From Shimia aestuarii (GTDB lineage: Bacteria; Pseudomonadota; Alphaproteobacteria; Rhodobacterales; Rhodobacteraceae): DNA of 64,000 nt. This document shows, piece after piece, positions 1 through 64,000 of this stretch. The notes beneath the pieces are model-generated. The model had not been told where the DNA came from. It saw only the letters and a program-made list of their open reading frames with translations, and made no database searches. The DNA lies in assembly GCF_022814865.1 (NCBI RefSeq), contig NZ_JAKVRD010000014.1, positions 1-64,000 of the forward strand, written 5' to 3'. Each line of letters opens with the position of its first letter. Position 1 is the stretch's first letter. Position numbers and translations under genes: made by a program.

Positions 1-124
1 CATCGAGCTGTTCTACAACCCAAAACGCAAGCACACGAACAACGGCATGCTGTCGCCCGTTGACTTCGAAGAAAGACAGCGCAAACTGGAAAAGGCAGGT
101 GTCTAGGAAACTAGGGGCACCTCA
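1..124 (+). mobile_element. IS3-family insertion sequence, right end only
   Basis: The window opens inside an insertion sequence. The last codons of a transposase are followed at once by a terminal inverted-repeat-like end whose reverse complement begins TGAGGTGCCCCTAGTTTCC, resembling the TGA...CCCC...TTTCC ends of IS3-family elements. The right boundary is set near 124 because the AraC reading frame on the other strand stops making sense there. The left end is outside the window, so target-site duplication cannot be checked. Confidence 0.7.
2..106 (+). CDS. IS3-family transposase OrfB, C-terminal 34 residues
   Basis: This is the end of a DDE transposase (IS3 OrfB, rve integrase fold). The frame from position 2 to the TAG at 104-106 reads FYNPKRKHTNNGMLSPVDFE, the usual C-terminus of IS3-group transposases (YN..R.H....LSP..F). 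The gene is cut by the window start. In the intact element the protein would catalyse copy-out/paste-in transposition together with OrfA. Identity to group level only; the motif is strong although short. Confidence 0.8.
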   Translation: MELFYNPKRKHTNNGMLSPVDFEERQRKLEKAGV

Positions 125-800
125 AAACGTGCCCATCATGATCGAAAACTGCATAGGTCTGAGGCGGTACACGTATTGCATCGAGTTCCGGCGTGTTGTC
201 GCCAAAGCCACTGACCTCAACAGCCGTGAAGTAGTCGATGTTTCCTTCATCATCGCTGTTGCACATCACGCCGAACGCTGCGGTGCCGATATGCCTTTCG
301 ATGTTTCCTATATGCGGCTGGAAGGCTTGCCACTGTGCCGGAATCAGAGCGCTTGTAGCATCGCTATAGCGCCTCTTGAGGCCGACAAGCAGCATCACAT
401 CTCCGCTTTCGATGCGCGGATCAAGAGTCGCGGGAGTTGGTGTTTCATTCATTTTTAGAGGTTCCACTAGATTGATCGCTTCAGTTGAGCCGGCTTTCTG
501 GATCGATTCCGGCGTAACACCGAACTGCGCTTTGAAAGCCCGCGTGAATGCCTCGTGGGAGGTATAGCCAGACCCAAGCGCGACATCCAAAATGCTACGA
601 TCACTATCAGCCAGCTGTTTGGCAGCTTCGCTCAGACGCCTTTCCCGAGCATAGCGGATAACGGATTTTCCGAAGCAGGTGCCAAACGTGCGAGCGAAAT
701 GAAATTTTGAAATACCGGCCACATTGGCGACCTCATCGAGGGTGAATTCATCCTCAAAGTGGGTCTCGATGTACCACAGTGCTTTTCCAACAAAATCCAT
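125..800 (-). pseudogene. AraC-family regulator with GyrI-like domain, truncated by the IS
   Basis: The N-terminal ~110 residues form two helix-turn-helix motifs of the AraC type (TLDEVANVAGISKFHFARTF; later SILDVALGSGYTSHEAFTRA). The rest resembles a GyrI-like effector-binding domain (LVGLKRRYS..., YAVFDHDGHV). The protein loses its homology at DHDGHV, exactly where the IS end begins near 124, so the last ~40 residues are missing. ATG at 800 is preferred because GGAGG lies 4-5 bases upstream; an in-frame TTG at 812 also exists. Regulators of this architecture sense small amphipathic molecules; here binding is probably lost. Interrupted by the IS3 element. Confidence 0.75.
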
Positions 801-1133
801 GACAACCTCCAATGAAGCATACCAATTGTGGCTCCATGGTTCACCGATGTCTTGATCGGAATTGCTACCCGGAAGTTCGCTTTGTTGTCCCGCGCGGCGG
901 ACTCAAACCCCTCGCCATAACCTACCGCACAAGAACGGTCGTTTTCGCCTGTGACAAAACGTATGAATCTTAGCACAAGTTGCGATGCGAAGAACGTCCG
1001 GAGAAGCCAACTATGTGCATTGGATCGGCGACACGGCCATGTGGGGGTCTGCACTCACCCGGAGCAGACCCCCAATACAACAAAAGCGCGCGCGACCGGC
1101 CTACAGAAGTGCCTACGCGCACGCCGCTGTTTC
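801..1133. other. Intergenic region with one strong hairpin
   Basis: No supported gene. Short open frames here lack ribosome-binding sites and overlap on both strands. The only clear structure is a perfect 10-bp inverted repeat (GGGGGTCTGC at 1043-1052, GCAGACCCCC at 1064-1073, 11-nt loop), just downstream of the minus-strand small gene ending at 1134. Confidence 0.5.
1043..1073 (-). terminator. Hairpin downstream of the ardC operon
   Basis: A perfect 10-bp stem with an 11-nt loop follows the stop of the minus-strand gene at 1134. There is no T-run after it on the minus strand, so it may be a processing or stabilising hairpin rather than an intrinsic terminator. Confidence 0.45.
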
Positions 1134-1346
1134 CTATCTCCCCTTCTTCTCCTCGAGATAGGTGCGATACCCCTTCTGATCGATGCTCCCGAAACAGATC
1201 ACATGTTGGTCGGCCAAGTGGCGCAGATCGCAAAGCGCATACGCCATCAGATCAGCCACATGGCCGGCGGTGTCAGGATAGAGCGTATTGAGTGCCTTAA
1301 GGATGCGCTCGGCCTGAATGGCGGGGGCGTTTGCCGCCGCGCTCAT
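1134..1346 (-). CDS. Small conserved plasmid protein downstream of ardC
   Basis: A 70-residue soluble, helix-rich protein with no recognised catalytic motif. Its ATG (1346) overlaps the ardC stop as ATGA, so it is translationally coupled to ardC and very probably belongs to the same operon. I do not recognise its family with certainty. Many alphaproteobacterial plasmids carry a short ORF here, suggesting a role linked to antirestriction or plasmid establishment, but that is inference from position only. Confidence 0.6.
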   Translation of the reverse strand: MSAAANAPAIQAERILKALNTLYPDTAGHVADLMAYALCDLRHLADQHVICFGSIDQKGYRTYLEEKKGR

Positions 1347-2227
1347 GCTGCGGCCGCCTTGGTGCCTTCGCCTGCGGCCTCCAACAGGAAATCCGCCGCC
1401 CTTTGGGCTTGGGAGGCCGCGCGGAAGATTGCTTTCTTGTCTTCCTTCAGCGCTTTGAGCCAGCTTTCGACATAGGCTGCACTCTGTCCGAAATCCGGCT
1501 CGAGACCGAGTTGGGCGCAGATCATGGCGTTTCCAATCTCCGCAATCAGTTCCTCGGTCGCGTAGTCCTCGCGTGTGGTAAAGGTCTTGATCCGAGCCAA
1601 CCGCTTTTCAGAGCCAGTCCAGTGAATTGCCTCATGGGCAAGGGTTGCAAAATAGTCCTGCGTGCTGAGGAAGGTGCTGACCGGGGGCATATGAATGTGG
1701 TCTTTTGCCGGGCTGTAATAGGCTTGCGGCTCGTCGCTGGTGACAATCTCTGCCCCAGTGCGGACAAAGAACGCCTCTAGTTCGGGATCGCTCTCGGTGC
1801 CAAGGTCGCGCGGGGCCTGGGGACGGATATAGAGGTTCTCTGGCAACCCCTCGATCTGGTCTGCATTGAAAACCCGATAGGCGCGTGCATAGGGGACGTC
1901 TTCCTCTTCGCCATCGTCGTTCTTACGGGTGAAGGTGCCATATTTGACCACGGTAGAGGACTTCTCGCCCTTCTTGACCTGCCCACCAAGCTCTTGGGCT
2001 TGTTTGTAGGTCATCCAGCGGCTCGACGCGAACCCCTGTTTTGCCGCCACAATCCAAAGCATCAGCACATTGATACCGCGATATGCCTCGCCATTGTGAC
2101 GCTCCGGCAAGGCGATACCGCCCGCACTTCCGGTCCAAGGCTTGCGCCAAGGCGGCGTGCCCGCCTCGATCTCCGCAATGATCATGTCCGTGACGTGGCT
2201 GTACACATCAAACTTTGCTTTCGCCAT
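1343..2227 (-). CDS. ardC: ArdC-like antirestriction protein
   Basis: A 294-residue protein with the ArdC N-terminal ssDNA-binding domain (YSHVTDMIIAEIEAGTPPWR, then RGINVLMLW and KQGFASSRWMTYKQAQELGG) and a C-terminal zincin-like metallopeptidase domain with the HEAIH zinc-binding helix (ATLAHEAIHWTGSEKRL) and a downstream E (ELIAEIGNAM). ArdC proteins coat incoming single-stranded plasmid DNA and protect it from host restriction during conjugation. Start at 2227 (MAKAKFDVYS) because AGGAGG lies 8 bases upstream; the open frame continues upstream only into the duplicated leader element. First gene of a two-gene unit. Confidence 0.9.
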   Translation of the reverse strand: MAKAKFDVYSHVTDMIIAEIEAGTPPWRKPWTGSAGGIALPERHNGEAYRGINVLMLWIVAAKQGFASSRWMTYKQAQELGGQVKKGEKSSTVVKYGTFTRKNDDGEEEDVPYARAYRVFNADQIEGLPENLYIRPQAPRDLGTESDPELEAFFVRTGAEIVTSDEPQAYYSPAKDHIHMPPVSTFLSTQDYFATLAHEAIHWTGSEKRLARIKTFTTREDYATEELIAEIGNAMICAQLGLEPDFGQSAAYVESWLKALKEDKKAIFRAASQAQRAADFLLEAAGEGTKAAAA

Positions 2228-2702
2228 TTGTGGCCTCCTATGCGTTGCCCTCTCGGTCTTGGTGCCGAAAATCGGGGCGGGGTTTCTGGCGAGGAAGCGC
2301 GAAGCGCGCCCCTCTCCTGAAACCCTGCCTCCCGGCGAGGGCAGGAGGGGGGCCCACGCAATGCCGCAAACCCAGCCCAAAGCGGAGGGGGATCACCCGG
2401 CCACGCAGCTCGGCACAGCCGAGACCGTGGTTGGGGAGACCGCTTTGGGTGCAGTGTTTCGGGGTTGCGTGGGGGAACCGGCGGTTCCCTTCATGGACGC
2501 GCTAGCAGCGCGGCCCAAAGGTGTCAGGGGCGTTCGGCTCGTCCGAATCCCCCTGCGCAAGGGATCGACGCACTCGTGCGGAGATGTTCCTCTACCCTCT
2601 CGACAGGTCTTTCCAGCCCATCAGGGCCTTGCAGTCGACGAGCGGAACGTGCCCCCATATAGCGAAGGGACGTGAGGAGGCTTGTGGGAAGACCTGGTGA
2701 GC
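2225..2702. repeat. Duplicated ~478-bp leader element, copy A
   Basis: Nearly the same sequence recurs at 7569-8046 upstream of the DUF3768 gene, by eye about 90% identical with a few indels. Each copy starts at the first codons of the minus-strand gene, includes its ribosome-binding site, and ends at AAGACCTGG. It holds several strong hairpins: GGGTTTC/GAAACCC enclosing GCGCG-AAG-CGCGC; CCCTGCC/GGGCAGG; and a branched structure closed by AAAGCGG/CCGCTTT with CTCGGC-ACA-GCCGAG inside. It contains no convincing gene. It is probably a shared promoter/leader duplicated with the downstream gene. Confidence 0.85.
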
Positions 2703-3082
2703 GCGCCCGCGAGCGTTACCCGTATGGGCCGAGACAGGCGGTGCAAGGGGACCAGGACCGAACCGGGGAAGGGCTGGCTCGTGAGAGACGGGCCGCCCCG
2801 GTCGCAGCCGGGACCATCGCACCGATCGGCTTGGGGGCCGCTTTGGTGGCCCTAGCGCGCAATCCTCGTGAAGCGAGGAGGCGCCCTGAGAACACCCTCA
2901 CTCATTCTCCAAATGCGCTTCCATTTCTTGCCAAAGGACCATCTGACCTTCCCAATCAATCACACCGAACCGAACATCTATCATCAGAAGAACCCAAAGC
3001 GCACCAATCGCATTGAGCCGCACCCTATGCCCGCCCCTCGAGTCCGCTCGATCCGTCTTGAGAAGCGCCACCCACAACAAGA
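2703..3082. other. Intergenic region without supported gene
   Basis: GC-rich then AT-rich non-coding stretch between leader element A and the next terminator hairpin. Overlapping short frames occur on both strands, none with a credible ribosome-binding site or recognisable product. Nothing further seen. Confidence 0.4.
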
Positions 3083-3106
3083 AAGCGGCCCCGTAAGGGG
3101 CCGCTT
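3083..3106 (-). terminator. Intrinsic terminator of the small membrane protein gene
   Basis: Perfect 10-bp stem (AAGCGGCCCC / GGGGCCGCTT) with loop GTAA. On the minus strand it is followed by TCTTGTTG, moderately T-rich, and lies 23 bases after the stop codon at 3129. Confidence 0.7.
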
Positions 3107-3128
3107 CATACTCCAACCGTGAGTGGGT

Positions 3129-3308
3129 TTAGAGGAAGAGTTTGGTGACAGCTACGATGGCCAATGTCAGTGCCGATGCGCCACCGGCAAGGATCACGGC
3201 TTCATACCATTTGATTTCCTTGTTCAACTTGGTTGTCTCGGCCATCAGTTTAGCGATCTCCGCATCTATCTTTCTGGCTTCAGCTTCTGTCATGTTTGTC
3301 TCGCTCAT
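3129..3308 (-). CDS. Small coiled-coil plus single-TM protein (59 aa)
   Basis: Residues 1-33 are a charged amphipathic helix (MTEAEARKIDAEIAKLMAET) likely to form a coiled coil, followed by one membrane helix (AVILAGGASALTLAIVAVT). Such small tail-anchored proteins occur on plasmids and phages (holin-like or spanin-like shapes), but no family can be assigned. The ATG at 3308 is chosen as the first Met before the helix. Flanked by its own terminator and lying between two other small monocistronic minus-strand genes. Confidence 0.6.
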   Translation of the reverse strand: MSETNMTEAEARKIDAEIAKLMAETTKLNKEIKWYEAVILAGGASALTLAIVAVTKLFL

Positions 3309-3382
3309 AGCGTGGTGTCCTCTGTAATATAGGGCTTCGGGGCCGTTCTGAGAAGGGTTCCTTTGGATCAGCCCAAGGCGGT

Positions 3383-3405
3383 AGGGGCGGCGCAAAGCCG
3401 CCCCT
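3383..3405 (-). terminator. Hairpin downstream of the 65-aa gene
   Basis: Perfect 9-bp stem AGGGGCGGC / GCCGCCCCT with loop GCAAA, 10 bases after the stop of the minus-strand gene ending at 3415. No clear T-run follows. Confidence 0.5.
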
Positions 3406-3414
3406 TGTCCCTGT

Positions 3415-3612
3415 TTATTCGGTGACGGGATCCTCATCGCGTTTGGGGAAGGCGACCATCTCGACATTGGGGAACATGTTGTGACGGACCTGGATCGAGG
3501 TGATTTCGCCGACATCGTTCTGGTTGATGAAGACGACCCCGCAGGTGTCCCAGAAGTTCTTGCCATCCTTCTCGCCGGTTTTGACGCGGAGTTTCATGTT
3601 TTGAGCGGCCAT
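3415..3612 (-). CDS. Conserved small plasmid protein (65 aa), unknown function
   Basis: Starts MAAQNMKLRVKTGEKDGKNF and contains beta-rich patches (WDTCGVVFINQND, VRHNMFPNVEMVAF). The size, fold impression and position next to antirestriction and DUF-type genes recall the DUF736-like small proteins of alphaproteobacterial plasmids, but I cannot name it. Preceded by AAAGGATAAACC, a usable ribosome-binding site, and by a leader-RNA-like structure at 3680-3730 that recurs upstream of the DUF736 gene at 49.6 kb. Confidence 0.65.
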   Translation of the reverse strand: MAAQNMKLRVKTGEKDGKNFWDTCGVVFINQNDVGEITSIQVRHNMFPNVEMVAFPKRDEDPVTE

Positions 3613-3679
3613 TGGTTTATCCTTTCAAGCTGGCGTTTCGATGAACCTGCCAAACAGGGTGCAAGTCGGGGCAGTCAAA

Positions 3680-3730
3680 GGCTCATTTGGTCTCGCGAGG
3701 AATGGCCCGCAGGGCCAGGGGAAATGAGCC
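3680..3730 (-). promoter_or_regulatory. Leader-RNA-like structured motif, copy 1
   Basis: Outer 9-bp stem GGCTCATTT / AAATGAGCC encloses a short palindrome (CTCGCGAG) and a second hairpin TGGCCC-GCA-GGGCCA followed by GGGG. A second element with the same layout but different stem sequences lies at 50064-50107. On the minus strand both read stem-CCCCTG..CCC...GGG..CATTCC..CGCG..G-stem and both sit 68-102 bases upstream of a small minus-strand gene, suggesting a cis-acting leader or small RNA. Confidence 0.5.
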
Positions 3731-3945
3731 ATTGAAGGCCGTAGGCCGGCTGCCGCGCGACCCTGTAGGTTTCATCTTTCAGAAACGCCGCATGCAAAGG
3801 AGACCAGAGGGGCCGCAGCAGGAGCTCCGCCAGGATCGAAGCGATAGGATGGCAAGACCGGGTTGACGCCTGCGACTGATCGGTCGGATCATCAACCAGA
3901 ACGATGGCGCATCCCTCGCGCGCCTGGAACAAGGGAACTGTTTCT

Positions 3946-4431
3946 ATGTCGAGTTGGTGTGTTGGGAGACGCGTTGAAAAGAAACTGAACCGAAAAAACA
4001 GGGACAAGAGACAGCGGGAGACACCCCGCCTTACCGCCCATCTGCTGATCCTCATGTTGGGAAGCCTTCTTGGGTTGGCTCCGACCCAAAGCCCTGCAGA
4101 GATGATCCGCGCGTCTACGCTCTACATGATCGACGGCGACACCGCGGCGATCGGTGAGTTGCGATATCGTCTTGTGGGCTATGACACGCCAGAAACCTAT
4201 CGGCCACGCTGTTCCTATGAAAAAGCGCTCGGAGAGGCCGCCACGAAGCGTGCACGCGAGCTGGTCTACAATGCCGGGATGGTGGAGTTCATCGTGCTGC
4301 CGGGACGCGACAAATATGGTCGGGGCCTTGCGCGGATCTTGATCCGAGGCAAAGACCTTGGGCGGCATCTGATCGGGGAGCGCCTCGCGCGGCCCTACAA
4401 CGGCGGCCGTCGGCAGAGCTGGTGCCAATAA
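3946..4431 (+). CDS. Secreted SNase-like thermonuclease family protein
   Basis: A 161-residue protein with an N-terminal hydrophobic segment typical of an export signal (LTAHLLILMLGSLLGLAP) and a staphylococcal-nuclease-like domain: YMIDGDTAAIG, YRLVGYDTPETYRPRC and GRDKYGRGLARI match the calcium- and phosphate-binding D/T, catalytic Arg-Glu and DrygR motifs. The family cleaves DNA and RNA, usually outside the cytoplasm; on plasmids such genes lie near conjugation loci. ATG at 3946 is preferred over 3904 because AAGGGA precedes it. Only plus-strand gene in this module, ended by a very strong hairpin. Confidence 0.75.
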   Translation: MSSWCVGRRVEKKLNRKNRDKRQRETPRLTAHLLILMLGSLLGLAPTQSPAEMIRASTLYMIDGDTAAIGELRYRLVGYDTPETYRPRCSYEKALGEAATKRARELVYNAGMVEFIVLPGRDKYGRGLARILIRGKDLGRHLIGERLARPYNGGRRQSWCQ

Positions 4432-4473
4432 CAAGCCCCCAGCCCGCGCAGCGGTTCCGGGCGAATAGCCCAA

Positions 4474-4513
4474 GTCCGGCCGGCTCGGGGCTGATGCCCT
4501 GAGCCGGCCGGAC
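4474..4513 (+). terminator. Strong hairpin after the SNase gene
   Basis: Perfect 13-bp inverted repeat, GTCCGGCCGGCTC (4474-4486) and GAGCCGGCCGGAC (4501-4513), whose loop itself can pair (GGGC-TGAT-GCCC). It lies 43 bases after the nuclease stop. Confidence 0.6.
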
Positions 4514-4538
4514 AGCAATGCTCCTTCACGACAAAAAT

Positions 4539-4567
4539 GGCCCCGTGCAGTTCAGAGCAACGGGGCC
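4539..4567 (-). terminator. Intrinsic terminator of the duplicated-motif gene
   Basis: Stem GGCCCCG (4539-4545) / CGGGGCC (4561-4567). Read on the minus strand it is followed by ATTTTTG, an intrinsic-terminator signature, about 55 bases after the stop at 4623. Confidence 0.65.
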
Positions 4568-4622
4568 AGTTGTGGTTGGTCGGAAGGATAGGAAAACTGT
4601 TCTCAACAGGGATAGCTTGGAG

Positions 4623-4940
4623 TCAATGCTTGTTGCTGTCAATCCAGCGGCTCAAAAGTTCGCGGCTGCGAAAACACTCATCTGGAACGGCTGAACGCTT
4701 CATACGCGCGATGCGCTCGGCGAAGGCCACCTGTTTCGAGGTGGGCCTCAGATTGGCATCGCTGGCTCTGGCCCGAACAAGTTGGGCATCAATCCATTGG
4801 CTGAGATTCTGACGCGATGTGGTGGCCTCCCATGGCAGGACGCTCCCGTTCTGCTGAGCCAATGCGCGGGCATAGGCCATCTGCTTGGGGGTGGGCAGCG
4901 TCGCCGGTGAGGCAAATGTCTTTTGTCGTGCGTGGGACAT
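4623..4940 (-). CDS. Small protein with two tandem topoisomerase-tail-like helical motifs
   Basis: A 105-residue protein built of two copies of one motif: residues ~12-51 (LPTPKQMAYARALAQQNG ... LSQWID) and ~61-103 (RPTSKQVAFAERIARMKR ... LLSRWID). The motif (P-T-x-K-Q-x-x-[FY]-A-x-x-[IL]-A ... L-S-x-[FW]-I-D) resembles short C-terminal tails of bacterial topoisomerase I/III-like proteins, where it probably binds DNA. A free-standing two-repeat version is unusual. ATG at 4940 chosen over 5003 because GGAGCTGCCCC precedes it. Own terminator, so monocistronic. Confidence 0.6.
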   Translation of the reverse strand: MSHARQKTFASPATLPTPKQMAYARALAQQNGSVLPWEATTSRQNLSQWIDAQLVRARASDANLRPTSKQVAFAERIARMKRSAVPDECFRSRELLSRWIDSNKH

Positions 4941-5066
4941 GGGGCAGCTCCTGTCGTTGATCCACTGCGACGCAGCAATAGAACAATACGGGAACAAAAG
5001 CAAGGTTTGGAATGCAGAACCCGGCTTCGATCCCCCATGCTTTATTGGAATTTCAGCTCATAAAGC

Positions 5067-5084
5067 GGGGCGCTTTCGCGCCCC
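5067..5084 (-). terminator. Hairpin after the ParB-like gene
   Basis: Perfect 7-bp stem GGGGCGC / GCGCCCC with a 4-nt loop, 10 bases beyond the stop of the minus-strand gene ending at 5095. Confidence 0.55.
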
Positions 5085-5094
5085 ACCGTTGGCT

Positions 5095-6918
5095 TCACTC
5101 CATCCCTTCGGGGAGCCACGCATCGATCTTCGCCACCTGTGCCTCGGTGATCCCATGGGCTTGGCGCAGGTCCGCATCCCCGGCAAAAAGTGCTTCCAGC
5201 TTTGCCACCTTCTCAGCCTTCTTTAGCTTGGCAAATGTCGTGGCCGTGGGGTGGTCCTCGGCAAGGTCCAGAAGATCGCGCCACAGTTCGTTGAGGTAGG
5301 GTCCGGCCACGCGGGAAAAGAAGTTCGCCGCGTTCGGGGTCCACACCTCGCGGATATTCGGCTGCGTCTCCTTGTCGATCATCGCGACCAGTGTCTCACA
5401 GCCCCCGCCATACTGTGCCGCAAGGAACCGGGCCAATTCGCCGCGCACGTGCTCGGGGCCTTTCTTGCGAAACGCACGGAACGACGCGCCAAGGTCTTTC
5501 GCATCCCACATGTTGCGCGGTGGATTTTCGGTCAGACGCTCGTCAAGCGCATAGCCCTCTCCCTCGGTCGAAGGCCAGTTCGGCACTTCGGTTGTGGCGA
5601 TGCCAAGCGGGTTATTCCAGCGCAAGGCATGGCTCAACTGATAGGCCAGAAGGTCGATCAGAAGATCGGGATCGCGCAGCGCTGCATGTTGGCGTGCGCC
5701 ACGCGCGATGCGGCCCAAATCGTCACGCAGTTTCTGGCTGATGGGTGATTTCGGCGCACTGGTGTTGGCGTGGTCTGATTTGCTCAAAGCACCCGCATCA
5801 ATGGCGGCGGCTTTGTCTTCTTTGAGGACAAGACCCTCATAGGTCTTCAACACACCGCTCTGATCCACATAGATCAAGACACCTGCGACGGATTTCTGTT
5901 TGTCGGACCAATACCCGGCGAGAACCGTCTCCAACGCGGCCAGTTCTTCGGCTCCGGCTTCGTCCAGAACCTCGCTCTCTGCCAGTTCCGCCAGTTCGTC
6001 ATAGCGCGCGCTGTCTTCGTCAGACAGCGCCCCTTCCTCTCGGTAGATGCGGCTGGCCTTGCGTTCTTCCAACTCGAAATACCCGACATAGGTCTCGCTC
6101 AGAGCCTCGGCCCATTTCCAGCCCTCGGCCTTTATGGCGTCTGTATCGGCCTCCAGCTTCTTGGCGAATAGCTCATTCAAGAGCGCCACATCATCAAGGT
6201 AGGTCTGCTCGGCAAAAAGATCACCTGTCACCCGCCCACCTTCTGCCTGATAAGCCTCCAGTCCGACATAGACCGCGCGGCGGTCCGTCTGCCCCACGGA
6301 GTCAGGCTTGAGCATCTGCTTGATCCGATGAGCGCTATAACCTTCACCGCGCACATGCTCGAGAACGCTCAGGGTGTTGGCCTCGTCCTCGCTGATCGTG
6401 AACGCGGCGGCATTGGACAGGGTGATGTCACCGGCCTTCAACGCGTCCAGCACCGATACAGGCAAGCTTGCCAACTTGAGGCGGCGATAGACATGCTGTT
6501 CGTTGACGCCAAAGGCGAGTGCGATGGAAGGGACGGGAACGCCCCGCTCCGCCATAGCGCCATATTCGCGGATTTCGTCGGCGGGGTGGGGTTGTTCGCG
6601 TTGGTGGTTCTCGCTCGAAGCCCAAACCTCAGCTGTCGCCTGATCCGGTGCGATCTTCACGGAAACCGTCGCGAAGCGTGGATCGTCTTGCAGCGTCTCG
6701 AGGGCGCGAAGCCGACGCCCTCCGGCCACGATACCAACCTTGCCTGTTTCGTCGCGCAGCCCTGCGAGGTTTTGAATCAGGCCAAGCTGGCGAATGTTCT
6801 CGGCCAGCGCCTTGATGCCCTCGGGGCTGAACACGGTGCGCGGGTTCAGATCGGACACATAGAGATCGCCAAAGGGGATCTGTTCGGTCGGGGCGGTAAT
6901 CGTCTCTTGCATGGTCAT
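5095..6918 (-). CDS. Large ParB/Spo0J-family protein (607 aa), copy 1
   Basis: Residues ~10-110 form a ParB nuclease-like domain (VSDLNPRTVF, LAENIRQLGLIQNLAGLRD, GKVGIVAGGRRLRAL) and ~130-170 the HTH (VPSIALAFGVNEQHVYRRLK). The remaining ~400 residues are acidic and helical with a lysine-rich FAKLKKAEKVAKLEALFAG near the end. This is much longer than a partition ParB (~300-350 aa) and no parA lies next to it; the true partition RepB is at 47.3-48.2 kb. A paralogue of the same layout lies at 51517-53382. Such proteins probably act as DNA-binding plasmid factors rather than segregation proteins. ATG 6918 follows AGGAAAAGACCC; a second ATG is two codons in. Confidence 0.85.
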   Translation of the reverse strand: MTMQETITAPTEQIPFGDLYVSDLNPRTVFSPEGIKALAENIRQLGLIQNLAGLRDETGKVGIVAGGRRLRALETLQDDPRFATVSVKIAPDQATAEVWASSENHQREQPHPADEIREYGAMAERGVPVPSIALAFGVNEQHVYRRLKLASLPVSVLDALKAGDITLSNAAAFTISEDEANTLSVLEHVRGEGYSAHRIKQMLKPDSVGQTDRRAVYVGLEAYQAEGGRVTGDLFAEQTYLDDVALLNELFAKKLEADTDAIKAEGWKWAEALSETYVGYFELEERKASRIYREEGALSDEDSARYDELAELAESEVLDEAGAEELAALETVLAGYWSDKQKSVAGVLIYVDQSGVLKTYEGLVLKEDKAAAIDAGALSKSDHANTSAPKSPISQKLRDDLGRIARGARQHAALRDPDLLIDLLAYQLSHALRWNNPLGIATTEVPNWPSTEGEGYALDERLTENPPRNMWDAKDLGASFRAFRKKGPEHVRGELARFLAAQYGGGCETLVAMIDKETQPNIREVWTPNAANFFSRVAGPYLNELWRDLLDLAEDHPTATTFAKLKKAEKVAKLEALFAGDADLRQAHGITEAQVAKIDAWLPEGME

Positions 6919-6963
6919 GGGTCTTTTCCTTGTCGTCTTGTTTGCGTTTGTGGTATTGCTGCC

Positions 6964-6981
6964 CCAGCCCTTCGGGGCTGG
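6964..6981 (-). terminator. UUCG-type hairpin between the 37-aa gene and the ParB-like gene
   Basis: Perfect 7-bp stem CCAGCCC-TTCG-GGGCTGG lying 11 bases after the stop of the 37-aa gene and 46 bases before the ParB-like start. It could end or attenuate readthrough. Confidence 0.5.
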
Positions 6982-6992
6982 AGCGAGGGGGC

Positions 6993-7106
6993 CTAGATGG
7001 CCCCGTGTTGTTTCAGGAAGGCGGTTCCGATCTTGGCTGAAAGGCCGCCTTTCCCAACCAGCGCCCATGCTTCTGCGATACGCGCCAGTTTCCAATCATT
7101 GCTCAT
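6993..7106 (-). CDS. Small ORF (37 aa) with a perfect ribosome-binding site
   Basis: Reads MSNDWKLARIAEAWALVGKG ... and ends FLKQHGAI. The AAAGGAGGTGAGTGC preceding the ATG is a near-ideal Shine-Dalgarno at good spacing, which makes translation likely despite the length. The protein is a single amphipathic helical unit without signal peptide. It sits between the DUF3768 gene and the ParB-like gene, all on the minus strand, with hairpins on both sides. Function unknown; possibly a small regulatory or DNA-binding accessory. Confidence 0.6.
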   Translation of the reverse strand: MSNDWKLARIAEAWALVGKGGLSAKIGTAFLKQHGAI

Positions 7107-7147
7107 GCACTCACCTCCTTTCCGGCGCGGGTCGCGCCTGTCGAGCA

Positions 7148-7165
7148 CCGCCCCTTTCAGGGCGG
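7148..7165 (-). terminator. Hairpin after the DUF3768 gene
   Basis: Stem CCGCCC / GGGCGG with loop CTTTCA, 8 bases past the minus-strand stop at 7173. Confidence 0.5.
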
Positions 7166-7172
7166 GCCGAGT

Positions 7173-7571
7173 TCAATAGTCTTCGGGCAGGAGGATGGTC
7201 AGGACGCGGCGGGTCTTGTTCAGGTCCGCGCAATCGTCGGAACCGAACTCATAGCGCGTGTCGTAGAGGTCCAGTTTCCAGTAGAGCCGCACCTCGCGCT
7301 CGCCTTCGGTCACGGTGAAAATGCCAAAGTCATGCGTCCCGTGCGGGTCGTTGTCTTCGGTGAATTCGCTGAACTGCATCACCGCAACCATGATCGCCAC
7401 CTGTGCCTCATGCGACAGGGCCGCAACGCCGCGCGTCATGACGATCCGGCCGGGAACTGTGAAATCAGCGCCCCATGTGGTGCGAAACTGGTCGTTCTGC
7501 TTGGCGATCAGCGCAATCCGCGCCGCCGCGACCTCGTCGTCTACGGTGATCTGAATAGGTTCTTTCGCCAT
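7173..7571 (-). CDS. DUF3768 family protein
   Basis: A 132-residue protein matching DUF3768 by the run of diagnostic blocks: ARIALIAKQNDQFRTTW, VMTRGVAALSHEAQVAIM, FTEDNDPHGTHDFGIF, YWKLDLYDTRYEFGS, TRRVLTILLPEDY. The family is common on alphaproteobacterial plasmids and islands and its function is unknown. ATG at 7571 is fixed by the AGGAGG just upstream, which lies in the duplicated leader element B, so this gene and ardC share an almost identical promoter/leader region and are likely co-regulated. Confidence 0.85.
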   Translation of the reverse strand: MAKEPIQITVDDEVAAARIALIAKQNDQFRTTWGADFTVPGRIVMTRGVAALSHEAQVAIMVAVMQFSEFTEDNDPHGTHDFGIFTVTEGEREVRLYWKLDLYDTRYEFGSDDCADLNKTRRVLTILLPEDY

Positions 7572-8046
7572 TTGTGGCCTCCTATGAGTTGCCCTCTCGG
7601 TCTTGATGCCGAAAATCAGGGCGGGGTTTCTGGCGAGGAAGCGCGAAGCGCGCCCCTCTCCTGAAACCCTGCCTCCCGGCGAGGGCAGGAGGGGGACCCG
7701 CGCAATGCCGCAAACCCAGCCCAAAGCGGAGGGGGATCACCCGGCCACGCAGCTCAGGCGAAGCAGAGACCGTGGTTGGGGAGACCGCTTTGGGTGCAGT
7801 GTTTCGGGGTTGCGTGGGGGAACCGGCGGTTCCCTAATTGGACGCGCTAGAAGCGCGGCCCAAAGGTGTCAGGGGCGTTCGGCTCGTCCGAATCCCCCTG
7901 CGCAGGGGATCGACGCACTCGAGCGGAGATCTTCCCCGACCCAATCGCCAGGTCTTTCCAGCCCGTCAGGGCCTTGCAGGCGACGAGCGGAACGGCACCC
8001 ATAAAGCGAAGAGACGTGAGGAGACTTGTGGGAAGACCTGGCGAGA
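7569..8046. repeat. Duplicated ~478-bp leader element, copy B
   Basis: Second copy of the element at 2225-2702. The hairpins GGGTTTC/GAAACCC and CCCTGCC/GGGCAGG are kept exactly. The CTCGGC-ACA-GCCGAG stem of copy A is altered to CTC-AG-GC-GAA-GC-A-GAG, so that arm is only partly preserved. Start and end points match copy A, which shows that the duplicated unit is the leader and not the gene. Confidence 0.85.
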
Positions 8047-8185
8047 ACAACGGGCCTCGTGAGCTCGCGAAGTATCAATCGCGCTTTCCTGCCAGGACTT
8101 GGAAAAAAGAATGGCAAACTTTGCCACACATCTTGTCATAGTTATGTTGTATTGGTTACTATCGCTAAACGAAGGAGTATCTCCA

Positions 8186-8431
8186 ATGGCAACGATGAAT
8201 GTTTCCCTTCCTGGCCCCATGAAAACTTGGGTTGAAGGTCGGCTGGAAGACGGCAGCTTTAGCAACACCAGCGATTACGTTCGCCATCTTATTCGGCAAG
8301 ATCAAGAAAGAACACAAGCTATCAGCGCTCTGCAGAGCGCCATTGATGAAGGCGTCAATAGCGGCGAACCCGAGCCATTCGACTTCAAGTCTTTCAAGGC
8401 ACGGATGCGCGAGCGGCATGTCCGGACGTAA
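8186..8431 (+). CDS. parD: ParD-like antitoxin
   Basis: An 81-residue ribbon-helix-helix antitoxin: MATMNVSLPGPMKTWVEGRL gives the DNA-binding strand and helix, followed by GSFSNTSDYVRHLIRQDQER and an acidic C-terminal tail (EPFDFKSFKARMRER) that would wrap the toxin. ParD proteins neutralise ParE and repress the operon. ATG 8186 follows GAAGGAG at good spacing. Overlaps the toxin gene by 14 bases, standard for parDE. Likely plasmid-addiction function. Confidence 0.9.
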   Translation: MATMNVSLPGPMKTWVEGRLEDGSFSNTSDYVRHLIRQDQERTQAISALQSAIDEGVNSGEPEPFDFKSFKARMRERHVRT

Positions 8432-8738
8432 CCTCTCAGCCTACCGATTGACACCTGCCGCCCAAGCAGACTTGGAAGATATCTGGCTCTACTCGTCTCA
8501 ACAGTGGTCGGTCACTCAGGCCGATCGATACGTTGACATACTGGAAGATATTTTTGAGCGCTTGCTCTTCATGCCGGAGATGGCGCGGGAACGTCCAGAG
8601 TTCGATCCTCCCATCCGCATCCATCCGAGTGCTGAACACCTTGTCATTTATCGAATTGAGCAAGATCTTCTGGTGATCCTGCGTGTTCTCGGCGCGGCGC
8701 AAGACTGGCAAGCAATGTTGAGAGCGCTGGATCGTTGA
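8418..8738 (+). CDS. parE: ParE-like toxin (RelE/ParE superfamily)
   Basis: A 106-residue protein beginning MSGRNLSAYRLTPAAQADLE, then IWLYSSQQWSVTQADRYVDI and the C-terminal strand-rich HLVIYRIEQDLLVILRVLGA, the standard ParE layout (L-T-x-x-A-x-x-D-L-x-x-I-W-x-Y). ParE toxins poison DNA gyrase. Its start lies inside the parD 3' end, giving translational coupling and the usual antitoxin-first order. Confidence 0.9.
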   Translation: MSGRNLSAYRLTPAAQADLEDIWLYSSQQWSVTQADRYVDILEDIFERLLFMPEMARERPEFDPPIRIHPSAEHLVIYRIEQDLLVILRVLGAAQDWQAMLRALDR

Positions 8739-9261
8739 GAGAAGCGCGCTTCGGGACAAATTCCCATCAACATAGGCGAGTTGGAAGCGGTCTTGCTCGA
8801 ATAGATTGAGAAGTATGAACCAAGCGAGAAAACGAGACTCGCGAACAATCGCACGGCAACTAGGAGAGCAGCCATTTGAGGAGACTTCGCGGAGTAGTGG
8901 CAACCCAGCCCAGATCTACCGCTCGTCACCCGCGTCGTTTTTTCGGCACGGCTTCCCCGACGCCGCTCTTCCCTCTGATGCGCCGCATATCCGCGCGGTA
9001 CTCGGCGGCAGTTCAGGAATGACGGATCGCTTCGTTTGAGAACAACCGCCGTCTGAAATGGCTACATTTCCTGACTCGCAAGGAAGATATCGAGCACCTA
9101 CCCCCTGTTGAACACAGTATCAGATGGACACATGTGTTTCCTCTATGTTCTAATTCTTCCCGATTGACGCGAAATTCATCCGTTGCATTCTCCTATTCTT
9201 AGCGGTTCGCCGAGCTTTAAGGATTGCAGCCGATACTGGGTATTCATCGAGAGGGTGACAT
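8739..9261. other. Intergenic region with a decayed small gene
   Basis: Apart from the decayed copy of the 46-codon ORF at 8772-8879, nothing coding is supported. The sequence after that copy still resembles the sequence downstream of the intact copy at 11879-12019 (shared ACTTCGCGGAGT), so the duplicated unit extends past the gene. Confidence 0.5.
8772..8879 (+). pseudogene. Decayed copy of the 46-codon ORF
   Basis: In one frame this reads GELEAVLLE, a TAG stop, IEKYEPSEK..., which aligns with DELEAALLEYIEKYGPTEK of the intact small gene at 11879-12019. The start region is lost, one codon has become TAG, and the C-terminus has drifted. At DNA level the block GAGTTGGAAGC..CTTGCTCGAATA is nearly identical. 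The function of the parent protein is unknown. Confidence 0.65.
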
Positions 9262-10683
9262 ATGGTCAAGAATATCTGTATCTTCTCGGATGGAACCGGC
9301 CAGATGGGCGGCGTCAGGCCGGACCAGCGGCTTTCGAATGTCTACAAGATGTATCGGGCCATGCGACCTGGCCCAGATTCCCCGATTAGCCCAAAGGATC
9401 AAGTTGCGTACTACGACCCTGGCCTGGGAACGGGCGAAAGCGGCGGCCTCTTCGGCCGCATCAAGCCGATCTTGGGAAGCGCGGTCGGCACCGGTATCGA
9501 TCACAACATTATCGATTGCTATGAGCAGATCATTGCCCACTACGAGCCCGGCGACCGAGTCCTTCTGTTTGGGTTCTCGCGCGGGGCCTATACGGTCAGA
9601 GCACTTGCCAATGTCATGAACCTGTGCGGTGTCCCAACACAGATGCCCGACGGCTCGCCGGTTCCGCGTTGCGGTCCCGGCCTGCGCAAGATCGCGAAAG
9701 ATGCCGTGAAGTTCGTTTACAACCACGGCGCCGGGAAACCGCGGACACAGAATCCGTTCTATATGAACCGCGAGGAGCTCGGCCGGCGATTTCGCAAGAA
9801 ATATTCGAGCTTCCCCGTTGAGGGCGATGACAATCAAGGCAACGTCCAGCCGACATTCATCGGGGTCTTCGACACGGTAGCGTCGCTACGAACCGCCGTC
9901 GTCCGCACGCTGGTGTGGGGCGGCACTTTTGCAGTCGGCACTGCATTTGTCGCCAGCCTAGCGCTTGGGTGGTCGTGGCTCTTGGTTTTCCCACTTGGCG
10001 CACTGCTCGTCGCGCTTGTCTGGCAACTCGGCTCACTGCTGCTCGACAACTTCAAATATTTCTCGGACGACCCGGATCGCAAACTGAAGCTGTGGCGCCC
10101 AACGGATTGGCCGCAGATTTTCAAGACAGGACATTTCGCCGCCTGGAACAAGCGCAACTACGACATGTGGCTGGACCCCGACGTTCAACACGCCCGCCAC
10201 GCCATGGCAATCGACGAAGACCGTGCGGACTTTCCTAGAGTTGGGTGGGCGTCCAGAGAGGCGGCCATCGAGACCAAAGACCGTGAACCAAGGTGGCTCA
10301 AGCAAGTCTGGTTTCCAGGCTGCCACAGCGATATCGGCGGAAGCTATCCCGAGGCAGAGTCCCGCCTCAGCGACATTGCTCTAGACTGGATGGTAGACGA
10401 GTTAAAAGAATGTGTGCAGTCGGTCCGGATCAACGAAAATGTCCTCAATCGCGCACCTGACCCTTTCGGTCTGCAGCACCGAGAAGATGCGATGGTGGCA
10501 TTTGGACCGTTTCGCATTGGCTGGAAGAAGGGCATCCGAGAGGTTGGCGACGATTTTCCTCTTCACCCCTCGGTTGAGGTACGCATGCGAGCCAAGGCCG
10601 TTGCTCAGTGCGGCGAGGTCAAACCATATCGACCGGTGCAACTGAAGGGGCGGCGTGATTTGAAGCGCTACTACGAAGAATAG
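9262..10683 (+). CDS. DUF2235 alpha/beta-hydrolase with internal membrane segment
   Basis: A 473-residue protein opening KNICIFSDGTGQ, a DUF2235 hallmark, with the nucleophile elbow GFSRGAY (Ser106) and the later GCHSDIGGSYPE motif. DUF2235 proteins are lipase/phospholipase-like hydrolases; some are type VI secretion effectors (Tle class). Unusually there is a hydrophobic pair of helices around residues 215-255 (TFAVGTAFVASLALGWSWLL...) that would anchor the enzyme in a membrane. No immunity gene, VgrG or other T6SS gene is adjacent, so an effector role is not supported here. Monocistronic. Confidence 0.85.
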   Translation: MVKNICIFSDGTGQMGGVRPDQRLSNVYKMYRAMRPGPDSPISPKDQVAYYDPGLGTGESGGLFGRIKPILGSAVGTGIDHNIIDCYEQIIAHYEPGDRVLLFGFSRGAYTVRALANVMNLCGVPTQMPDGSPVPRCGPGLRKIAKDAVKFVYNHGAGKPRTQNPFYMNREELGRRFRKKYSSFPVEGDDNQGNVQPTFIGVFDTVASLRTAVVRTLVWGGTFAVGTAFVASLALGWSWLLVFPLGALLVALVWQLGSLLLDNFKYFSDDPDRKLKLWRPTDWPQIFKTGHFAAWNKRNYDMWLDPDVQHARHAMAIDEDRADFPRVGWASREAAIETKDREPRWLKQVWFPGCHSDIGGSYPEAESRLSDIALDWMVDELKECVQSVRINENVLNRAPDPFGLQHREDAMVAFGPFRIGWKKGIREVGDDFPLHPSVEVRMRAKAVAQCGEVKPYRPVQLKGRRDLKRYYEE

Positions 10684-10811
10684 AAGAGGATGAGGTCGAA
10701 CCGCTAGCCACCTATCAGGCAACGATGGCCCGAACACGGCATTGACCCAAGCTCGGGGCGCCTCGGTGCGTTTCACAACAGAGGCCTTTGGGGCATTCTG
10801 CTCTTTGATGC

Positions 10812-11795
10812 TCAATCCTGTTCCTTCAGAAAGGCCTCCGATACCTTAGCTGCTGCAGATTGTGAGGCGAGCAGGCGACGTGCATAGCGGGCAGGCATTT
10901 CAGGTGAAGTCCAGCGACCAGCCACCATGATAGAGGATAAATCACAGCCCAAACGAAAAGCATCCTGCACACCTCCAACTCGTGTGCTGTGTGCGGATAC
11001 ATCGTTTCGGCCAGTACGTCGTCGGATGATCCGGGATAGTGTTGCTGGATCTAGAGGAGTTCTTAAGCCTCCCCTTTGCGACTTGGTGAGAATTGGATGA
11101 TCAGCCTTTAAGCCAGCTTCATCAATCCAAGCAACTACTGCATTCGTGCCTCGACTCGATAGGAATGCATAGGCACCCTCGCCATTTTGGTCAGTTTTGG
11201 ATCGAGACACGAAAAGCAAGCTGCTCCCATCATCCTGTCGCTGTAGGTCTTTCACGCGGAAATTGCAGATTTCAGAAGCGCGGCACCAACTGTCTGTCGC
11301 TATCCAAAGAAGTGCCTTGTCTCGCATCTCAATCCGTGAGTTTCCTAGGCTTCCAATAGCGGTCAAGACGTCTTTCTTTCCGAGTGGCGAAGCTTGTTTG
11401 GCTGCAGATCCGTATTTTCGTTTGACACTCTTGACGGCCAGCTCAACTAAGCGGTGCGTCGTTGGTGTAGGTAGGAAGTGAGAACGATGAAGCTCGGCGA
11501 TCCCCCAGAGCCTCGTTTCGATCGTTGTTGCCGCTAGCTTTCCCCCCATATCATCGACCCATTCCGCGATTGTAGAAGGAGAGATAGGTGGTGCCGCACT
11601 ATACCCTCGTGGCGCACACCACTCAGAAAACAACCTGAGTATCATGCGGTAATTCCTCAGTGTTGCCGGAGCAAAGGCCGCCTCAGAGCGCTGCCGATAC
11701 TCTTCAATGAGCTTCGACCGTTGGTCATCCGGCAGCCTCGAAAGCTCATGCAAAAGTTCTGTTCGTTCGCTTTGACGATCAAATGCGTAGTTCAT
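10812..11795 (-). CDS. Tyrosine recombinase / integrase (intact)
   Basis: A 327-residue site-specific recombinase. Residues ~30-125 are the core-binding SAM-like domain. The catalytic domain shows Arg172 (WCRASEICNFR), the beta-hairpin Lys200 (RSKTD), His269-x-x-Arg272 (HSTRVGG), Trp295 in the H/W position (AGRW) and Tyr304 (PARYARR), so all residues needed for strand exchange are present. It is unlike the two other recombinases in the window. It probably mobilised part of this accessory region; no matching att site was found by eye. Confidence 0.9.
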   Translation of the reverse strand: MNYAFDRQSERTELLHELSRLPDDQRSKLIEEYRQRSEAAFAPATLRNYRMILRLFSEWCAPRGYSAAPPISPSTIAEWVDDMGGKLAATTIETRLWGIAELHRSHFLPTPTTHRLVELAVKSVKRKYGSAAKQASPLGKKDVLTAIGSLGNSRIEMRDKALLWIATDSWCRASEICNFRVKDLQRQDDGSSLLFVSRSKTDQNGEGAYAFLSSRGTNAVVAWIDEAGLKADHPILTKSQRGGLRTPLDPATLSRIIRRRTGRNDVSAHSTRVGGVQDAFRLGCDLSSIMVAGRWTSPEMPARYARRLLASQSAAAKVSEAFLKEQD

Positions 11796-11878
11796 CCTTG
11801 TCCCTCTAGAGCTTGCAACGTTAGCATTTTGTTAACGCTCATGACGCTAGGTTGGCACCGAACCAATGGAGAAGCGAG

Positions 11879-12019
11879 ATGGATGAGAAACAGCTAGACA
11901 CCCTGCGTTGCATAGACGAGTTGGAAGCAGCCTTGCTCGAATACATAGAGAAGTATGGGCCTACCGAGAAAGCAAAGCGCGCTATCAGTCGCGCGGCGAC
12001 TATGAAAAGCAGATTTTAG
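11879..12019 (+). CDS. Small ORF (46 aa) with a decayed paralogue
   Basis: Reads MDEKQLDTLRCIDELEAALL ... and ends ATMKSRF, a charged, fully helical peptide. GGAG lies 7 bases before the ATG. Evidence that it is a real gene comes from its degraded sister at 8772-8879, which shows it was once a unit copied within the replicon. Divergent from the recombinase at 10812-11795, with an 83-base gap. Function unknown. Confidence 0.5.
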   Translation: MDEKQLDTLRCIDELEAALLEYIEKYGPTEKAKRAISRAATMKSRF

Positions 12020-12430
12020 GAACGACTTCGCGGAGTGAAGGTAAACCCGGCCCTAACCGGCCATTCACTCACTGATCGGCATGCTGCGGTGCGGCCCGTC
12101 GAACCCGCCATTCGCTGCATGAGCAAACTTTGAACGCGGTCGAATTCACAATCTGCGGGACAAAGAGAGCATTCGCTGCGTTTGCGAAAGAGGCTGCTTT
12201 CGTACGCTTTCCCGACCTTCGTTTTGAAATGCACACAAGTTGCACGCGTTCGGTTAGTACTTCCCTGATCCAGCCGGAAAGTCTGTCCGTTCTTCCAGAT
12301 TCGATTTGTTACGCCCAGCTAGTGACTGATGAAAGCACGACAAGCGTTATCATATTGCACATGATTAATGATGCTTGAAATATCAGTATCAATAAGTTAA
12401 GCATAGCTTATCCCATACAGGATATGCTTC
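12020..12430. other. Intergenic region ending in the XRE operator
   Basis: No supported gene over ~410 bases. The 3' part (12392-12411) holds the imperfect palindrome described separately, just upstream of the XRE regulator. The rest shows no recognised structure. Confidence 0.4.
12392..12411 (+). promoter_or_regulatory. Candidate operator of the XRE-SulP unit
   Basis: ATAAGTTA-AGCA-TAGCTTAT, an 8+4+8 inverted repeat with one mismatch, 20 bases before the XRE start. The position suits autoregulation by the small XRE protein. Confidence 0.45.
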
Positions 12431-12691
12431 ATGATCACCGGCCCCCAGATGCGCGCGGCGCGTGCCCTTCTCGGCATCGACCAGAAAACTCTGGCCGAGT
12501 TGTCGGGACTGTCCGTTCCGACCATTCAGCGCATGGAGGCCAGCACAGGCAACGTGCGTGGCGTGGTCGACAGCCTCACCAAAGTCGTCGCGGCGCTGGA
12601 AATCGCTGGCGTCGAGTTGATCGGTGAAGGCACCCCCAGCACGGCAGGCGGGCGCGGTGTTCGCCTGAAGACTCCACCCCCGAAACACTGA
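12431..12691 (+). CDS. XRE-family transcriptional regulator
   Basis: An 86-residue helix-turn-helix protein: QMRAARALLGIDQKTLAELS followed by GLSVPTIQRMEAS is the Cro/CI-type HTH, with a short C-terminal extension. Proteins of this compact form are common in front of SulP transporters in alphaproteobacteria. 63-75 bases upstream of the transporter and in the same direction, so likely co-transcribed and controlling it through the palindrome at 12392-12411. Confidence 0.8.
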   Translation: MITGPQMRAARALLGIDQKTLAELSGLSVPTIQRMEASTGNVRGVVDSLTKVVAALEIAGVELIGEGTPSTAGGRGVRLKTPPPKH

Positions 12692-12766
12692 CCCAATACT
12701 TCGCGACGGCGACCGCCGACCACATGCCGACGATCCCGCCGCTACCAATTCAAGGTGCGGCTCCAG

Positions 12767-14488
12767 ATGAAAAACCAGACCAGGCAGACCGGTGACACGC
12801 TCAGCTTCGCCGACCTCTACACCCCGAAAATCGTGACCGTCCTGCGCGAGGGCTACGGGCCGACGCAGTTGCGGGCAGACGCAATTGCCGGGCTGACCGT
12901 CGCCATCGTGGCGCTGCCGCTCTCCATGGCGATCGCCATCGCCTCCGGCGCGACCCCGGCGCAGGGGCTCTACACCGCCATCATTGGCGGTTTCCTCGTT
13001 TCGCTACTTGGCGGTTCGCGGTTCCAAATCGGCGGGCCTGCGGGGGCTTTCATCGTGCTTGTGGCCGCGACGGTTGTTCAGCACGGGATGGACGGGCTGA
13101 TCCTTGCGACCTTCCTGTCGGGCCTGATGCTGGCGGTCGTCGGCTTCCTGCGGTTTGGCACCTTCATCAAGTTCATTCCCTTCCCGGTGACGGTCGGCTT
13201 CACCGCGGGGATCGCGGTCATCATCTTCGCGAGCCAGATCAAGGAACTCTTCGGCCTGTCGCTAGATCATGAACCGGGCACGTTGCTCGAGAAGCTCCCG
13301 GCTTTGTGGGAGGCGCGCGCGAGCCTGACGCCTGCCGCGCTTCTCGTCTCGGCGGCGACGGTTGCGATTATCCTCGGGCTTCGTCGCTGGCGACCGCATT
13401 GGCCGGGCATGTTGATCGCGGTGGGCCTTGCGGGTCTGGCGACGGCGCTCCTTAACCTTCCGATGCAGACCATCGGCACGAAGTTTGGCGGCATCCCTTC
13501 GACCCTGCCTGCTCCCAGCCTGCCGGAACTTTCGCTCGAAAAGATTATGACGATGCTGCCCACCGCAATCTCCTTTACGCTTTTGGGTGCCATCGAGTCG
13601 CTACTCTCCGCCGTGGTCGCCGACGGCATGACCGGGCGCCGACACCGCTCGAACTGCGAGCTTGTGGCACAGGGCGCGGCCAATATCGGCTCGGCACTGT
13701 TCGGCGGCTTCTGCGTCACTGGCACCATCGCAAGAACCGCGACCAACGTGCGCTCGGGTGCGCACGGTCCGGTCGCGGGCATTCTGCACGCGCTGTTCAT
13801 CCTGCTCTTCATGATGATCGCCGCGCCGCTCGCCGCCTACATTCCACTGGCCGCGCTCGCGGGTGTCCTTGCTGTGGTCGCTTGGAACATGATCGAGAAA
13901 CCTGCCATCACCATCTTGGTCCGGTCCGGCTGGGGCGAGGCGACAGTGCTGGCCGTGACCTTCCTTCTGACCATCTTCCGCGACCTGACCGAAGCCATCG
14001 TGGTTGGCTTTGCACTTGGCTCGGTCCTCTTTATCCAGCGGATGAGCAAGACCACCGCCATCACCACCCACACGCCCTTCGTGGGACGGGACGAGGCGGA
14101 TGACGCGGGATCGCGCGGCAGCTATGACGAAGAAGTCGCAGCGAACCCGGAAGTCGTGATCTACCGTATCACCGGTGTTCTCTTCTTCGGCGCAACCGCT
14201 TCCATCGGCTCGGTGCTCGACCGGATCCAAGACAGTCACAAGGCGCTCATCGTGGACTTCTCGGCTGTGCCCTTCCTCGACTCGACTGGCGCCAATATGA
14301 TCGAGGGTCTCGCCCACAAGGCCCACAAACGCGGCGTTGCGCTTTGGCTGACGGGCGCAAGCCGCGACATCCAGAGGGTCTTCGTGACACACGGCCTGAA
14401 ACGGCCCCTCGTGCACTACGCGGTCAGCATCGAGGAGGCGCTGGCAAGCATCTCCGACGCCTCGGGCGATGTGCGGGACGTGGCGTGA
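12767..14488 (+). CDS. SulP-family anion transporter with STAS domain
   Basis: A ~573-residue inner-membrane protein. Residues ~30-420 carry 10-14 hydrophobic helices with SulP signatures (DAIAGLTVAIVALPLSMA, GGSRFQIGGPAGAFIVLV, GMTGRRHRSNCELVAQGAAN) and residues ~450-560 form a cytoplasmic STAS domain (VIYRITGVLFFGATAS, LIVDFSAVPFLDSTGA). The family moves sulfate, bicarbonate or C4-dicarboxylates; the substrate cannot be read from sequence. ATG 12767 is preferred; an in-frame GTG exists at 12755. Overlaps the next gene by one base (TGATG). Confidence 0.9.
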   Translation: MKNQTRQTGDTLSFADLYTPKIVTVLREGYGPTQLRADAIAGLTVAIVALPLSMAIAIASGATPAQGLYTAIIGGFLVSLLGGSRFQIGGPAGAFIVLVAATVVQHGMDGLILATFLSGLMLAVVGFLRFGTFIKFIPFPVTVGFTAGIAVIIFASQIKELFGLSLDHEPGTLLEKLPALWEARASLTPAALLVSAATVAIILGLRRWRPHWPGMLIAVGLAGLATALLNLPMQTIGTKFGGIPSTLPAPSLPELSLEKIMTMLPTAISFTLLGAIESLLSAVVADGMTGRRHRSNCELVAQGAANIGSALFGGFCVTGTIARTATNVRSGAHGPVAGILHALFILLFMMIAAPLAAYIPLAALAGVLAVVAWNMIEKPAITILVRSGWGEATVLAVTFLLTIFRDLTEAIVVGFALGSVLFIQRMSKTTAITTHTPFVGRDEADDAGSRGSYDEEVAANPEVVIYRITGVLFFGATASIGSVLDRIQDSHKALIVDFSAVPFLDSTGANMIEGLAHKAHKRGVALWLTGASRDIQRVFVTHGLKRPLVHYAVSIEEALASISDASGDVRDVA

Positions 14489-14739
14489 TGCCGGGCGGCG
14501 CACTGGAACGACGTCGCCGCCGCCAGAGGTTCGGCCCCGAAGAGCGCCGCCGGTTCGTGCTGTCCGCTCTCGAACGGCCGCGCACGCAGTCGGAATTACG
14601 GGACGCGCTTGGAATGAGCAACAGTGGCATCCTGCATCTCCTACGACGCCTCGAGCGCGATGGGCTGGTCCGTCCAGCTGAGCGGGTTGCCTGGACGCGG
14701 ATATGGGAAAAAGCCGAAATCGGCAATTCATCGGACTAA
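14488..14739 (+). CDS. Small winged-helix regulator
   Basis: An 83-residue basic protein. RRRFVLSALERPRTQSELRD followed by LGMSNSGILHLLRRLERDGL and VRP is a typical winged helix of the MarR/ArsR shape. Its ATG shares a base with the SulP stop, so it is translated from the same message and probably regulates the transporter operon together with the upstream XRE protein. Confidence 0.7.
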   Translation: MPGGALERRRRRQRFGPEERRRFVLSALERPRTQSELRDALGMSNSGILHLLRRLERDGLVRPAERVAWTRIWEKAEIGNSSD

Positions 14740-15150
14740 TGGGCTTGGTTGGTACCTACTACTCAACCCAAACTGGCCATCAGGCGAGGCCGCCTACGCT
14801 ACAGCCCGAAGTCCCGCTAGTTTACGCAATCGAAACATGACTTGCGTCGTACGCAACGCCATATAAGCCTTTGATATATAGCATAAATAGACGCCACCCA
14901 TCACGGGAAAGATTTGATTGACTTTGTAGACGTCTGCTTTGGTAGGCACTGCGGCCATCAGTGCATTCTGCAGCGTCGGGTACATTGGGCTCACTGCGGA
15001 CCTCGGATTCAGCGCAGCATAGAAGTGTTAGGCGTATCGCAGGCCGTCGTGGACGGCCCAGAGCCGTCGCTCATAGCTGTTTCAGCGAAGGGCCGCTTTG
15101 AACCCTGCCTCCTGAATGCTGCACAGTGCCCGAATGGCTGTTCTCGCTCA
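14740..15150. other. Intergenic region without supported gene
   Basis: About 410 bases between convergent units. A 66-codon minus-strand frame (14794-14994) has neither a good ribosome-binding site nor a recognisable product. No terminator-like hairpin was clear. Confidence 0.35.
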
Positions 15151-15402
15151 TCATCCGCTTGCCATACCGGCAATCATTGCGCCGAGTGCGACGAGGTGGA
15201 CAAGCATGAGCGCTTTGTCATTCCATAGCGCGCCGACGGCAAACCATCCCAGGACACCGACGAGAAACAGGTAAAGGTTCCAGGGAGTCCAGCCAAATCC
15301 CGTGGCAGCGTATCCCATGATCTGAATGGCGGATGCGCCCCACTTGACCGCGAAGACAAGGCGCTCGCGCGACGATCCGATGGCCAAGGTGTCAAACGGC
15401 AC
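15151..15402 (-). CDS. Small membrane protein, DUF6552-like
   Basis: An 83-residue protein with two to three hydrophobic helices (VKWGASAIQIMGYAATGFGW, NLYLFLVGVLGWFAVGALW, MLVHLVALGAMIAGM). The pattern K-W-x-A-S-x-x-Q ... P-W-N ... W-x-x-V-G ... L-V-H matches small roseobacter membrane proteins annotated DUF6552, by memory only. GTG start at 15402, overlapping the SDR stop by 11 bases, so coupled to it. Function unknown. Confidence 0.6.
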   Translation of the reverse strand: MPFDTLAIGSSRERLVFAVKWGASAIQIMGYAATGFGWTPWNLYLFLVGVLGWFAVGALWNDKALMLVHLVALGAMIAGMASG

Positions 15403-16105
15403 GGGTTAACCCTCCGTCTATACGCAGGTTTTGTCCCGTCATGTAGCTTCCACCCTCCGACGCGAGCCACGAAATGAGGGAAGACACCTCCGAAGCCAAA
15501 CCATAGCGTCCCATCGGAATACGCGCCTTTCGGTCTTCGGTTTCGGGTAGGCTGTCTATGAAGCCTGGAAGGACGTTGTTCATGCGAATGTTCTCTGAGG
15601 CATAGTTGTCCGAATAGAGCTTCGTGAATGCGGCGAGCCCAGCCCGGAAGACCCCCGACGTTGGAAAAAGAGGGTCAGGTTCGAATGCCGCAAAGGTGGA
15701 GATGTTGATAATTGCCCCGCCGCCATTCGCCTGCATTGTGGGTGTGACAAGACGTGTCGGGCGGATCACATTCATCAGGTAGATGTCCATCCCTTGATGC
15801 CATTCCTCGTCACTGATCTCGAGAACCGGACCTTTTGGTCCGTGGCCAGCAGAGTTCACCAACACATCAATGCGGCCCCAACGCTCCTTCGCACCCTCGA
15901 CCAATGCGTTCAGCGCTTCTCCATCAAGGTTGGAGCCCGTTGCGCCAAAGCCGCCAAGTTCGCCGCCAAGCGCTTCACCCTTGCCGGATGAGGACAGGAT
16001 GCCGACCTTGAACCCATCATCTGCCAGTTTTCGGGCGGCATCCGCACCCATGCCGCTGCCGCCTGCAGTGATAAGAGCTACTTTTTCTACTGTCATATCG
16101 AGCAT
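15392..16105 (-). CDS. SDR-family oxidoreductase with altered active site
   Basis: A 237-residue Rossmann protein: ALITAGGSGMGADAARKLAD is the cofactor-binding TGxxxGxG loop, VLVNSAG the NNAG-like motif and ITGQ-like MTGQNLRIDGG the C-terminus. Where SDRs normally carry YxxxK this one reads SGVFRAGL, i.e. Ser and Arg replace Tyr and Lys, while the upstream Ser (ISTFA) is kept. It may be a divergent reductase or a non-catalytic binder. Divergent from the LysR gene with a 9-bp-arm palindrome between them; coupled to the DUF6552-like gene. Confidence 0.8.
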   Translation of the reverse strand: MLDMTVEKVALITAGGSGMGADAARKLADDGFKVGILSSSGKGEALGGELGGFGATGSNLDGEALNALVEGAKERWGRIDVLVNSAGHGPKGPVLEISDEEWHQGMDIYLMNVIRPTRLVTPTMQANGGGAIINISTFAAFEPDPLFPTSGVFRAGLAAFTKLYSDNYASENIRMNNVLPGFIDSLPETEDRKARIPMGRYGLASEVSSLISWLASEGGSYMTGQNLRIDGGLTRAV

Positions 16106-16134
16106 CCTTTCCTGATTGAGTCATATATTATGAT

Positions 16135-16161
16135 AATTCTGAAAAACTTCGATTCAGAATT
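16135..16161. promoter_or_regulatory. LysR-type operator between SDR and LysR genes
   Basis: Perfect 9-bp inverted repeat AATTCTGAA (16135-16143) / TTCAGAATT (16153-16161) with a 9-base centre, in the 89-bp divergent promoter region. It fits a LysR-type T-N11-A site and suggests that the LysR protein controls both directions. Confidence 0.6.
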
Positions 16162-16194
16162 GATGCTGCGTGGCAGTAGAATTACTATCTCAGC

Positions 16195-17073
16195 ATGACT
16201 GAACTTCCCCCGCTCAACAGTTTGCGTGCATTCGATGCAGCCGGCCGCCGCCTCAGTTTCCGCTCAGCCGCCGATGAATTGGGCGTTACGCAGGGAGCCG
16301 TTGCGCAACAGGTGCGCCAGCTCGAAGCGCATCTTGATGTGGTCTTGTTTGAACGGGTGCCGAAAGGTCTGGCTTTTACGCCAGTCGGGCGCAGCTATCA
16401 CAACCGGATTGCCGGAGTGTTCGCAGACCTTCGCGCCGCAACTGCCGAACTGAAACCAGAGCCGAATAAAGTTCTCATCAGCGTCACGCCGACCTTTGCT
16501 GCGAAATGGCTGATCCCCAATCTTCCGGGCTTCACCGCAGCACACCCGGACATCGATTTGCGGATACTGGCGACAGAAAAAGTTTCGAGCTTTCACAGCG
16601 ACGGAATAGACCTTGCAGTGCGCCAGGGATCGCCGCCGTTCGGCGCATCACTGGACGCAATGCTAATCTTTAAGCAATCGCTGATCGCAGTCGCCGCGCC
16701 GAAGTTTACAAAGAAAGGCGACACTCTTCTTGATCCCGATAAACTTGCGAGAATGCCGAAGGTCCATGACACTCATGACCAATGGCCAAGCTATCTCTCG
16801 TATTTGGGTGTTCAGGAACAGTCCCCTCGTCACCTTCGCCTGAGCCAAACGTCTCTTGCGGTCGACGCTGCTATCGCCGGGCAAGGTTTGGCCTTGGTAA
16901 GTCGGTTTCTGGTGGCTCACGACCTTGAGGCCGGACGTTTGGTCGAGGTTGGTGCAGCTTGGGACGAGGACGGAAGTGACTTCTATGTCCTCATGCCGCG
17001 AGCAGACAAGAACAATGCATCGGCCGTTAACGTCGTAGCCTGGCTTAAGGCGCGCTCCACTGAAGGCACCTGA
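16195..17073 (+). CDS. LysR-family transcriptional regulator (GcvA-like)
   Basis: A 292-residue regulator. N-terminal winged HTH: LNSLRAFDAAGRRLSFRSAA, DELGVTQGAVAQQVRQLEAH, LFERVPKGLAFTP. Residues ~95-290 form the periplasmic-binding-like effector domain (VTPTFAAKWLIPNLPGFTAA, IDLRILATEK). The FAAKWL segment is typical of GcvA-type regulators. Divergently placed to the SDR gene, which it most likely controls. Confidence 0.9.
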   Translation: MTELPPLNSLRAFDAAGRRLSFRSAADELGVTQGAVAQQVRQLEAHLDVVLFERVPKGLAFTPVGRSYHNRIAGVFADLRAATAELKPEPNKVLISVTPTFAAKWLIPNLPGFTAAHPDIDLRILATEKVSSFHSDGIDLAVRQGSPPFGASLDAMLIFKQSLIAVAAPKFTKKGDTLLDPDKLARMPKVHDTHDQWPSYLSYLGVQEQSPRHLRLSQTSLAVDAAIAGQGLALVSRFLVAHDLEAGRLVEVGAAWDEDGSDFYVLMPRADKNNASAVNVVAWLKARSTEGT

Positions 17074-17348
17074 CTGGCTTTGAACTATAAGCGGTCATTT
17101 AGACCATTCGAGCGAATGATAGCGATTCCGCAAAGCGGCGATCTGCGTGACGCGCAGCGAATGACCGGAATCCGCCCCTGCTGTCGGTCGACACGAACGG
17201 CCCTTAACTACCACCTACCAGACGCGTGGTCGAAGGCCGCTTTCCGAACCTGAATTTTGTGTAAGCCGCACCTCAACCACCATCGGCATTTGGCTCAACA
17301 AAATCGCTTCCGACGCGGCGCCGAACTGACCTCGAATTGAGGCGCGTA

Positions 17349-19868
17349 CTATACTTGGCGTGCTTCCGATGTGCCTTCGAACAGGCCTTCTGGCTCGATC
17401 CCGCGCTTTTCGGCGCTGTTGCGCACGGCGTCTTGGATGGCGGCACTACGGTTCAGCAACCGGCGGAAACGCGCGTCGTCAAGCACCAGAAGTGTTGTTG
17501 GTGTGATGGCGCGAACTTCGGCGCGGCGCGGCATCTTCAAAAGGATCGCCATTTGCCCGAACATCTCGCCACGCCCAAGCCGCCAAGTCTGGCCAGCAGC
17601 TTCCAGCTCGACTGCGCCGGAGGCGATGAAAAAAACATTCTTTGCCTCGCTGTCCTTGCGCATAATCACGTCACCCGCGTTGAAATAACGGGTCTTGAGA
17701 ACGCGACCAAGACGCTTGATTCGCGCGTCGTCAAGGTCGGTGAAGAGCGGAAACTGCCTGACCAGTTCGACGCGCTGTAATGCGATATCGAGGCGCGGAC
17801 GTTCTTCGGCGGTCGCCCGGCGCGCGTCGAGGTCCTGCATCAGCGCGGTGTAGACTTCGGCACCGATGAGGCCGTCCTCGCGCATCGTTTTGTATTCCCG
17901 TTCCTCCAGCCGCAGAGCTGTCCGTCGAATGAAACGGCGTTCGAGATCCTCGGCATAGCCCGGATACTGAAGGCGCAACCCTTCCAGCGCGGTTTCCACT
18001 ATATCGGCCCGTCTGATTAGTAACTCGTGCAGCAGATCTGCAACGCGTCGCCCGTGGATGCGCCGGATGCGTCCGTCGATGAAAGCCCCAAGATCGCGTA
18101 GGATCAGTCGCTGTGACAGCAAAAGTTCGAACCGATCGGCGGTGATCCGGGCTAAGGGCCAGGAGATACTCAACCGACCATTCAGTAGAACAGCGGCCCG
18201 GAAAATTCGGCCATACGCAATGCTGCGGCGCGCCGCGCGGTTGTAGCCGCTGCGACCCCCACTGCGGGCGCCCTCGATCAGGCGGTCCGCATCCGACAAC
18301 ACCTGCTCAGCCATTCGCGCAGAAATCGTGCGTTCTCGCACACGCGCAAGGATGGTGTCGCGTTCGTGGCCGGCCAGCGCAATCAGCCCAAGCGTCACCC
18401 GGTCGCGATCCAGAATGTCGGCGCTCGCCTCGGCAGACTTCACCGCCGCGTCCAAACGTTCGCCAAAGTGCTTTGCCTCGGAACGCACTGTATCATGGCT
18501 CAACTCGTAGTTTTCGGTCGTGCGCGCAACGTCTTCGCGCACAGTTTGCAGCGCGACGGCGACCACCTGCCGCGACAGCGCCTCGTCGATGGGTGACAGG
18601 CGGTCAAGACCCAGCTTGCCAATAACCCACCTGAGGGTGGTGCCCTGCACAATCAGTGTGAAAAGCGTAAAGCCCGTCGCAAGGATGCCCACGACGCGCT
18701 GAATCCCGTCGGGGACGCGGAAGCTCTCGGTGACGGCAAGCGCCAGTGCAAGCGTCACCGCCCCACGCAAACCACCCCATAGGATCGCGGCGCGGTAGGG
18801 CCGTTCGACTGCAGGCGAAAGCTTCAGAAGGGTTAGAAGCGGCAGGAGCCCGAACAAGATCAACGCACGCGCGGAGATTGCGGCAAGGATCACCACGCCG
18901 ATCAAGACAAAATCGGCGAAGCGCACCTCTTCCAGCAGCCTCGGGATCAGAAGCGCGGCGAGGATAAAGATCAACGCCCCGGCCCAATGGGCCAGAACGT
19001 CCCACAGCTCGCGCAGATTCTGCCACGCCTGCGGCGGAAGACGCCCCGGCCCGGTCAGATTCAGCGTCAGACCCGCAGCGACCACGGCGATGACTCCCGA
19101 GGCACCGATGCTTTGCTCCGCGCTGATATAGGCCAGATAGGGCAGCGCGACCGAGATCGAAAGCTGCGCCAGCTCGAACCGGATGAAAATCGCCATAATC
19201 CAAACAGCCACCCGCGCCATTAGCCAGCCCGTGAACGCGCCCCCGACGATCAGGACGGGGAAGCGGGCCAGCGCCTCACCAAGGTCGGGGTCAGGGATCC
19301 CCAGCATCATAAAGCCCATAAACAAGCCGAACAACGCGATGGCAGCGGCGTCGTTGAGCAGGCTCTCACCCTCGATGATGCGTGCCAATCGACGTGGTGC
19401 CGAGATCGAGCGAAAAATGCCGACCACCGCTGACGGGTCGGTGGTGGAGACAATCGCGCCGATCAACAGGCAGGCCGCGAGCGGCAGGGCACTGGCCCAA
19501 GCCAGCGCATAGCCCACGCTGAGGGTCGCCACGACCACAGCAACCACCGCAAGCACCAGAATGGGCACCCAATCGTCAAGCATCCGGCGCAGGTTCATCC
19601 CAAGCGTTGCCTGAAACAGTAGCGTTGGCAGGAAGACATAAAGGAAGACGTTAGACCGGATCGGCAGACCCAAGATCGCCTCGGCCACCGGATTTAGCGC
19701 ATCGGTCAGCTCAGTCCGCAGAAAAAAGATCGCCCCCGTACCGATCAGCACCCCAAGCACGGCAAGGATCACGCTATAAGGCAGCCGCAGCCGCGCGGCG
19801 AGCGGCTCCGCCACGCCGATTACGGCAAACAAGGACGCAATGACTGTGGTGACGAGAACGATCTCCAT
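17349..19868 (-). CDS. CPA1 Na+/H+ antiporter with cyclic-nucleotide-binding domain
   Basis: An 839-residue inner-membrane protein. Residues 1-410 hold about 12 helices with CPA1 signatures: VFLYVFLPTLLFQATLGM, the ion-site GAIVSTTDPSAVVGIF, and GESLLNDAAAIALF. Residues ~420-700 are a long cytoplasmic helical region, and ~705-815 a cNMP-binding/CAP-like fold (FPLFTDLDDARIKRLGRVLK, FNAGDVIMRKDSEAKNVFFI, GEMFGQMAIL, PRRAEV). It exchanges sodium (or potassium) for protons, useful in seawater, with gating by the sensor domain. Monocistronic. Confidence 0.9.
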   Translation of the reverse strand: MEIVLVTTVIASLFAVIGVAEPLAARLRLPYSVILAVLGVLIGTGAIFFLRTELTDALNPVAEAILGLPIRSNVFLYVFLPTLLFQATLGMNLRRMLDDWVPILVLAVVAVVVATLSVGYALAWASALPLAACLLIGAIVSTTDPSAVVGIFRSISAPRRLARIIEGESLLNDAAAIALFGLFMGFMMLGIPDPDLGEALARFPVLIVGGAFTGWLMARVAVWIMAIFIRFELAQLSISVALPYLAYISAEQSIGASGVIAVVAAGLTLNLTGPGRLPPQAWQNLRELWDVLAHWAGALIFILAALLIPRLLEEVRFADFVLIGVVILAAISARALILFGLLPLLTLLKLSPAVERPYRAAILWGGLRGAVTLALALAVTESFRVPDGIQRVVGILATGFTLFTLIVQGTTLRWVIGKLGLDRLSPIDEALSRQVVAVALQTVREDVARTTENYELSHDTVRSEAKHFGERLDAAVKSAEASADILDRDRVTLGLIALAGHERDTILARVRERTISARMAEQVLSDADRLIEGARSGGRSGYNRAARRSIAYGRIFRAAVLLNGRLSISWPLARITADRFELLLSQRLILRDLGAFIDGRIRRIHGRRVADLLHELLIRRADIVETALEGLRLQYPGYAEDLERRFIRRTALRLEEREYKTMREDGLIGAEVYTALMQDLDARRATAEERPRLDIALQRVELVRQFPLFTDLDDARIKRLGRVLKTRYFNAGDVIMRKDSEAKNVFFIASGAVELEAAGQTWRLGRGEMFGQMAILLKMPRRAEVRAITPTTLLVLDDARFRRLLNRSAAIQDAVRNSAEKRGIEPEGLFEGTSEARQV

Positions 19869-20073
19869 GAAACCGAAATAGCTGGAATTTCAGGCGTTGG
19901 GAATCGATGCAGTCGGATATTCGACCAAGTAAGTGGAAAATCGTCGTTCATTGCGTTTGAGGCGGCTTTTTTGTTCAGGAAACACGACTGTGCGAAACCG
20001 GCCTCCCTTTACAGCGGACATTTGAAATGAATGCAGCGAATGTCGGCTTCCCGCCCTTACCGCCCACGTTGCA

Positions 20074-21189
20074 CTACCCGCCTGGCTCTTCAAGCTTCAG
20101 CCAGTACCGTGTGTATCGGCGTTCGCCTGTGCGCGTGAGAGCTCCTATCTCGACAAGTTCCTGCAGATCCCTCGTCGCGGTCGCGCGTGATGTCCCCGTG
20201 ATCGCGATATAGTTTTCAGCGCTCAGACCACCCTTAAATCCGTTCGGCCCTTCGCGGAACATCCGCAGGGTCGCCTTGGCCTGCCTTGCATTCAGCGCCT
20301 CGCGATGCCGGTCGTAAAAATGTGCCTTGGCAATGAAGAAGCCTACACGATCCAGGGTGACTTGCTGCGCGTCCAGTACGGCCTCTGCAAACCATACGAG
20401 CCACGGTGTGACATCCAGCGTCTTTTGGTGGCGTTCAAGTTGATCGTAATAGTCCTTCCGCTTTCGCTCGATGGTGAAGGCCAGCGCGATCAGGCTGGGC
20501 TGCCCAATGTTCTGAGCTAGGGATTTTTCGGCCAAGGCCCGGCCCAGGCGACCATTCCCATCCTCAAACGGGTGGATGCTTTCGAAGTAGAGGTGGCTCA
20601 GGCCCGCGCGCGTCAAGGCTGGCACGGGTGCTTCGGCACCCGGCCCAGTCCGGTTGAACCAGTCGACATACCGGTCCATCTCATCCGGAACCCGTCCAGA
20701 TGGTGGGGCCTCAAAATGCACGACCGGACGATCAAGACGGCCCGAAACAATCTGCATGGCTTCCTCGTGCCGCCGATATGACCCGATGACCTCCAGACGC
20801 TTATCGAAGGCCAGAAGCATCTCATGCCACCGAAACAGGGTGCGATGCTCGAGCGGCTCCGCATAGGTCGAGTAGACGTCGACCGTCATCTCAGCCACTC
20901 CCTGCTCGCGAGGTTTGTTCGGATAGTTGCTTGGTTCCAATCCAAGGTGCCGACGGAGTGAGGATTGCACGCTGCGCCGGTCCAGCATCTCGCCCTCGAT
21001 GGCACTGGTCTTCATGGCTTCATCGCTCAGCAGATCGATGCGGAGTTGATCACGCTCGGACGGGTTCACATGGTGGACAGCCCCCAGAACCTCACCCGAC
21101 GACATTAGAAAGCGCTGTTCAAGCGGTGCCAGTGCTGTTTCGTCATACCGGAATTCCGGCCAGCCAGATATCTGCCAGTTCCATGCCAT
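20074..21189 (-). CDS. Fic-family AMP-transferase with N-terminal inhibitory motif
   Basis: A 371-residue protein. TSAIEG (~residues 61-66) matches the class II inhibitory motif (S/T)xxxE(G/N). The Fic core HPFEDGNGRLGR carries the catalytic His and phosphate-binding residues intact. The N-terminus resembles DUF4172 and the C-terminus is a winged helix (FKGGLSAENYIAITGTSRAT). Fic enzymes transfer AMP to hydroxyl groups on target proteins; these solitary forms are often self-regulated or toxin-like. Start ATG 21189. Not paired with a separate antitoxin. Confidence 0.9.
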   Translation of the reverse strand: MAWNWQISGWPEFRYDETALAPLEQRFLMSSGEVLGAVHHVNPSERDQLRIDLLSDEAMKTSAIEGEMLDRRSVQSSLRRHLGLEPSNYPNKPREQGVAEMTVDVYSTYAEPLEHRTLFRWHEMLLAFDKRLEVIGSYRRHEEAMQIVSGRLDRPVVHFEAPPSGRVPDEMDRYVDWFNRTGPGAEAPVPALTRAGLSHLYFESIHPFEDGNGRLGRALAEKSLAQNIGQPSLIALAFTIERKRKDYYDQLERHQKTLDVTPWLVWFAEAVLDAQQVTLDRVGFFIAKAHFYDRHREALNARQAKATLRMFREGPNGFKGGLSAENYIAITGTSRATATRDLQELVEIGALTRTGERRYTRYWLKLEEPGG

Positions 21190-21258
21190 GAGTTATAGAG
21201 CCTTCTCCTATACCTCATAAATAGATCATTTTTGAGGCATAGGTGTCAAATCTATAGC

Positions 21259-21522
21259 TCACGGCTCCTCGGCGGCGCTCAGGCAAAGATACCCCTTTGC
21301 CACTTTTCTGCGTACATGTTTCTTGCAGGCTTTGACAGCGTCGCCTTCCGTTGCAAACGTAACCATCATGCTGCGGCCCCGTGTGCCGATGCGCCCCCAA
21401 CACCGGATGACAGATTGTTCTCCAAACAAAGTGGGCTGCACAGTCAATTGATAGAACCGCGCCATGTTCTGGGCGGGATCAATGCGTTCGAGATCGACAG
21501 GGTCGTGTGTGCCGCTTTGCAT
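21259..21522 (-). CDS. WGR-domain protein
   Basis: An 87-residue protein consisting of a WGR domain: RIDPAQNMARFYQLTVQPTL, VIRCWGRIGTRGR and GDAVKACKKHVRRKVAKGY contain the W-G-R core and its flanks. WGR domains bind nucleic acid ends in PARP-like and stand-alone bacterial proteins. The longer start at 21522 is kept because LERIDPAQNMARFY belongs to the family, though no clear ribosome-binding site precedes it. Confidence 0.8.
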   Translation of the reverse strand: MQSGTHDPVDLERIDPAQNMARFYQLTVQPTLFGEQSVIRCWGRIGTRGRSMMVTFATEGDAVKACKKHVRRKVAKGYLCLSAAEEP

Positions 21523-21571
21523 GGCCAGAGTCTGGCCTGTCGGGCTTCATCCGTCCAACGACAAATCTGAA

Positions 21572-21799
21572 TCAATCCACTCTGGGCGATTCAGCTTTGT
21601 GATGACCCAGCCCCGCATCCTCCAGTCCCTCCCGGTCTGGCAGGTCCTGTAGGCTCTCCATCCCAAACAGCGTCAAGAACCGCTGTGTCGTCACAAAAGT
21701 ATAGGGCGCTCTGCGGCGCGGCGATCGCGGTCCGGTCCCGATCACACCTTGCTCATGCAGCCGACCGACTAGGGCTCGGTTCTGACCAAAAAGCAGCAT
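21572..21799 (-). pseudogene. ScpB C-terminal fragment
   Basis: The 75-residue frame (LVGRLHEQGVIGTGPRSPRR, PYTFVTTQRFLTLFGMESLQ, DLPDREGLEDAG) matches the C-terminal third of the intact ScpB at 39221-39838 almost residue for residue (LIGRLHAHGLIGTGPRSPRR, PYTYVTTDQFLMAFDLESLQ). The first two thirds, including the first winged helix, are missing, so it is a truncated copy and not a small gene in its own right. Confidence 0.75.
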
Positions 21800-22044
21800 G
21801 AAACCTAAACCGGGTAGACCTTAGAAACGCTGCAAACCTGTCCGAAAAGGCGGGACCACTTCACTGGCCGCCATACTGTACTGCCCGAAACGCCACCGTC
21901 TATCCGTAATCTCCTACCGCCATGCCGGGTCAGATGCGTTCTCGCTATCGGCAGGCTAATAGCGTTCACTGTTGTGAGCAAAGCTGTTCGCATATCCTGG
22001 TTCATAGTGATCCATCCATGGTGGCTTCACCTGTGAACGGCCCT

Positions 22045-23217
22045 CTAGGCTGAGGCGAGCCGCTCTAGTGCACCCGTCAAAGGCATAGCACGAACACCGC
22101 CCTGCCCCGGCACATCCTTTTCATCGGCATAGACGAGGATCCGTTCCGAGACGCCCAACTCTTCGGCTGCGATGTGAAACCCGCGCGTGACTTTTGGCGA
22201 CGTCGTCCGTTTGATTTCGATGCCCCAAATCTGGCCTCGCGGGAGTTTCAAAACCAGATCGATCTCTGCTCCGGCTGATGAACGATAGAAGCTCGCCTCG
22301 GTCCCACGTGGCGCGGCAGCAATCAGATTCTCGATGCAGAACCCTTCCCAGCTGCCGCCAACGACCGGATGTCCCAGCAAGTCTTCCTGTGCTTCGATCC
22401 CAAGGAGAGCGTGGGTCAGTCCGGAATCCCGAATATAAACCTTGGGTGACTTAACCAATCGCTTTCCAGCATTGGAATGCCAGGGTGGCAATCGCCGCAC
22501 CAGCATCAGATCGACAAGCAGATCGAGATACCGAGCAATGCTCTGTCCCGAAACACCGAGATTGGCGGCAAGCTTGGCTGCATTCAGAAGCCCGCCTTGC
22601 TCGTGTGCAAGCATGGTCCAGAACCGACGCAACGTTTCCGCAGGGATGCGCAACCCGAATGAGGGAATGTCGCGCTCAAGATAAGTCCGGATAAAATCTT
22701 CCCGCCAAGTGAGGCTGGCCCGGTCGTTCCTCGCAAGATAGCTGTCGGGAAAGCCGCCTCGCAGCCAGAGAGACGACATGGCATCCGAACCAACCTCCGG
22801 CAGCATGAATGGTGTCAGTTCGTGATAGCTGACCCGACCGGCCAGGGATTCCGCACTTTGATGCAAGAGTGTGTTCGACGCAGATCCCAACAACAGGAAT
22901 TGCCCGGTCCGTTGCTCCTGCCTACGCCGACGGTCGATTTGCCCGCGTAAAGCGCCGAACAAATCTGGCAAGAGCTGGATCTCGTCAATTACGACGAGGC
23001 GACCCACCTGTTCGTCAAGATATAGATCAGGTTCTTCCAATACCTGGCGATCAGCAGTTCGCTCCATGTCCAGATAGACCGCATCGCGGCTTTCCGCTAT
23101 GTCCTGAGCGAGCGTCGTTTTGCCAACCTGCCTCGGCCCAAGAAGGACGACGCCCGCTTGGTTCTCCAGTGCTTCTTCAACTGATCTTCTATGACTGCGC
23201 TCGATCATACCTTGCAT
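22045..23217 (-). CDS. AAA+ ATPase with DUF4143 domain
   Basis: A 390-residue protein with Walker A LLGPRQVGKTTLA, Walker B LVVIDEIQLLP, sensor LLLGSAS and the C-terminal DUF4143 half, which is nuclease-like in fold (GGSWEGFCIENLI, FYRSSAGAEIDLVLKLPRGQ, WGIEIKRT). The E...D...E-x-K set in the last part is kept. Such ATPases are frequent, often solitary, in mobile regions and have been linked to toxin-antitoxin or defence-like roles, not proven. Start 23217; a second ATG lies three codons in. Confidence 0.8.
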   Translation of the reverse strand: MQGMIERSHRRSVEEALENQAGVVLLGPRQVGKTTLAQDIAESRDAVYLDMERTADRQVLEEPDLYLDEQVGRLVVIDEIQLLPDLFGALRGQIDRRRRQEQRTGQFLLLGSASNTLLHQSAESLAGRVSYHELTPFMLPEVGSDAMSSLWLRGGFPDSYLARNDRASLTWREDFIRTYLERDIPSFGLRIPAETLRRFWTMLAHEQGGLLNAAKLAANLGVSGQSIARYLDLLVDLMLVRRLPPWHSNAGKRLVKSPKVYIRDSGLTHALLGIEAQEDLLGHPVVGGSWEGFCIENLIAAAPRGTEASFYRSSAGAEIDLVLKLPRGQIWGIEIKRTTSPKVTRGFHIAAEELGVSERILVYADEKDVPGQGGVRAMPLTGALERLASA

Positions 23218-23314
23218 TTACTCCATGTAATGGCAGATTTGCAAGGTTATTTTCAGAGAGCTCGATCAATTGAAAGCGTAAGGGGTCTGATGCTGTAGAG
23301 TGCAGAATCCTACG

Positions 23315-23506
23315 CTAAGCTTCGAGAGCTCGTTTTCCGAAATCGCGTAGATTGCCGTTGGAAACGACACGCCGGTAGAGTGTGACCGGTTTGATCCCCA
23401 GTTCCTCACAGAGTTCAAAAACATGGCGCATCGCACTATCCTCATCGAGCGTCAGCGCTCTGCACTTTTTGATCTTCCGATCGATGAAGCGGCGATGTTG
23501 CGCCAC
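23315..23506 (-). pseudogene. Fragment resembling a serine-recombinase C-terminal HTH
   Basis: The final residues ELGIKPVTLYRRVVSNGNLR and DFGKRALEA resemble the HTH tail of Tn3-type resolvases (LGI...TLYRYV...G.LR..G...L). No catalytic serine domain occurs upstream, where the frame lacks homology. It is read as a leftover of a resolvase or invertase gene at the left edge of the defence island. Confidence 0.4.
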
Positions 23507-23821
23507 TACACCCTTGCAGACGACGATCTAGAAGTCAGCCGCCCAGTGATGCAAACGACCCCGACGCGCGCCTCCGTTGACCTGGGGTCGTGCCACGACA
23601 TGAACCACCGGATCAGCCGTCTTTTCCCTGAGAGAGTTTGTAAGTCAGTCTATGCAAATCTCGACACCGGAAGATTCGGCTTTGCATACGTGCGCCCTCA
23701 TGGGTGCCGAGATTCTGGAAGGGCCATAAGAGGGGCCATTATCGTTACCGTTTCAGGGCGCCATTTCAGTGCGATGCGCCGCCCGTGCTGAAATGGCTGA
23801 ACCCCAACAATGGAGTTCAGC
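23507..23821. other. Intergenic region, possible transposon debris
   Basis: No supported gene. Overlapping frames on both strands are likely random. A short repeated GCCATTTCAG / GCTGAAATGG pair near 23760-23800 may be remnants of a terminal repeat, but the match is weak. Confidence 0.3.
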
Positions 23822-24784
23822 ATGCCTCACCTCGACCACAGAGCCTTCATCAACGCCTGCCGCGATGAGCGCGGCGTCGGACATCACACCTTGCGGGCCT
23901 ATGCCCAGGATCTGCGAACGTTTGCCCGCTATACCGATCTTCGCCAGATCACGGAGCCTATCTCGCGCGACGACATCCTTGGCTACCATCAGCACCTGCG
24001 CGATGAGATCAAAGCGAAGCCGGCGACCATCGAGCGACGGCTCTCTACCCTCAAATCGTACTTCGCCTGGCGCGAAGATCGGGAAGGCGCCCTGCCCTCC
24101 CCATTCGCCGACCTCCGCATCTCCGTGAGGATTCCGCGTCGCCTGCCGCGTCCAATCGATCGAGACATCCTCTGCATGGTTCTCCAACAGTGTGAAGGTC
24201 CCGTTACTGTGGGGTCGAAGTCAGGCGCGGACGATGCGGCATCGGTCTAGCAAAATGCCGTCACAATCCTGATCATCAAACTGCTCATCGTAACCGGGTT
24301 GCGGATCAGCGAGCTGACCAATGTAAGAATCCGCGACGTGTCGCAGGACGGAGGCCAGATTCTCGTCCGAGGAAAAGGTAACAAGGAGCGGATCGTCTTC
24401 GTGCCGAACCATGAGTTGCAGGAGGACGTAAGGCGACATTCCGAGGTGCGACGCAGGAAAAGCTCCGTCGCAGCACCCTTGTTTCTGAACACGGAAGGTC
24501 GCCGACTTCGCTCGGCCACGTTCCGTAAGCGGCTGCGGGCGTTGTCCAAGCGCCTCGACATCGAGCCGCACCTGACCCCGCACCGGTTCCGGCACTCCGC
24601 CGCAACACTGCTGATCGAGGAAGGCATCGACATCCGGACGGTCCAGGCCTTGCTCGGACACGCCAGTCTCAGGACGACCGAGATCTATATGCGGGTTTCG
24701 AACTATGCGCTGCGACGGGCAATGGAGCGCGCCGATGTATTGAGAGCTCTTAGCTTCCGGGGACAGGCGTCTGAAACCATCTGA
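23822..24784 (+). pseudogene. Tyrosine recombinase with an in-frame TAG
   Basis: One reading frame runs from ATG 23822 (MPHLDHRAFINACR) to the stop at 24784 but is broken by TAG at 24248-24250. The first part is the core-binding domain (HTLRAYAQDLRTFARYTDLR). The second is the catalytic domain with VTGLRISEL (Arg), GKGNKER (Lys), HRFRHSAAT (His-x-x-Arg), LGHAS (His) and IYMRV (Tyr). The stretch around the stop (GPVTVGSKSGADDAASV) is not typical of the family and may be an insertion. XerC/phage-integrase type. Probably inactive; it marks the left border of the SIR2-HerA island. Confidence 0.8.
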
Positions 24785-25065
24785 GAAAAACCTAATTATT
24801 GGCTGCCACTCGACTTGCCACCCTGGGTACTTGATCATGCGTCATTCAGCTTGCTTGCCCAACTGGATTTGGGGGGCTGAACGCTGCGGAGCTGCTACCA
24901 CTCGTCGATGGCACAATACGAAATCAGGAGAATCGGTGGCGCAATCCTGCATTCAGATTGCAGGCTCCCACGCAGCACAAATGCTGGTATATTGGGCTGA
25001 AAATTCAAGTGCTTCACATCAAACGCGCGATGTTGAAGATTCAATGTTCTAAACGGAACCGATGC

Positions 25066-26334
25066 ATGAGCGATACAATCCACAACCCAGACCGTTTTAT
25101 GGTCGATCTTCGACAGATCCTGTCACAAGGGAGGAAGAGGATCGGCTTGCTCGTCGGCGCCGGTGCTCCGGTTTCAGTTCGAGTGAACGAGGAGGGCAAA
25201 CTTGACCAAAGTGGCAATCCCCTCATCCCCGATGTGGCAGGCATAACCAAAACGGTTCTTGACCAGCTCGAAGAAGCCGACCGCGCCTGTGTCGATACCC
25301 TCCTCCCAGAACTTGGACCGAACCCGAATATCGAAACTATTCTGACTCGCATCAGGCGTCTCGCACAGGCGATTGGGGCTGCCAAGGTTCATGGTCTTGC
25401 CGGACCTGAATACGAAAAGCTTGCCGAGCGAATTTGCGAGAAGATTGGCGCGATTGTCGCCGCCCCGCTGCCAGAAGAGCCAAATCCGTTCACCGAATTG
25501 GTGTCGTGGATCGGCGGCACGCACCGAGAGCATCCAATAGAGATATTTACACCCAACTACGATCTCCTGATCGAAGAGGCTTTCGAACGCGCGCGTCTTC
25601 CGTATTTCGACGGATTCACGGGAGCGCATCGCCCCTTTTTCGATCCGACAACCATTACTGACGATAAACTTCCGCCGCGTTGGTCTCGCGTCTGGAAAAT
25701 CCACGGGTCGCTGGGCTGGAACGTTATCGGTGATGGCATCGTCCGCACCGGCGAAAGGAAAGCAACAACTCTCATTTATCCTGACCATCTCAAATATGAT
25801 CACATCGCGAGACAGCCATATTCTGCGCTCTTTGAGCGTCTTCGGAAGTTCCTTACAACCCCCGACAGCCTACTCTTATGCACCGGATTTTCGTTTTTTG
25901 ATGCTCACATCACCTCGGTGATCGACGAAGCTTTGGCGGCGAACTCGCATACGGCGGTGCTGGCGTTCCAATACAAGACGCTCGCTGACGAACCATCTGC
26001 GGTGGAGGTGGCTCTGCGTCGCCCAAATCTGAGCGTATACGCAAGCGACGGTGCCGTAATCTTCGGTGTTTCCGGTCGCTGGCAGCCCGGGCAACCACCT
26101 ACGGAAGAGTGGGCTTCGATTCGTCGTACGTTTTGGAACGCGGATGGAGCGGGCGGCAAAGGGCAGTTCATTCTAGGCGACTTCGCCAAGCTTTCTCGCT
26201 TCTTTGCTAGTGCCCATGCCATCGAGTTGAGGCCAGCGAGCGAAAGTGCGGTAGCCGCGCCAGATGCAGTCGTCACAACACCAGCTGCTGCACCTGTCGA
26301 TGTGCCGGATGGGGGCGGTGATGCTCAGCCGTGA
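25066..26334 (+). CDS. SIR2-like NADase of a SIR2-HerA defence pair
   Basis: A 422-residue protein. Residues 26-38 (IGLLVGAGAPVSV) are the SIR2 nucleotide-binding loop, FTPNYD (161-166) and KIHGSLGW (211-218, His213) the usual SIR2 core with the catalytic His, and TGFSFFDAHI the late NAD pocket. In SIR2-HerA (Nezha-type) systems this protein degrades NAD+ or nucleic acid during phage infection and forms a large complex with HerA. Start ATG 25066. It overlaps the herA-like gene by 14 bases, and KTSC follows. Confidence 0.85.
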   Translation: MSDTIHNPDRFMVDLRQILSQGRKRIGLLVGAGAPVSVRVNEEGKLDQSGNPLIPDVAGITKTVLDQLEEADRACVDTLLPELGPNPNIETILTRIRRLAQAIGAAKVHGLAGPEYEKLAERICEKIGAIVAAPLPEEPNPFTELVSWIGGTHREHPIEIFTPNYDLLIEEAFERARLPYFDGFTGAHRPFFDPTTITDDKLPPRWSRVWKIHGSLGWNVIGDGIVRTGERKATTLIYPDHLKYDHIARQPYSALFERLRKFLTTPDSLLLCTGFSFFDAHITSVIDEALAANSHTAVLAFQYKTLADEPSAVEVALRRPNLSVYASDGAVIFGVSGRWQPGQPPTEEWASIRRTFWNADGAGGKGQFILGDFAKLSRFFASAHAIELRPASESAVAAPDAVVTTPAAAPVDVPDGGGDAQP

Positions 26335-28156
26335 TCCAACCTATCTGGGCACCGTAGCTTCCGTCTCCGGTTCGTCTGTAAGTGTTCACATCGCGCAGTC
26401 GGTAGCATCGGGCCTATCGGTGATTGAAGGGCGCACGTACAGGATCGGCCAAGTGGGTAGCTTCGTGCGCATCCCACAGGGTTATCAAGACCTCTTCGGC
26501 GTCGTATCGGAAGTTGGCGCAAAGGCTGCACCGACCTCAACAGACGAGGTCGATACCGATACCGGGCGCTCGATGCAGGTTCAGCTTGTGGGAGAGGCAA
26601 TTGGCGGCGTGTTTGAACGCGGTATCAGCCAGTATCCAAACATCGGTGACACCGTTCATATCACGACTGAAAGTAGCCTGGCGCGTATCTACGGGACCAA
26701 CGAATTTGGACATGTTGTCATCGGGTCTCTTTCCAGCGCTGAGAGCATTCCGGCCAGGGTTAGCCTAGATGAACTGATTACGCGGCATTCTGCGGTCTTG
26801 GGTTCCACGGGCTCAGGAAAGTCCACTACAATCGCGAGCCTGTTGCGTTCCATCACAAGCCCTCAACAGGACGAACAAAGCTACCCGAGCGCTCGGATTC
26901 TCATGCTTGATATCCATGGAGAATATTCAGGCGCTCTTGCCGATGTAGCGACCGTATTCTCTGTGGACCCACAACCTGGCGAAGAGAAGCTGTATATCCC
27001 TTATTGGGCGCTAGACTCCTCCGATCTCTTGGATTTTCTAACTGGCGGCGTGGAGGGTCCGCGCGAGACAGCTTTCACGGACAAAATCTTCGATCTGAAG
27101 GTCAAAGCGCATGAGGCAAATCCATTCCCGGGTGTAGAGAAAACCTCCATCACGGTGGATACGCCACTTCCATTCAGCCTAAAGAAGCTATGGCACGATC
27201 TCATTGATTTTGAGGTCGCGACATTCGAAGGCACTCAACGAGATCAATCAACAAAGCAGGATGATGGAGATGCTGATAATCTGATCCCTCCCAAGTACAA
27301 GCCCCACGCAATGGGTGCTCAGGGGCCGTTTCTTAATCAGCAAGCACACGGAATCCGCAGGCAGCTCAATTTGCTTCGCTCACGTTTGTTGGATCGACGC
27401 TACGATTTTCTTCTCCATCCAGGACCTTGGGAGCCTGCGCTTGATGGAACAATAGCGAACGATCTCGACATACTTCTTGCAGGTTGGCTGGGCGGAGAAA
27501 AGCCGATTACAATTCTCGATCTATCCGGCGTTCCAAGCGCGGTGCTTGAGCGGCTCGTAGGTTCGATTTTGAAGATCGTTTATGAGTCTCTGTACTGGAG
27601 CCGAGAGAAATCCGAGGGCGGAAAATGGCGACCACTGCTTCTGGTGATGGAAGAAGCGCATCGGTATCTCTCATCAGAAGGTGAGAAGCTTGCGCTCGAA
27701 ACGGCAAAGAAGATTGCTAAGGAAGGGCGCAAATACGGTGTCGGCTCGATGGTGATCAGCCAAAGACCATCCGAGGTCGATGAGACGATCCTTTCGCAGT
27801 GTGGGACTTACTTCGCCCTGCGCCTGTCCAATCCTACAGACCGCCAGCGTGTTCAGGGCACGTTACCGGACGGCTTGGTTTCCCTGCTTGATGTTCTCCC
27901 TGTGTTGAGAACAGGTGAAGCCATTGTGATGGGCGAGGCCGCTAAGCTCCCAATGCGCTGCCGAATTACCCTGCCTGATGAAAAGAACAGGCCGAGAAGT
28001 GCTGATCCCAAAGTCGCCAAGGAGTGGTCGCTTCCACGCCGCGCGGAAGGGTATGATCGGGTGATAGCCTCCTGGCGTGCCCAAAGGCCTCGTGCGACGG
28101 TCAATCCCGTGACAATCACGCGTGCACCAGTGACGGATGAATCAAAGGACGATTGA
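26321..28156 (+). CDS. HerA-like hexameric ATPase
   Basis: A 611-residue FtsK/HerA ATPase. An N-terminal HAS-barrel (~1-120) is followed by Walker A VLGSTGSGKSTTIASLL (~160-175), Walker B ARILMLDIHGEYSG, and late motifs LLVMEEAHRYLS and SMVISQRPSEVDE with SQCGTYFALRLSNP. HerA-type ATPases translocate DNA and, with SIR2, form a double-ring anti-phage complex. ATG 26321 is chosen: GGGGGCGGTG precedes it and it overlaps the SIR2 stop, giving translational coupling. The 20-residue upstream extension is unlikely. Confidence 0.85.
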   Translation: MLSRDPTYLGTVASVSGSSVSVHIAQSVASGLSVIEGRTYRIGQVGSFVRIPQGYQDLFGVVSEVGAKAAPTSTDEVDTDTGRSMQVQLVGEAIGGVFERGISQYPNIGDTVHITTESSLARIYGTNEFGHVVIGSLSSAESIPARVSLDELITRHSAVLGSTGSGKSTTIASLLRSITSPQQDEQSYPSARILMLDIHGEYSGALADVATVFSVDPQPGEEKLYIPYWALDSSDLLDFLTGGVEGPRETAFTDKIFDLKVKAHEANPFPGVEKTSITVDTPLPFSLKKLWHDLIDFEVATFEGTQRDQSTKQDDGDADNLIPPKYKPHAMGAQGPFLNQQAHGIRRQLNLLRSRLLDRRYDFLLHPGPWEPALDGTIANDLDILLAGWLGGEKPITILDLSGVPSAVLERLVGSILKIVYESLYWSREKSEGGKWRPLLLVMEEAHRYLSSEGEKLALETAKKIAKEGRKYGVGSMVISQRPSEVDETILSQCGTYFALRLSNPTDRQRVQGTLPDGLVSLLDVLPVLRTGEAIVMGEAAKLPMRCRITLPDEKNRPRSADPKVAKEWSLPRRAEGYDRVIASWRAQRPRATVNPVTITRAPVTDESKDD

Positions 28157-28167
28157 GGGAGGAATTA

Positions 28168-28380
28168 ATGGAAAGATATTCTGTAGCATCTTCAAATATT
28201 GCATCAATCGGATACGACGAGCCGTCTCAAACTCTGGAAGTGGAATTTCTAAACGGGTCGATCTATCAGTACTACAATGTACCTATAAACATATACGATC
28301 AACTAATGAACGATCCCTCGAAGGGCCGCTTCCTGAATACCTACATAAAGAACGCCTACCCGTATTCGCGGGTGGGTTAA
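28168..28380 (+). CDS. KTSC-domain protein (third gene of the SIR2-HerA unit)
   Basis: A 70-residue protein: SSNIASIGYDEPSQTLEVEF, LNGSIYQYYNVPINIYDQLM, KGRFLNTYIKNAYPYSRV. This is the KTSC domain, related to the C-terminal region of lysyl-tRNA synthetases and thought to bind RNA or protein. It starts 12 bases after the herA-like stop behind GGGAGGAATTA, so it is almost certainly in the same transcript. Whether it is a functional subunit of the defence system or a passenger is unknown. Confidence 0.8.
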   Translation: MERYSVASSNIASIGYDEPSQTLEVEFLNGSIYQYYNVPINIYDQLMNDPSKGRFLNTYIKNAYPYSRVG

Positions 28381-28411
28381 ACTGAAGCATATGCGGCCTT
28401 TATCCGGTCTA

Positions 28412-31400
28412 CTAGAAAACAGAAGACACCTCCAGATACCGACAAAAAGCATTGGCAAGTTGCATCTGACGAGGGGTCTTGCACTCAGCCTCGAATACAT
28501 CGGGCGATGCGATCAGGATCGCGACGCATTGGGCGCGTGATATCGCGACGTTGAATCGGTTGGCACTGTAAAGAAACTCCATGCCGCGCGGCGCATCCGC
28601 ATGGCTCGACGTTGCCATCGAGTAGATCGCCACGGGTGCTTCCTGGCCTTGGAACTTGTCCACTGTGCCGACGCGCGCGTTCGGCAGTCGCTGTTGAATC
28701 TCGAAGACCTGTGCGTTGTACGGCGTTATGATAAGGATGTCTTCAAGCCTGAGTGCATGTTCCTCGCCGTCACGATCAATCCAGCTTGGCTTGCTGCCCA
28801 GAATACCCTTCACGAGCTTGGCGATGGCGTCTGCCTCCTCGATAGAGAAGCTCTTATTGCCGCTATGGGGCACTTGCAGATAGCGAAGCCCGCTGCCGCT
28901 AATCGGGCCTTCCGAGATGATCGTTTGTTGCGCACATTCATTCTTCGCGTGAAGTTTTCCATCGTAGAAGAGCTCGGAATTGAAGGAACAGATTTCGGGG
29001 TGAAGACGCCATGTCTGCTCTAGAAAGAGGCCTTGGTCGGCACTGATCGTGTGTTCGTCGCCCAGAATGTGCTGGAGGGATGAGGCATCTGTGCCGTCTG
29101 GGTGAGAGCCTTGACTTGGTTGGTCGAGTTGCTGCGGATCGCCGAGCAGGATCAACGTATTCGCGGCTTGCGATACGGCGACGACATTGGCCAGTGACAT
29201 CTGCGCAGCTTCATCGACAACCAAGACATCGAGCGTTTGGCTCGCATCCTCGCGCGCCCACAAGAAACTCGTTCCTCCCGCCACCTGGCAGCGCCGTGAA
29301 CCGAGCGCCGAGAAGACGTCATCGTTGCTCTTGGCGAAGACAAGGCGCTCCTGGTCTGACTCACGCTCGCCGGGTTTTTGGATGCAAGTGAGATTGGTGC
29401 CCATTTCGATGGATGCTTTGACAACGCCGTCCAGCAGATTTCGGATGACCTTGTGAGAGTTGGCCGTGATACCGACCTTGAGGCCACGTTCGACCAACCG
29501 GCAAATCATCCGCGCGCCGGTGAAGGTTTTTCCAGTTCCGGGTGGACCCTGGATAGGCAGAACTCCTCCGTCCAAATTGTCGGCAATGCGAAGGGCGCTT
29601 TCCAGCGCCACTTCGTTCTCCTTTCGGATCGGCTCGCCACTTATTCGCGGCTTTTCTCGCAAGAGTAGAGCGCGAGCCGCAAGAAACGGCCCGTCGCCCT
29701 CAATGCCGTGACCGGAAACATGTTCGGCGATCCGAAAGATCGCGTTTGCCTGCTCTTTACCTGGAAAGTTCTCGAAGGCGTAAACGGCCTCAGGATGAAT
29801 GTCTGCGGTCTTGCCCATCTTCTTAATATCGACGGTGCGCTCATCCGCGTTGATGGTAACCACGCTGCCGAATGTTTCACCGCCAGCTGATCTCAAGCTC
29901 TCACCGCCGCGAAGGTCAGAATCCTGTTGAATGAAGCGATAACGATCAGTCGGGATGCCTTTTGCCGACTGGTCAATGGTTGCGACATAGCTGATGTTCG
30001 ACAAGGCCGCGCGCTCATCGATGAGTTCTTCTGGCGTAAGACCTGCCAGCCGGAAGTATTCCCACCAAGTGGATTTTTCTTCGCGCCAATGCCATTCGAG
30101 CAGATAGGCGAGCACCCAGCGCGCTTGCTGCTCCGGTGTTCGCTCTTCAATGTCTACCGGCACATCGGCTGTCAGGCGTTCAATCAGAGCTTGTATCGCC
30201 AGTTGGCGCTCGCTCAGTTCTTCTTGTTCTTGCCCCTCTGGAGCAACCGGTCGCGGCACATCAGTGCCTTGGTCGATGAGTTCTTGCCGCCTTGCCTCCA
30301 GCCATTCCTGCAAGGCAATCGTCGAGGCGCAATCATCTTCATTGTAGCCTTGGACGGTGTTCCGATCTTCTTGGCTGATCGAGTCCGGCTCGCCGAGTTC
30401 AAGCCCGGCCTGAAGGCTGGCCAGAGCCAAGTTGGCATCTGGCAGGCCGGTCTGACGCTCAAAACCGTAGATCGGCTCAAGCTTCTTGATCGAGTAACTT
30501 TCCACGCCAGCGCACACGGCGTTGCGCACCACGCCGTAGAGATCGACAAGCACGTGTCCGCGCAGGAAGTTATCGATCTCATTCTCTCGGCTGGCATAGC
30601 GTCCCATCAAACGCTTCAGAGCGCCCGGCTCGTAAGGCGCGTAGTGGTAGACGTGAAGGTCAGGATAGGTCTTGCGGCGTGCGCTCACGAAATCAACGAA
30701 GCGCTCAAAGATTGCTTTTTCTGCATCACGGTCAAACGCCCAATCTGCTGTGTGGGTCCAGTTCCCGTCATCGTCTCGGTAGGTGTATCCGAAGAGGTAT
30801 TCGAGGCCGTGCTCTCCAACAAAGGCATCGCTCTCAATGTCGAAGTAGATGTCGCCTTCGGATGGCTCGGGCAGAAGGCAAAGACCGGTTTCGGGTACGA
30901 CCGGCAGGGTTTCGTATTTGAGCTCACCTGCTTCACGGGACTCGATCTGGATGCGAGCTTGCTCGCGTACTTTCTCGAACGAAAGCGGGGAACCGCGTTG
31001 CGGTCTCCAGGGCATTGGCACTGGCATGGCGGCAAGCGCCGCCGCCGTTGTGATGCCATGCTCCTGAAGCTCGCTCGTCTGGTTCTTACTGATCCCGGCG
31101 ACAAGGCAGAGATGATCGTCTTCGCGCCGTCTTTTCTCGCAGCGTTCACGCCAGCGGCAAATGTCGCAATGCTCCTTTGGCTCGGGGTAGTGCGAGGGCG
31201 GTGCATCGTCCAGGGTCGCGTATTCGATGGCTGCCTTGGCTCTCCTAAAATAGGCCGCGTAGTCGGCATAACGGAATTGCTGCGGCACGAAGTTCGACCA
31301 GGGAGCAACAACGTAGACGAACTCAGGCGGGGTCCCCTGCGCTCTGTGCAGCAAATCGGCATAGAGGCAAAGCTGGAGGACGGAGCCTGCTTTGGCCTCG

Positions 31401-31834
31401 CGCGCAAGTTTCGTGTCGATGATCTCGTACGACCAGGCCCCAAGATCGCTGGGCGTTTCGACGCGGCGAAGGATGTCGGCGCGTCCAGACCAGCGCTCGT
31501 GACGAAGAGCGGCCTGTATGATGATATCGGCCCCACTTTTCATCGCTTCCAAAGTTTCGGATACTGCGCCATTGGTGATGTCCACGCCATCAATGACGAC
31601 GCTCGCAAGCCCTTGATCCGCCAAGTGCTGCACATATTCTTGCTCATGGCGATGGCCGCGTTCTCGAAGAATCTCCAGAAGCGGGTCCCAGACATTCGGC
31701 TTTTCAAGCGCACCGGAAACGACACTAAGATCGAGTTCCGTTAGATGGCTGCAACTCAAATGGCCCACGAGGTCAGAAGCACTTAGCTGTATTGCATCGG
31801 TAATTCTCTTCATGGTGCGATCAATATCCGTCAC
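28412..31834 (-). CDS. RecB-like nuclease fused to superfamily-1 helicase (TM0106 type)
   Basis: An 1140-residue fusion. Residues ~20-235 form a RecB/PD-(D/E)xK nuclease (YEIIDTKLAREAK supplies the D-x-K) closed by a cysteine cluster (CDICRWRERC). ~320-520 resemble an RNase H-like exonuclease (YFDIESD, VYHYAPYEPGAL, YNEDDCAST). ~750-1130 are an SF1 helicase (GPPGTGKTFTGARM, VVDEAAQMSLANV, GDPQQLDQPSQGS, EQTWRLHP, GTVDKFQGQE, NVAISRAQ). It should unwind and cut DNA. Convergent with the SIR2-HerA-KTSC unit, 31 bases apart, suggesting they travel together. Confidence 0.9.
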   Translation of the reverse strand: MTDIDRTMKRITDAIQLSASDLVGHLSCSHLTELDLSVVSGALEKPNVWDPLLEILRERGHRHEQEYVQHLADQGLASVVIDGVDITNGAVSETLEAMKSGADIIIQAALRHERWSGRADILRRVETPSDLGAWSYEIIDTKLAREAKAGSVLQLCLYADLLHRAQGTPPEFVYVVAPWSNFVPQQFRYADYAAYFRRAKAAIEYATLDDAPPSHYPEPKEHCDICRWRERCEKRRREDDHLCLVAGISKNQTSELQEHGITTAAALAAMPVPMPWRPQRGSPLSFEKVREQARIQIESREAGELKYETLPVVPETGLCLLPEPSEGDIYFDIESDAFVGEHGLEYLFGYTYRDDDGNWTHTADWAFDRDAEKAIFERFVDFVSARRKTYPDLHVYHYAPYEPGALKRLMGRYASRENEIDNFLRGHVLVDLYGVVRNAVCAGVESYSIKKLEPIYGFERQTGLPDANLALASLQAGLELGEPDSISQEDRNTVQGYNEDDCASTIALQEWLEARRQELIDQGTDVPRPVAPEGQEQEELSERQLAIQALIERLTADVPVDIEERTPEQQARWVLAYLLEWHWREEKSTWWEYFRLAGLTPEELIDERAALSNISYVATIDQSAKGIPTDRYRFIQQDSDLRGGESLRSAGGETFGSVVTINADERTVDIKKMGKTADIHPEAVYAFENFPGKEQANAIFRIAEHVSGHGIEGDGPFLAARALLLREKPRISGEPIRKENEVALESALRIADNLDGGVLPIQGPPGTGKTFTGARMICRLVERGLKVGITANSHKVIRNLLDGVVKASIEMGTNLTCIQKPGERESDQERLVFAKSNDDVFSALGSRRCQVAGGTSFLWAREDASQTLDVLVVDEAAQMSLANVVAVSQAANTLILLGDPQQLDQPSQGSHPDGTDASSLQHILGDEHTISADQGLFLEQTWRLHPEICSFNSELFYDGKLHAKNECAQQTIISEGPISGSGLRYLQVPHSGNKSFSIEEADAIAKLVKGILGSKPSWIDRDGEEHALRLEDILIITPYNAQVFEIQQRLPNARVGTVDKFQGQEAPVAIYSMATSSHADAPRGMEFLYSANRFNVAISRAQCVAILIASPDVFEAECKTPRQMQLANAFCRYLEVSSVF

Positions 31835-31910
31835 AAATTCGGGTCGAGCTTAGCCCAAGGTGAACTCGTTCACCGTAGCACCATTTTGACCAAGATGAGT
31901 ACAACACCTC

Positions 31911-32810
31911 CTACCAAGCATTCCAAAGCGGATCGAACACCTTTTCAGGATGATAGTGTCCAACAATGCACTCTGGTGCGACATCAGTCCAGATCGACAA
32001 TGCTGACCCGCTCCATGGTGAGAGCACTTCAGTCTCGATCTGTTCGACGAGACCGGCAAAGAGATATTCCAGCATCATCCCCGCGAACTCCTCGAGCGTA
32101 CCATCTCGAATTTGATCCATCGGGATATCACAAACAAACATAGTTGGCCGACCGATCCTACTGAGGACTTTCTTTGCAGTCATCGTACCTGCAACCCTGA
32201 TGGCAAGACAGTAGAGGTATTCGCTGCCGTAGACGAGATAGTGTCCTGCTGACCCGTCTTCAGTATACAAGCTGTCTTCTCGAGCAGCAAAGTAAAGGTG
32301 GCCTTCTCGCGTGTCTTCTCCGACCTCCTCAATCGCCGCCTCTAGCCTGGTCTCCGACACGCCGCGAAACTGACCGTTCAAAAAAAGATAGCGAACCTTA
32401 TCCTGAGCTTCTTCGGGCCGAAGAACCCGAAGCCCGCGCTCGTAGTAGGGAGTCAGATCATCTGTACGAGTTGCGTGTCCTGCCCGGAAATAGCCATACG
32501 CTTCCCTCAACCTTGCGCCGAGAAGCGCCTTGATGTCACTCGGTTCTCCGGAAACCATCTCGATTATGTCATCCAGCCACCCAAGATCATCCGAAGCAAG
32601 ATACTTCGGCGGTGCTGCGCAGAATGCTGAAAGTACCTCGTCAGTTACTTGGTCGCTGAGGATGCGCCAAACGGCATCGCGCCAGGTATCCGGCATACTG
32701 AACGACAGGACGTCGGATGGAAGTGTAGCTCTATCATGAGGATTCGCCGAAATCTGACGCCCCTCGAACGCGGGGTGCATTGTGCCCCAGTCTTTCTTTG
32801 TCTTGTACAT
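31911..32810 (-). CDS. Uncharacterised protein (299 aa) in the defence island
   Basis: Starts MYKTKKDWGTMHPAF at 32810. It is globular, mixed alpha/beta, and acidic toward the end. Visible blocks are WRDAVWRILSDQVTDEVLSA, LYFAAREDSLYTEDGSAGHY and GRPTMFVCDIPMDQIRDG. No Walker, nuclease or membrane motif can be seen, so no function is proposed. It is 76 bases upstream of nothing on its own strand, i.e. behind the helicase-nuclease start, and divergent from the HEPN gene, so could be autonomous or pair with either. Confidence 0.6.
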   Translation of the reverse strand: MYKTKKDWGTMHPAFEGRQISANPHDRATLPSDVLSFSMPDTWRDAVWRILSDQVTDEVLSAFCAAPPKYLASDDLGWLDDIIEMVSGEPSDIKALLGARLREAYGYFRAGHATRTDDLTPYYERGLRVLRPEEAQDKVRYLFLNGQFRGVSETRLEAAIEEVGEDTREGHLYFAAREDSLYTEDGSAGHYLVYGSEYLYCLAIRVAGTMTAKKVLSRIGRPTMFVCDIPMDQIRDGTLEEFAGMMLEYLFAGLVEQIETEVLSPWSGSALSIWTDVAPECIVGHYHPEKVFDPLWNAW

Positions 32811-33024
32811 CGTCAATTGATGCCTGCTTGACCGCTTCTGCCTATATGTTATTGTAATAAACCCAACGCCGAGTAGCCAGACTTGGATCGCTATGTGTGC
32901 TTGTAGCGGGACCTGTTCTGCTGCAGCAATCGACTGCGTTGTCCATCGTCGTGCATTCGTGCGCTCACCGTGCAAATAGAGGACTCAGTTTCGATTGTCC
33001 GACGGGTTTGCTAGCTTGGCACTC

Positions 33025-34395
33025 ATGCATATAGACAACTTCGACCGCACGGAATGGATCAAACGGCTGACGGCTTGTCTCCACGACCTAGAAGCAGCGC
33101 AGCAGCCGTTTCTACAATGGTACTTCACTCCCAGTGGTTACCCTCGGATCCTTCGGAACGGTCGGGACGAAACGCCATATCCCAGCGAAGCACTTGGAAA
33201 ACTCTATGATGATGCCCTGTTTGAGGCTCGTTTTCGAAAGACCGAAAAATTCAAGAAGCTGAAAGCTGCGCTGGACCCCGTCCGTGGAGTCTTGCGAGAC
33301 CATCCAACGTTGGCACGCGCTATGGGCAGAGACCTCAAACGCGACGAATTCCAGGTCGGAATTCTGAATCACACCTCAATGACAACACTCAGTCAGCTGA
33401 TTGTCGGCCTTATGGAGTATCAAGACGAAGGGACCACGGAACCTTTCCGCAAACCAGCATCGGACTTGAGCACACTCTTGGAACTCTCATTGGTGCAAGC
33501 CGAAGCGGAAAAAGCCGAATCCCTTGGAACGGCGATCGATGTAGCAGTGTACTGCGGGGCATGCTTTGAGGACGAAGTCGAACTCGGGGAATAATATGCG
33601 CTGCTCCCGTTCGAACAACTTGCTGACTACGTTGACATGGGCTGGCTGAAAGCGGTTGCGGCGGAACAAGTGAGCTGGCGGCGAATGGAGCAGGTTTTTG
33701 GTATCGTGCGGCGTTTTCCCTGGAAGCCCAGCGTCGGGAACCTGCACTTTCCCCCTGAACCACAAACAAGGAATCCACCGCCGCTGTTCCATCGCTGGGC
33801 GGCCGAGTTTGCCAATCTGCTATCAGTAGTGATGAGCTATCGTGTGTCGTGGCTCGCAACATTCGAAGGGTGCATTCCACGCCGCGCAGCAAAGCTCCTA
33901 GGCTCCCATCACGACGCCGCTCAAACGCACAAAGGCCGCTCAATCAGCCACCTGTTCTCTCCTTTTGACAGAACCGATTTCGTTGGAGCTGACCAGATCA
34001 CGTTGGTCAAACAGCTATTTTCCAAACGGCGCAACACAGAGTATCCGGAAATGGCCGCCATCATTCAAAGGCTCGCCGAAGCGCATAGACGCGACGGACG
34101 TTTTGCACTGGAGGACCGGGTTCTGGACTTAGCGATCGTGTTTGAGCGCTTATTCAAGCCTCGAGGACGGTCAATTGGTAGAGAACTCGAAAAATCCACG
34201 GCTGAGTTGCTAGCAGTCACTGACGACGAGAAAAATTCGATCAGGGAACAATTGAGACGGTTCTACAAGGTTCGATCCGCCATCATTCATGGTCCGAGCG
34301 ATGAAAGGAGCAGACGTCTCATCAGTCAGTCCGAGAAGGCCTGGCAGGGGTGCGAACCAATTGCGCGTGCGGCACTATTGAAGAAAATCAGTTGA
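33025..34395 (+). pseudogene. HEPN-domain protein split by an in-frame TAA
   Basis: One frame of 457 codons is interrupted by TAA at 33592-33594. The upstream half (MHIDNFDRTEWIKRLTACLH ... EDEVELGE) and the downstream half (YALLPFEQLADYVDMGWLKA ... LLKKIS) join naturally. The C-terminus is a HEPN domain with LAIVFERLF and FYKVRSAIIHG, containing the Rx4H catalytic motif (R-S-A-I-I-H) of HEPN RNases such as ApeA. An intact version would be an infection-triggered RNase. If both halves are separately translated, the second would have to start at ATG 33637 without a clear ribosome-binding site. Confidence 0.6.
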
Positions 34396-34565
34396 ACCGA
34401 AAGTGGCGCGAACTGATTGGCGATAAGCCGCTGCCTTGTCTCGCAATCTGATTGAGTAAACCGCGGCAAAGCCAATCCGCTGCTCTGTTTGGGCTGGTCC
34501 GTAAACAGATTGGATCGCCAACTTCGCTTTAGGCCAACAGAAGAAGAGCCCGTCAAAAAAACGAG

Positions 34566-36287
34566 CTATCCAGCGTCCTGATTTTCTTCGTCGTTCTCGC
34601 GTCCACCGGCGAGAAACCAGAAGTGGGGTGGCAATGGTAGGCGGTGGTGACGGCAGGCCGTTAGAAAGAGCGGGATCAGTCCGCGTGAGACGGCCTGCGT
34701 TTTCAAGACAGCGTCGTGATCTTCCGCAATACCGTCCGCCTCTTCCGATATCGACGGCGTGCTGCCATCAAGCTCGGGCGTGCCAACTGGTACCGCATAG
34801 CCGATGCTGTCACCTTGGATCCACATGACATCGTCCGTCTCCTCACTAGGTGCCCAGAGCTGCTGCGTCGTATGGCTCAGGTGGTCACTTTCAACCTGCG
34901 TCAGGAACTCGCTGCTGTCATTTGCGCCGAGACGCTGGAGGCCGGCTATCAAGAAAGGAATAAGGACGCTCCCACGGGTCGAACGTTGGAAGTACTCGTC
35001 CCCATGATCAACGGGATGCCGGAGCAGCTGCCGGTAGTCCCGGAAATGCGTCGGCCAGTGTCGCCGACGACCATACCGGTACGCTAGGCGCTCGCTGACT
35101 TCTTGAAGGTAGCCATCCACGTTCGACAGTCGGCCGCAACCTTGTGCGAGGAGCATTAGAAGGCCGATTTCAATCTGATGATCATCGCGCATTGGCGAAA
35201 CCAAGGTCGGATTCGCGTTGATCATTCCGATCGCTATGTCGACAATGCCGTCGCGCTTTTTGAGATGAATGGTTTGCTCTTCTCCGTCACTAAAGCACCC
35301 GATATAGTGGTGCCATAGTCCTAGCAGTGCAGCACGGCCCATCGTCTCGAACAATGCCAGGTTCACATCAAGGGCCGAACGGGATCTGACACTCGCGGAG
35401 AGCGCATGGCGTTTCGGGGCATGAGGACCGATTTTCTCGACTACCAGCTTCTCCGCGACGGCGAGATACAGACCAAGCACGTGGTCAAGTATCTCTTCAC
35501 GTACCTTCTTCTGCGCAGGATTTATGTCCTCGGAAACCTTGCGACGGGCATCCCAAGCATGCAGCATTGCCAACTCGCACGCGCGGTAAGGTGCATCGAG
35601 ATTTCCGGCATCGAGACCATTACCTACAAGTATCCAAAGGCAAATCATCATCTGCCTCAGGCGTGTCGCGCCATGCGCCCCGTAGTCCATATTCTCGGAG
35701 AGCGCATCGAGGAGCGCCCGGAAGTTTTCGTAGGAGGCGTCCGGCTCACTGACCAACGCCACAGCCTTTTGAAAGTGGGCTCGATGAGCCGGTTCGAGAA
35801 GTTCAGTTCGCAGAATGCCCGACAAAATTAGGTTGGCGAGCCGATCACCGTTCCACTCTCGAAACGAGATCTGGTCCGTACCTTCCTTGGCGGCAAAGCC
35901 CTTCCACTGGGCTCGGACGCCTTCCTGGATCTCACCGCCCATGCAAACACACACCGCTATGGGTAGATCACGGTATTGAGGCGGCACCCGGTTGGGTATG
36001 TAGTCATCAACCACCTCTCCCAAAGAAGGGCGCACTGCCTGCAGTGATCCGTCCCAATCTCCTCGGCCAATATCACCAGACTTAATGACGAAGAGGTGCA
36101 AGGTATTGCGATCGCCCGCATCCGGATCTGGCCCAACCGCTGCAACGTCCACTCCAGCCTGTCGTCCGCCGATACGAGGATGGTGGATCACCTCAAATCC
36201 CATCTCGCTGAGTAACTGCGGCAAAAGAACATCAAGGACACCGCGCTCCTTCATGCCAAACAGGTGCTGGCGCACGAGCAGTTTCAT
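34566..36287 (-). CDS. Nuclease-fold protein, second gene of an uncharacterised operon
   Basis: A 573-residue protein. Residues ~15-160 look like a restriction-endonuclease fold: LLPQLLSEMGFEVIHHPRIG, AGVDVAAVGPDPDAG (Asp47) and LHLFVIKSGDIGRGDWDG (Lys69), then FREWNGDRLANLILSG. The usual Glu/Gln two residues before the Lys is Val here, so cleavage may use a variant site or be lost. Residues ~190-570 are helical and unrecognised. Its ATG overlaps the upstream gene by four bases (ATGA), so the two act together. Candidate effector of a two-gene defence system. Confidence 0.6.
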   Translation of the reverse strand: MKLLVRQHLFGMKERGVLDVLLPQLLSEMGFEVIHHPRIGGRQAGVDVAAVGPDPDAGDRNTLHLFVIKSGDIGRGDWDGSLQAVRPSLGEVVDDYIPNRVPPQYRDLPIAVCVCMGGEIQEGVRAQWKGFAAKEGTDQISFREWNGDRLANLILSGILRTELLEPAHRAHFQKAVALVSEPDASYENFRALLDALSENMDYGAHGATRLRQMMICLWILVGNGLDAGNLDAPYRACELAMLHAWDARRKVSEDINPAQKKVREEILDHVLGLYLAVAEKLVVEKIGPHAPKRHALSASVRSRSALDVNLALFETMGRAALLGLWHHYIGCFSDGEEQTIHLKKRDGIVDIAIGMINANPTLVSPMRDDHQIEIGLLMLLAQGCGRLSNVDGYLQEVSERLAYRYGRRRHWPTHFRDYRQLLRHPVDHGDEYFQRSTRGSVLIPFLIAGLQRLGANDSSEFLTQVESDHLSHTTQQLWAPSEETDDVMWIQGDSIGYAVPVGTPELDGSTPSISEEADGIAEDHDAVLKTQAVSRGLIPLFLTACRHHRLPLPPHFWFLAGGRENDEENQDAG

Positions 36288-37996
36288 GATCCGGCCCTCA
36301 CTTCATGGCGTAAGACCTCCAGGACGTGTTCCAAACCAACCGGATCGAAGATGAGCCCCTTCGGCAGTTCGGAACTGACAGACAACTCGGCCATATGGGT
36401 CGTTTGAGAATGTCGACGGCCCTGGCCGTCGGTCACACGAAAGCTTGAGCGATCTCCGTACAGGAGATGCTGGGTCGTGACCAAGTCCGCGAAAATCGAC
36501 TGCGAATGAGCCTGCTCTTGAACCCGCTCCGCCTCCTCTGCCTCCATAAAGTGGAGCTGTGCCCGGCGATGAGTGGACGGCTCAAGCTCCACAATCTCGC
36601 CGGCTGCGACGATGTCGTCGTGCAATAGCCGAGCACGGTCCAACACGTCCTGAATGGCTTCTTGACCAGGTGCACCTTCTTTTGCTGTGCGTTCAAGCCA
36701 ATTACGCAGCGCACCACCATAGTTCACGAGAAGCGGTTCATAGAGCAGATCTGCTGCTTGTGTCGTAGCTTCAGGATTTCCTCCGCGGAGCACAGCGACG
36801 ATCCATGAGGCTGCCGTCATCGGGGACAGGAACAGAAAACCAATAGCTTTCCGACAGAGGAAGAGTTGATCAGGAGCGCTTTTCGGCAGATCCTCAGGCG
36901 TGACTTGCACGCAGGGCTCAGTTCGGTTGATCTCGGAAAAGAGAGAAGCCAGTGTTTGACGTGCGTGGTAGCCACCTTCAAGAAGCCATGAGGTTGCCAA
37001 TCGGCCCGATGTACGAGGATCGCCATTCTCTACAGCGTGGAAGAAGCCGTCCATTTCCTTCGTACCGATACGTCCGGCTGCGCGCTCAATGATATCCCCT
37101 GCCGCTGAGGCGGCATCCTCAGGGTGCGATGCCCATAGTTTCGTGAGCGCGCGGTCGATCTCCTTCACCGTGCCGGCATTCTCAGGGTTTACCGACCGAA
37201 TTCCAAGGAGGCAGGCTTCATACTCCTCCCTTGTCATCTTTGACTGATGCCAATGGAGCGCAGTTGCCAGCAGATGCACAGCTGTAGGGTCATTTGACGC
37301 CGAGAGCTGAACCAAGGCACTGGCGAGGGAGGAGCGATCTAGGCCTTCGTGCTTGTCTGCGACCGCTAGTGCAGCATGCAAAAGGCCGGCAACGTCTTGT
37401 AGCGTGGCCTCTTCGACGAATTCCAGGATTAACGCAAGCGCATGTTGTGCCTGCTCTCGGTCGAGCGGCAGGCGCGACAATGCCAGAATGCCAGCTGTCC
37501 TCTCTGCATCGCTGGATCTTGCAGACTGCATGGCATCGTCCGGATCTCCTTTCGCTTCCAAAGCAAAAACGAGGTGATGCAGCGCATCTTCATCGCCGTT
37601 CCGTGCAGCCTTGATCACGGCGTTGGCGCGGGTCTGATCGGCAGCGCACCATTTTCGAAACGCGGCATTGGGCTGATTGGCCGCCAGATCGTCTCCACCC
37701 TTCTCTACCAGGCGGCGGACAAGCCCCATGATCTGAGGTGGTTGGGACCGCAGTTTTGGAATGACCTCGTCGAGAATGATCTGAACGTCGAAGAAGCGTG
37801 AACCAGAAAGGCTATCCAAGAGGTCTTCATCATCAGCCGAAATCAGGACATTGCGGCGTGACGCGCCTACCGCAAGCGCCGTCATCAAGGCTTCGTCACT
37901 GTAGTCACCGATGCCAAGGCTCGCTGCGGCCGTGACTGGACCCTTGCTTTGGGCCAGGCGCTCGATTTCTTCTGGTGTCACTGCCTTCGATGTCAT
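36284..37996 (-). CDS. Helical-repeat protein, first gene of an uncharacterised operon
   Basis: A 570-residue soluble protein built mainly of alpha-helical pairs resembling HEAT or Sel1-like repeats (NGDEDALHHLVFALEAKGDP, ASNDPTAVHLLATALHWHQS, NGDPRTSGRLATSWLLEGGY, RGGNPEATTQAADLLYEPLL). No ATPase or nuclease motif is visible. Such scaffolds often sense a ligand or protein. Coupled to the nuclease-fold gene by a 4-base overlap and flanked by a PIN-HTH toxin-antitoxin pair and the HEPN gene, so a defence sensor role is plausible, unproven. Confidence 0.6.
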   Translation of the reverse strand: MTSKAVTPEEIERLAQSKGPVTAAASLGIGDYSDEALMTALAVGASRRNVLISADDEDLLDSLSGSRFFDVQIILDEVIPKLRSQPPQIMGLVRRLVEKGGDDLAANQPNAAFRKWCAADQTRANAVIKAARNGDEDALHHLVFALEAKGDPDDAMQSARSSDAERTAGILALSRLPLDREQAQHALALILEFVEEATLQDVAGLLHAALAVADKHEGLDRSSLASALVQLSASNDPTAVHLLATALHWHQSKMTREEYEACLLGIRSVNPENAGTVKEIDRALTKLWASHPEDAASAAGDIIERAAGRIGTKEMDGFFHAVENGDPRTSGRLATSWLLEGGYHARQTLASLFSEINRTEPCVQVTPEDLPKSAPDQLFLCRKAIGFLFLSPMTAASWIVAVLRGGNPEATTQAADLLYEPLLVNYGGALRNWLERTAKEGAPGQEAIQDVLDRARLLHDDIVAAGEIVELEPSTHRRAQLHFMEAEEAERVQEQAHSQSIFADLVTTQHLLYGDRSSFRVTDGQGRRHSQTTHMAELSVSSELPKGLIFDPVGLEHVLEVLRHEVRAGS

Positions 37997-38086
37997 GGGC
38001 GTCAGTCCGAAAGGAGACGGAGATTTCTTCGCATTGGAAACAAATTGGTTTGATGCGGGGATGGCAATTCTCGGATTTTCGATCCT

Positions 38087-38662
38087 CTAAAGGAATGCTC
38101 TGTACTCATTCATGATCGTTGCAACCTGGAGAAGACCCTGTGCCTCCAACTTGTGGATCAGCGCAGGAACATCGATCGCAGGGTTCGCAAACCGTTCACG
38201 CATACGCCTCAACGCGAGGATCGCTTCTGAAGGGTCGAGTTCGATCGTGTCGGCGATGAAGTCGTCTGCTGAGATCGCGTCGATAGCATGCGGCGAAAGC
38301 GCTTCGGCTGGGAAATCCGCGAGGTTGTCGGTCACGATGACTTGTGCCGATGTCGAAATCGCTGCTGCCAAAACATGGTTGTCGCCTGGATCCGGCAGCT
38401 TGAGCTTATCCTCGAACACCTCGTATCCTGTAACGAGGGACTCTGGGAATGCAGCTTCAATCGCCGCACGCTGTCTCGATCCGTCTGTCGCACCCTTCGT
38501 GATCTCGGAGATCGCCTTCTGGGTCTCATCAAGGATGCGCACGTTCCACCGCGGCCGGAACAGTCCAGCCTCGGCTAGACTGAGCAGCATGTTGCGGCGC
38601 AAGGCACCGCCAAGCACACAGGCGTCGATCAGCGCTGTGAACCGATCGGCATACTGGCTCAT
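38087..38662 (-). CDS. PIN-domain toxin
   Basis: A 191-residue PIN nuclease: ALIDACVLGGALRRNMLLSL carries the first Asp, RWNVRILDETQKAI a conserved Glu, and LPDPGDNHVLAAAISTSAQV-IVTDNLADFP the later acidic residues, all needed to hold metal. These larger PIN toxins cleave RNA and are paired with an HTH-type antitoxin. Its start overlaps the antitoxin stop by four bases. Confidence 0.8.
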   Translation of the reverse strand: MSQYADRFTALIDACVLGGALRRNMLLSLAEAGLFRPRWNVRILDETQKAISEITKGATDGSRQRAAIEAAFPESLVTGYEVFEDKLKLPDPGDNHVLAAAISTSAQVIVTDNLADFPAEALSPHAIDAISADDFIADTIELDPSEAILALRRMRERFANPAIDVPALIHKLEAQGLLQVATIMNEYRAFL

Positions 38663-39123
38663 ATGAGCGCTTCTTCGGAATCGGTTCGCGCGAGATCACT
38701 CAGAGCGTCCGACCGCGTCGCGTCGCGCTTTTCTTTGTACGCGAAGAGATCGTTCGCGCGCACGCGGCGGTGGCGCCCGGTTTTTGTGAACGGGATCTCG
38801 CCCTCTTCCAAAAGCTTCACGAGGAAAGGGCGCGACACGTTCAGCAAATCGGCGGCCTGCTGGGTCGTGAGTTCAGAGCCGACGGGAATCATGCGAAACC
38901 CACGCCCACTCGAGACAAGCCTCAATACCTCTAGAAGTGATGCCGCCAGTGCAGGTGCAAGCGTTACGTTCTGGACCTTCCCTCCCTCGAGAGCGAGCGA
39001 CAAGGTTGTGGGCTCGCCTTCCTTGATCTGCGAGGCGACGATGGTTCTGAGTTGCTCGGCGTTCTTGATCTCAACCTCATCAGGCAGTCGGTCGAAGAAC
39101 GCCTCTTTCCTCAGGGCGGTCAT
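38659..39123 (-). CDS. HTH antitoxin (excisionase-like) of the PIN pair
   Basis: A 154-residue protein with a C-terminal MerR/excisionase-type HTH: LTTQQAADLLNVSRPFLVKL, LEEGEIPFTKTGRHRRVRAN, DLFAY. The N-terminal half (VEIKNAEQLRTIVASQIKEG) probably binds the toxin. Precedes the PIN gene in the standard antitoxin-first order with a 4-base overlap. Confidence 0.8.
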   Translation of the reverse strand: MTALRKEAFFDRLPDEVEIKNAEQLRTIVASQIKEGEPTTLSLALEGGKVQNVTLAPALAASLLEVLRLVSSGRGFRMIPVGSELTTQQAADLLNVSRPFLVKLLEEGEIPFTKTGRHRRVRANDLFAYKEKRDATRSDALSDLARTDSEEALI

Positions 39124-39220
39124 GATGTGCTCCTGGGTTCGTGTTCTGGTTTGAACAGAACATAGGCGTTAATCGAATCAATCGCAATCCTCGAAATATT
39201 CGAAATCGATTGATGCTCCC

Positions 39221-39838
39221 TTAACTCTTCGCGGCCGAACTCGGTTCCGGATCACCTGCAATCATGCCGGCATCCTCCAGCTGTTCCCGATCCGGCAGGT
39301 CCTGAAGCGACTCCAGATCGAACGCCATGAGGAACTGATCTGTCGTCACGTAGGTGTAGGGCGCGCCGCGCCGTGGGGATCGTGGTCCCGTGCCGATGAG
39401 ACCGTGTGCATGCAGCCGCCCGATCAGGTCTCGGCTAATCTCCTTGCCGAAGATGTCTTTGAGTCCGTCGCGGGTGAGCGGCTGGTGATAGGCGATGGCC
39501 GCCAGCACGGCGACCTCGTACTCGCGCAGATCGAGATCCTGCTCGCCCACATCGGCGGCTGCCCGGATCGCCGGCGCATAGGTCGACCGCGTCCGCAGCA
39601 GCCATCCGCCAGCGACCTGCGCAACTTCAAAAGCCCTCCCCTCTAGGTCGGCGGCAAGGTCCTCGACCAGCAGATCGACCGACACCCCCTGCCCCACCAC
39701 GCGCGCCAGGTCGTCTCGCGGCACAGGGGAGGCAGAGGCGAAAAGCACCGCCTCTATCCGGCGCAACCATTCGCGCCAGCGCAGTTCCGGCGGCAGGTCT
39801 TCCAGCTCTCGATCAAGGTCGGGTTCGTCCTTCGCCAC
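39221..39838 (-). CDS. scpB: ScpB-like chromosome-segregation/condensin subunit
   Basis: A 205-residue protein with two winged helices (WLRRIEAVLFASASPVPRDD, EYEVAVLAAIAYHQPLTRDG) and the C-terminal GTGPRSPRRGAPYTYVTTDQ. ScpB with ScpA and SMC forms bacterial condensin. This plasmid version lies beside DUF1403, without smc or scpA, so it may act with the host complex or have another role. GTG at 39838 starts 2 bases after the DUF1403 stop. A fragment of a second copy lies at 21572-21799. Confidence 0.85.
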   Translation of the reverse strand: MAKDEPDLDRELEDLPPELRWREWLRRIEAVLFASASPVPRDDLARVVGQGVSVDLLVEDLAADLEGRAFEVAQVAGGWLLRTRSTYAPAIRAAADVGEQDLDLREYEVAVLAAIAYHQPLTRDGLKDIFGKEISRDLIGRLHAHGLIGTGPRSPRRGAPYTYVTTDQFLMAFDLESLQDLPDREQLEDAGMIAGDPEPSSAAKS

Positions 39839-39840
39839 CG

Positions 39841-40725
39841 CTACACTCCGTAAAGCCGGAACGTGTCCCGACCCGTTAGCTCGCACACTGCGCCAAGCTC
39901 GACCAGCCGGTCGCATAGCCGCCGCGCCGCGCGGTCGGGCAGTGGCAGGGCAGCAGGCGCCACCGCGTCGCTGGTCAGGAAAATCGCGACCGCCTCCCCG
40001 GCCCCCTTGGCGCGCAGCTTGGGGGCCACCGCTTCCAGCCGCCCTGCACGGCGTGTCAGATCAGTGGCCAGTCGCGCGGCCTCGACACTTGAACGGGTCA
40101 CCGCGCGGTGACAGGCCAGCCGCAATTCATTGCCCGTCGCCCGTAAATCAGCGCGCTTCAAGCCACCCCCAAAGAGCGGCACCAGATGCGACCAGCCCAA
40201 AGCCTGCGCCAGCGCCGCGTCAGCCAGTAGCAACGCCGCCGAGGTCGCGCGCGGTATGTCGGCCAGAACCGCCTCGATCACACAAGCGGCGCGATCCACC
40301 GGCCCGTCCTGCTCTCCGTCTAGCCATGTGGCGATCCGCTCCGGCGCAATCTCCGGCAAGGCACGGGACAGGCTTTCCACCGAAACAAGCCGCTCCACCG
40401 CACGCCGCCAGGCGAGGCAGGTTTCACCGGTCGGTCCGGGTAGATCGCCGGGCCGCAACAGGTGCACCGCATCGCGCAACTCCGCTTCCCGCTCCGGTCG
40501 TCCAGAGAACGCGACACAAGCCGCAGCCGCGCTCAGTGCCAAACGGTCCCGCAACAAAGCTTGGGGCACCTCCGCGCGTCCGAGCACAACATGCAGATGG
40601 TTCAGCGCCGCGCCCGACAAAAACGCAACATCTTCAAGGGTTTCAGCGCGTGCAGAGGTGACCCAGGCAGGCATCCGGGGTAACGTGTCGAGGTCGCTGA
40701 TGTGATCTAGCCGGGCGAAAGTCAT
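39841..40725 (-). CDS. DUF1403 family protein
   Basis: A 294-residue, alanine- and arginine-rich helical protein. The opening DLDTLPRMPAWVTSARAETL, then EDVAFLSGAALNHLHVVL and FSGRPEREAELRDAVHLLRP, is characteristic of DUF1403, which is typically found next to scpB on alphaproteobacterial plasmids. Function unknown; the fixed pairing suggests a role in plasmid structure or segregation. A palindrome at 40803-40829 lies about 80 bases upstream of the start. Confidence 0.85.
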   Translation of the reverse strand: MTFARLDHISDLDTLPRMPAWVTSARAETLEDVAFLSGAALNHLHVVLGRAEVPQALLRDRLALSAAAACVAFSGRPEREAELRDAVHLLRPGDLPGPTGETCLAWRRAVERLVSVESLSRALPEIAPERIATWLDGEQDGPVDRAACVIEAVLADIPRATSAALLLADAALAQALGWSHLVPLFGGGLKRADLRATGNELRLACHRAVTRSSVEAARLATDLTRRAGRLEAVAPKLRAKGAGEAVAIFLTSDAVAPAALPLPDRAARRLCDRLVELGAVCELTGRDTFRLYGV

Positions 40726-40802
40726 GCCTGAAGCCTACATCAGCGCGGCGCTTTTTGCCATAAAATAGCAACCAAACCGCCCCGCATTGCTGTTCTACAC
40801 TA

Positions 40803-40829
40803 TGTCCAATAAGTTTGCATTATCGGACA
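40803..40829. promoter_or_regulatory. 27-bp palindrome upstream of the DUF1403-scpB operon
   Basis: Arms TGTCCAATAA (40803-40812) and TTATCGGACA (40820-40829) pair with one mismatch around a 7-base centre. The half-site ATTATCGGACAT also spans the tniA start codon at 44465-44467. Its place suits an operator of the DUF1403-scpB promoter. Confidence 0.4.
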
Positions 40830-40876
40830 TCAAGAGATATGCTAGGACGCAGTTTAATTTCACCACCGGATTCACT

Positions 40877-40990
40877 TGTCGGATAGCCGGAATTCATGAG
40901 ATTCAAGCACTTCCCTGAAAAACGAGTCGGGGTTCATGAGATTCTGTACCGGTATTTATGAGACTGGATGAGTCGGTATTTGCGAGACTG
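40877..40990 (+). repeat. Left transposon end: four TniA-binding repeats
   Basis: Copies at 40887-40904 (CCGGAATTCATGAGATTC), 40927-40944, 40949-40966 and 40973-40990 (TCGGTATTTGCGAGACTG). Consensus YCGGnATTTnTGAGACTG. The last codons of tniQ lie over the second to fourth copies. Confidence 0.8.
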
Positions 40991-41953
40991 GCGCTGTCTC
41001 GCGGCTTCTTCGGCAGACTGGCGAGCTCTCTCGTCGCGCTCAGCGCGCCAGAACCGGGCCGCGATGCTTCGCCTCAGCGAGAGAGGCCATGGGCTAATCG
41101 CCTGCCGGACCCTTCCCTGCCCCTCCGCATCGCTCTCGAGCATGACTGAGATCGCCCATTTGACCGGATCCTCAATGATCCGCCCGACGCCGACCGTCAG
41201 CGCGAAACATTGCAAGAGCGAGCCCTGCGCCAGGGCTTGAAGACCGGGCCGCACCGGCTTGGCAAGCACTGGCGCCACCTGATCGTATTCGGGGACAACG
41301 ACCGTCAGCGCCTGTCGGAGGATCGGCGTGGTCAGAAAATCTTGATAGTCCCGCCGGTCTTTCAGAGACATTCGAGGCTGCTCGCCGACGTTCGGCGGCG
41401 AGGCGCGGCGATGCCGTGCCGTCAGAACCTGAAGCACTTCGGGCGCTTCCAGGTCTCGCTGCCCAGCACCGCGCGCCCAGGCATCGAGATACGCGGCACC
41501 AGCCTCGGCATGCCCTTCAAGTCTCTTGAAGCGATCCGTACCGAACCGGACGGAGAGGGTCTCGCCGGTGGCGTCCCGAAACTCCACACCATGCACCGGG
41601 CAGCGAAATCGCCACGGCAGCGCGGCGGCTTTGCGCTGCAGGTCTTCGGGACAGTGCGGACACGGAGACCGGTTCTTCCGCGCGATCATCATGCGCACCG
41701 CAGGCCCCAGTTCCCGAAAAGTCATGGCCTGCACCGCTTCGGGCGAAAGGCCGGTCCGAGCCGCGATCAGAGCCCCCTGCCCTTCCGAAAGACGCCATTC
41801 CAAGTCGAACACGTCGTGCCCCTTTAGACCAAGCGCGGCGACGAATTCCGAAACCGTCATGGCGTAGAACGGGGCCATGCGGGTAGCCCAGGAAGACAGC
41901 CGTTCGTCGACCTCGGGGAGGTAGACAACCGGCAGGCGCCCGCGCGCCGTCAC
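40934..41953 (-). CDS. tniQ: TniQ-like target-selection protein
   Basis: A 339-residue protein. It starts at GTG 41953, overlapping the tniB stop as GTGA. LPEVDERLSSWATRMAPFYA is the TniQ opening; CPHCPEDLQRK ... WRFRCPVHGVEF is the characteristic zinc-binding pair of knuckles. TniQ (TnsD family) links the transposase to its target. Its C-terminus (KYRLIQSHKYRYRIS) is encoded by the transposon end repeats themselves. Confidence 0.85.
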   Translation of the reverse strand: MTARGRLPVVYLPEVDERLSSWATRMAPFYAMTVSEFVAALGLKGHDVFDLEWRLSEGQGALIAARTGLSPEAVQAMTFRELGPAVRMMIARKNRSPCPHCPEDLQRKAAALPWRFRCPVHGVEFRDATGETLSVRFGTDRFKRLEGHAEAGAAYLDAWARGAGQRDLEAPEVLQVLTARHRRASPPNVGEQPRMSLKDRRDYQDFLTTPILRQALTVVVPEYDQVAPVLAKPVRPGLQALAQGSLLQCFALTVGVGRIIEDPVKWAISVMLESDAEGQGRVRQAISPWPLSLRRSIAARFWRAERDERARQSAEEAARQRQSRKYRLIQSHKYRYRIS

Positions 41954-42828
41954 ACCGGCTCTCCCAGGACCGCCTGCAACCGGTCGCCGCCCAGAATATC
42001 GCGCGAGAGAATGCGTTCCTCCCCGCTTTCGATGGCGGCGATCGCCAGCTGCGACAAGATCGAAAAGATGCCCGAGGTGATGCCGCCAGTCACCTTGATC
42101 ATCCGCGTGAGTGCCTTCTCGTCGATCTGGCTTTGGCGCCGAAGAGGCAGCGTGCGCGTGAGCGTGCTCATCAGCCCGTTCAGATCCTCGCCCTCGCGCC
42201 AAGGCGGCAACGCGAAGGCCTCGAAACGGCGCACCAGCTGATCATCGGTGCGCAGCGCGTTGCGAGCCTGCGCTGTACCAACACAGACCAGCGGGATGCG
42301 CAGCTCGTTGCCCAGAAAGCGCAGCATGTTCAGGAATCGTGCCTGTTCGCGGATCGTCCCCGCCTGCAGGCTGTGAATCTCGTCGATGACCAGCATCCCC
42401 GGACGCAATTCGGCGAGCAGACGCAAGGCCAGGCTTTCCAGCACAGACAGTGTCGCCCGCGGCGGCTCCGGGGCACCAATCGTCGCCAAGATCCGGCGGT
42501 AGAAGCGCGATTCATCAGGCCCAGACACCATCTGCACGGCGACGACCGGCATATGCAGCCGTCCGCTGGTCTCGTCGAAGCTCGATGCGTGGTCGCGGGT
42601 GAACTTCTCGATGATCATGGTCTTGCCCATGCCGCTGTCGCCGACAATGAGCAGGTTCGGCATGCGGGCGCGCTCGGGAAACGACATCAGGGTTTCCAGC
42701 TTCTCCAAGGCGGCCTCAGCCCTGGGGTAGGAGATCCAGCGGTCGGCGCGAATCCTATGAATGCGCTCCTCGGCACTGAGCGCGGCGATCTTGCCGGCTC
42801 CCGGATAGAGATGCGGGAACTCAGTCAT
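41950..42828 (-). CDS. tniB: TniB-like AAA+ ATPase
   Basis: A 292-residue AAA+ protein with Walker A LLIVGDSGMGKTMIIEKF, Walker B MLVIDEIHSLQAG, sensor VCVGTAQA and Arg finger region DDQLVRRFEAFALP. TniB (TnsC family) communicates between TniQ and TniA and gives target immunity. ATG 42828 chosen (MTEFPHLYPG), overlapping the tniA end by 8 bases. Middle gene of the operon. Confidence 0.9.
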   Translation of the reverse strand: MTEFPHLYPGAGKIAALSAEERIHRIRADRWISYPRAEAALEKLETLMSFPERARMPNLLIVGDSGMGKTMIIEKFTRDHASSFDETSGRLHMPVVAVQMVSGPDESRFYRRILATIGAPEPPRATLSVLESLALRLLAELRPGMLVIDEIHSLQAGTIREQARFLNMLRFLGNELRIPLVCVGTAQARNALRTDDQLVRRFEAFALPPWREGEDLNGLMSTLTRTLPLRRQSQIDEKALTRMIKVTGGITSGIFSILSQLAIAAIESGEERILSRDILGGDRLQAVLGEPV

Positions 42829-44467
42829 CCTCGTACCACTCCTCGACCTTGAAGCCGGGGTGGCTGAGAAACGTGCTCCCCTCCCCTTCCGGCGCAGGCA
42901 GGGCATCTCGCGCGGCGGCATCCGGTGTCACATTGATCATCGGCAGAGGGGCCAGATGTGCCCGCCGTGCCTGGTGGCGCCGTATCGCCTTCGTCTGCCG
43001 CTCGGCGCTGTCGACGAGGTCGCGCTGTGACTCGATCGTCCTGAAAATCAGTTCCGCATCTACCGACCGGCGCCCGGCCTCGCGCAAAGCGCGTCGCGCC
43101 GCGCGGTGCTCCCAGAGCGTGACCGCAGGCCGTGTCAGATCCGCCGGTCGGGCTTCGATGATCCCGTTCTCTGTCAGCACGAAGATGCGCGAAAGATCAC
43201 GCGGATCGTATTTGAGCGTGAACTTGCGGCTTTCCCGGCCCATCAGCCAGCGCAACTCGTCCGCCCAGTAGCGGATGTGGAAGAGATGCAGGCCATCGCG
43301 CTGCAGGACACGTTGCTCCGAGGGCAGGAAATCGACGAGGAACTGCCTCAGATCGGCGGGCATGCGGAGTTGGGCCTCTTCCACCCGCGCGGCCCAGACA
43401 ACTGCAGGTGTGGTTTCCAGCGCGCTGTGGACCCGCGCATGGTAGGAGCCAGTGATCTCGAGAGCGAGCCAGGTTTCCAGCTCTCCGAGCGTCATCACCG
43501 CCTCAGCCTCAGAGTCGAGACCACCGCGCTCGAATATGTTCGAGAAATGCGAGCCCGGCAGTAGGTGAATCGCGCCCATCATCGTTCCGATCAGCCGCTC
43601 GATATGGCCGCCATAGCGCGGCGTTCCGGGCGGGCGGTGCCGCAGATCGATCTGATATTCGGAACAGGCCCGCTCGAAGGCGCGCGCGTGGAACTCCGCG
43701 CCATTGTCCACGTAAATCGCGCTCGGGATACCATGAGCGGACCAGTCCGTATTGATCCCACGCGCCGCCAGCCAGTGCGATTTCTCCATCACCGCATGGG
43801 TCAGACACAGTGCGACGGCCAGCAGTGATGGCGGCTCCAGCGACAGATGAAACCCCAAAACCATGCGGGTGTTCACATCGATTGCCACAGTCAGCGTCGG
43901 ACGACCGAGCGGGCGACGCGTCACCGGGTCGACCACTGTCACATCGGCCTTGGTGTGGTCGATCTGGACGATGTCGAGCGGGCGGGCCGCAGTGAGGCCT
44001 CCCGGTGTGGCCAGATGGCGTCGCTCCGCCTTGTCCTTCCCCTCCCGCCGGGCCATCAGTTTAGCTTGGTCATGTTGCTCCAGCCAGCGGCCCAAACGCC
44101 GGATCGAGGGTGGCGCCAACCCTTGCGCCTGACAATCGGCAGCGACCTCCCGCCAGAACCGGGTCTTGGTGGGCTTGCGGCGGGTGGCATAGAAAACCCT
44201 GAAATGGTGGGACACGATCGCTTCCACCGCCGGGTCCAGGGGCTGCATGCCCGGTTTGGGCCCCCGGGTATCCCGTAGCAGTGCACTGGTCCGCCCGTCT
44301 TCGCGGAACTGCTTCACCAGACGAAAGAGCGTGGATCGGCTGACATTCAACTGGCGCATGGCCCAGTCGACATTGCCCTGAGTGAGCTGGACCGGCAGCT
44401 CCGCGATCACTTGCGCGCGGCGCTCGGCCTCTTCCCAATCCTTGTCAGCTGGAAAATTATCGGACAT
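42821..44467 (-). CDS. tniA: TniA-like DDE transposase
   Basis: A 548-residue transposase. N-terminal HTH segments (GNVDWAMRQLNVSRSTLFRL) bind the end repeats. The rve core has VQIDHTKADVTVVD (first Asp), IYVDNGAEFHA (second Asp) and PRYGGHIERLIG (Glu). A Mu-type C-terminal beta-barrel follows (FTLKYDPRDLSRIFVLTENG). It cuts and joins the transposon ends. The start codon lies in the ATTATCGGACAT motif that is also seen at 40.82 kb. Confidence 0.9.
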   Translation of the reverse strand: MSDNFPADKDWEEAERRAQVIAELPVQLTQGNVDWAMRQLNVSRSTLFRLVKQFREDGRTSALLRDTRGPKPGMQPLDPAVEAIVSHHFRVFYATRRKPTKTRFWREVAADCQAQGLAPPSIRRLGRWLEQHDQAKLMARREGKDKAERRHLATPGGLTAARPLDIVQIDHTKADVTVVDPVTRRPLGRPTLTVAIDVNTRMVLGFHLSLEPPSLLAVALCLTHAVMEKSHWLAARGINTDWSAHGIPSAIYVDNGAEFHARAFERACSEYQIDLRHRPPGTPRYGGHIERLIGTMMGAIHLLPGSHFSNIFERGGLDSEAEAVMTLGELETWLALEITGSYHARVHSALETTPAVVWAARVEEAQLRMPADLRQFLVDFLPSEQRVLQRDGLHLFHIRYWADELRWLMGRESRKFTLKYDPRDLSRIFVLTENGIIEARPADLTRPAVTLWEHRAARRALREAGRRSVDAELIFRTIESQRDLVDSAERQTKAIRRHQARRAHLAPLPMINVTPDAAARDALPAPEGEGSTFLSHPGFKVEEWYEDD

Positions 44468-44493
44468 AACTTACTCAGTGCATGGATGCCGGA

Positions 44494-44621
44494 TAGTCTC
44501 ACAAATGGTGACTCAAATCGGCGTCCAGTCTCACATACCCTGAATCGGTTTCAGAAATGCGACACAGGCAAGCTGTTGAAAACAAATGGAACGCAGTCTC
44601 AGAAATTCCGGCAGACCGACA
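44494..44621 (-). repeat. Right transposon end: four TniA-binding repeats
   Basis: On the minus strand, copies at 44594-44611 (CCGGAATTTCTGAGACTG), 44546-44563, 44526-44543 and 44494-44511, in decreasing similarity from the end inward. They are inverted with respect to the left-end cluster. Confidence 0.8.
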
Positions 44622-44624
44622 AAA

Positions 44625-45722
44625 ATGGCCTCAGAAGACGAGAAATCGAGATCATCTCACTCTGATGCGCTTCAGGATGCTCAGGTCGACGAGAGAGATC
44701 AAGTAAAGAGCGATACGATTGCCCTGCCCTCCCATGTCGCCGGGTCCGGCACGCTCGACCGTCTGGTTGAGAACGCCCGCGACTACGCAAAAGCCTCGAC
44801 GGCTGAGAACACCAACAAGGCCTATGCCGCGGACTGGAAGCACTTTGCCCGCTGGTGCAGGTTGAAGGGAACAGACCCCCTGCCCCCGTCACCGGAGATG
44901 ATTGGCCTTTATCTGACCGACCTGGCGGCACCGACAGGCCCCTCCCCTGCCCTATCCGTCTCAACCATTGACCGTCGTCTGTCCGGACTTGCGTGGAACT
45001 ATGCGCAACGCGGGTTCTCGCTCGACCGCAAGGACCGGCACATCGCGACCGTCCTGGCCGGGATCAAACGCAAACATGCGCGCCCTCCGGTGCAGAAGGA
45101 AGCGATCTTGCCCGAAGACATCCTCGCCATGGTCGCCACCCTGCCCTTTGATCTGCGCGGGTTGCGGGATCGGGCCATCCTGCTCATCGGATATGCCGGC
45201 GGGTTGCGCCGTTCCGAGATCGTCAGCATGGATGTTGGCAAGGACGATACGCCAGATTCCGGCGGTTGGATCGAGATCCTCGACGACGGTGCCGTGCTGA
45301 CATTGAACGCCAAGACCGGCTGGCGCGAGGTCGAAATTGGCCGCGGGTCCACTGATCAGACCTGTCCAGTCCATGCGCTCGAGCAATGGCTGCACTTTGC
45401 GAAGATCGACTTCGGGCCAGTCTTCGTCCGTACGTCGCGGGACGGAAAGAATGCGCTCGAAGCCCGGCTCTCCGACAAACACGTCGCCCGTCTTATCAAG
45501 ACCACCGTCCTGAAATCTGGCATCCGTGCAGAACTACCCGAGAAAGAACGCCTCGCGCTGTTCTCGGGCCACAGCTTGCGTGCCGGCCTCGCCAGCTCAG
45601 CCGAAGTCGACGAGCGCTACGTTCAAAAGCAGCTCGGGCATGCCTCGGCTGAGATGACCCGCCGCTACCAGCGCCGCCGGGATCGGTTCCGGGTGAACCT
45701 GACCCAGGCCGCAGGTCTCTGA
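44625..45722 (+). CDS. Tyrosine recombinase adjoining the transposon end
   Basis: A 365-residue recombinase starting at ATG 44625 (MASEDEKSRSSHS), just outside the transposon. Core-binding domain ~70-170 (NTNKAYAADWKHFARWCRLK); catalytic residues in GGLRRSEIV (Arg), TGWREV beta-hairpin, HSLRAGLAS (His-x-x-Arg), LGHAS (His) and RYQRRRD (Tyr). It ends 12 bases before the convergent repC stop, a place where roseobacter plasmids often have an integrase. Its promoter must lie within the transposon end or be supplied by it. Confidence 0.85.
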   Translation: MASEDEKSRSSHSDALQDAQVDERDQVKSDTIALPSHVAGSGTLDRLVENARDYAKASTAENTNKAYAADWKHFARWCRLKGTDPLPPSPEMIGLYLTDLAAPTGPSPALSVSTIDRRLSGLAWNYAQRGFSLDRKDRHIATVLAGIKRKHARPPVQKEAILPEDILAMVATLPFDLRGLRDRAILLIGYAGGLRRSEIVSMDVGKDDTPDSGGWIEILDDGAVLTLNAKTGWREVEIGRGSTDQTCPVHALEQWLHFAKIDFGPVFVRTSRDGKNALEARLSDKHVARLIKTTVLKSGIRAELPEKERLALFSGHSLRAGLASSAEVDERYVQKQLGHASAEMTRRYQRRRDRFRVNLTQAAGL

Positions 45723-45734
45723 CCCCCTGCCCCA

Positions 45735-47096
45735 TCACGCTGCCTGCCCGATGAGCCTGCCATAGAAGCTGCGCTCGAGATGCAGCTCCCCTGCCCCGGC
45801 CTTCTCGACCATACCGCGCAGGTATCCGCCTGGAGAGCCTACTTCGCCAGCGCAATGCTTGTCGAAGGTCAAAACCAGCGCCGCGGTTGCGATTTGAGGT
45901 CCAAGACGGTCCTGAGCGAGGTTCCAGGCGTGCTCTGAGACGCCAATCATCGGCCTCAACTGCCCGGCAACCCGGTGCAGATCGCCCCAATCCTTGAGAT
46001 ATCCGCCGATATTGCGTGCCCAGGACGCGAATTCCGGACATGCCTGCATGACTGTCGGCAAATCAAGCGCAGCACCGCGTTTTTTGCGGGTTTCAGCAAC
46101 CCAGTCTTCCAGCTCGCTATCCACCCGCTCCTCCGGTGGCGCATTGGGCACCACGCCCGCCGCTTCCTCTTTTTCTGAGGAATTACAGGTTACAGGATTA
46201 AGTTGGTTTGTAATTAGTATATGAGGTTCAGAAACGACCTCCCTGGGGTCCATTTCTTGAGTCTTTTCACTGACTTGTTCGGTGATTTCAGTGGTGTTTT
46301 CCACAACCTCATCCGCCCGAATTGCGTTGAGATAGGTCGCCTCGACGCGCTCCTGAAGCTCCCTGAACCATGCCAGGAGCCGTTCAAGCGTTTCAGAGGC
46401 CGTGTTCCGGCGCGGCAGACGGTCCAGGAGCTCCATAAGCAACCCTGAAAGATGCTCCCAGGGCCCTTTCAGCGTGCTGCTGAAGGCCGCTTCGATCCGG
46501 GCACGGATCATCCGGCGCGCAACCGTGATCTGGCGCTTAAGGCGTTGGCAGAGCTCACGCTCGGCCTGCAGTTCGGCCTGCAGCTGCTCGAATTCCTCAA
46601 CACGGGCTGACAGCGGCGACAGATCGAAGCCGTAGGCCTCGATGATGCGACCGTCAGCATCTCTGCGGCCCCATCGTTTGCCGTTTGGACTGTCCTTGAA
46701 GGAAATCACGCCGATCTCCGCCAAGCGCCGCGCATGGCGCTTGAGTGCCGAGAGCGAGAAGCCGGTCTGCTCCATCAGATAGGCGTTGGAGGCCCAAACG
46801 ATCGGCCGGCGCCCCTCCTCCCAGTCCTGGGCCTGTGTGAAAGCTCCAAGCGTGTCGAGCAGCAGCATATCGCCAGCCTTGAGGCCGATATGAGCAGCAA
46901 CGCGCTTTACCGCCACGAATGCTTGGGTTTTGGGAACGGCAGCCTTTTCTCCGGCCTGTGCGTGCTGTTCAGCGACTGCGAGTCCGGCAGTCGCTTTGCG
47001 CCACCCCGAGGGTTGGTTGACATTGGACATACCTCCACCGTTCTGAGGCATGACTGTCCCAGTCGCTCCATGCGGAGCATCGTCGAATTTTGTCAT
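45735..47096 (-). CDS. repC: RepC replication initiator
   Basis: A ~453-residue RepABC-type initiator: GWRKATAGLAVAEQHAQAGE, VKRVAAHIGLKAGDMLLLDT, YLMEQTGFSLSALKRHARRL and SPNGKRWGRRD form the DNA-binding N-terminal domain; the second wHTH-like region is at the C-terminus (WGDLHRVAGQLRPMIGVSEH). RepC starts replication at an origin inside its own gene. ATG 47096 is given; alternatives are TTG 47114 and ATG 47030 (MSNVNQPSGWRK), and the true start is uncertain. Last gene of repABC. Confidence 0.9.
   Translation of the reverse strand: MTKFDDAPHGATGTVMPQNGGGMSNVNQPSGWRKATAGLAVAEQHAQAGEKAAVPKTQAFVAVKRVAAHIGLKAGDMLLLDTLGAFTQAQDWEEGRRPIVWASNAYLMEQTGFSLSALKRHARRLAEIGVISFKDSPNGKRWGRRDADGRIIEAYGFDLSPLSARVEEFEQLQAELQAERELCQRLKRQITVARRMIRARIEAAFSSTLKGPWEHLSGLLMELLDRLPRRNTASETLERLLAWFRELQERVEATYLNAIRADEVVENTTEITEQVSEKTQEMDPREVVSEPHILITNQLNPVTCNSSEKEEAAGVVPNAPPEERVDSELEDWVAETRKKRGAALDLPTVMQACPEFASWARNIGGYLKDWGDLHRVAGQLRPMIGVSEHAWNLAQDRLGPQIATAALVLTFDKHCAGEVGSPGGYLRGMVEKAGAGELHLERSFYGRLIGQAA
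46165..46300. other. oriV: Candidate replication origin inside repC
   Basis: This stretch of repC is markedly AT-rich compared with its GC-rich surroundings (e.g. TTTTTCTGAGGAATTACAGG, TTAGTATATGAGG) and codes for a low-complexity linker. In studied repABC plasmids the origin lies in an AT-rich patch in the middle of repC. Confidence 0.4.
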
Positions 47097-47272
47097 TACA
47101 TTGCCAGCAGGCAAAGATTTCCCGTTCGCTCAGGAGCGTTTTCTCTTGTGTGGTGATTCGGTGGCTGCTAGATTCTAGGTGTCTAATCTAAGAATTGCGC
47201 TTTGCGCAGCAGCCCTCGAAGCTCCGGTTTCGGGGGTTTCTCTTTGCTCGCCTTCCTCCTTTCTGCTCGTCC
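47097..47272 (+). ncRNA. Candidate counter-transcribed RNA between repB and repC
   Basis: RepABC plasmids encode a short antisense RNA in the repB-repC gap that limits repC expression. Here, on the plus strand, CCCTCGAA (47213-47220) pairs with TTCGGGGG (47229-47236) with one G-U pair, followed by TTTCTCTTT, an intrinsic-terminator signature. A GCGC-TTT-GCGC hairpin lies just before. The promoter is not evident by eye. Confidence 0.4.
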
Positions 47273-48241
47273 TCAGTTTTCATCCGTCCGGTTTACAGCT
47301 GTAAACTCGGCGTAGGATCTCTTGATAATTTCAGCCAGGTTATCGTCGAGCCATTCCGCAAACTTCGCATTGGCACCCGATTTCTTAGCCGACATCGAAA
47401 TCGATCCACGTCCTGTCTTGATAGTAACACCCTCAACCGGTGTGACCTCCGAGGAGCCTTGGCCTTGCCGTGCACCTCGTTTGGAAGCTTCTTTCAGCAG
47501 CAGAACCAGTCGATCATCTGAGCTCACTTCCTCTCCGCATTTTTGAAGAACTGACACTGCAGCCTTCTCAGTAAGCTTCTTGGAGATGAAAAGCTCCGCG
47601 AGAGCGGTCCACTTCGGTCTGCCAGATCTCGGAGCGGCACCGATGAGATCTCCAACCTTAACCGGCACATTCTGGGTCACTTTCATCAAGTGCGAGAGAC
47701 CCGAGGCGGACAAGCTCAATACTTGCCGCACCGTCGGAGTCGCGTGCCCGGCCTCAAGGATGGCCTCGGCAAACCGCGCCTTTTCATAAAACGATAGGTT
47801 GCGGCGAGCGGCGTTTTCCAAGCCCTTCGCTAGAAGAGCTGTCTGGTCATCTATGTCTTGGACATTGGCGCGTACTTTGATGCCGAGTTCCCGGCAGGCT
47901 CTTAGGCGTCGTCTACCATAGATGGCCTCAAACCGCCCCTCGGACTTCGCCTTACGGACGAGGATTGGTACCTGCTGTCCCCCGTCCTGGATGCTGCTTT
48001 TGAGTGCATCGAAACCTTCGCCGTCGTCTTCAGAGTTTACAGCTGTAAACTCATCGAGCCTATCTACAGGGCCCCAGTCATCAATTAGGTTCGGATCGAT
48101 TTCACGAATTGCGGCAAGTGAACCCTGAAGTGCCCCGAGAGCCGGAGCACTTGTCTTCGCAACCTTGTCCGCCGGCTTAGCTCCAGACCGGGCGATGGTA
48201 CTGGCGATGCCAGACATTTCTTGGAGTGATTTCCTAGCCAT
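47273..48241 (-). CDS. repB: RepB partition protein (ParB family)
   Basis: A 322-residue ParB protein: VPILVRKAKSEGRFEAIYGR and RRLRACRELGI are the ParB box; TVRQVLSLSASGLSHLMKV is the HTH. Start ATG 48241 (MARKSLQEMSG) shares one base with the repA stop (TAATG). It binds the parS palindromes, two of which (47291-47306 and 48035-48050) lie inside this gene. Together with RepA it segregates the replicon. Confidence 0.9.
   Translation of the reverse strand: MARKSLQEMSGIASTIARSGAKPADKVAKTSAPALGALQGSLAAIREIDPNLIDDWGPVDRLDEFTAVNSEDDGEGFDALKSSIQDGGQQVPILVRKAKSEGRFEAIYGRRRLRACRELGIKVRANVQDIDDQTALLAKGLENAARRNLSFYEKARFAEAILEAGHATPTVRQVLSLSASGLSHLMKVTQNVPVKVGDLIGAAPRSGRPKWTALAELFISKKLTEKAAVSVLQKCGEEVSSDDRLVLLLKEASKRGARQGQGSSEVTPVEGVTIKTGRGSISMSAKKSGANAKFAEWLDDNLAEIIKRSYAEFTAVNRTDEN
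47291..47306. other. parS: parS site 1
   Basis: Perfect palindrome GTTTACAGCTGTAAAC, matching the repABC parS pattern GTTnnCnGCnGnnAAC, at the 3' end of repB. Confidence 0.85.
48035..48050. other. parS: parS site 2
   Basis: A second perfect GTTTACAGCTGTAAAC, inside repB codons, about 190 bases after the start. Confidence 0.85.
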
Positions 48242-49425
48242 TATGAACGCCCCCATGCTTGATGGATCATTCGCTCGACTTCTTCGCCCACGGCGTCCAT
48301 TGAGTCCTTGGCGCGATCGTATGTTGCTCGCGTCATTTCAGAACGAACAACCTCATAGATCGACTGTTTAAGCATCGTTGCATCGCTTATTGCTGTGCTC
48401 TTCAGCGCAGTCGCTGACATTACGCGATCCTGAAACAGTGCGCGCATGAACGATGTAAGCTGCTGGGAAGGCACATCCGTCGGTTCGTCGCGGGTGACCA
48501 AAAACTTGAAATGATCGTATTGCAGCGTTGCGCCGGCGTCTTCGATAACCCCCATGTACGCGCCCGCAAGCTCGAGAAACTGGGCCGTGGAAGAAACGTC
48601 CAGCATGGAAGGTGTAAGCGGCACGACAAGCGAGCTCGCTGCTGCCATCCCAGCAATTGTCAAAAAGCCAAGTTGTGGAGGGCTGTCCACTAGAACGAGA
48701 TCGAAGTCACCTTCGACTTGCGCCAGTGCGTTTCTTATCCGCGTAAAGAACGGCTGATCAGGGTTAGAATGAACCGCAGATTCTGTCTCGAACTCTGAAA
48801 GGATCAGTCTCGAGGGTGCGATAGACAATCCTGGAAAGTACGTCGCTTGTACAACGTCGGCCATGTTCACGGGATCATCGTAACGAATAGCATCATAGAT
48901 CGTCAGACCATCAAACTCGATCTCCGGACTGATCCCACACATCGAAGTAAGAGAACCTTGTGGGTCGAGATCAACAACGAGGACTCTGTACCCGCGAAGC
49001 GCGAAATAATGGGCCAGGTGAATAGTGGTGGTGCTCTTACTGCTACCGCCTTTGAAGTTCATCAACTGCCAAACCTGGAGCTTTTCTTCGGAGGATCGGC
49101 GCGGCACATACCGTCCCTTTGTTCGGGATGAACGCTCCAAAATCTCGCGTGCGTCCCAAATTTCCTGGGCAGTGTAGTATCGACGGCCACCCCGAATGTC
49201 ATCGGGCTCAGGGACGGTTCCCTCCACATGCACCTTTCGCATAAATTGACCGGAAACACCTAGAAGCTCGGCGACTTCTGGAGCAGCGAATTTACGCAGG
49301 GTCTTGGTATTGTCTGGGGCGAATGCCGCAAGTAGGTGTTCTCGAATTGCCGCATTCAACCGCTCGGAAATCTCAGTTGCGAGAGCTGAAGGCCTTTCGG
49401 TAGCTAGTGGTGTCACTGGAATCAT
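48241..49425 (-). CDS. repA: RepA partition ATPase (ParA family)
   Basis: A 394-residue ParA protein. An N-terminal HTH (LRKFAAPEVAELLGVSGQFM) autoregulates the operon. Deviant Walker A MNFKGGSSKSTTTIHLAHYF, Walker A' VLVVDLDPQGSLTS and Walker B LVLVDSPPQLGFL follow. Start ATG 49425 (MIPVTPLATE); the upstream 22-codon extension lacks a ribosome-binding site. First gene of repABC, 149 bases downstream of parS site 3. Confidence 0.9.
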   Translation of the reverse strand: MIPVTPLATERPSALATEISERLNAAIREHLLAAFAPDNTKTLRKFAAPEVAELLGVSGQFMRKVHVEGTVPEPDDIRGGRRYYTAQEIWDAREILERSSRTKGRYVPRRSSEEKLQVWQLMNFKGGSSKSTTTIHLAHYFALRGYRVLVVDLDPQGSLTSMCGISPEIEFDGLTIYDAIRYDDPVNMADVVQATYFPGLSIAPSRLILSEFETESAVHSNPDQPFFTRIRNALAQVEGDFDLVLVDSPPQLGFLTIAGMAAASSLVVPLTPSMLDVSSTAQFLELAGAYMGVIEDAGATLQYDHFKFLVTRDEPTDVPSQQLTSFMRALFQDRVMSATALKSTAISDATMLKQSIYEVVRSEMTRATYDRAKDSMDAVGEEVERMIHQAWGRS

Positions 49426-49573
49426 GTGGTTGCCCCAATTTCGAAAATGTGGCCTTTTTCGCGCCACTTGGGGATAACAGGTGTGATTCACCCATCTAAG
49501 TCAAGGTTTTTCGCTGATTTAGTGTCTAATGCGACAGGGTTAGACTATATACGCCACTGAGGAAACCAGATTG

Positions 49574-49589
49574 GTTTACAGGTGTAAAC
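49574..49589. other. parS: parS-like site 3 upstream of repA
   Basis: GTTTACAGGTGTAAAC, one base off the perfect palindrome of sites 1 and 2, in the repA promoter region, where RepA-RepB binding could repress the operon. Confidence 0.75.
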
Positions 49590-49590
49590 C

Positions 49591-49619
49591 CTCCAGCGAG
49601 GGTTAAAACCTCGCTGGAG
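49591..49619 (+). terminator. Bidirectional terminator between DUF736 and repA
   Basis: CTCCAGCGAGG / CCTCGCTGGAG, an 11-bp perfect stem followed by TTTT on the plus strand and GGGTTTA on the minus strand. It lies just after the minus-strand DUF736 stop and insulates repA. Confidence 0.65.
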
Positions 49620-49626
49620 TTTTCGT

Positions 49627-49962
49627 TCAGGCTTCCTTCGGGCCCCAGGGGATCACCGCCTGAAGCGTGTCATCATCCTGATTTGCGGCCTTGCCGAGAT
49701 TGGCATTGAAGCCGAAGTCCCGGATGCTCATGGTGAAGTAGTCAGCACCGGTGTCGCGGTTCTGCTTTTTCCAGATGCCACCGCATTCGACCAGGCGACC
49801 GCGTGGCGAGCGACCGAGAACACGGTGCGTCGGTGCCATCGGATTGTCGCTTGTAACGGGCTCGACTGTGATGTCGATGTCGAAGGTCAGGGTGGAGATC
49901 GAACCGACACCCTTAGCGGTCTCGATGTCGGCACTTTCGAATTTGATGCAGTTGGTGGTCAT
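49627..49962 (-). CDS. DUF736 family protein
   Basis: A 111-residue protein. TLTFDIDITVEPVTSDNP, THRVLGRSPRGRLVECGGIW, KKQNRDTGADYFTMSIRDFG fit DUF736, small proteins very common on alphaproteobacterial conjugative plasmids and islands; function unknown. ATG 49962 follows AAAAGGAGCAAGGC. The leader-like motif at 50064-50107 lies 102 bases upstream. Confidence 0.85.
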   Translation of the reverse strand: MTTNCIKFESADIETAKGVGSISTLTFDIDITVEPVTSDNPMAPTHRVLGRSPRGRLVECGGIWKKQNRDTGADYFTMSIRDFGFNANLGKAANQDDDTLQAVIPWGPKEA

Positions 49963-50063
49963 TGCCTTGCTCCTTTTCTGGTGTTGCAATGATGGTCAGA
50001 GGGCAGGGGACAAAGGCCTGAACACACCGAAGGCGAAGCGAAGCGGAGAAGGGCAGGGGGTCT

Positions 50064-50107
50064 GAATTTTGCTCCGCGCGGAATGCCCATGGGGCAGGGG
50101 AAAATTC
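50064..50107 (-). promoter_or_regulatory. Leader-RNA-like structured motif, copy 2
   Basis: Outer stem GAATTTT / AAAATTC, palindrome TCCGCGCGGA and hairpin TGCCC-ATG-GGGCA followed by GGGG, the same layout as the element at 3680-3730 with different but still paired stem bases. The shared single-stranded blocks (minus-strand CCCCTG and CATTCC) are the same in both. Confidence 0.5.
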
Positions 50108-50343
50108 TGGCGACCGCCCTTTGAGTTCGGGGCGGACCCTGCGACCAGCATGTCATGCAACACCGAATTAAGGTGCAAAGACTGACACCCTAAGGCGTTC
50201 AGGAAGTGCCGGGCAAAGCGTGAGTGAACGGCCCCCAAAGACTCCGCCTTTACCACGTCGACTATCCAAGAGGACAAACTGCGACACCCATGGTTGCCAT
50301 GTTCAGCAACTGGCACCAACAGCGCCGACACGGCCAAATGAAA

Positions 50344-50372
50344 GGGCCGGTGGAGAACCTCGCCACCGGCCC
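50344..50372 (-). terminator. Terminator after the zinc-ribbon gene
   Basis: Perfect 10-bp stem GGGCCGGTGG / CCACCGGCCC with a 9-base loop, 29 bases past the minus-strand stop at 50402; TTTCATTT follows on that strand. Confidence 0.65.
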
Positions 50373-50401
50373 CGTTTCACGTGGGAACACACCCGCACAG
50401 G

Positions 50402-51145
50402 CTACGCCGAGCTTTCGCGAGTCCCCGGAAAATCATCAAGCCACCAGGGAGAGCTGAAGATATCGATCGGTGATGCGCCACAGGCCGGACAATGCCAGAG
50501 GTTGGCGGCGACGGTCTTTCCAGACGATTGTTCATCGCAATGCAAACAGTACCAGGTATCACTCTCATCCCGATGAATCGGATGAAGGGCACGACCTTGG
50601 GCGTCCGGCTTCGTTGAGCGCCTTGGCCAGTCCGAAGCAATGCGTGCACGCACCTGTTCGGCTTTGACATTGGCAATTTCCAAGGCGCGAGCAACAAAGT
50701 CGGGATCACTTGTTGGGTTCACCTTGTACCGTCTGTCGGTCACCTGAACAATTGGCGGTCTCGAAGGCGCCTCAGGGACATGGATGAGCCAGCCGCGGCC
50801 GCTCATGTAGACGTCATCCATAGAGACATCGATCCTGTAGTGATGTGGGCCGATCTGTCCCTGGCTTTCACCGCCGGGATCGCCGAACATCTCGGAGGTC
50901 GCATCTGGCTCTCCTTCGTTCGGAACCGCTCTAGGATTGACTTGTTCAAGCAAGCCGGTCGCTTTGGACAGGTCATCCGGCTGTGGGGTCCACCCATTCT
51001 TGTTGGCAGCGGACACCGCGTACCAATGGGCATGTCCGAGTTCCTGAGCCACCATATCGAGTGCCTCATGGTGGTCGATGCGTTTTGACCTCGCGATCTT
51101 CTTTGCGATGGTCTTCAGGTCTTTCATATTGCGATCTTGAGTCAT
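50402..51145 (-). CDS. Glyoxalase-superfamily-like N-terminus plus C-terminal zinc ribbon
   Basis: A 247-residue protein. Residues ~8-52 (LKTIAKKIARSKRIDHHEAL, DMVAQELGHAHWYAVSAANK) match the small helical domain seen in proteins annotated as glyoxalase-superfamily on plasmids. Residues ~197-222 form a zinc ribbon (WYCLHCDEQ ... LWHCPACGAS). The middle is beta-rich. Possibly a nucleic-acid-binding plasmid factor. Monocistronic: promoter region before it and a terminator after it. Confidence 0.6.
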   Translation of the reverse strand: MTQDRNMKDLKTIAKKIARSKRIDHHEALDMVAQELGHAHWYAVSAANKNGWTPQPDDLSKATGLLEQVNPRAVPNEGEPDATSEMFGDPGGESQGQIGPHHYRIDVSMDDVYMSGRGWLIHVPEAPSRPPIVQVTDRRYKVNPTSDPDFVARALEIANVKAEQVRARIASDWPRRSTKPDAQGRALHPIHRDESDTWYCLHCDEQSSGKTVAANLWHCPACGASPIDIFSSPWWLDDFPGTRESSA

Positions 51146-51380
51146 GATCCATTCCTAGTTCCGGATCTGACTAGGTGCCCGCTACTAATCGATCCGCTAA
51201 GAAGGGGTCGATAACAAAACTTCAAGCACTGCAAGGCTTTGCGTGGCGGGCACACCGGCCTGTGCGGAAGGCCGATTTCAATATCGGGTTTCCACCTAGG
51301 ATCGTCAAGTATTTGTCCGGTTCGGTTTTTTTGAAATCAATCCGCACCGCCCAGGCGGTGCTCCCGCGCGGATAGCGCCG

Positions 51381-51427
51381 GTCCGGCGGCGGGGCAGGGG
51401 GCTCGGCCTTCTGCCCCGCCGCCGGAC
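51381..51427. other. Perfect 17-bp inverted repeat
   Basis: GTCCGGCGGCGGGGCAG (51381-51397) and CTGCCCCGCCGCCGGAC (51411-51427) with a 13-base loop, in the gap between the zinc-ribbon and ParB-like genes. Very stable in either strand; lies about 36 bases past the ParB-like gene's own terminator, so it may be a backstop or a protein-binding site. Confidence 0.6.
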
Positions 51428-51463
51428 AATTTTGCAGGCTTCGCGTCTTGATGCTAACTCAAA

Positions 51464-51488
51464 CAAAAAAGACCCCACCGAAGCGGGG
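51464..51488 (-). terminator. Intrinsic terminator of the second ParB-like gene
   Basis: On the minus strand CCCCGC-TTCG-GTGGGG is followed by TCTTTTTTG, a textbook intrinsic terminator, 29 bases past the stop at 51517. Confidence 0.8.
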
Positions 51489-51516
51489 CCAGTTGGGTCT
51501 CCCCACGAAGGAGCCA

Positions 51517-53382
51517 TCAGGTGCAGTCGGGCACCCATTTGTCGAGTTTGGCTTTCTGTTCCAGTGTCACCCCCATGAGCTTCTGGGTTGTGGGGTCGAT
51601 CACGAGCTTTTCCATCTTCTCGGCCTTTTCTGCCTTCTTGAGCTTGGCGAAACCGGCGACACGCTCGTCACGGGCATCGCAGTCGAGAAATTTGCAAAGC
51701 AGATCGACCAGATGGCCTGCAGACACCCGCGAGAAGAAATTCTCTGCCGTGGGCGTCCAGTGCTTGCGGATATCGGCCCCGGCCTCGTCCGCGATCAGGC
51801 CGAAGAACTCAGCGCTACCAGCCCGGTAGGGCAGGGTACGCGCAATGGCTTCTGTGATCTGGGCATTGCGGGCCTTCTTGCCGGCTTCGCGGAAAGCGGT
51901 GAAGGCGTCCGACAGGTCCTCCACGCGAGTGCCTTTCTGCCAGTATTCGCTGGCATCGATCCCGTGCTGAAGACGCGGCTCGCTGGAAAATCCGTTTCCC
52001 ACGCTTGGCGCGTTGGTCGGACGGTCCAGTCGAATGCCGAAAACGCTCTCGATACTGCCCGAGACTTCCGACAACCCGAACCCCAACAGGTCCAAAACCA
52101 GTTCTGGTTTGGCCAGAAGGGCGGCCTGCACCGATGCCAGCCGGATCGCCTGCATATCCGCTAACAGCTTTTGCGAGTAGGGAGATTTCGGGGTGTCAGA
52201 CTTGGTGGTCTGCGGCGCTTGCAGAACGCCAGCCTCAATGGCCGCTTTCTTGTCCTCCGGGCGAACCAGACCGGCGGTGATCTCAAGGTTTCCGGACCTG
52301 CTGACAAGGATGATGCAGCCCGCATGGGCTTTCTGGTCCTCGGAATAGTCACCGTCGAGAGTGGCCTGCAATTCCGAGAGCCGCGCTTCACCGTCCTCGT
52401 CCAGAACCCCGCCATTGGCCAATTCCGCCAATTCGTCATATTCCTCTGCTTCCGCCTCGGTCAGATCGCCCTCGATGGGGTAGAGGCGGGCCAGCTTCAT
52501 CTGATCCAGTTCGTAGTAGTTGAGCCAGGCCTCGGGCCGGGCCTCTGCCCATGCCCAGCCTTGAGCATCAATCAGATCGGCACGGGCTTCGTCCAACTTC
52601 TCGGCGAACAGGCGATCCAAAAGGGCAGGGGAAGCGAGGAAGACCTCGTCGGAGAAGAGATCGCGTGTGACCGTGCCGCCCTCAGCCTCATAGGCTTCGA
52701 TCCCAACGTACTTGGCGCGACGGTCCGTGGCCTTGATCGCATCGGGTTGCAGCGCGTTCTTGATGGCGCTCTCGGACACCGCCTGTCCCTTCACCTGATC
52801 CAGAAGACTCAAGGTCAGCGCCTCGTCATCGGAGAGGGTGAAGGCCTTGGCGGTGCCGAGACTGATCTCACCCGCCGAAAGCGCGTCGAGCACCGGCTCG
52901 GGCAGGCCCGCCAAAGCCAGCCGCTGATAGACGCGGGCTTCGGTGACTGCGAAGGCGAGGGCGACTTCCGGCACGGTGGCCCCGCGCGATTTCATGCGAC
53001 CGAAGGCGCGGATTTCATCCGCCGGGGTCATATCCACACGGGCGGCGTTTTCGGCGCTGGCCCAATCCTCGGCCTCGGCAGCGTCAGCAGCGAGTTTGAC
53101 AGGCACGGTGGTGAAGGCGTGGTCTTTGGACCGCTCGGCAATCATCTGAATGGCGCGAAGGCGGCACCCGCCCGCGACGATCCCAACCTTTCCATTCTCG
53201 TCCATGAGGCCTGCAAGATTGTGAATGAGGCCAAAGCGCTCGATGCTGTCGGCCAGCGTCTCGATGTGAGCTTCGGAAACAGCGTTGCGTGGATTAAGAT
53301 CAGAGACGGTGAGCATCTCCAAGGGGATTTGCAGGATCACGGCGCTGGCGGCATCGGTTTGGATGGGTTGTTGTTTCGTCAT
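51517..53382 (-). CDS. Large ParB/Spo0J-family protein (621 aa), copy 2
   Basis: Same architecture as the protein at 5095-6918: ParB box (VSDLNPRNAVSEAHIETLAD, GKVGIVAGGCRLRAI), HTH (VPEVALAFAVTEARVYQRLA), a long acidic helical C-terminal part and the lysine-rich FAKLKKAEKAEKMEKLV. In the ParB box the usual GGRRLRA reads GGCRLRA here (Arg to Cys). Sequence divergence shows that the two are old paralogues, not a recent copy. ATG 53382 follows AAAGGAC. Confidence 0.85.
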   Translation of the reverse strand: MTKQQPIQTDAASAVILQIPLEMLTVSDLNPRNAVSEAHIETLADSIERFGLIHNLAGLMDENGKVGIVAGGCRLRAIQMIAERSKDHAFTTVPVKLAADAAEAEDWASAENAARVDMTPADEIRAFGRMKSRGATVPEVALAFAVTEARVYQRLALAGLPEPVLDALSAGEISLGTAKAFTLSDDEALTLSLLDQVKGQAVSESAIKNALQPDAIKATDRRAKYVGIEAYEAEGGTVTRDLFSDEVFLASPALLDRLFAEKLDEARADLIDAQGWAWAEARPEAWLNYYELDQMKLARLYPIEGDLTEAEAEEYDELAELANGGVLDEDGEARLSELQATLDGDYSEDQKAHAGCIILVSRSGNLEITAGLVRPEDKKAAIEAGVLQAPQTTKSDTPKSPYSQKLLADMQAIRLASVQAALLAKPELVLDLLGFGLSEVSGSIESVFGIRLDRPTNAPSVGNGFSSEPRLQHGIDASEYWQKGTRVEDLSDAFTAFREAGKKARNAQITEAIARTLPYRAGSAEFFGLIADEAGADIRKHWTPTAENFFSRVSAGHLVDLLCKFLDCDARDERVAGFAKLKKAEKAEKMEKLVIDPTTQKLMGVTLEQKAKLDKWVPDCT

Positions 53383-53504
53383 TGGTTTGTCCTTTCGGAT
53401 GGGTGTCAGGCCCGCTTAGAGCGCAGCCCAGGCGCTCGGCGGCTGGTTTTGTTGATGGGGTAGGGGAGGGGGCCGGGCCGCTCATGCGACCCGACCCAGA
53501 GGCG

Positions 53505-53872
53505 TCACCACCAGCAGGAATAGATCACGGTCGACCCTCGTGCGATTTCGGCCCGCGCCCAAGCGCAGAACTCCAGATCGTAGTCGCGGTATTCAGTGGC
53601 CTGCTCGTCTTGAAACTGATGCCATAGAAGAACCCGCCCTCGCAATGGGGCAGGGCGCCTCCTTTCACCGCTTGTTCCAGCGTGTCGATGTCGGCGGTTT
53701 CGAGCTTCAACTCACCGCAGTTCAGATCGGAGGCAGAAAGCCCGGTCCGCTCGGTGTAGAGACCTTCCATGAAGGTTTGCAGCTTCGAGTGCTTGCGCCA
53801 GACGAACTTGGGGCTTTCGCCCTCATCGCCGCTCTCGGGGGTTTTGACATATGCGTATTGATCGAGGCCCAT
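53505..53872 (-). pseudogene. Small conserved protein (MGLDQYAYVKTP...) with a one-base frameshift
   Basis: The first ~84 residues (MGLDQYAYVKTPESGDEGES, FVWRKHSKLQTFMEGLYTER, GALPHCEGGFFYG) match a conserved plasmid/phage family. The expected ending, HQFQDEQATEYRDYDLEFCA ... IYSCWW and stop at 53505-53507, is present in the next frame. Joining the frames needs one extra base near 53620-53623 (expected GATGGCCA, observed GATGCCA). Either a recent -1 mutation or a sequencing error. Function of the family unknown. Start ATG 53872. Confidence 0.75.
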
Positions 53873-54530
53873 GGCCTGCTCCTTTCGTGGTTAGAGCGGC
53901 GCGGTGCTCGATTTCTCCGACCGTTTGGCCTTGGCCCGCTTACCGCCAGTGGCGGAGGCCTCGACTGATCTGTCAGCCCGAAAAGCCCCCGTGCTTTTCG
54001 GCTGGGCAGAGCAGGTGAGGGCGATAGCCCGTCCTGCGGCCGGAAGGCGACCCGACACAGGGGGCCGGAGCGGTGAAATCGGGAGGGACCCGCGCATCCG
54101 CGCGGGAGGAACCGGATTTCTCCGAGGAGGCTGGCGCGGCACGCGACACCAGAGCCCCTGTTCGGGGCGCCGACCGGATGGCAGGCGGAATTCAACACTG
54201 GAAACCTGCCAGCCGGGTTAGAGCGAAGCGGAGACCCGGCTGACCATTGATTCAAGCGATCGCGGTCTCGCCCGCGATCTCACCTGAGACATGCACGAAG
54301 GATCGCCACCGAATGGCGGAGACGCGGGTCACGCGGCTCCGGGCGTAGCCAAGAGCCTGGTCAGCGCTGGAGCGCTGGCGTGCCAGTCAAAAGTATCTTC
54401 CACCAGATTCCTGCACCCTGTTTCGAGATTCCGAGCAGTCATTTTCCAAAGAGTCGGCGATTTTTCTTGATATTTCCCCAACCCACAGATATTTTGGCTC
54501 CAAATCAGATTCTCAGAGCAGAAACCAGAT
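53873..54530. other. Intergenic region with several hairpins
   Basis: No supported gene over ~658 bases. Visible structures: CGAAAAGC-CCCCGT-GCTTTTCG near 53980; outer GAAATC/GATTTC with inner CCCGCGC/GCGCGGG near 54073-54120; and GATCGCGG/CCGCGATC at 54258-54279. The second recalls, loosely, the leader motif at 3680 and 50064. The last 100 bases are AT-rich and probably hold the promoter of the IetA-like gene. Confidence 0.45.
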
Positions 54531-55739
54531 ATGGAACACTTTTCAGCGGTACAAAGCATCATTCGCGCAGGCCTTAACGGCGATGCCAAAGCAGTGGACA
54601 AGCAAGTTCGCCGCCTACAGAGCCGCCTCCGGAAGGCCGGCTCGGAGAAGGAAGTGGAAGTCCTGGAACGCCTCCTGCACGCCGCCTCTGAAACAAAAGA
54701 GCTGGCACCGAGCCGAGTAGAAGTTTCGAGATCGCTTGTCACTGGGGAAGAACTGTCTCGCGACGCTAACCCGCCGATAGATCGTGAGACCGGCGCCGCT
54801 CTTTGCGAGATTGCTTTCCCGAGTGATGAGATCGTTACACCGGTTCACGGTGCGACTGTGGGTGAAGCCGTCGAGGGTATGATCGAGGAATGGCAGAGTG
54901 CGGCCCTGTTGAGTTCGATGGATGTTGAGCCAACAAAAAGCGTTTTGATTTACGGTCCTCCGGGGTCAGGAAAAACACTGACGGCTCACTACGTCGCAAA
55001 TCGGCTCGGCTTGCCTCTGTTAACTGCACGCATCGACGGGCTCATTTCGTCGTTTCTTGGCACAACTGCTCGCAACATTGCTGGGTTGTTCTCCTTTGCG
55101 AACCGCTATCGTTGCGTGCTGTTGCTGGACGAGTTTGATGCTCTGGCCAAGCTCAGAGACGACCCTCAGGAGATCGGAGAGATCAAGCGTGTGGTGAATA
55201 CGCTCCTGCAGAACCTGGATGAGCGGCGCAGGCATGGGATTACCATTGCGATCACAAATCACGACAGGCTTCTCGACCCAGCTGTTTGGCGGCGGTTCGA
55301 AAGCCAGATCCACATCGATGCTCCGCACTCCGATGCCCGCGAGCATATGATTGCCCGCTTCCTCAAGCCCGTCCCTGCATCTCCAGCAACAATCAAGCTG
55401 TTTGCTTACTGTCTGGCGGGATTGTCGGGCGCAGATCTGGAGCGCGTCTGCACGGCTGTAAAGCGCACTCTCGCACTGAACAAAAGCCCGCAGAACGCGG
55501 CCTCAGTGTTTGACGCCCTTGTTGGAGTTTTGTCGAAGGCTCCGCATCTGGAAAACCAAGCAGCGTGGATGCTGACGGAAGATCTCGAGGCATTTGTTAG
55601 CCTTGCGGCGAATGATCATGACCTTCGGCTCAAGCAAACGGAAATCGGAGAAGCCACAGGGTTCGGTCAGTCCAAAGTGAGTGAGATCAAGCAAAAGAAG
55701 CGCCATCTCGAAGTAGCGGAGCGGTTCGTTGCCCAATAA
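54531..55739 (+). CDS. ietA: IetA-like AAA+ ATPase
   Basis: A 402-residue AAA+ protein. Walker A GPPGSGKT (142-149), Walker B VLLLDEFDAL (196-205), sensor-1 AITNHD, arginine finger VWRRFE, and a C-terminal HTH-like segment (KQTEIGEATGFGQSKVSEIK). It is followed, with an 11-base overlap, by a subtilisin-like protease. The AAA+/S8-protease pair matches IetA-IetS, first described as a plasmid-exclusion locus in Agrobacterium and later shown to give phage defence. The pairing and architecture support the call; orthology was not tested. Confidence 0.8.
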   Translation: MEHFSAVQSIIRAGLNGDAKAVDKQVRRLQSRLRKAGSEKEVEVLERLLHAASETKELAPSRVEVSRSLVTGEELSRDANPPIDRETGAALCEIAFPSDEIVTPVHGATVGEAVEGMIEEWQSAALLSSMDVEPTKSVLIYGPPGSGKTLTAHYVANRLGLPLLTARIDGLISSFLGTTARNIAGLFSFANRYRCVLLLDEFDALAKLRDDPQEIGEIKRVVNTLLQNLDERRRHGITIAITNHDRLLDPAVWRRFESQIHIDAPHSDAREHMIARFLKPVPASPATIKLFAYCLAGLSGADLERVCTAVKRTLALNKSPQNAASVFDALVGVLSKAPHLENQAAWMLTEDLEAFVSLAANDHDLRLKQTEIGEATGFGQSKVSEIKQKKRHLEVAERFVAQ

Positions 55740-58263
55740 TCCAGTCCAGATCATCCTGAACGACCAAGACTTCCATCAGGCACCCGAACCGGGGCAGCCA
55801 CCTAGGAATAAGGATTTCTTCGACGGTGCTGACGCTGCCTTCGAACGCCACAAGACCGCGCTACTGGAATCGCTGAAACAGGCCAAATTGGAGATTTCCG
55901 AACAAGAATTTGGCCCAGCGGCATATCTGAAGGTGCAAATGCGCACCGAAGCACTCGCGAAATCCTATCGCCCAGTGTCATACCTCTTTAAACCGGCGCA
56001 GTTTCCCTGCGTTGGGGCGGATGCTGTTGGCACCTTGTACTTCCGCGCGCCGGAGTTTTATCTGGACGCACTGATCAGGCGGGTGAACGAAGCCGAGATC
56101 GTCGTAGAAACCAAGTTTCGGCAATCGGATGGCGAGAGCTACAAGGCTCCATCAGCCGCGCGTGCTGAAGTCGGTGCGATCGACGCGATTGAGATCGCGC
56201 CTTCAGTGGAAAAGCGGCAATTCTCTGTGGCGGAAGCGGTTCGTCTACTTAGCGACCCGGCATCGGTTTCAGGTTATCAGATCGAGCTCTTTGAGACGCC
56301 TGAGAGACGTGAAATCACAGACGATGTGACCGGTCGTCGAGCTCTCTTGGCAAGCCTCGAACAACTCCTCCTAGGTCTGGGACAGGGGGCCCGCACGTTC
56401 ATTGCCACCGAGATCGGCCGCACGCCCGTCCTCGAGCTGCAACTAACACGCAGTGACACTCGTGCCATCGTTGACAGTGGGATCGGTCTGAGTTCAGGGG
56501 AAGCAACTCCAGCAGTAAGATCGGCAGAAGCTGACCTGAATCCTGATCGGCATGAAGCCGCTCTTAGCTCGCTGCAAGCGCACCCTCTGGTTCGTGCAAT
56601 CCGTCCTCCGATCCAGCTCACACTGGCAGATGATCCGGCTTGGACAAGTACTATGGAGGTCGAAGACCAAGGGTTGGATATCTCAATTCCTGTCCCGCAG
56701 CCCAATGCAACGTATCCCAGATTGGGCGTCATCGACTCCGGCATTTCGGATATCTTGGGCGATTGGATTGTAGATCGTTTCGACTACCTCGACCTTTCGG
56801 ATTGTGATCCTCAACACGGAACGGCCGTTGCCGGGATCGCAGCAATGGGGCAGGGCATTAATGCACCGAACCTGGCCCCCGAACCCGATGGGTGTTTGGT
56901 GTACGATGCTGCACTGTTCCCGAAGGGCAACTTCATGCGCGAGTACCCGAAGGGGTTTTCAGATTTCCTTGAAGAGCTCGAGCAAGCGGTGATCGAGGCC
57001 AAGGATGCTCATGGTATTCGGATCTTTAATCTGTCTATCAATGCAATTTCGGACGTCGAAGCGAGCCGGTACAGCATCTATGCCGCTAGATTGGATCAGA
57101 TCGCTGATACGCACGGCGTCCTGTTTATCAACTCAGTTGGCAACTTGCCCAAGTCCCAGGCGCGTGCGCCATGGCAGGCAAAACCAAGCGTCGTTAAGAC
57201 TTATTTCGCCAACCGAACCTCGCCGGATACACTGCAGAAGCCTTCGGAAAGCGTGCGCACCTTGTCAGTGGGCGCTCTGAACCCACCTGGGACGGCACAT
57301 ATTGCAGACGCGCCGACTACCTACACCCGGCGCGGCCCAGGTCTACAAGTTGGGGTGAAACCAGACGTCGCTGCATACGGTGGTGCCGGCGAGACAAATC
57401 CAGCGAAAACCACGGGAATGTCTTCGCTTTCCGTCACAGGCCACAAGACAAAAGTCGTCGGCACGAGCTTCGCTGCTCCACTGATAGCCCGAAGTGCTGC
57501 GGAATTGGATACCGCAACTGCTGGCGGACTGACGCCTGAGGCGATCAAGGCCATGATGGTGCATAGTGCACAGATGCCAGATCCGCTAACAAAACGCGGT
57601 TTGAAAGATATTGCTCGTCAGTTCGCAGGGTATGGCCGCCCCTGCGGCGCCATGGAGATGCTCGAAACCGACGATCACCAAGTCACCCTGGTTTTCCAGA
57701 GCCGCCTTACAATCGGGGAGCGAAAACCAGCAATCCTGCGCTTTCCTTTTAGTTGGCCCCAGGCCCTAGTCAGCGGAAGTAGTTGCTCCGGCAAAGTGCG
57801 CATGACCTTAGCATACGCACCGCCATTGGACCCGGCGTTCGGTGCAGAGTTCGTTCGGGTAAATCTCGAAGCGTCGCTTAAACAGCGCCTGATAGAGACC
57901 AAAAAAGACGGCGGTGTCCGCTTCGCTAATCGCGCCAAACCGAAATACCTGCCGAACGCACAAGGCCTTGCCGTACCTGAGAAGGCGTTGATCAGTCATG
58001 GATTAAAATGGTGGCCACTAAAGCAGTACGAGATGACGCTGAACGAAGTCGGAGAGACAACCGATTGGCGGTTGGAAGTTACGAGCTTGGTTCGGGCCGA
58101 AACGACCTTTCCTGCTGACGGCGTACCCTTCGCACTGGTCATGACAATCGAAGACCCAGATGGCACGCAGCCCGTGTTCAGCCAAGTTCAGCAGCAACTT
58201 CAATCCAGCCGGGCAAACGCTCAAGCCCTGCGTAGTGTGTTTAGACTGCGCCCAAGAGCATAA
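55729..58263 (+). CDS. ietS: IetS-like subtilisin-family serine protease
   Basis: An 844-residue S8 protease. Catalytic triad: Asp336 (LGVIDSGI), His363 (QHGTAVAGI), Ser580 (VGTSFAAPL), with Asn472 (NSVGN) for the oxyanion. The 330-residue N-terminal part has no signal peptide, and a beta-rich C-terminal ~220 residues follow, so it works in the cytoplasm. TTG at 55729 is the likely start (GGAG nine bases upstream) and lies inside the ietA end, giving coupling. Partner of the AAA+ protein, which probably controls or feeds the protease. Confidence 0.85.
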   Translation: MPNNPVQIILNDQDFHQAPEPGQPPRNKDFFDGADAAFERHKTALLESLKQAKLEISEQEFGPAAYLKVQMRTEALAKSYRPVSYLFKPAQFPCVGADAVGTLYFRAPEFYLDALIRRVNEAEIVVETKFRQSDGESYKAPSAARAEVGAIDAIEIAPSVEKRQFSVAEAVRLLSDPASVSGYQIELFETPERREITDDVTGRRALLASLEQLLLGLGQGARTFIATEIGRTPVLELQLTRSDTRAIVDSGIGLSSGEATPAVRSAEADLNPDRHEAALSSLQAHPLVRAIRPPIQLTLADDPAWTSTMEVEDQGLDISIPVPQPNATYPRLGVIDSGISDILGDWIVDRFDYLDLSDCDPQHGTAVAGIAAMGQGINAPNLAPEPDGCLVYDAALFPKGNFMREYPKGFSDFLEELEQAVIEAKDAHGIRIFNLSINAISDVEASRYSIYAARLDQIADTHGVLFINSVGNLPKSQARAPWQAKPSVVKTYFANRTSPDTLQKPSESVRTLSVGALNPPGTAHIADAPTTYTRRGPGLQVGVKPDVAAYGGAGETNPAKTTGMSSLSVTGHKTKVVGTSFAAPLIARSAAELDTATAGGLTPEAIKAMMVHSAQMPDPLTKRGLKDIARQFAGYGRPCGAMEMLETDDHQVTLVFQSRLTIGERKPAILRFPFSWPQALVSGSSCSGKVRMTLAYAPPLDPAFGAEFVRVNLEASLKQRLIETKKDGGVRFANRAKPKYLPNAQGLAVPEKALISHGLKWWPLKQYEMTLNEVGETTDWRLEVTSLVRAETTFPADGVPFALVMTIEDPDGTQPVFSQVQQQLQSSRANAQALRSVFRLRPRA

Positions 58264-58269
58264 CTTTTC

Positions 58270-59766
58270 ATGACAACGACCGACGGAACCCACATTTCTA
58301 TTACCATACCAAACATCTCCTCGCTCGGTGATGAGGACATGCCTGCAATCGCACCTTTTCGCGACGGCCGGTGGAGTGCTCAAACCAAACAGCTATTGGC
58401 CACGTTTAAAACGCGGAGACTGGATCTTAACCGGGGCTGGGCTTCAACCTCGACCGAATGGAGCTGCCCTTGCTGTAAGAGGCACAAACGCCAGATCGTC
58501 AGGTTGACGCCAGGAGGGGTTTTGCTCTGCCATCTGGAACTTCACCATGATCATCTGGATGATTTGGTAAAGAAGTTGTTCGAGGAGATCCTCTCCTGTT
58601 GCGATAATCCGGAGATCCGTGTGCAGATCAGTCGTGCAGAAGGGGCACTCAGACCACTTGTGGAGCGTTTTGAATCCGCCCAGATTTGCGCGGATTGCAA
58701 TCTTGCGGATGGGCGTGTGAAGCGTGAGCTTTGGGATGAAATCGCGCCGCATTTCACATTCACGCCGTCGGAAATCGCCGACTTCATCACTGTGAGCGAC
58801 AACCGCGTGCACGAAGTAGATTTCGAACGCGCCCGGGCCATTTGGGAGAAAGAGAAGGAAGGCTTAGCTGACCGCGTCGACTTTGCTAGGCGGATGGCAG
58901 CGAGAATTGCAAAAGGCCGCCACCATCGTGAGGTCGCGCCGGGTCAAAAAATGCAAGGCCAGCCGCAGGCCAGAGACATCCTGTTTCGGCTTTGCCAAGA
59001 AGAACTACCAGACATTCACAGTCTGCACCTTGGCGCTGCAATAGAGACCCGATCTGTGGCCCGCGATGGTGTGGGCGGAAACCAAAGGCCTTCTAAACGG
59101 AAGAATGTAAAGCCGCCAACAGATGCCGAATACTCGATGCTCGATGCGGAGCAGAGCGCGAATAGCAAACACTGGCGCAATGCAGGAGATACCTGGAAAT
59201 GCCAGTGCTGCGGGCGCACCAAAAGAGATATTTGCCGACGCTCTAATCGCGGGAAATGGACAGCAAGGATTCACCGTTTTGAAGGGTTCGACATTGAGGT
59301 TGACGCAGAGCAACTTTGGCGGCGTCGACTTGATGGAGCGGGGGACATCGTCATTTCCGAACCGAAATACGAGCTGATTTGCCAGGACTGCCGAGAAATT
59401 GTCGCCAAACAAAGACAGCGACGAGCGGACCTGGACGCCCGGGCACTAACACTGGAAAATCTGCGAGAGTTGGCAACTCCGGCCACGGCAAACGTTGCTC
59501 ACGACGTGAACTTCGAGAGTGTCGAAGAGTTGATCACCAACAACTCATCGCTTCTAGAAGCGATTGCCGAATTTGAAGACCACCAGCGTCGGGCCACAGA
59601 TGCTCGCATCAAACAGATCAGGCTAAGGAAAGCTGGCTGCACCGCTTCAGAGGCGCGCGACCTTATCGGCTACGAGATAGCGAAGGCGCGGGATTGGGAG
59701 CTGGAAGAGGGTGACGACCATGCGGATTGGCTGCTGGCAGAAGCAGCCCGCCTTGGCCCAAACTAG
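58270..59766 (+). CDS. Zinc-finger/HNH-like protein attached to the IetAS pair
   Basis: A 498-residue protein starting 6 bases after ietS. Residues 66-144 read CPCC (Cys66, Cys69) ... LCHLELHHDHLDD (His92, His93, Asp94, His95) ... ICADCN (Cys140, Cys143, Asn144), the layout of a Zn-type HNH nuclease. A second, degenerate unit lies near residues 308-385 (WKCQCCGRTK ... ICQDCREI), lacking the HHD. The remaining parts are helical. IetAS has been described as a two-gene system, so this third gene may be an added nuclease effector or a separate system. Confidence 0.6.
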   Translation: MTTTDGTHISITIPNISSLGDEDMPAIAPFRDGRWSAQTKQLLATFKTRRLDLNRGWASTSTEWSCPCCKRHKRQIVRLTPGGVLLCHLELHHDHLDDLVKKLFEEILSCCDNPEIRVQISRAEGALRPLVERFESAQICADCNLADGRVKRELWDEIAPHFTFTPSEIADFITVSDNRVHEVDFERARAIWEKEKEGLADRVDFARRMAARIAKGRHHREVAPGQKMQGQPQARDILFRLCQEELPDIHSLHLGAAIETRSVARDGVGGNQRPSKRKNVKPPTDAEYSMLDAEQSANSKHWRNAGDTWKCQCCGRTKRDICRRSNRGKWTARIHRFEGFDIEVDAEQLWRRRLDGAGDIVISEPKYELICQDCREIVAKQRQRRADLDARALTLENLRELATPATANVAHDVNFESVEELITNNSSLLEAIAEFEDHQRRATDARIKQIRLRKAGCTASEARDLIGYEIAKARDWELEEGDDHADWLLAEAARLGPN

Positions 59767-59783
59767 GGACACCAGGTGGTCTA

Positions 59784-60101
59784 ATGAGTAACCGGAAAAA
59801 TGAAACGACCCAAATTCTCCAACAACATCGTTCGCTGGCCATCCTACGATTCCTGAGCCGGTCTCCAGAGTATCGGTCTAACGAGGATGTGCTATTGGAC
59901 TGGCTACGCCACCTCGCATTGACATGCACGCGCGCAGAATTGCGTACACTTGCATCGTCTCTCGAAGGAGACGGGCATCTGCGATCGGAAATAGTAGAGG
60001 AACTGCATATCCTAAAGTTGGCGGAGAAAGGGCTGGAGACAGCTGAAGGCAAGACGATTTCAGAGGGAGTAAAACGACCAGAGCCTGAGTGCCCTTATTG
60101 A
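59784..60101 (+). CDS. Small winged-helix protein, phage-Mu-like type
   Basis: A 105-residue protein: SLAILRFLSRSPEYRSNEDV, LLDWLRHLALTCTRAELRTL, LKLAEKGLETAEGKT, ISEGVKRPEPE. This resembles the small winged-helix proteins of Mu-like phages (VpaChn25_0724/gp26 type; I-L-R-x-L ... G-Y-x-x-N-E ... L-T-E-x-G-x-x-x-A-x-G ... V-K-R-P). 17 bases after the HNH-like gene, same direction; likely the last gene of the ietA operon. Possibly a regulator. Confidence 0.55.
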   Translation: MSNRKNETTQILQQHRSLAILRFLSRSPEYRSNEDVLLDWLRHLALTCTRAELRTLASSLEGDGHLRSEIVEELHILKLAEKGLETAEGKTISEGVKRPEPECPY

Positions 60102-60364
60102 ATTGCAGATACAGAACCCAACCTGAAAACATGATGACATTGCCTTCGCCGTTGGGAAAGGCACGGCCTACTAAATTCATGAAAAATATGGATTTATCGA
60201 GAAACTCTCCGTAATGTCGAAACGATCCATTGTATTGCGGTTTTCCTAAGTTCCTAAAGGATACGCTCGCCACCGGCCTTCACTGGAAACGGCAAGGTTT
60301 GGATTTCCGTGTGAAACACGGCCTGATTTGTAAGAAAGACATTTAGACAAACTACGAGGCTGAC

Positions 60365-63322
60365 ATGACAAACTCTGGATCTCGATGGCTGCGATGGGAA
60401 CCGCATATCCACGCACCCGGAACTGTCCTCAACGACCAGTTCAAGGGAGCGGATAGCAGAGAACAATATCTCTCGAAGATTGAGGCTTCGAGTCCGCAAA
60501 TCCATGCGCTCGGGGTCACAGACTATTATTTGCTGGACACTTACCAAGAAGTTCGCGCGGCAAAATACCAAGATGGTCGGCTTTCTGGTGTGGATCTGAT
60601 ATTCCCAAACGTCGAACTTCGACTGGCATTTGGGACAGTCAAAGGCAATTGGGTCAATTGCCATCTGCTCATCAATCCAGAGGATCCAGATCATGTGCAG
60701 GCAACACAACGCTTTCTGGCGCAACTGACATTTGATTTTTCTGGTGACCGATTCACCTGTACGCCCGATGATCTTACGCGGCTCGGTTCAAAGATTGACG
60801 GCAAGCTGACCGAACGAGCTGCGCTCGCCCGTGGGGCAACACAGTTCAAGGTCAGTTTTGAGCAATTGGTGGAAGTCTATCGGGCTGTTGATTGGGCAAA
60901 ACAGAACATCCTCATCGCCGTTGCAGGCAGTGGCAATGACGGCACCTCCGGCATGCGGGGAGAATCCGAAGGCGCCCAACGCCAAGAAGTCGAAAAGTTT
61001 GCCCATATCGTTTTTTCGAGTAGCCCAAGTCAGCGTGACTACTGGTTGGGGAGGAAGACCTCTGAGAGCGATATTCGGCAGCGCTATGGTGCACTCAAGC
61101 CATGCCTTCATGGCAGCGATGCTCATGATACGGAGAAAGTCGGTGTTCCGGACGGCGATCGTTTCTCCTGGGTTAAGGGTGGTGCTCATTTTGACACTCT
61201 CAGGCAAGCGGTCATTGATCCTAGTGGGCGTGCCTATGTGGGAGCAGCGCCACCCATGCGCGCAACACCTTCGCAGGTAATTTCGCGTGCGACCATTGTG
61301 GGTGCCGACTGGGCGGCCTCGCCACAGATTGATCTCAACCCAGGTTTAGTCGCAATCATCGGAGCACGTGGTTCTGGAAAGACTGCCCTTGCCGATGCAA
61401 TTGCTGCCGGTTGCGATGCGGCTTCTCAGAGCTTAAGCACGGCATCCTTCCTAATCCGTGCCGGCGATCTGTTGTCGGGCGTTAGCGTGACGATCGATTG
61501 GGGTAGTGGCGATCCGTCGGAACGCGATCTCCTCGATTACGAGTATGATCCCGAACTTGAGGGACGGTTTCCCAGAGCACTCTACCTTTCGCAGAAATTC
61601 GTCGAAGAGCTCTGTTCAGCGGACGGTATGACGGATGCACTTCTGGCAGAGATAGAGCGCGTCATTTTCGAGGCTCATCCAGAAAAAGATGGAACGTTCC
61701 GGTTCGATCAACTGCTCGAACTCCGTGCAACCCGGCATCGTTTGGCGCGAGGACGCGCGGAGGAAGCCATCGTTTCTCTTTCGGATCAGATCGGTGCGGA
61801 GCGAGAGAAGCGGTCAAGAATTGAGGGCCTCAAGCAGCAGCTCAACCAGAAAGAACGTCTGGTTAAGGGATTGGAAACTGATCGGGACAAGCTCATCGTG
61901 AAAGGCAGCGAAGCTCGGGCAAAGAGGCTCACTGTTATTGCCAATGCAGCCGAGAAGGTCCGCTCATATGTCCGGTACTTTGTAAATCAGGAAACCTCGC
62001 TGTTGTCGCTACAGGACGAAGTCAAAGCGTTCCGAGAAAACAAGGCACCAGAGACCTTGCGTGCGACGAAGGCTAGTTTCGTTGCGACCCGTCTCGAAGA
62101 AAGCGACTGGGATGACTTTCTTCTTGAATATCACGGCGATGTCGACGCAGCACTTAAGGCAAAACTCGCCACGGCACAGCAAAACGCCAATGACTGGCGG
62201 GGAACCATCCCAGATCCGATTGCGGATATCAATCAGCCCTACCTTTCTGAAGAGGCGGATCCGGAGAAAACGTCTCTTGCCGTACTGGAAGCCGAAGCTA
62301 CGCGTCTTCAAAAGCTCATCAACATTGACACCGAGACCGCTCAAAAGTTTGCCGGACTTGTAAAACGGATTGCTGGTGAAAATACGCAGATTGAGAACCT
62401 ACGAACTTCATTGGCCGACTGTGAGGGGGCCGCGGAGCGAATGCGAACGCTCAGCCAAAGCCGACAGCAGGCGTATGTAAATGTGTTCGCTGCCATCATC
62501 GCCGAAGAGCAAGTTTTGCGCGATCTCTATCAGCCGTTGGTCGACCGGCTCCAAGCTGCACAAGGCACGCTGCAGAAGCTCTCATTCTCGGCCACTCGAA
62601 AGGCCGATGTCCGCACGTGGGCTTCTGACGGAGAAGGATTGTTCGATCTGAGACGGGCAGGGGATTTCAAGGGCAAAGGCTCGATCGAGCAATGGGCGAA
62701 CACTCACATCAGAGCAGCTTGGGAGACCGGAGATGTCGCATCAATTGATAAGGCACTCCAACATTTCACAGAGGAATGGCAAGACGAACTAATGGCCGTC
62801 GCAAATGTGCCGGCTGATGACGCGGCGGCGTATCGAAACTGGTTGATGCGTTTTGCAAAATGGCTGTTCAGCACGAACCACATCCAGATCGAATATGGTA
62901 TCGACTATGAAGGGACAGACATCACCAAATTGTCGCCTGGCACGCGCGGCATCGTGCTTTTGCTACTCTATCTCGCACTCGACGAAGCCGACCAACGGCC
63001 TCTCATCATTGATCAACCGGAAGAGAACTTAGACCCCAAATCGATTTTTGATGAACTCGTTAGCTTGTTCGTCGCCGCAAAGGCAAAACGGCAAGTCATC
63101 ATGGTCACTCACAATGCCAATCTCGTGATAAACACTGATGCGGACCAGATCATCGTCGCGACTGCCGGTCCACACAGCCCGGGCGAGTTGCCCCCAATAA
63201 CCTACCAATCCGGCGGCCTCGAAGATGCAGAGATGCGAAAACATGTCTGCGATATCTTGGAAGGCGGTGAAGAGGCATTCAAAGAGCGCGCACGACGTCT
63301 CCGGGTGCGACTTGAACGATAA
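60365..63322 (+). CDS. TrlF-like protein: PHP domain fused to SMC-type ATPase
   Basis: A 985-residue protein. The PHP domain (1-~300) shows WEPHIHAPGT (His14, His16), GVTDYY, FPNVELRLAF and the late HGSDAHD. The ATPase has Walker A IIGARGSGKTALADAI (~340), a coiled-coil arm (~450-720, REKRSRIEGLKQQLNQKERL), the ABC signature LSPGTRGIVLLLLYLAL and Walker B PLIIDQPEENLD, then the D-loop/H-switch MVTHNANLV. It matches TrlF-type ATPases found in defence islands; PHP domains cleave phosphate esters. Start ATG 60365. Confidence 0.85.
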   Translation: MTNSGSRWLRWEPHIHAPGTVLNDQFKGADSREQYLSKIEASSPQIHALGVTDYYLLDTYQEVRAAKYQDGRLSGVDLIFPNVELRLAFGTVKGNWVNCHLLINPEDPDHVQATQRFLAQLTFDFSGDRFTCTPDDLTRLGSKIDGKLTERAALARGATQFKVSFEQLVEVYRAVDWAKQNILIAVAGSGNDGTSGMRGESEGAQRQEVEKFAHIVFSSSPSQRDYWLGRKTSESDIRQRYGALKPCLHGSDAHDTEKVGVPDGDRFSWVKGGAHFDTLRQAVIDPSGRAYVGAAPPMRATPSQVISRATIVGADWAASPQIDLNPGLVAIIGARGSGKTALADAIAAGCDAASQSLSTASFLIRAGDLLSGVSVTIDWGSGDPSERDLLDYEYDPELEGRFPRALYLSQKFVEELCSADGMTDALLAEIERVIFEAHPEKDGTFRFDQLLELRATRHRLARGRAEEAIVSLSDQIGAEREKRSRIEGLKQQLNQKERLVKGLETDRDKLIVKGSEARAKRLTVIANAAEKVRSYVRYFVNQETSLLSLQDEVKAFRENKAPETLRATKASFVATRLEESDWDDFLLEYHGDVDAALKAKLATAQQNANDWRGTIPDPIADINQPYLSEEADPEKTSLAVLEAEATRLQKLINIDTETAQKFAGLVKRIAGENTQIENLRTSLADCEGAAERMRTLSQSRQQAYVNVFAAIIAEEQVLRDLYQPLVDRLQAAQGTLQKLSFSATRKADVRTWASDGEGLFDLRRAGDFKGKGSIEQWANTHIRAAWETGDVASIDKALQHFTEEWQDELMAVANVPADDAAAYRNWLMRFAKWLFSTNHIQIEYGIDYEGTDITKLSPGTRGIVLLLLYLALDEADQRPLIIDQPEENLDPKSIFDELVSLFVAAKAKRQVIMVTHNANLVINTDADQIIVATAGPHSPGELPPITYQSGGLEDAEMRKHVCDILEGGEEAFKERARRLRVRLER

Positions 63323-63378
63323 CCAGACTTAGGCGGCCCCAACGCTCGCGTCGACTATAGGATTGCGGAACATACTCC

Positions 63379-64000
63379 ATGAAGGCAGACCCGGGAACGA
63401 GAGGACAGAATGAGTTCGCAAGCTGGTGCGAACCAGAAGGGTTATACGCGCAAAGGTCCGAGCCTGATCGTCTTGGTTGGGATTTCATGCTTGAAGCTGA
63501 TCCGCAGCGCTGTCCCAACCGGCCCCTCGATGGTCAGAATGACCTCCCGAAGTTTCTCGTTCAGGTAAAAACGACAGAACAGTCCAAATCGGCTCCGCGT
63601 ATTAAGCTGTCGGCCCTAAAACATCTGGTCGACACGGATCTGCCAGCGGCGATCGCAGTTCTCTTTTATGAGAGAAGGGCGCGGCGATCGAAACGATGTG
63701 TGATTGTGCCAGTGGATGATGACCTTGTTGCCGACACCTTGCTCCGTGTCCGCGAACAAGAAGCAAAAGGGAACCGAGACATTCATAAAGTCAAAATTCC
63801 TATTCCTATGGATCGCGCAACGGAAATCGGCCCAGACGGGCAAGGATTGTCACGAGCCCTGCATAGCATCGTGAATGGCTTCCCCGATAGCTACGCCATT
63901 CACAAAAAACGGATACGGGAGACCTGCGGTTTCGATGGGCAACCAGTCATCGGGCGCTTTTTTGTTCCTGGAGAAAATGCCCGTCAAATGCTTGGTGATC
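63379..64000 (+). CDS. Restriction-endonuclease-like protein (partial, runs off the window)
   Basis: An open frame from ATG 63379 continues to the window end (207 codons without a stop). GQNEFASWCEPEG, LGWDFMLEA, and LPKFLVQVKTTEQ give the D...Q-x-K pattern of a PD-(D/E)xK nuclease of the DUF4365/Mrr-like kind. It starts 56 bases after the TrlF-like stop, same strand, so is probably its partner: an ATPase sensor with a DNA-cutting effector. C-terminus not visible. Confidence 0.65.
   Translation, partial: MKADPGTRGQNEFASWCEPEGLYAQRSEPDRLGWDFMLEADPQRCPNRPLDGQNDLPKFLVQVKTTEQSKSAPRIKLSALKHLVDTDLPAAIAVLFYERRARRSKRCVIVPVDDDLVADTLLRVREQEAKGNRDIHKVKIPIPMDRATEIGPDGQGLSRALHSIVNGFPDSYAIHKKRIRETCGFDGQPVIGRFFVPGENARQMLGD

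Follow-up and report, generated by a model that had tools for sequence, protein, structure and literature searches.

A candidate tandem endonuclease-VII-like (HNH) defence nuclease encoded behind an IetAS pair in Shimia aestuarii

Directly behind an IetAS pair, Shimia aestuarii encodes a 498-residue protein, here called p3, which we take, with modest confidence, for a member of an uncatalogued protein family built as an endonuclease-VII-like (HNH) tandem and for a separate defence nuclease that moves among defence genes. The stretch of DNA analysed (the window) comprises 64,000 nt of contig NZ_JAKVRD010000014.1 (assembly GCF_022814865.1). By the profile searches given below the IetAS pair is already known and the p3 family is the uncatalogued part. 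The original prediction had interpreted the locus as a four-gene variant of IetAS; its assignment of the IetAS pair and of an HNH-like third gene stood, whereas the conserved four-gene variant was mostly not supported.

The locus consists of four genes on the forward strand: ietA (54531..55739, 402 residues), ietS (55729..58263, 844 residues with a TTG start), p3 (58270..59766) and wh (59784..60101, 105 residues). The coordinates agree with the four same-strand open reading frames originally proposed, the gaps being -11, 6 and 17 bases. The fourth gene product has 105 residues when read from an ATG codon; the open reading frame list uses an earlier TTG and gives 124 residues. The p3-wh block lies directly behind IetAS and probably shares its transcript. 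Promoter-like sites at the locus numbered 1 (3.9 expected) and terminator-like sites 13 (10.7 expected).

The ietA product matched PADLOC IetA PDLC02195 (E 2.6e-152, residues 1-392) and Pfam AAA (E 2.5e-28), and the ietS product matched PADLOC IetS PDLC02199 (E 3.2e-290, residues 1-843) and Pfam Peptidase_S8 (E 1.5e-28). Under the PADLOC definition the AAA+ ATPase/S8 protease pair is IetAS, as had been proposed, with both profiles matched at full length. The full S8 catalytic triad that had been claimed was located in the ietS product at D336 (in VIDSG), H363 (in HGT) and S580 (in GTSFAAP), with no internal stop. Neither protein reached its NCBIfam equivalog threshold (287.5 bits versus a cut-off of 510 for NF042959 with the ietA product, and 326.3 bits versus 900 for NF042956 with the ietS product) and hence, on these scores, the window IetAS is a divergent branch that falls outside NCBI's narrow equivalogs. 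The pair resembles IetAS (IteA/IteS) in that both genes are full length, overlap by 11 bases and retain the triad, and is unlike it in being followed by p3 and wh.

The motifs of p3 are W64-x-C66-P-x-C69, H92-H93-D94-H95 and C140-x-x-C143-N144. We aligned the window protein with those of 28 of the 42 homologous loci present in the genome collection (near-copies, incomplete and frame-broken loci were left out). Residues W64, C66, C69, H93, D94, H95, C140, C143 and N144 were invariant in all 29 sequences and H92 was kept in 28, with arginine in the remaining one; the CxxC...HHDH...CxxCN core described originally is thus near-invariant. In HNH proteins the conserved residues have metal-binding and general-base roles. 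The three motifs lie in unit 1 (approximately residues 52-200), and the C-terminal part of p3 is a copy of the N-terminal part (profile-profile E 2.3e-17 over 132 columns). This second unit (approximately residues 298-440) has lost the catalytic-type residues of the first, in agreement with the degenerate second unit that had been noted. Comparison with a Ruegeria copy of 84.5% identity gave 55, 32 and 146 differences at the first, second and third codon positions in 497 codons, from which p3 is genuinely coding.

The HNH-like assignment of p3 was borne out and can be made more exact, as by profile comparison unit 1 is endonuclease-VII-like. When unit 1 was aligned with a profile of 10 phage endonuclease VII sequences, hhalign gave a probability of 94% and E values of 9.6e-8 to 1.1e-7. 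The score of 47.1 compares with a maximum of 21.6 in 200 column shuffles, a maximum of 27.9 in 200 shuffles in which the Cys columns were fixed and 14.0 for the reversed profile; none of the 400 shuffles equalled it. Masking HHDH decreased the score to 35.2, and masking HHDH plus N144 decreased it to 26.3. Unit 2 gave no match to the phage profile (2%), as expected of a degenerate copy. Unit 1 shares with phage endonuclease VII (T4 gp49, PF02945, of the HNH superfamily) the layout CxxC, (D/H)HxH and CxxCN...K. It differs in that 44 residues span HHDH to the second CxxC, versus 14 in T4, and in that the p3 unit has a longer C-terminal extension and a second, degenerate copy and lacks a Pfam match.

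Other searches gave less. Family searches of p3 that included the PADLOC 2023 library returned no significant match, and a Pfam scan of the 29 p3 sequences at E 1 listed 17 families with no HNH-clan or Endonuclease_7 model among them. A small generic HNH profile built from five sequences also failed to match p3, a weak negative because the motif filter had recovered just 5 of the 30 HNH loci fetched. Searches of solved structures found nothing with the p3 sequence alone and 17 weak matches with the p3 profile (best E 0.048), one of which was endonuclease VII (E 1.1) on the CxxCN stretch. A search of 60 related genomes for the endonuclease VII family found nothing, and the controls were equally silent. 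Weak matches to rubredoxin were given by 16 of the 29 p3 sequences (best E 9.8e-5). These last matches, read as a zinc-knuckle resemblance, together with the failure to reach an HNH model and the loss of the motif from the second unit, are what would be seen were p3 a zinc-binding DNA- or RNA-binding protein in which the HNH-like motif is structural. We regard that reading as very doubtful, given the conservation of the motif residues in the alignment and the fall of the endonuclease VII score once they are masked.

On the endonuclease-VII-like reading, unit 1, with its set of expected metal-binding and catalytic residues, would cleave or nick incoming phage or plasmid DNA, and unit 2, having lost those residues, would act as a binding or dimer-forming half. 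The profile match, the kept residues and the company of defence genes suggest both nuclease activity and a defence function for p3. IetAS would keep its own role in plasmid stability or phage exclusion, and p3, which travels here with wh, is probably independent of it.

The distribution of p3 bears on this independence. It is rare (2/385 and 2/390 sampled genomes, with the best three or four first-look candidates per genome scored, and 1/100 in a further sample), and occurs mainly in Alphaproteobacteria, in several cases on plasmids. Elsewhere there were partial matches in two Acinetobacter records and one Klebsiella phage record, and among the viral contigs searched three stretches fitted a pattern, none of which was confirmed. 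The original prediction had treated p3 and wh as the third and fourth genes of a conserved IetAS variant. The survey of p3 goes largely against such a variant. Of 20 sampled genomes having IetS, 2 contained p3 and in 18 it was not detected; of 20 plasmid records that matched IetS at E 1e-20, 1 contained p3 and the other 19 did not yield it. In a Sphingobium plasmid, an annotated protease and ATPase adjoin p3, but the IetS match falls below the E 1e-20 limit. Conversely, IetAS lay within the fetched flanks at 7 of 47 p3 places and neither IetA nor IetS was seen at the other 40, where many flanks were shortened by contig ends. Orientations also varied, p3 being codirectional and 3' of IetAS in the window and Ruegeria, codirectional and 5' in Bradyrhizobium, divergent in Sphingobium and convergent in Novosphingobium B1. 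In open-licence PMC texts, as far as these were available, that mention both IetAS and HNH, the HNH protein was PtuB of Septu or Cas9 and never a third IetAS gene.

Some observations do connect p3 to IetAS. The order ietA-ietS-p3-wh recurs once, in a Ruegeria locus, and there the IetAS belongs to a different clade; the same p3-wh block therefore stands behind two different IetAS clades. The DNA shared with Ruegeria at 85% identity (window positions 58313-59976) spans the greater part of p3 and a portion of wh but leaves out ietS. In the order sample, ietS was directly upstream of p3 in both p3 carriers (2/390), which are related to one another, versus 13/390 genomes with IetS overall. On a p3 tree of 38 rows, IetAS company changed at least four times (gains and losses being indistinguishable) and was more clustered than in 496 of 500 shuffles. 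The upstream ietS in both carriers and the tree clustering point to some association with IetAS, at any rate within the Roseobacteraceae branch. Hence p3-wh might be an effector cassette coupled to IetAS, in which IetS proteolysis, restrained by IetA, would activate or release p3 upon infection. The short gaps of 6 and 17 bases, the Ruegeria repeat, the tree changes and the mention of ietAS among defence systems said to operate in association (in the accessible part of PMC11811056) fit such a coupling; against it are the many IetS genomes in which p3 was not found, the p3 places with no IetAS in the flanks, the varied orientations and the presence of wh at just two of the fetched p3 loci. On balance we consider it unlikely. 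Since the window and the other-clade Ruegeria IetAS both precede p3-wh, the block could also be a swappable DNA-cutting cassette gained behind ietS by differing IetAS clades that provide the sensor and protease switch, a proposal that we hold to be quite improbable.

Next to p3 we found several other defence genes. Among its nearest-neighbour proteins, matches (raw counts) were to PD-T7-1 (5), IetS (4) and HamC2 (2), and three proteins matched the DarT1-associated NADAR antitoxin; the scan covered 139 of the 152 proteins listed, near-duplicates being left out, and genes at the p3 loci were called by a simple script. PD-T7-1 is about as frequent as IetAS around p3. The background in class samples was 8/385 genomes for IetS and 3/240 for PD-T7-1. 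PD-T7-1-like company, scored as BLAST clusters of which one member was scanned singly, changed six times on the 38-row tree, in which eight rows were positive. GajA adjoins p3 in a Rhizobium plasmid and is the second gene from p3 in the Klebsiella phage record, and a DarT-like gene adjoins p3 in Mesorhizobium. When ten neighbours were run singly, PADLOC returned two GajA proteins, two proteins of locus L015 (HamC2 and a weak SduA) and TniQ in L037, with no match for the other five (from L013, L016, L020, L036 and L043). The PD-T7-1 and Gabija systems are alike in recurring beside p3 in other genomes; unlike them, p3 itself has no PADLOC match, and both are absent from the five proteins of the window locus. 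As p3 adjoins several unrelated defence genes elsewhere, it seems more a travelling defence gene than a fixed part of IetAS.

The contig itself carries plasmid-type genes. A profile search identified a ParB-domain protein, and ParA- and ParB-like genes were read from the open reading frame list of the window, with homologs common to several p3 loci. By its title, a 2009 paper (Yamamoto 2009, in the reference list of PMC8765062) presents IetAS as the toxin-antitoxin pair behind the stability and incompatibility of plasmid pTiC58, and a figure legend in PMC5006074, the part of that source at hand, has IetS as the toxin and IetA as the antitoxin. IetAS could therefore be a plasmid stability system and p3-wh cargo lacking a defence role, for example a recombination or mobile-element nuclease; T4 endonuclease VII cuts Holliday junctions and other branched DNA according to its database record. 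The repeated position of p3 beside several different defence families and the six changes of PD-T7-1-like company argue otherwise, and we think this passenger role fairly unlikely.

Should p3 prove to be a defence nuclease, its family would be a thinly scattered and unnamed one that lacks a model in the PADLOC 2023 library and shows an unusual pairing of one live and one dead endonuclease-VII-like unit. Were it wired to IetAS instead, a protease-based pair would have acquired a DNA-cutting arm.

The predicted 105-residue fourth gene was confirmed on the same strand, with coding-type differences from its Ruegeria copy (20, 24 and 49 at the three codon positions in 105 codons). Its name, wh, comes from the "winged helix" of the original prediction; by profile it is a VpaChn25_0724-family phage protein, which passes the curated cut-off of 65 bits for NCBIfam NF050184 (71.4 bits, E 5.4e-20) and matches phrog_436 (E 1.3e-16). 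Relatives occur in 32 phage records, some annotated as DNA-binding domain proteins, and wh, a putative DNA-binding protein, may bind DNA or regulate p3. Unlike the phage members of its family, wh is the lone phage-type gene among the five locus proteins scanned. The Vibrio VpaChn25_0724 gene has been tied to growth and membrane integrity, and the abstract, the part available, names no defence role (PMC7756092). Among the fetched p3 loci, which included 5 of the 10 plasmid matches and were the only places in which wh was sought, it was seen only in the window and Ruegeria. We rejected wh as a constant third IetAS gene: the gene of about 105 residues found immediately behind ietS at two close IetAS loci from the same order encodes a WGR protein (by Pfam on one of them) that is BLAST-unrelated to wh. 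A fifth open reading frame on the same strand, 263 bases 3' of wh and outside the four-gene unit, encodes a TrlF-family AAA-like ATPase (60365..63322; NF045780, E 2.8e-204, 681.7 bits versus a cut-off of 350).

Four open reading frames occupy 54531..60101 in the layout originally predicted: ietA (54531..55739, +), ietS (55729..58263, +), the gene of a 498-residue protein termed p3 (58270..59766, +) and that of a 105-residue putative winged-helix protein termed wh (59784..60101, +). The gaps are -11, 6 and 17 bases, and given this close spacing a shared transcript is plausible. The PADLOC IetA and IetS profiles cover the first two proteins almost to full length (E 2.6e-152 and 3.2e-290, respectively), and the second retains the predicted S8 catalytic triad (D336, H363 and S580) with no internal stop. 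The NCBIfam IteA and IteS equivalog models also matched, yet at 287.5 and 326.3 bits these matches stay under the cut-offs of 510 and 900, and hence the window pair is a divergent branch. According to the title of Yamamoto 2009, cited in PMC8765062, IetAS is a toxin-antitoxin pair for pTiC58 stability and incompatibility; a figure legend in PMC5006074 gives IetS as the toxin and IetA as the antitoxin, and a phage-defence listing in PMC10286901 includes IetAS. Directly behind the four genes, 263 bases past wh, lies a TrlF-family AAA-like ATPase gene (60365-63322, +), for which Ppl matches were weaker and partial and a PHP-associated match was at chance level.

The p3 protein has the CPxC, HHDH and CxxCN elements proposed to form a zinc/HNH-type core. 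Eight residues (C66, C69, H93, D94, H95, C140, C143 and N144) are invariant in all 29 aligned sequences, and H92 is retained in 28. The N- and C-terminal halves align by profile over 132 columns (E 2.3e-17), so p3 is a tandem duplicate; HHDH and N are missing from its second unit, which is degenerate as predicted. The window p3 matched no NCBIfam or PADLOC family, its best Pfam match (E 0.076) was to an unrelated family, and its best PHROGs match (E 0.011) spanned 23 residues. Relatives were found at 42 loci of the genome collection, in 10 plasmid records (four covering 80% of the query or more) and in one Klebsiella phage record flagged unverified.

Profile alignment of unit 1 with 10 phage endonuclease VII sequences brought CPxC, HDH and CxxCN...K into line, at a probability of 94% (E about 1e-7); unit 2 gave 2%. 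The score of 47.1 compares with 21.6 for the best of 200 column shuffles, 27.9 for the best of 200 with the cysteine columns fixed, and 14.0 for the reversed profile; masking HHDH lowered it to 35.2 and masking N144 as well to 26.3. As none of 29 p3-family sequences reached the Pfam HNH models and a small generic HNH profile did not match p3, we claim no membership in PF02945. Judged from these alignments, unit 1 is endonuclease-VII-like, a sharper assignment than the HNH-like one first made, and we infer that p3 cleaves DNA.

The further proposal, that p3 and wh form a fixed part of a four-gene IetAS variant, does not hold in most sampled loci. IetS was found in 8/385 genomes of the class and 13/390 of the order (20 distinct genomes together) and p3 in 2 of each sample; only 2 of the 20 IetS genomes, the window's and one other, have both. 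IetS was matched at E 1e-20 in 20 plasmid records, one of which matched p3 as well; a Sphingobium plasmid in which p3 neighbours an annotated S8 peptidase and ATPase has an IetS match below that limit. Conversely, IetA or IetS lies within the fetched flanks (up to about 9 kb) of at least 7 of 47 distinct p3 places (the window, 42 genome loci and 4 further plasmid stretches), a lower bound because many flanks are shorter. Direct adjacency, seen in five of the seven, takes four arrangements: p3 behind ietS (window and Ruegeria), before ietA (Bradyrhizobium), divergent (Sphingobium) and convergent (Novosphingobium B1). A tree of 38 p3 sequences requires 4 changes in IetAS company, and well supported branches force each of them; with labels shuffled the mean was 6.6, and 4/500 shuffles required as few, so the label is partly clustered. 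PD-T7-1-like company (8 rows) required 6 changes versus 7.5 shuffled, with as few in 44/500. In both cases the changes may be either gains or losses. The window's third gene differs from that of two same-order genomes with close IetAS (about 60% identity), where a WGR-domain gene (assigned by Pfam on the first copy) lies about 20 bases past ietS (L072:6453-6779 and L073:5809-6114). The latter locus has genes for a relaxase and a type IV coupling protein next to ietAS (L073:1352-5622), and BLAST clusters place homologs of both in loci L075 and L078; this company fits a conjugative setting.

The chief support for a p3-IetAS link is the Ruegeria locus, that is, one pair of related loci. Its gene order is that of the window, with p3 84.5% and wh 63.8% identical, versus 41.6% for IetA and 26.0% for IetS (partial alignments); its IetS best matches another PADLOC IetS profile (PDLC02198). 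The blastn block (window 58313 to 59976) begins just within p3 and reaches into wh, but leaves out ietS. Hence p3-wh behaves as a block: either it can be joined to more than one kind of IetAS pair, or IetAS has been exchanged around it. Its presence behind two IetAS clades is still of interest. Differences by codon position between the two copies (55/32/146 over 497 codons for p3; 20/24/49 over 105 for wh) show selection acting on p3 as a protein. Among p3 loci searched, wh occurs in these two only; it exceeds the cut-off of the phage protein family NF050184, and 32 phage records, 24 from Pseudomonas phages, contain relatives.

Among the matches listed for 139 nearest p3 neighbours, PADLOC (best 25 of 212 families) gave PD-T7-1 in 5, IetS in 4 and HamC2 in 2, and Pfam (best 25 of 77) gave ScpB-like in 5, DUF1403 in 4, NADAR-DarT1 in 3 and DarT in 2. 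GajA adjoins p3 divergently in Rhizobium sp. 11515TR; of eight other neighbours scanned singly, five gave no PADLOC match and one gave TniQ only. In the Klebsiella phage record the p3 relative (L123:6977-8197; 27.9% identity over 405 residues) has GajA second downstream and convergent, with a gene between that looks UvrD-like. As class base rates are low (IetS 8/385 and PD-T7-1 3/240 sampled genomes), p3 appears to lie near defence genes in excess of those rates, which rather than general defence-gene clustering are the yardstick; IetAS is not singled out. The uncatalogued tandem endonuclease-VII-like family that p3 represents among defence genes remains of interest.

The analysis establishes the anatomy, the profile similarity, the duplication and the varied neighbourhoods. 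On the best supported reading p3 would be a nuclease-type defence gene in its own right; its catalysis, target, defence role and independence from IetAS are what we infer. Unit 1 would cut or nick foreign DNA, the dead unit 2 would serve binding or pairing, wh may be a regulator or cargo, and IetAS would act on its own. Release of p3 by the IetS protease found no support in this analysis. Separate systems may also cooperate, ietAS being named in PMC11811056 among defence systems said to operate in association.

Large ParB-like proteins are encoded at 5095-7095 (-, 666 residues) and 51517-53382 (-, 621 residues), and homologs of the latter recur near p3 in other genomes. At 24958-28156 (+) of the same contig a SIR2-like protein gene (PF13289, E 1.1e-16) overlaps a HerA-type helicase gene (NF042944, E 5.4e-74, under its cut-off), and the two resemble a SIR2-HerA defence pair. 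A Fic protein with DUF4172 is encoded at 20074-21189 (-), and the small gene beside it (about 21280-21525, -) is similar to the WGR protein past ietS in the two other genomes.
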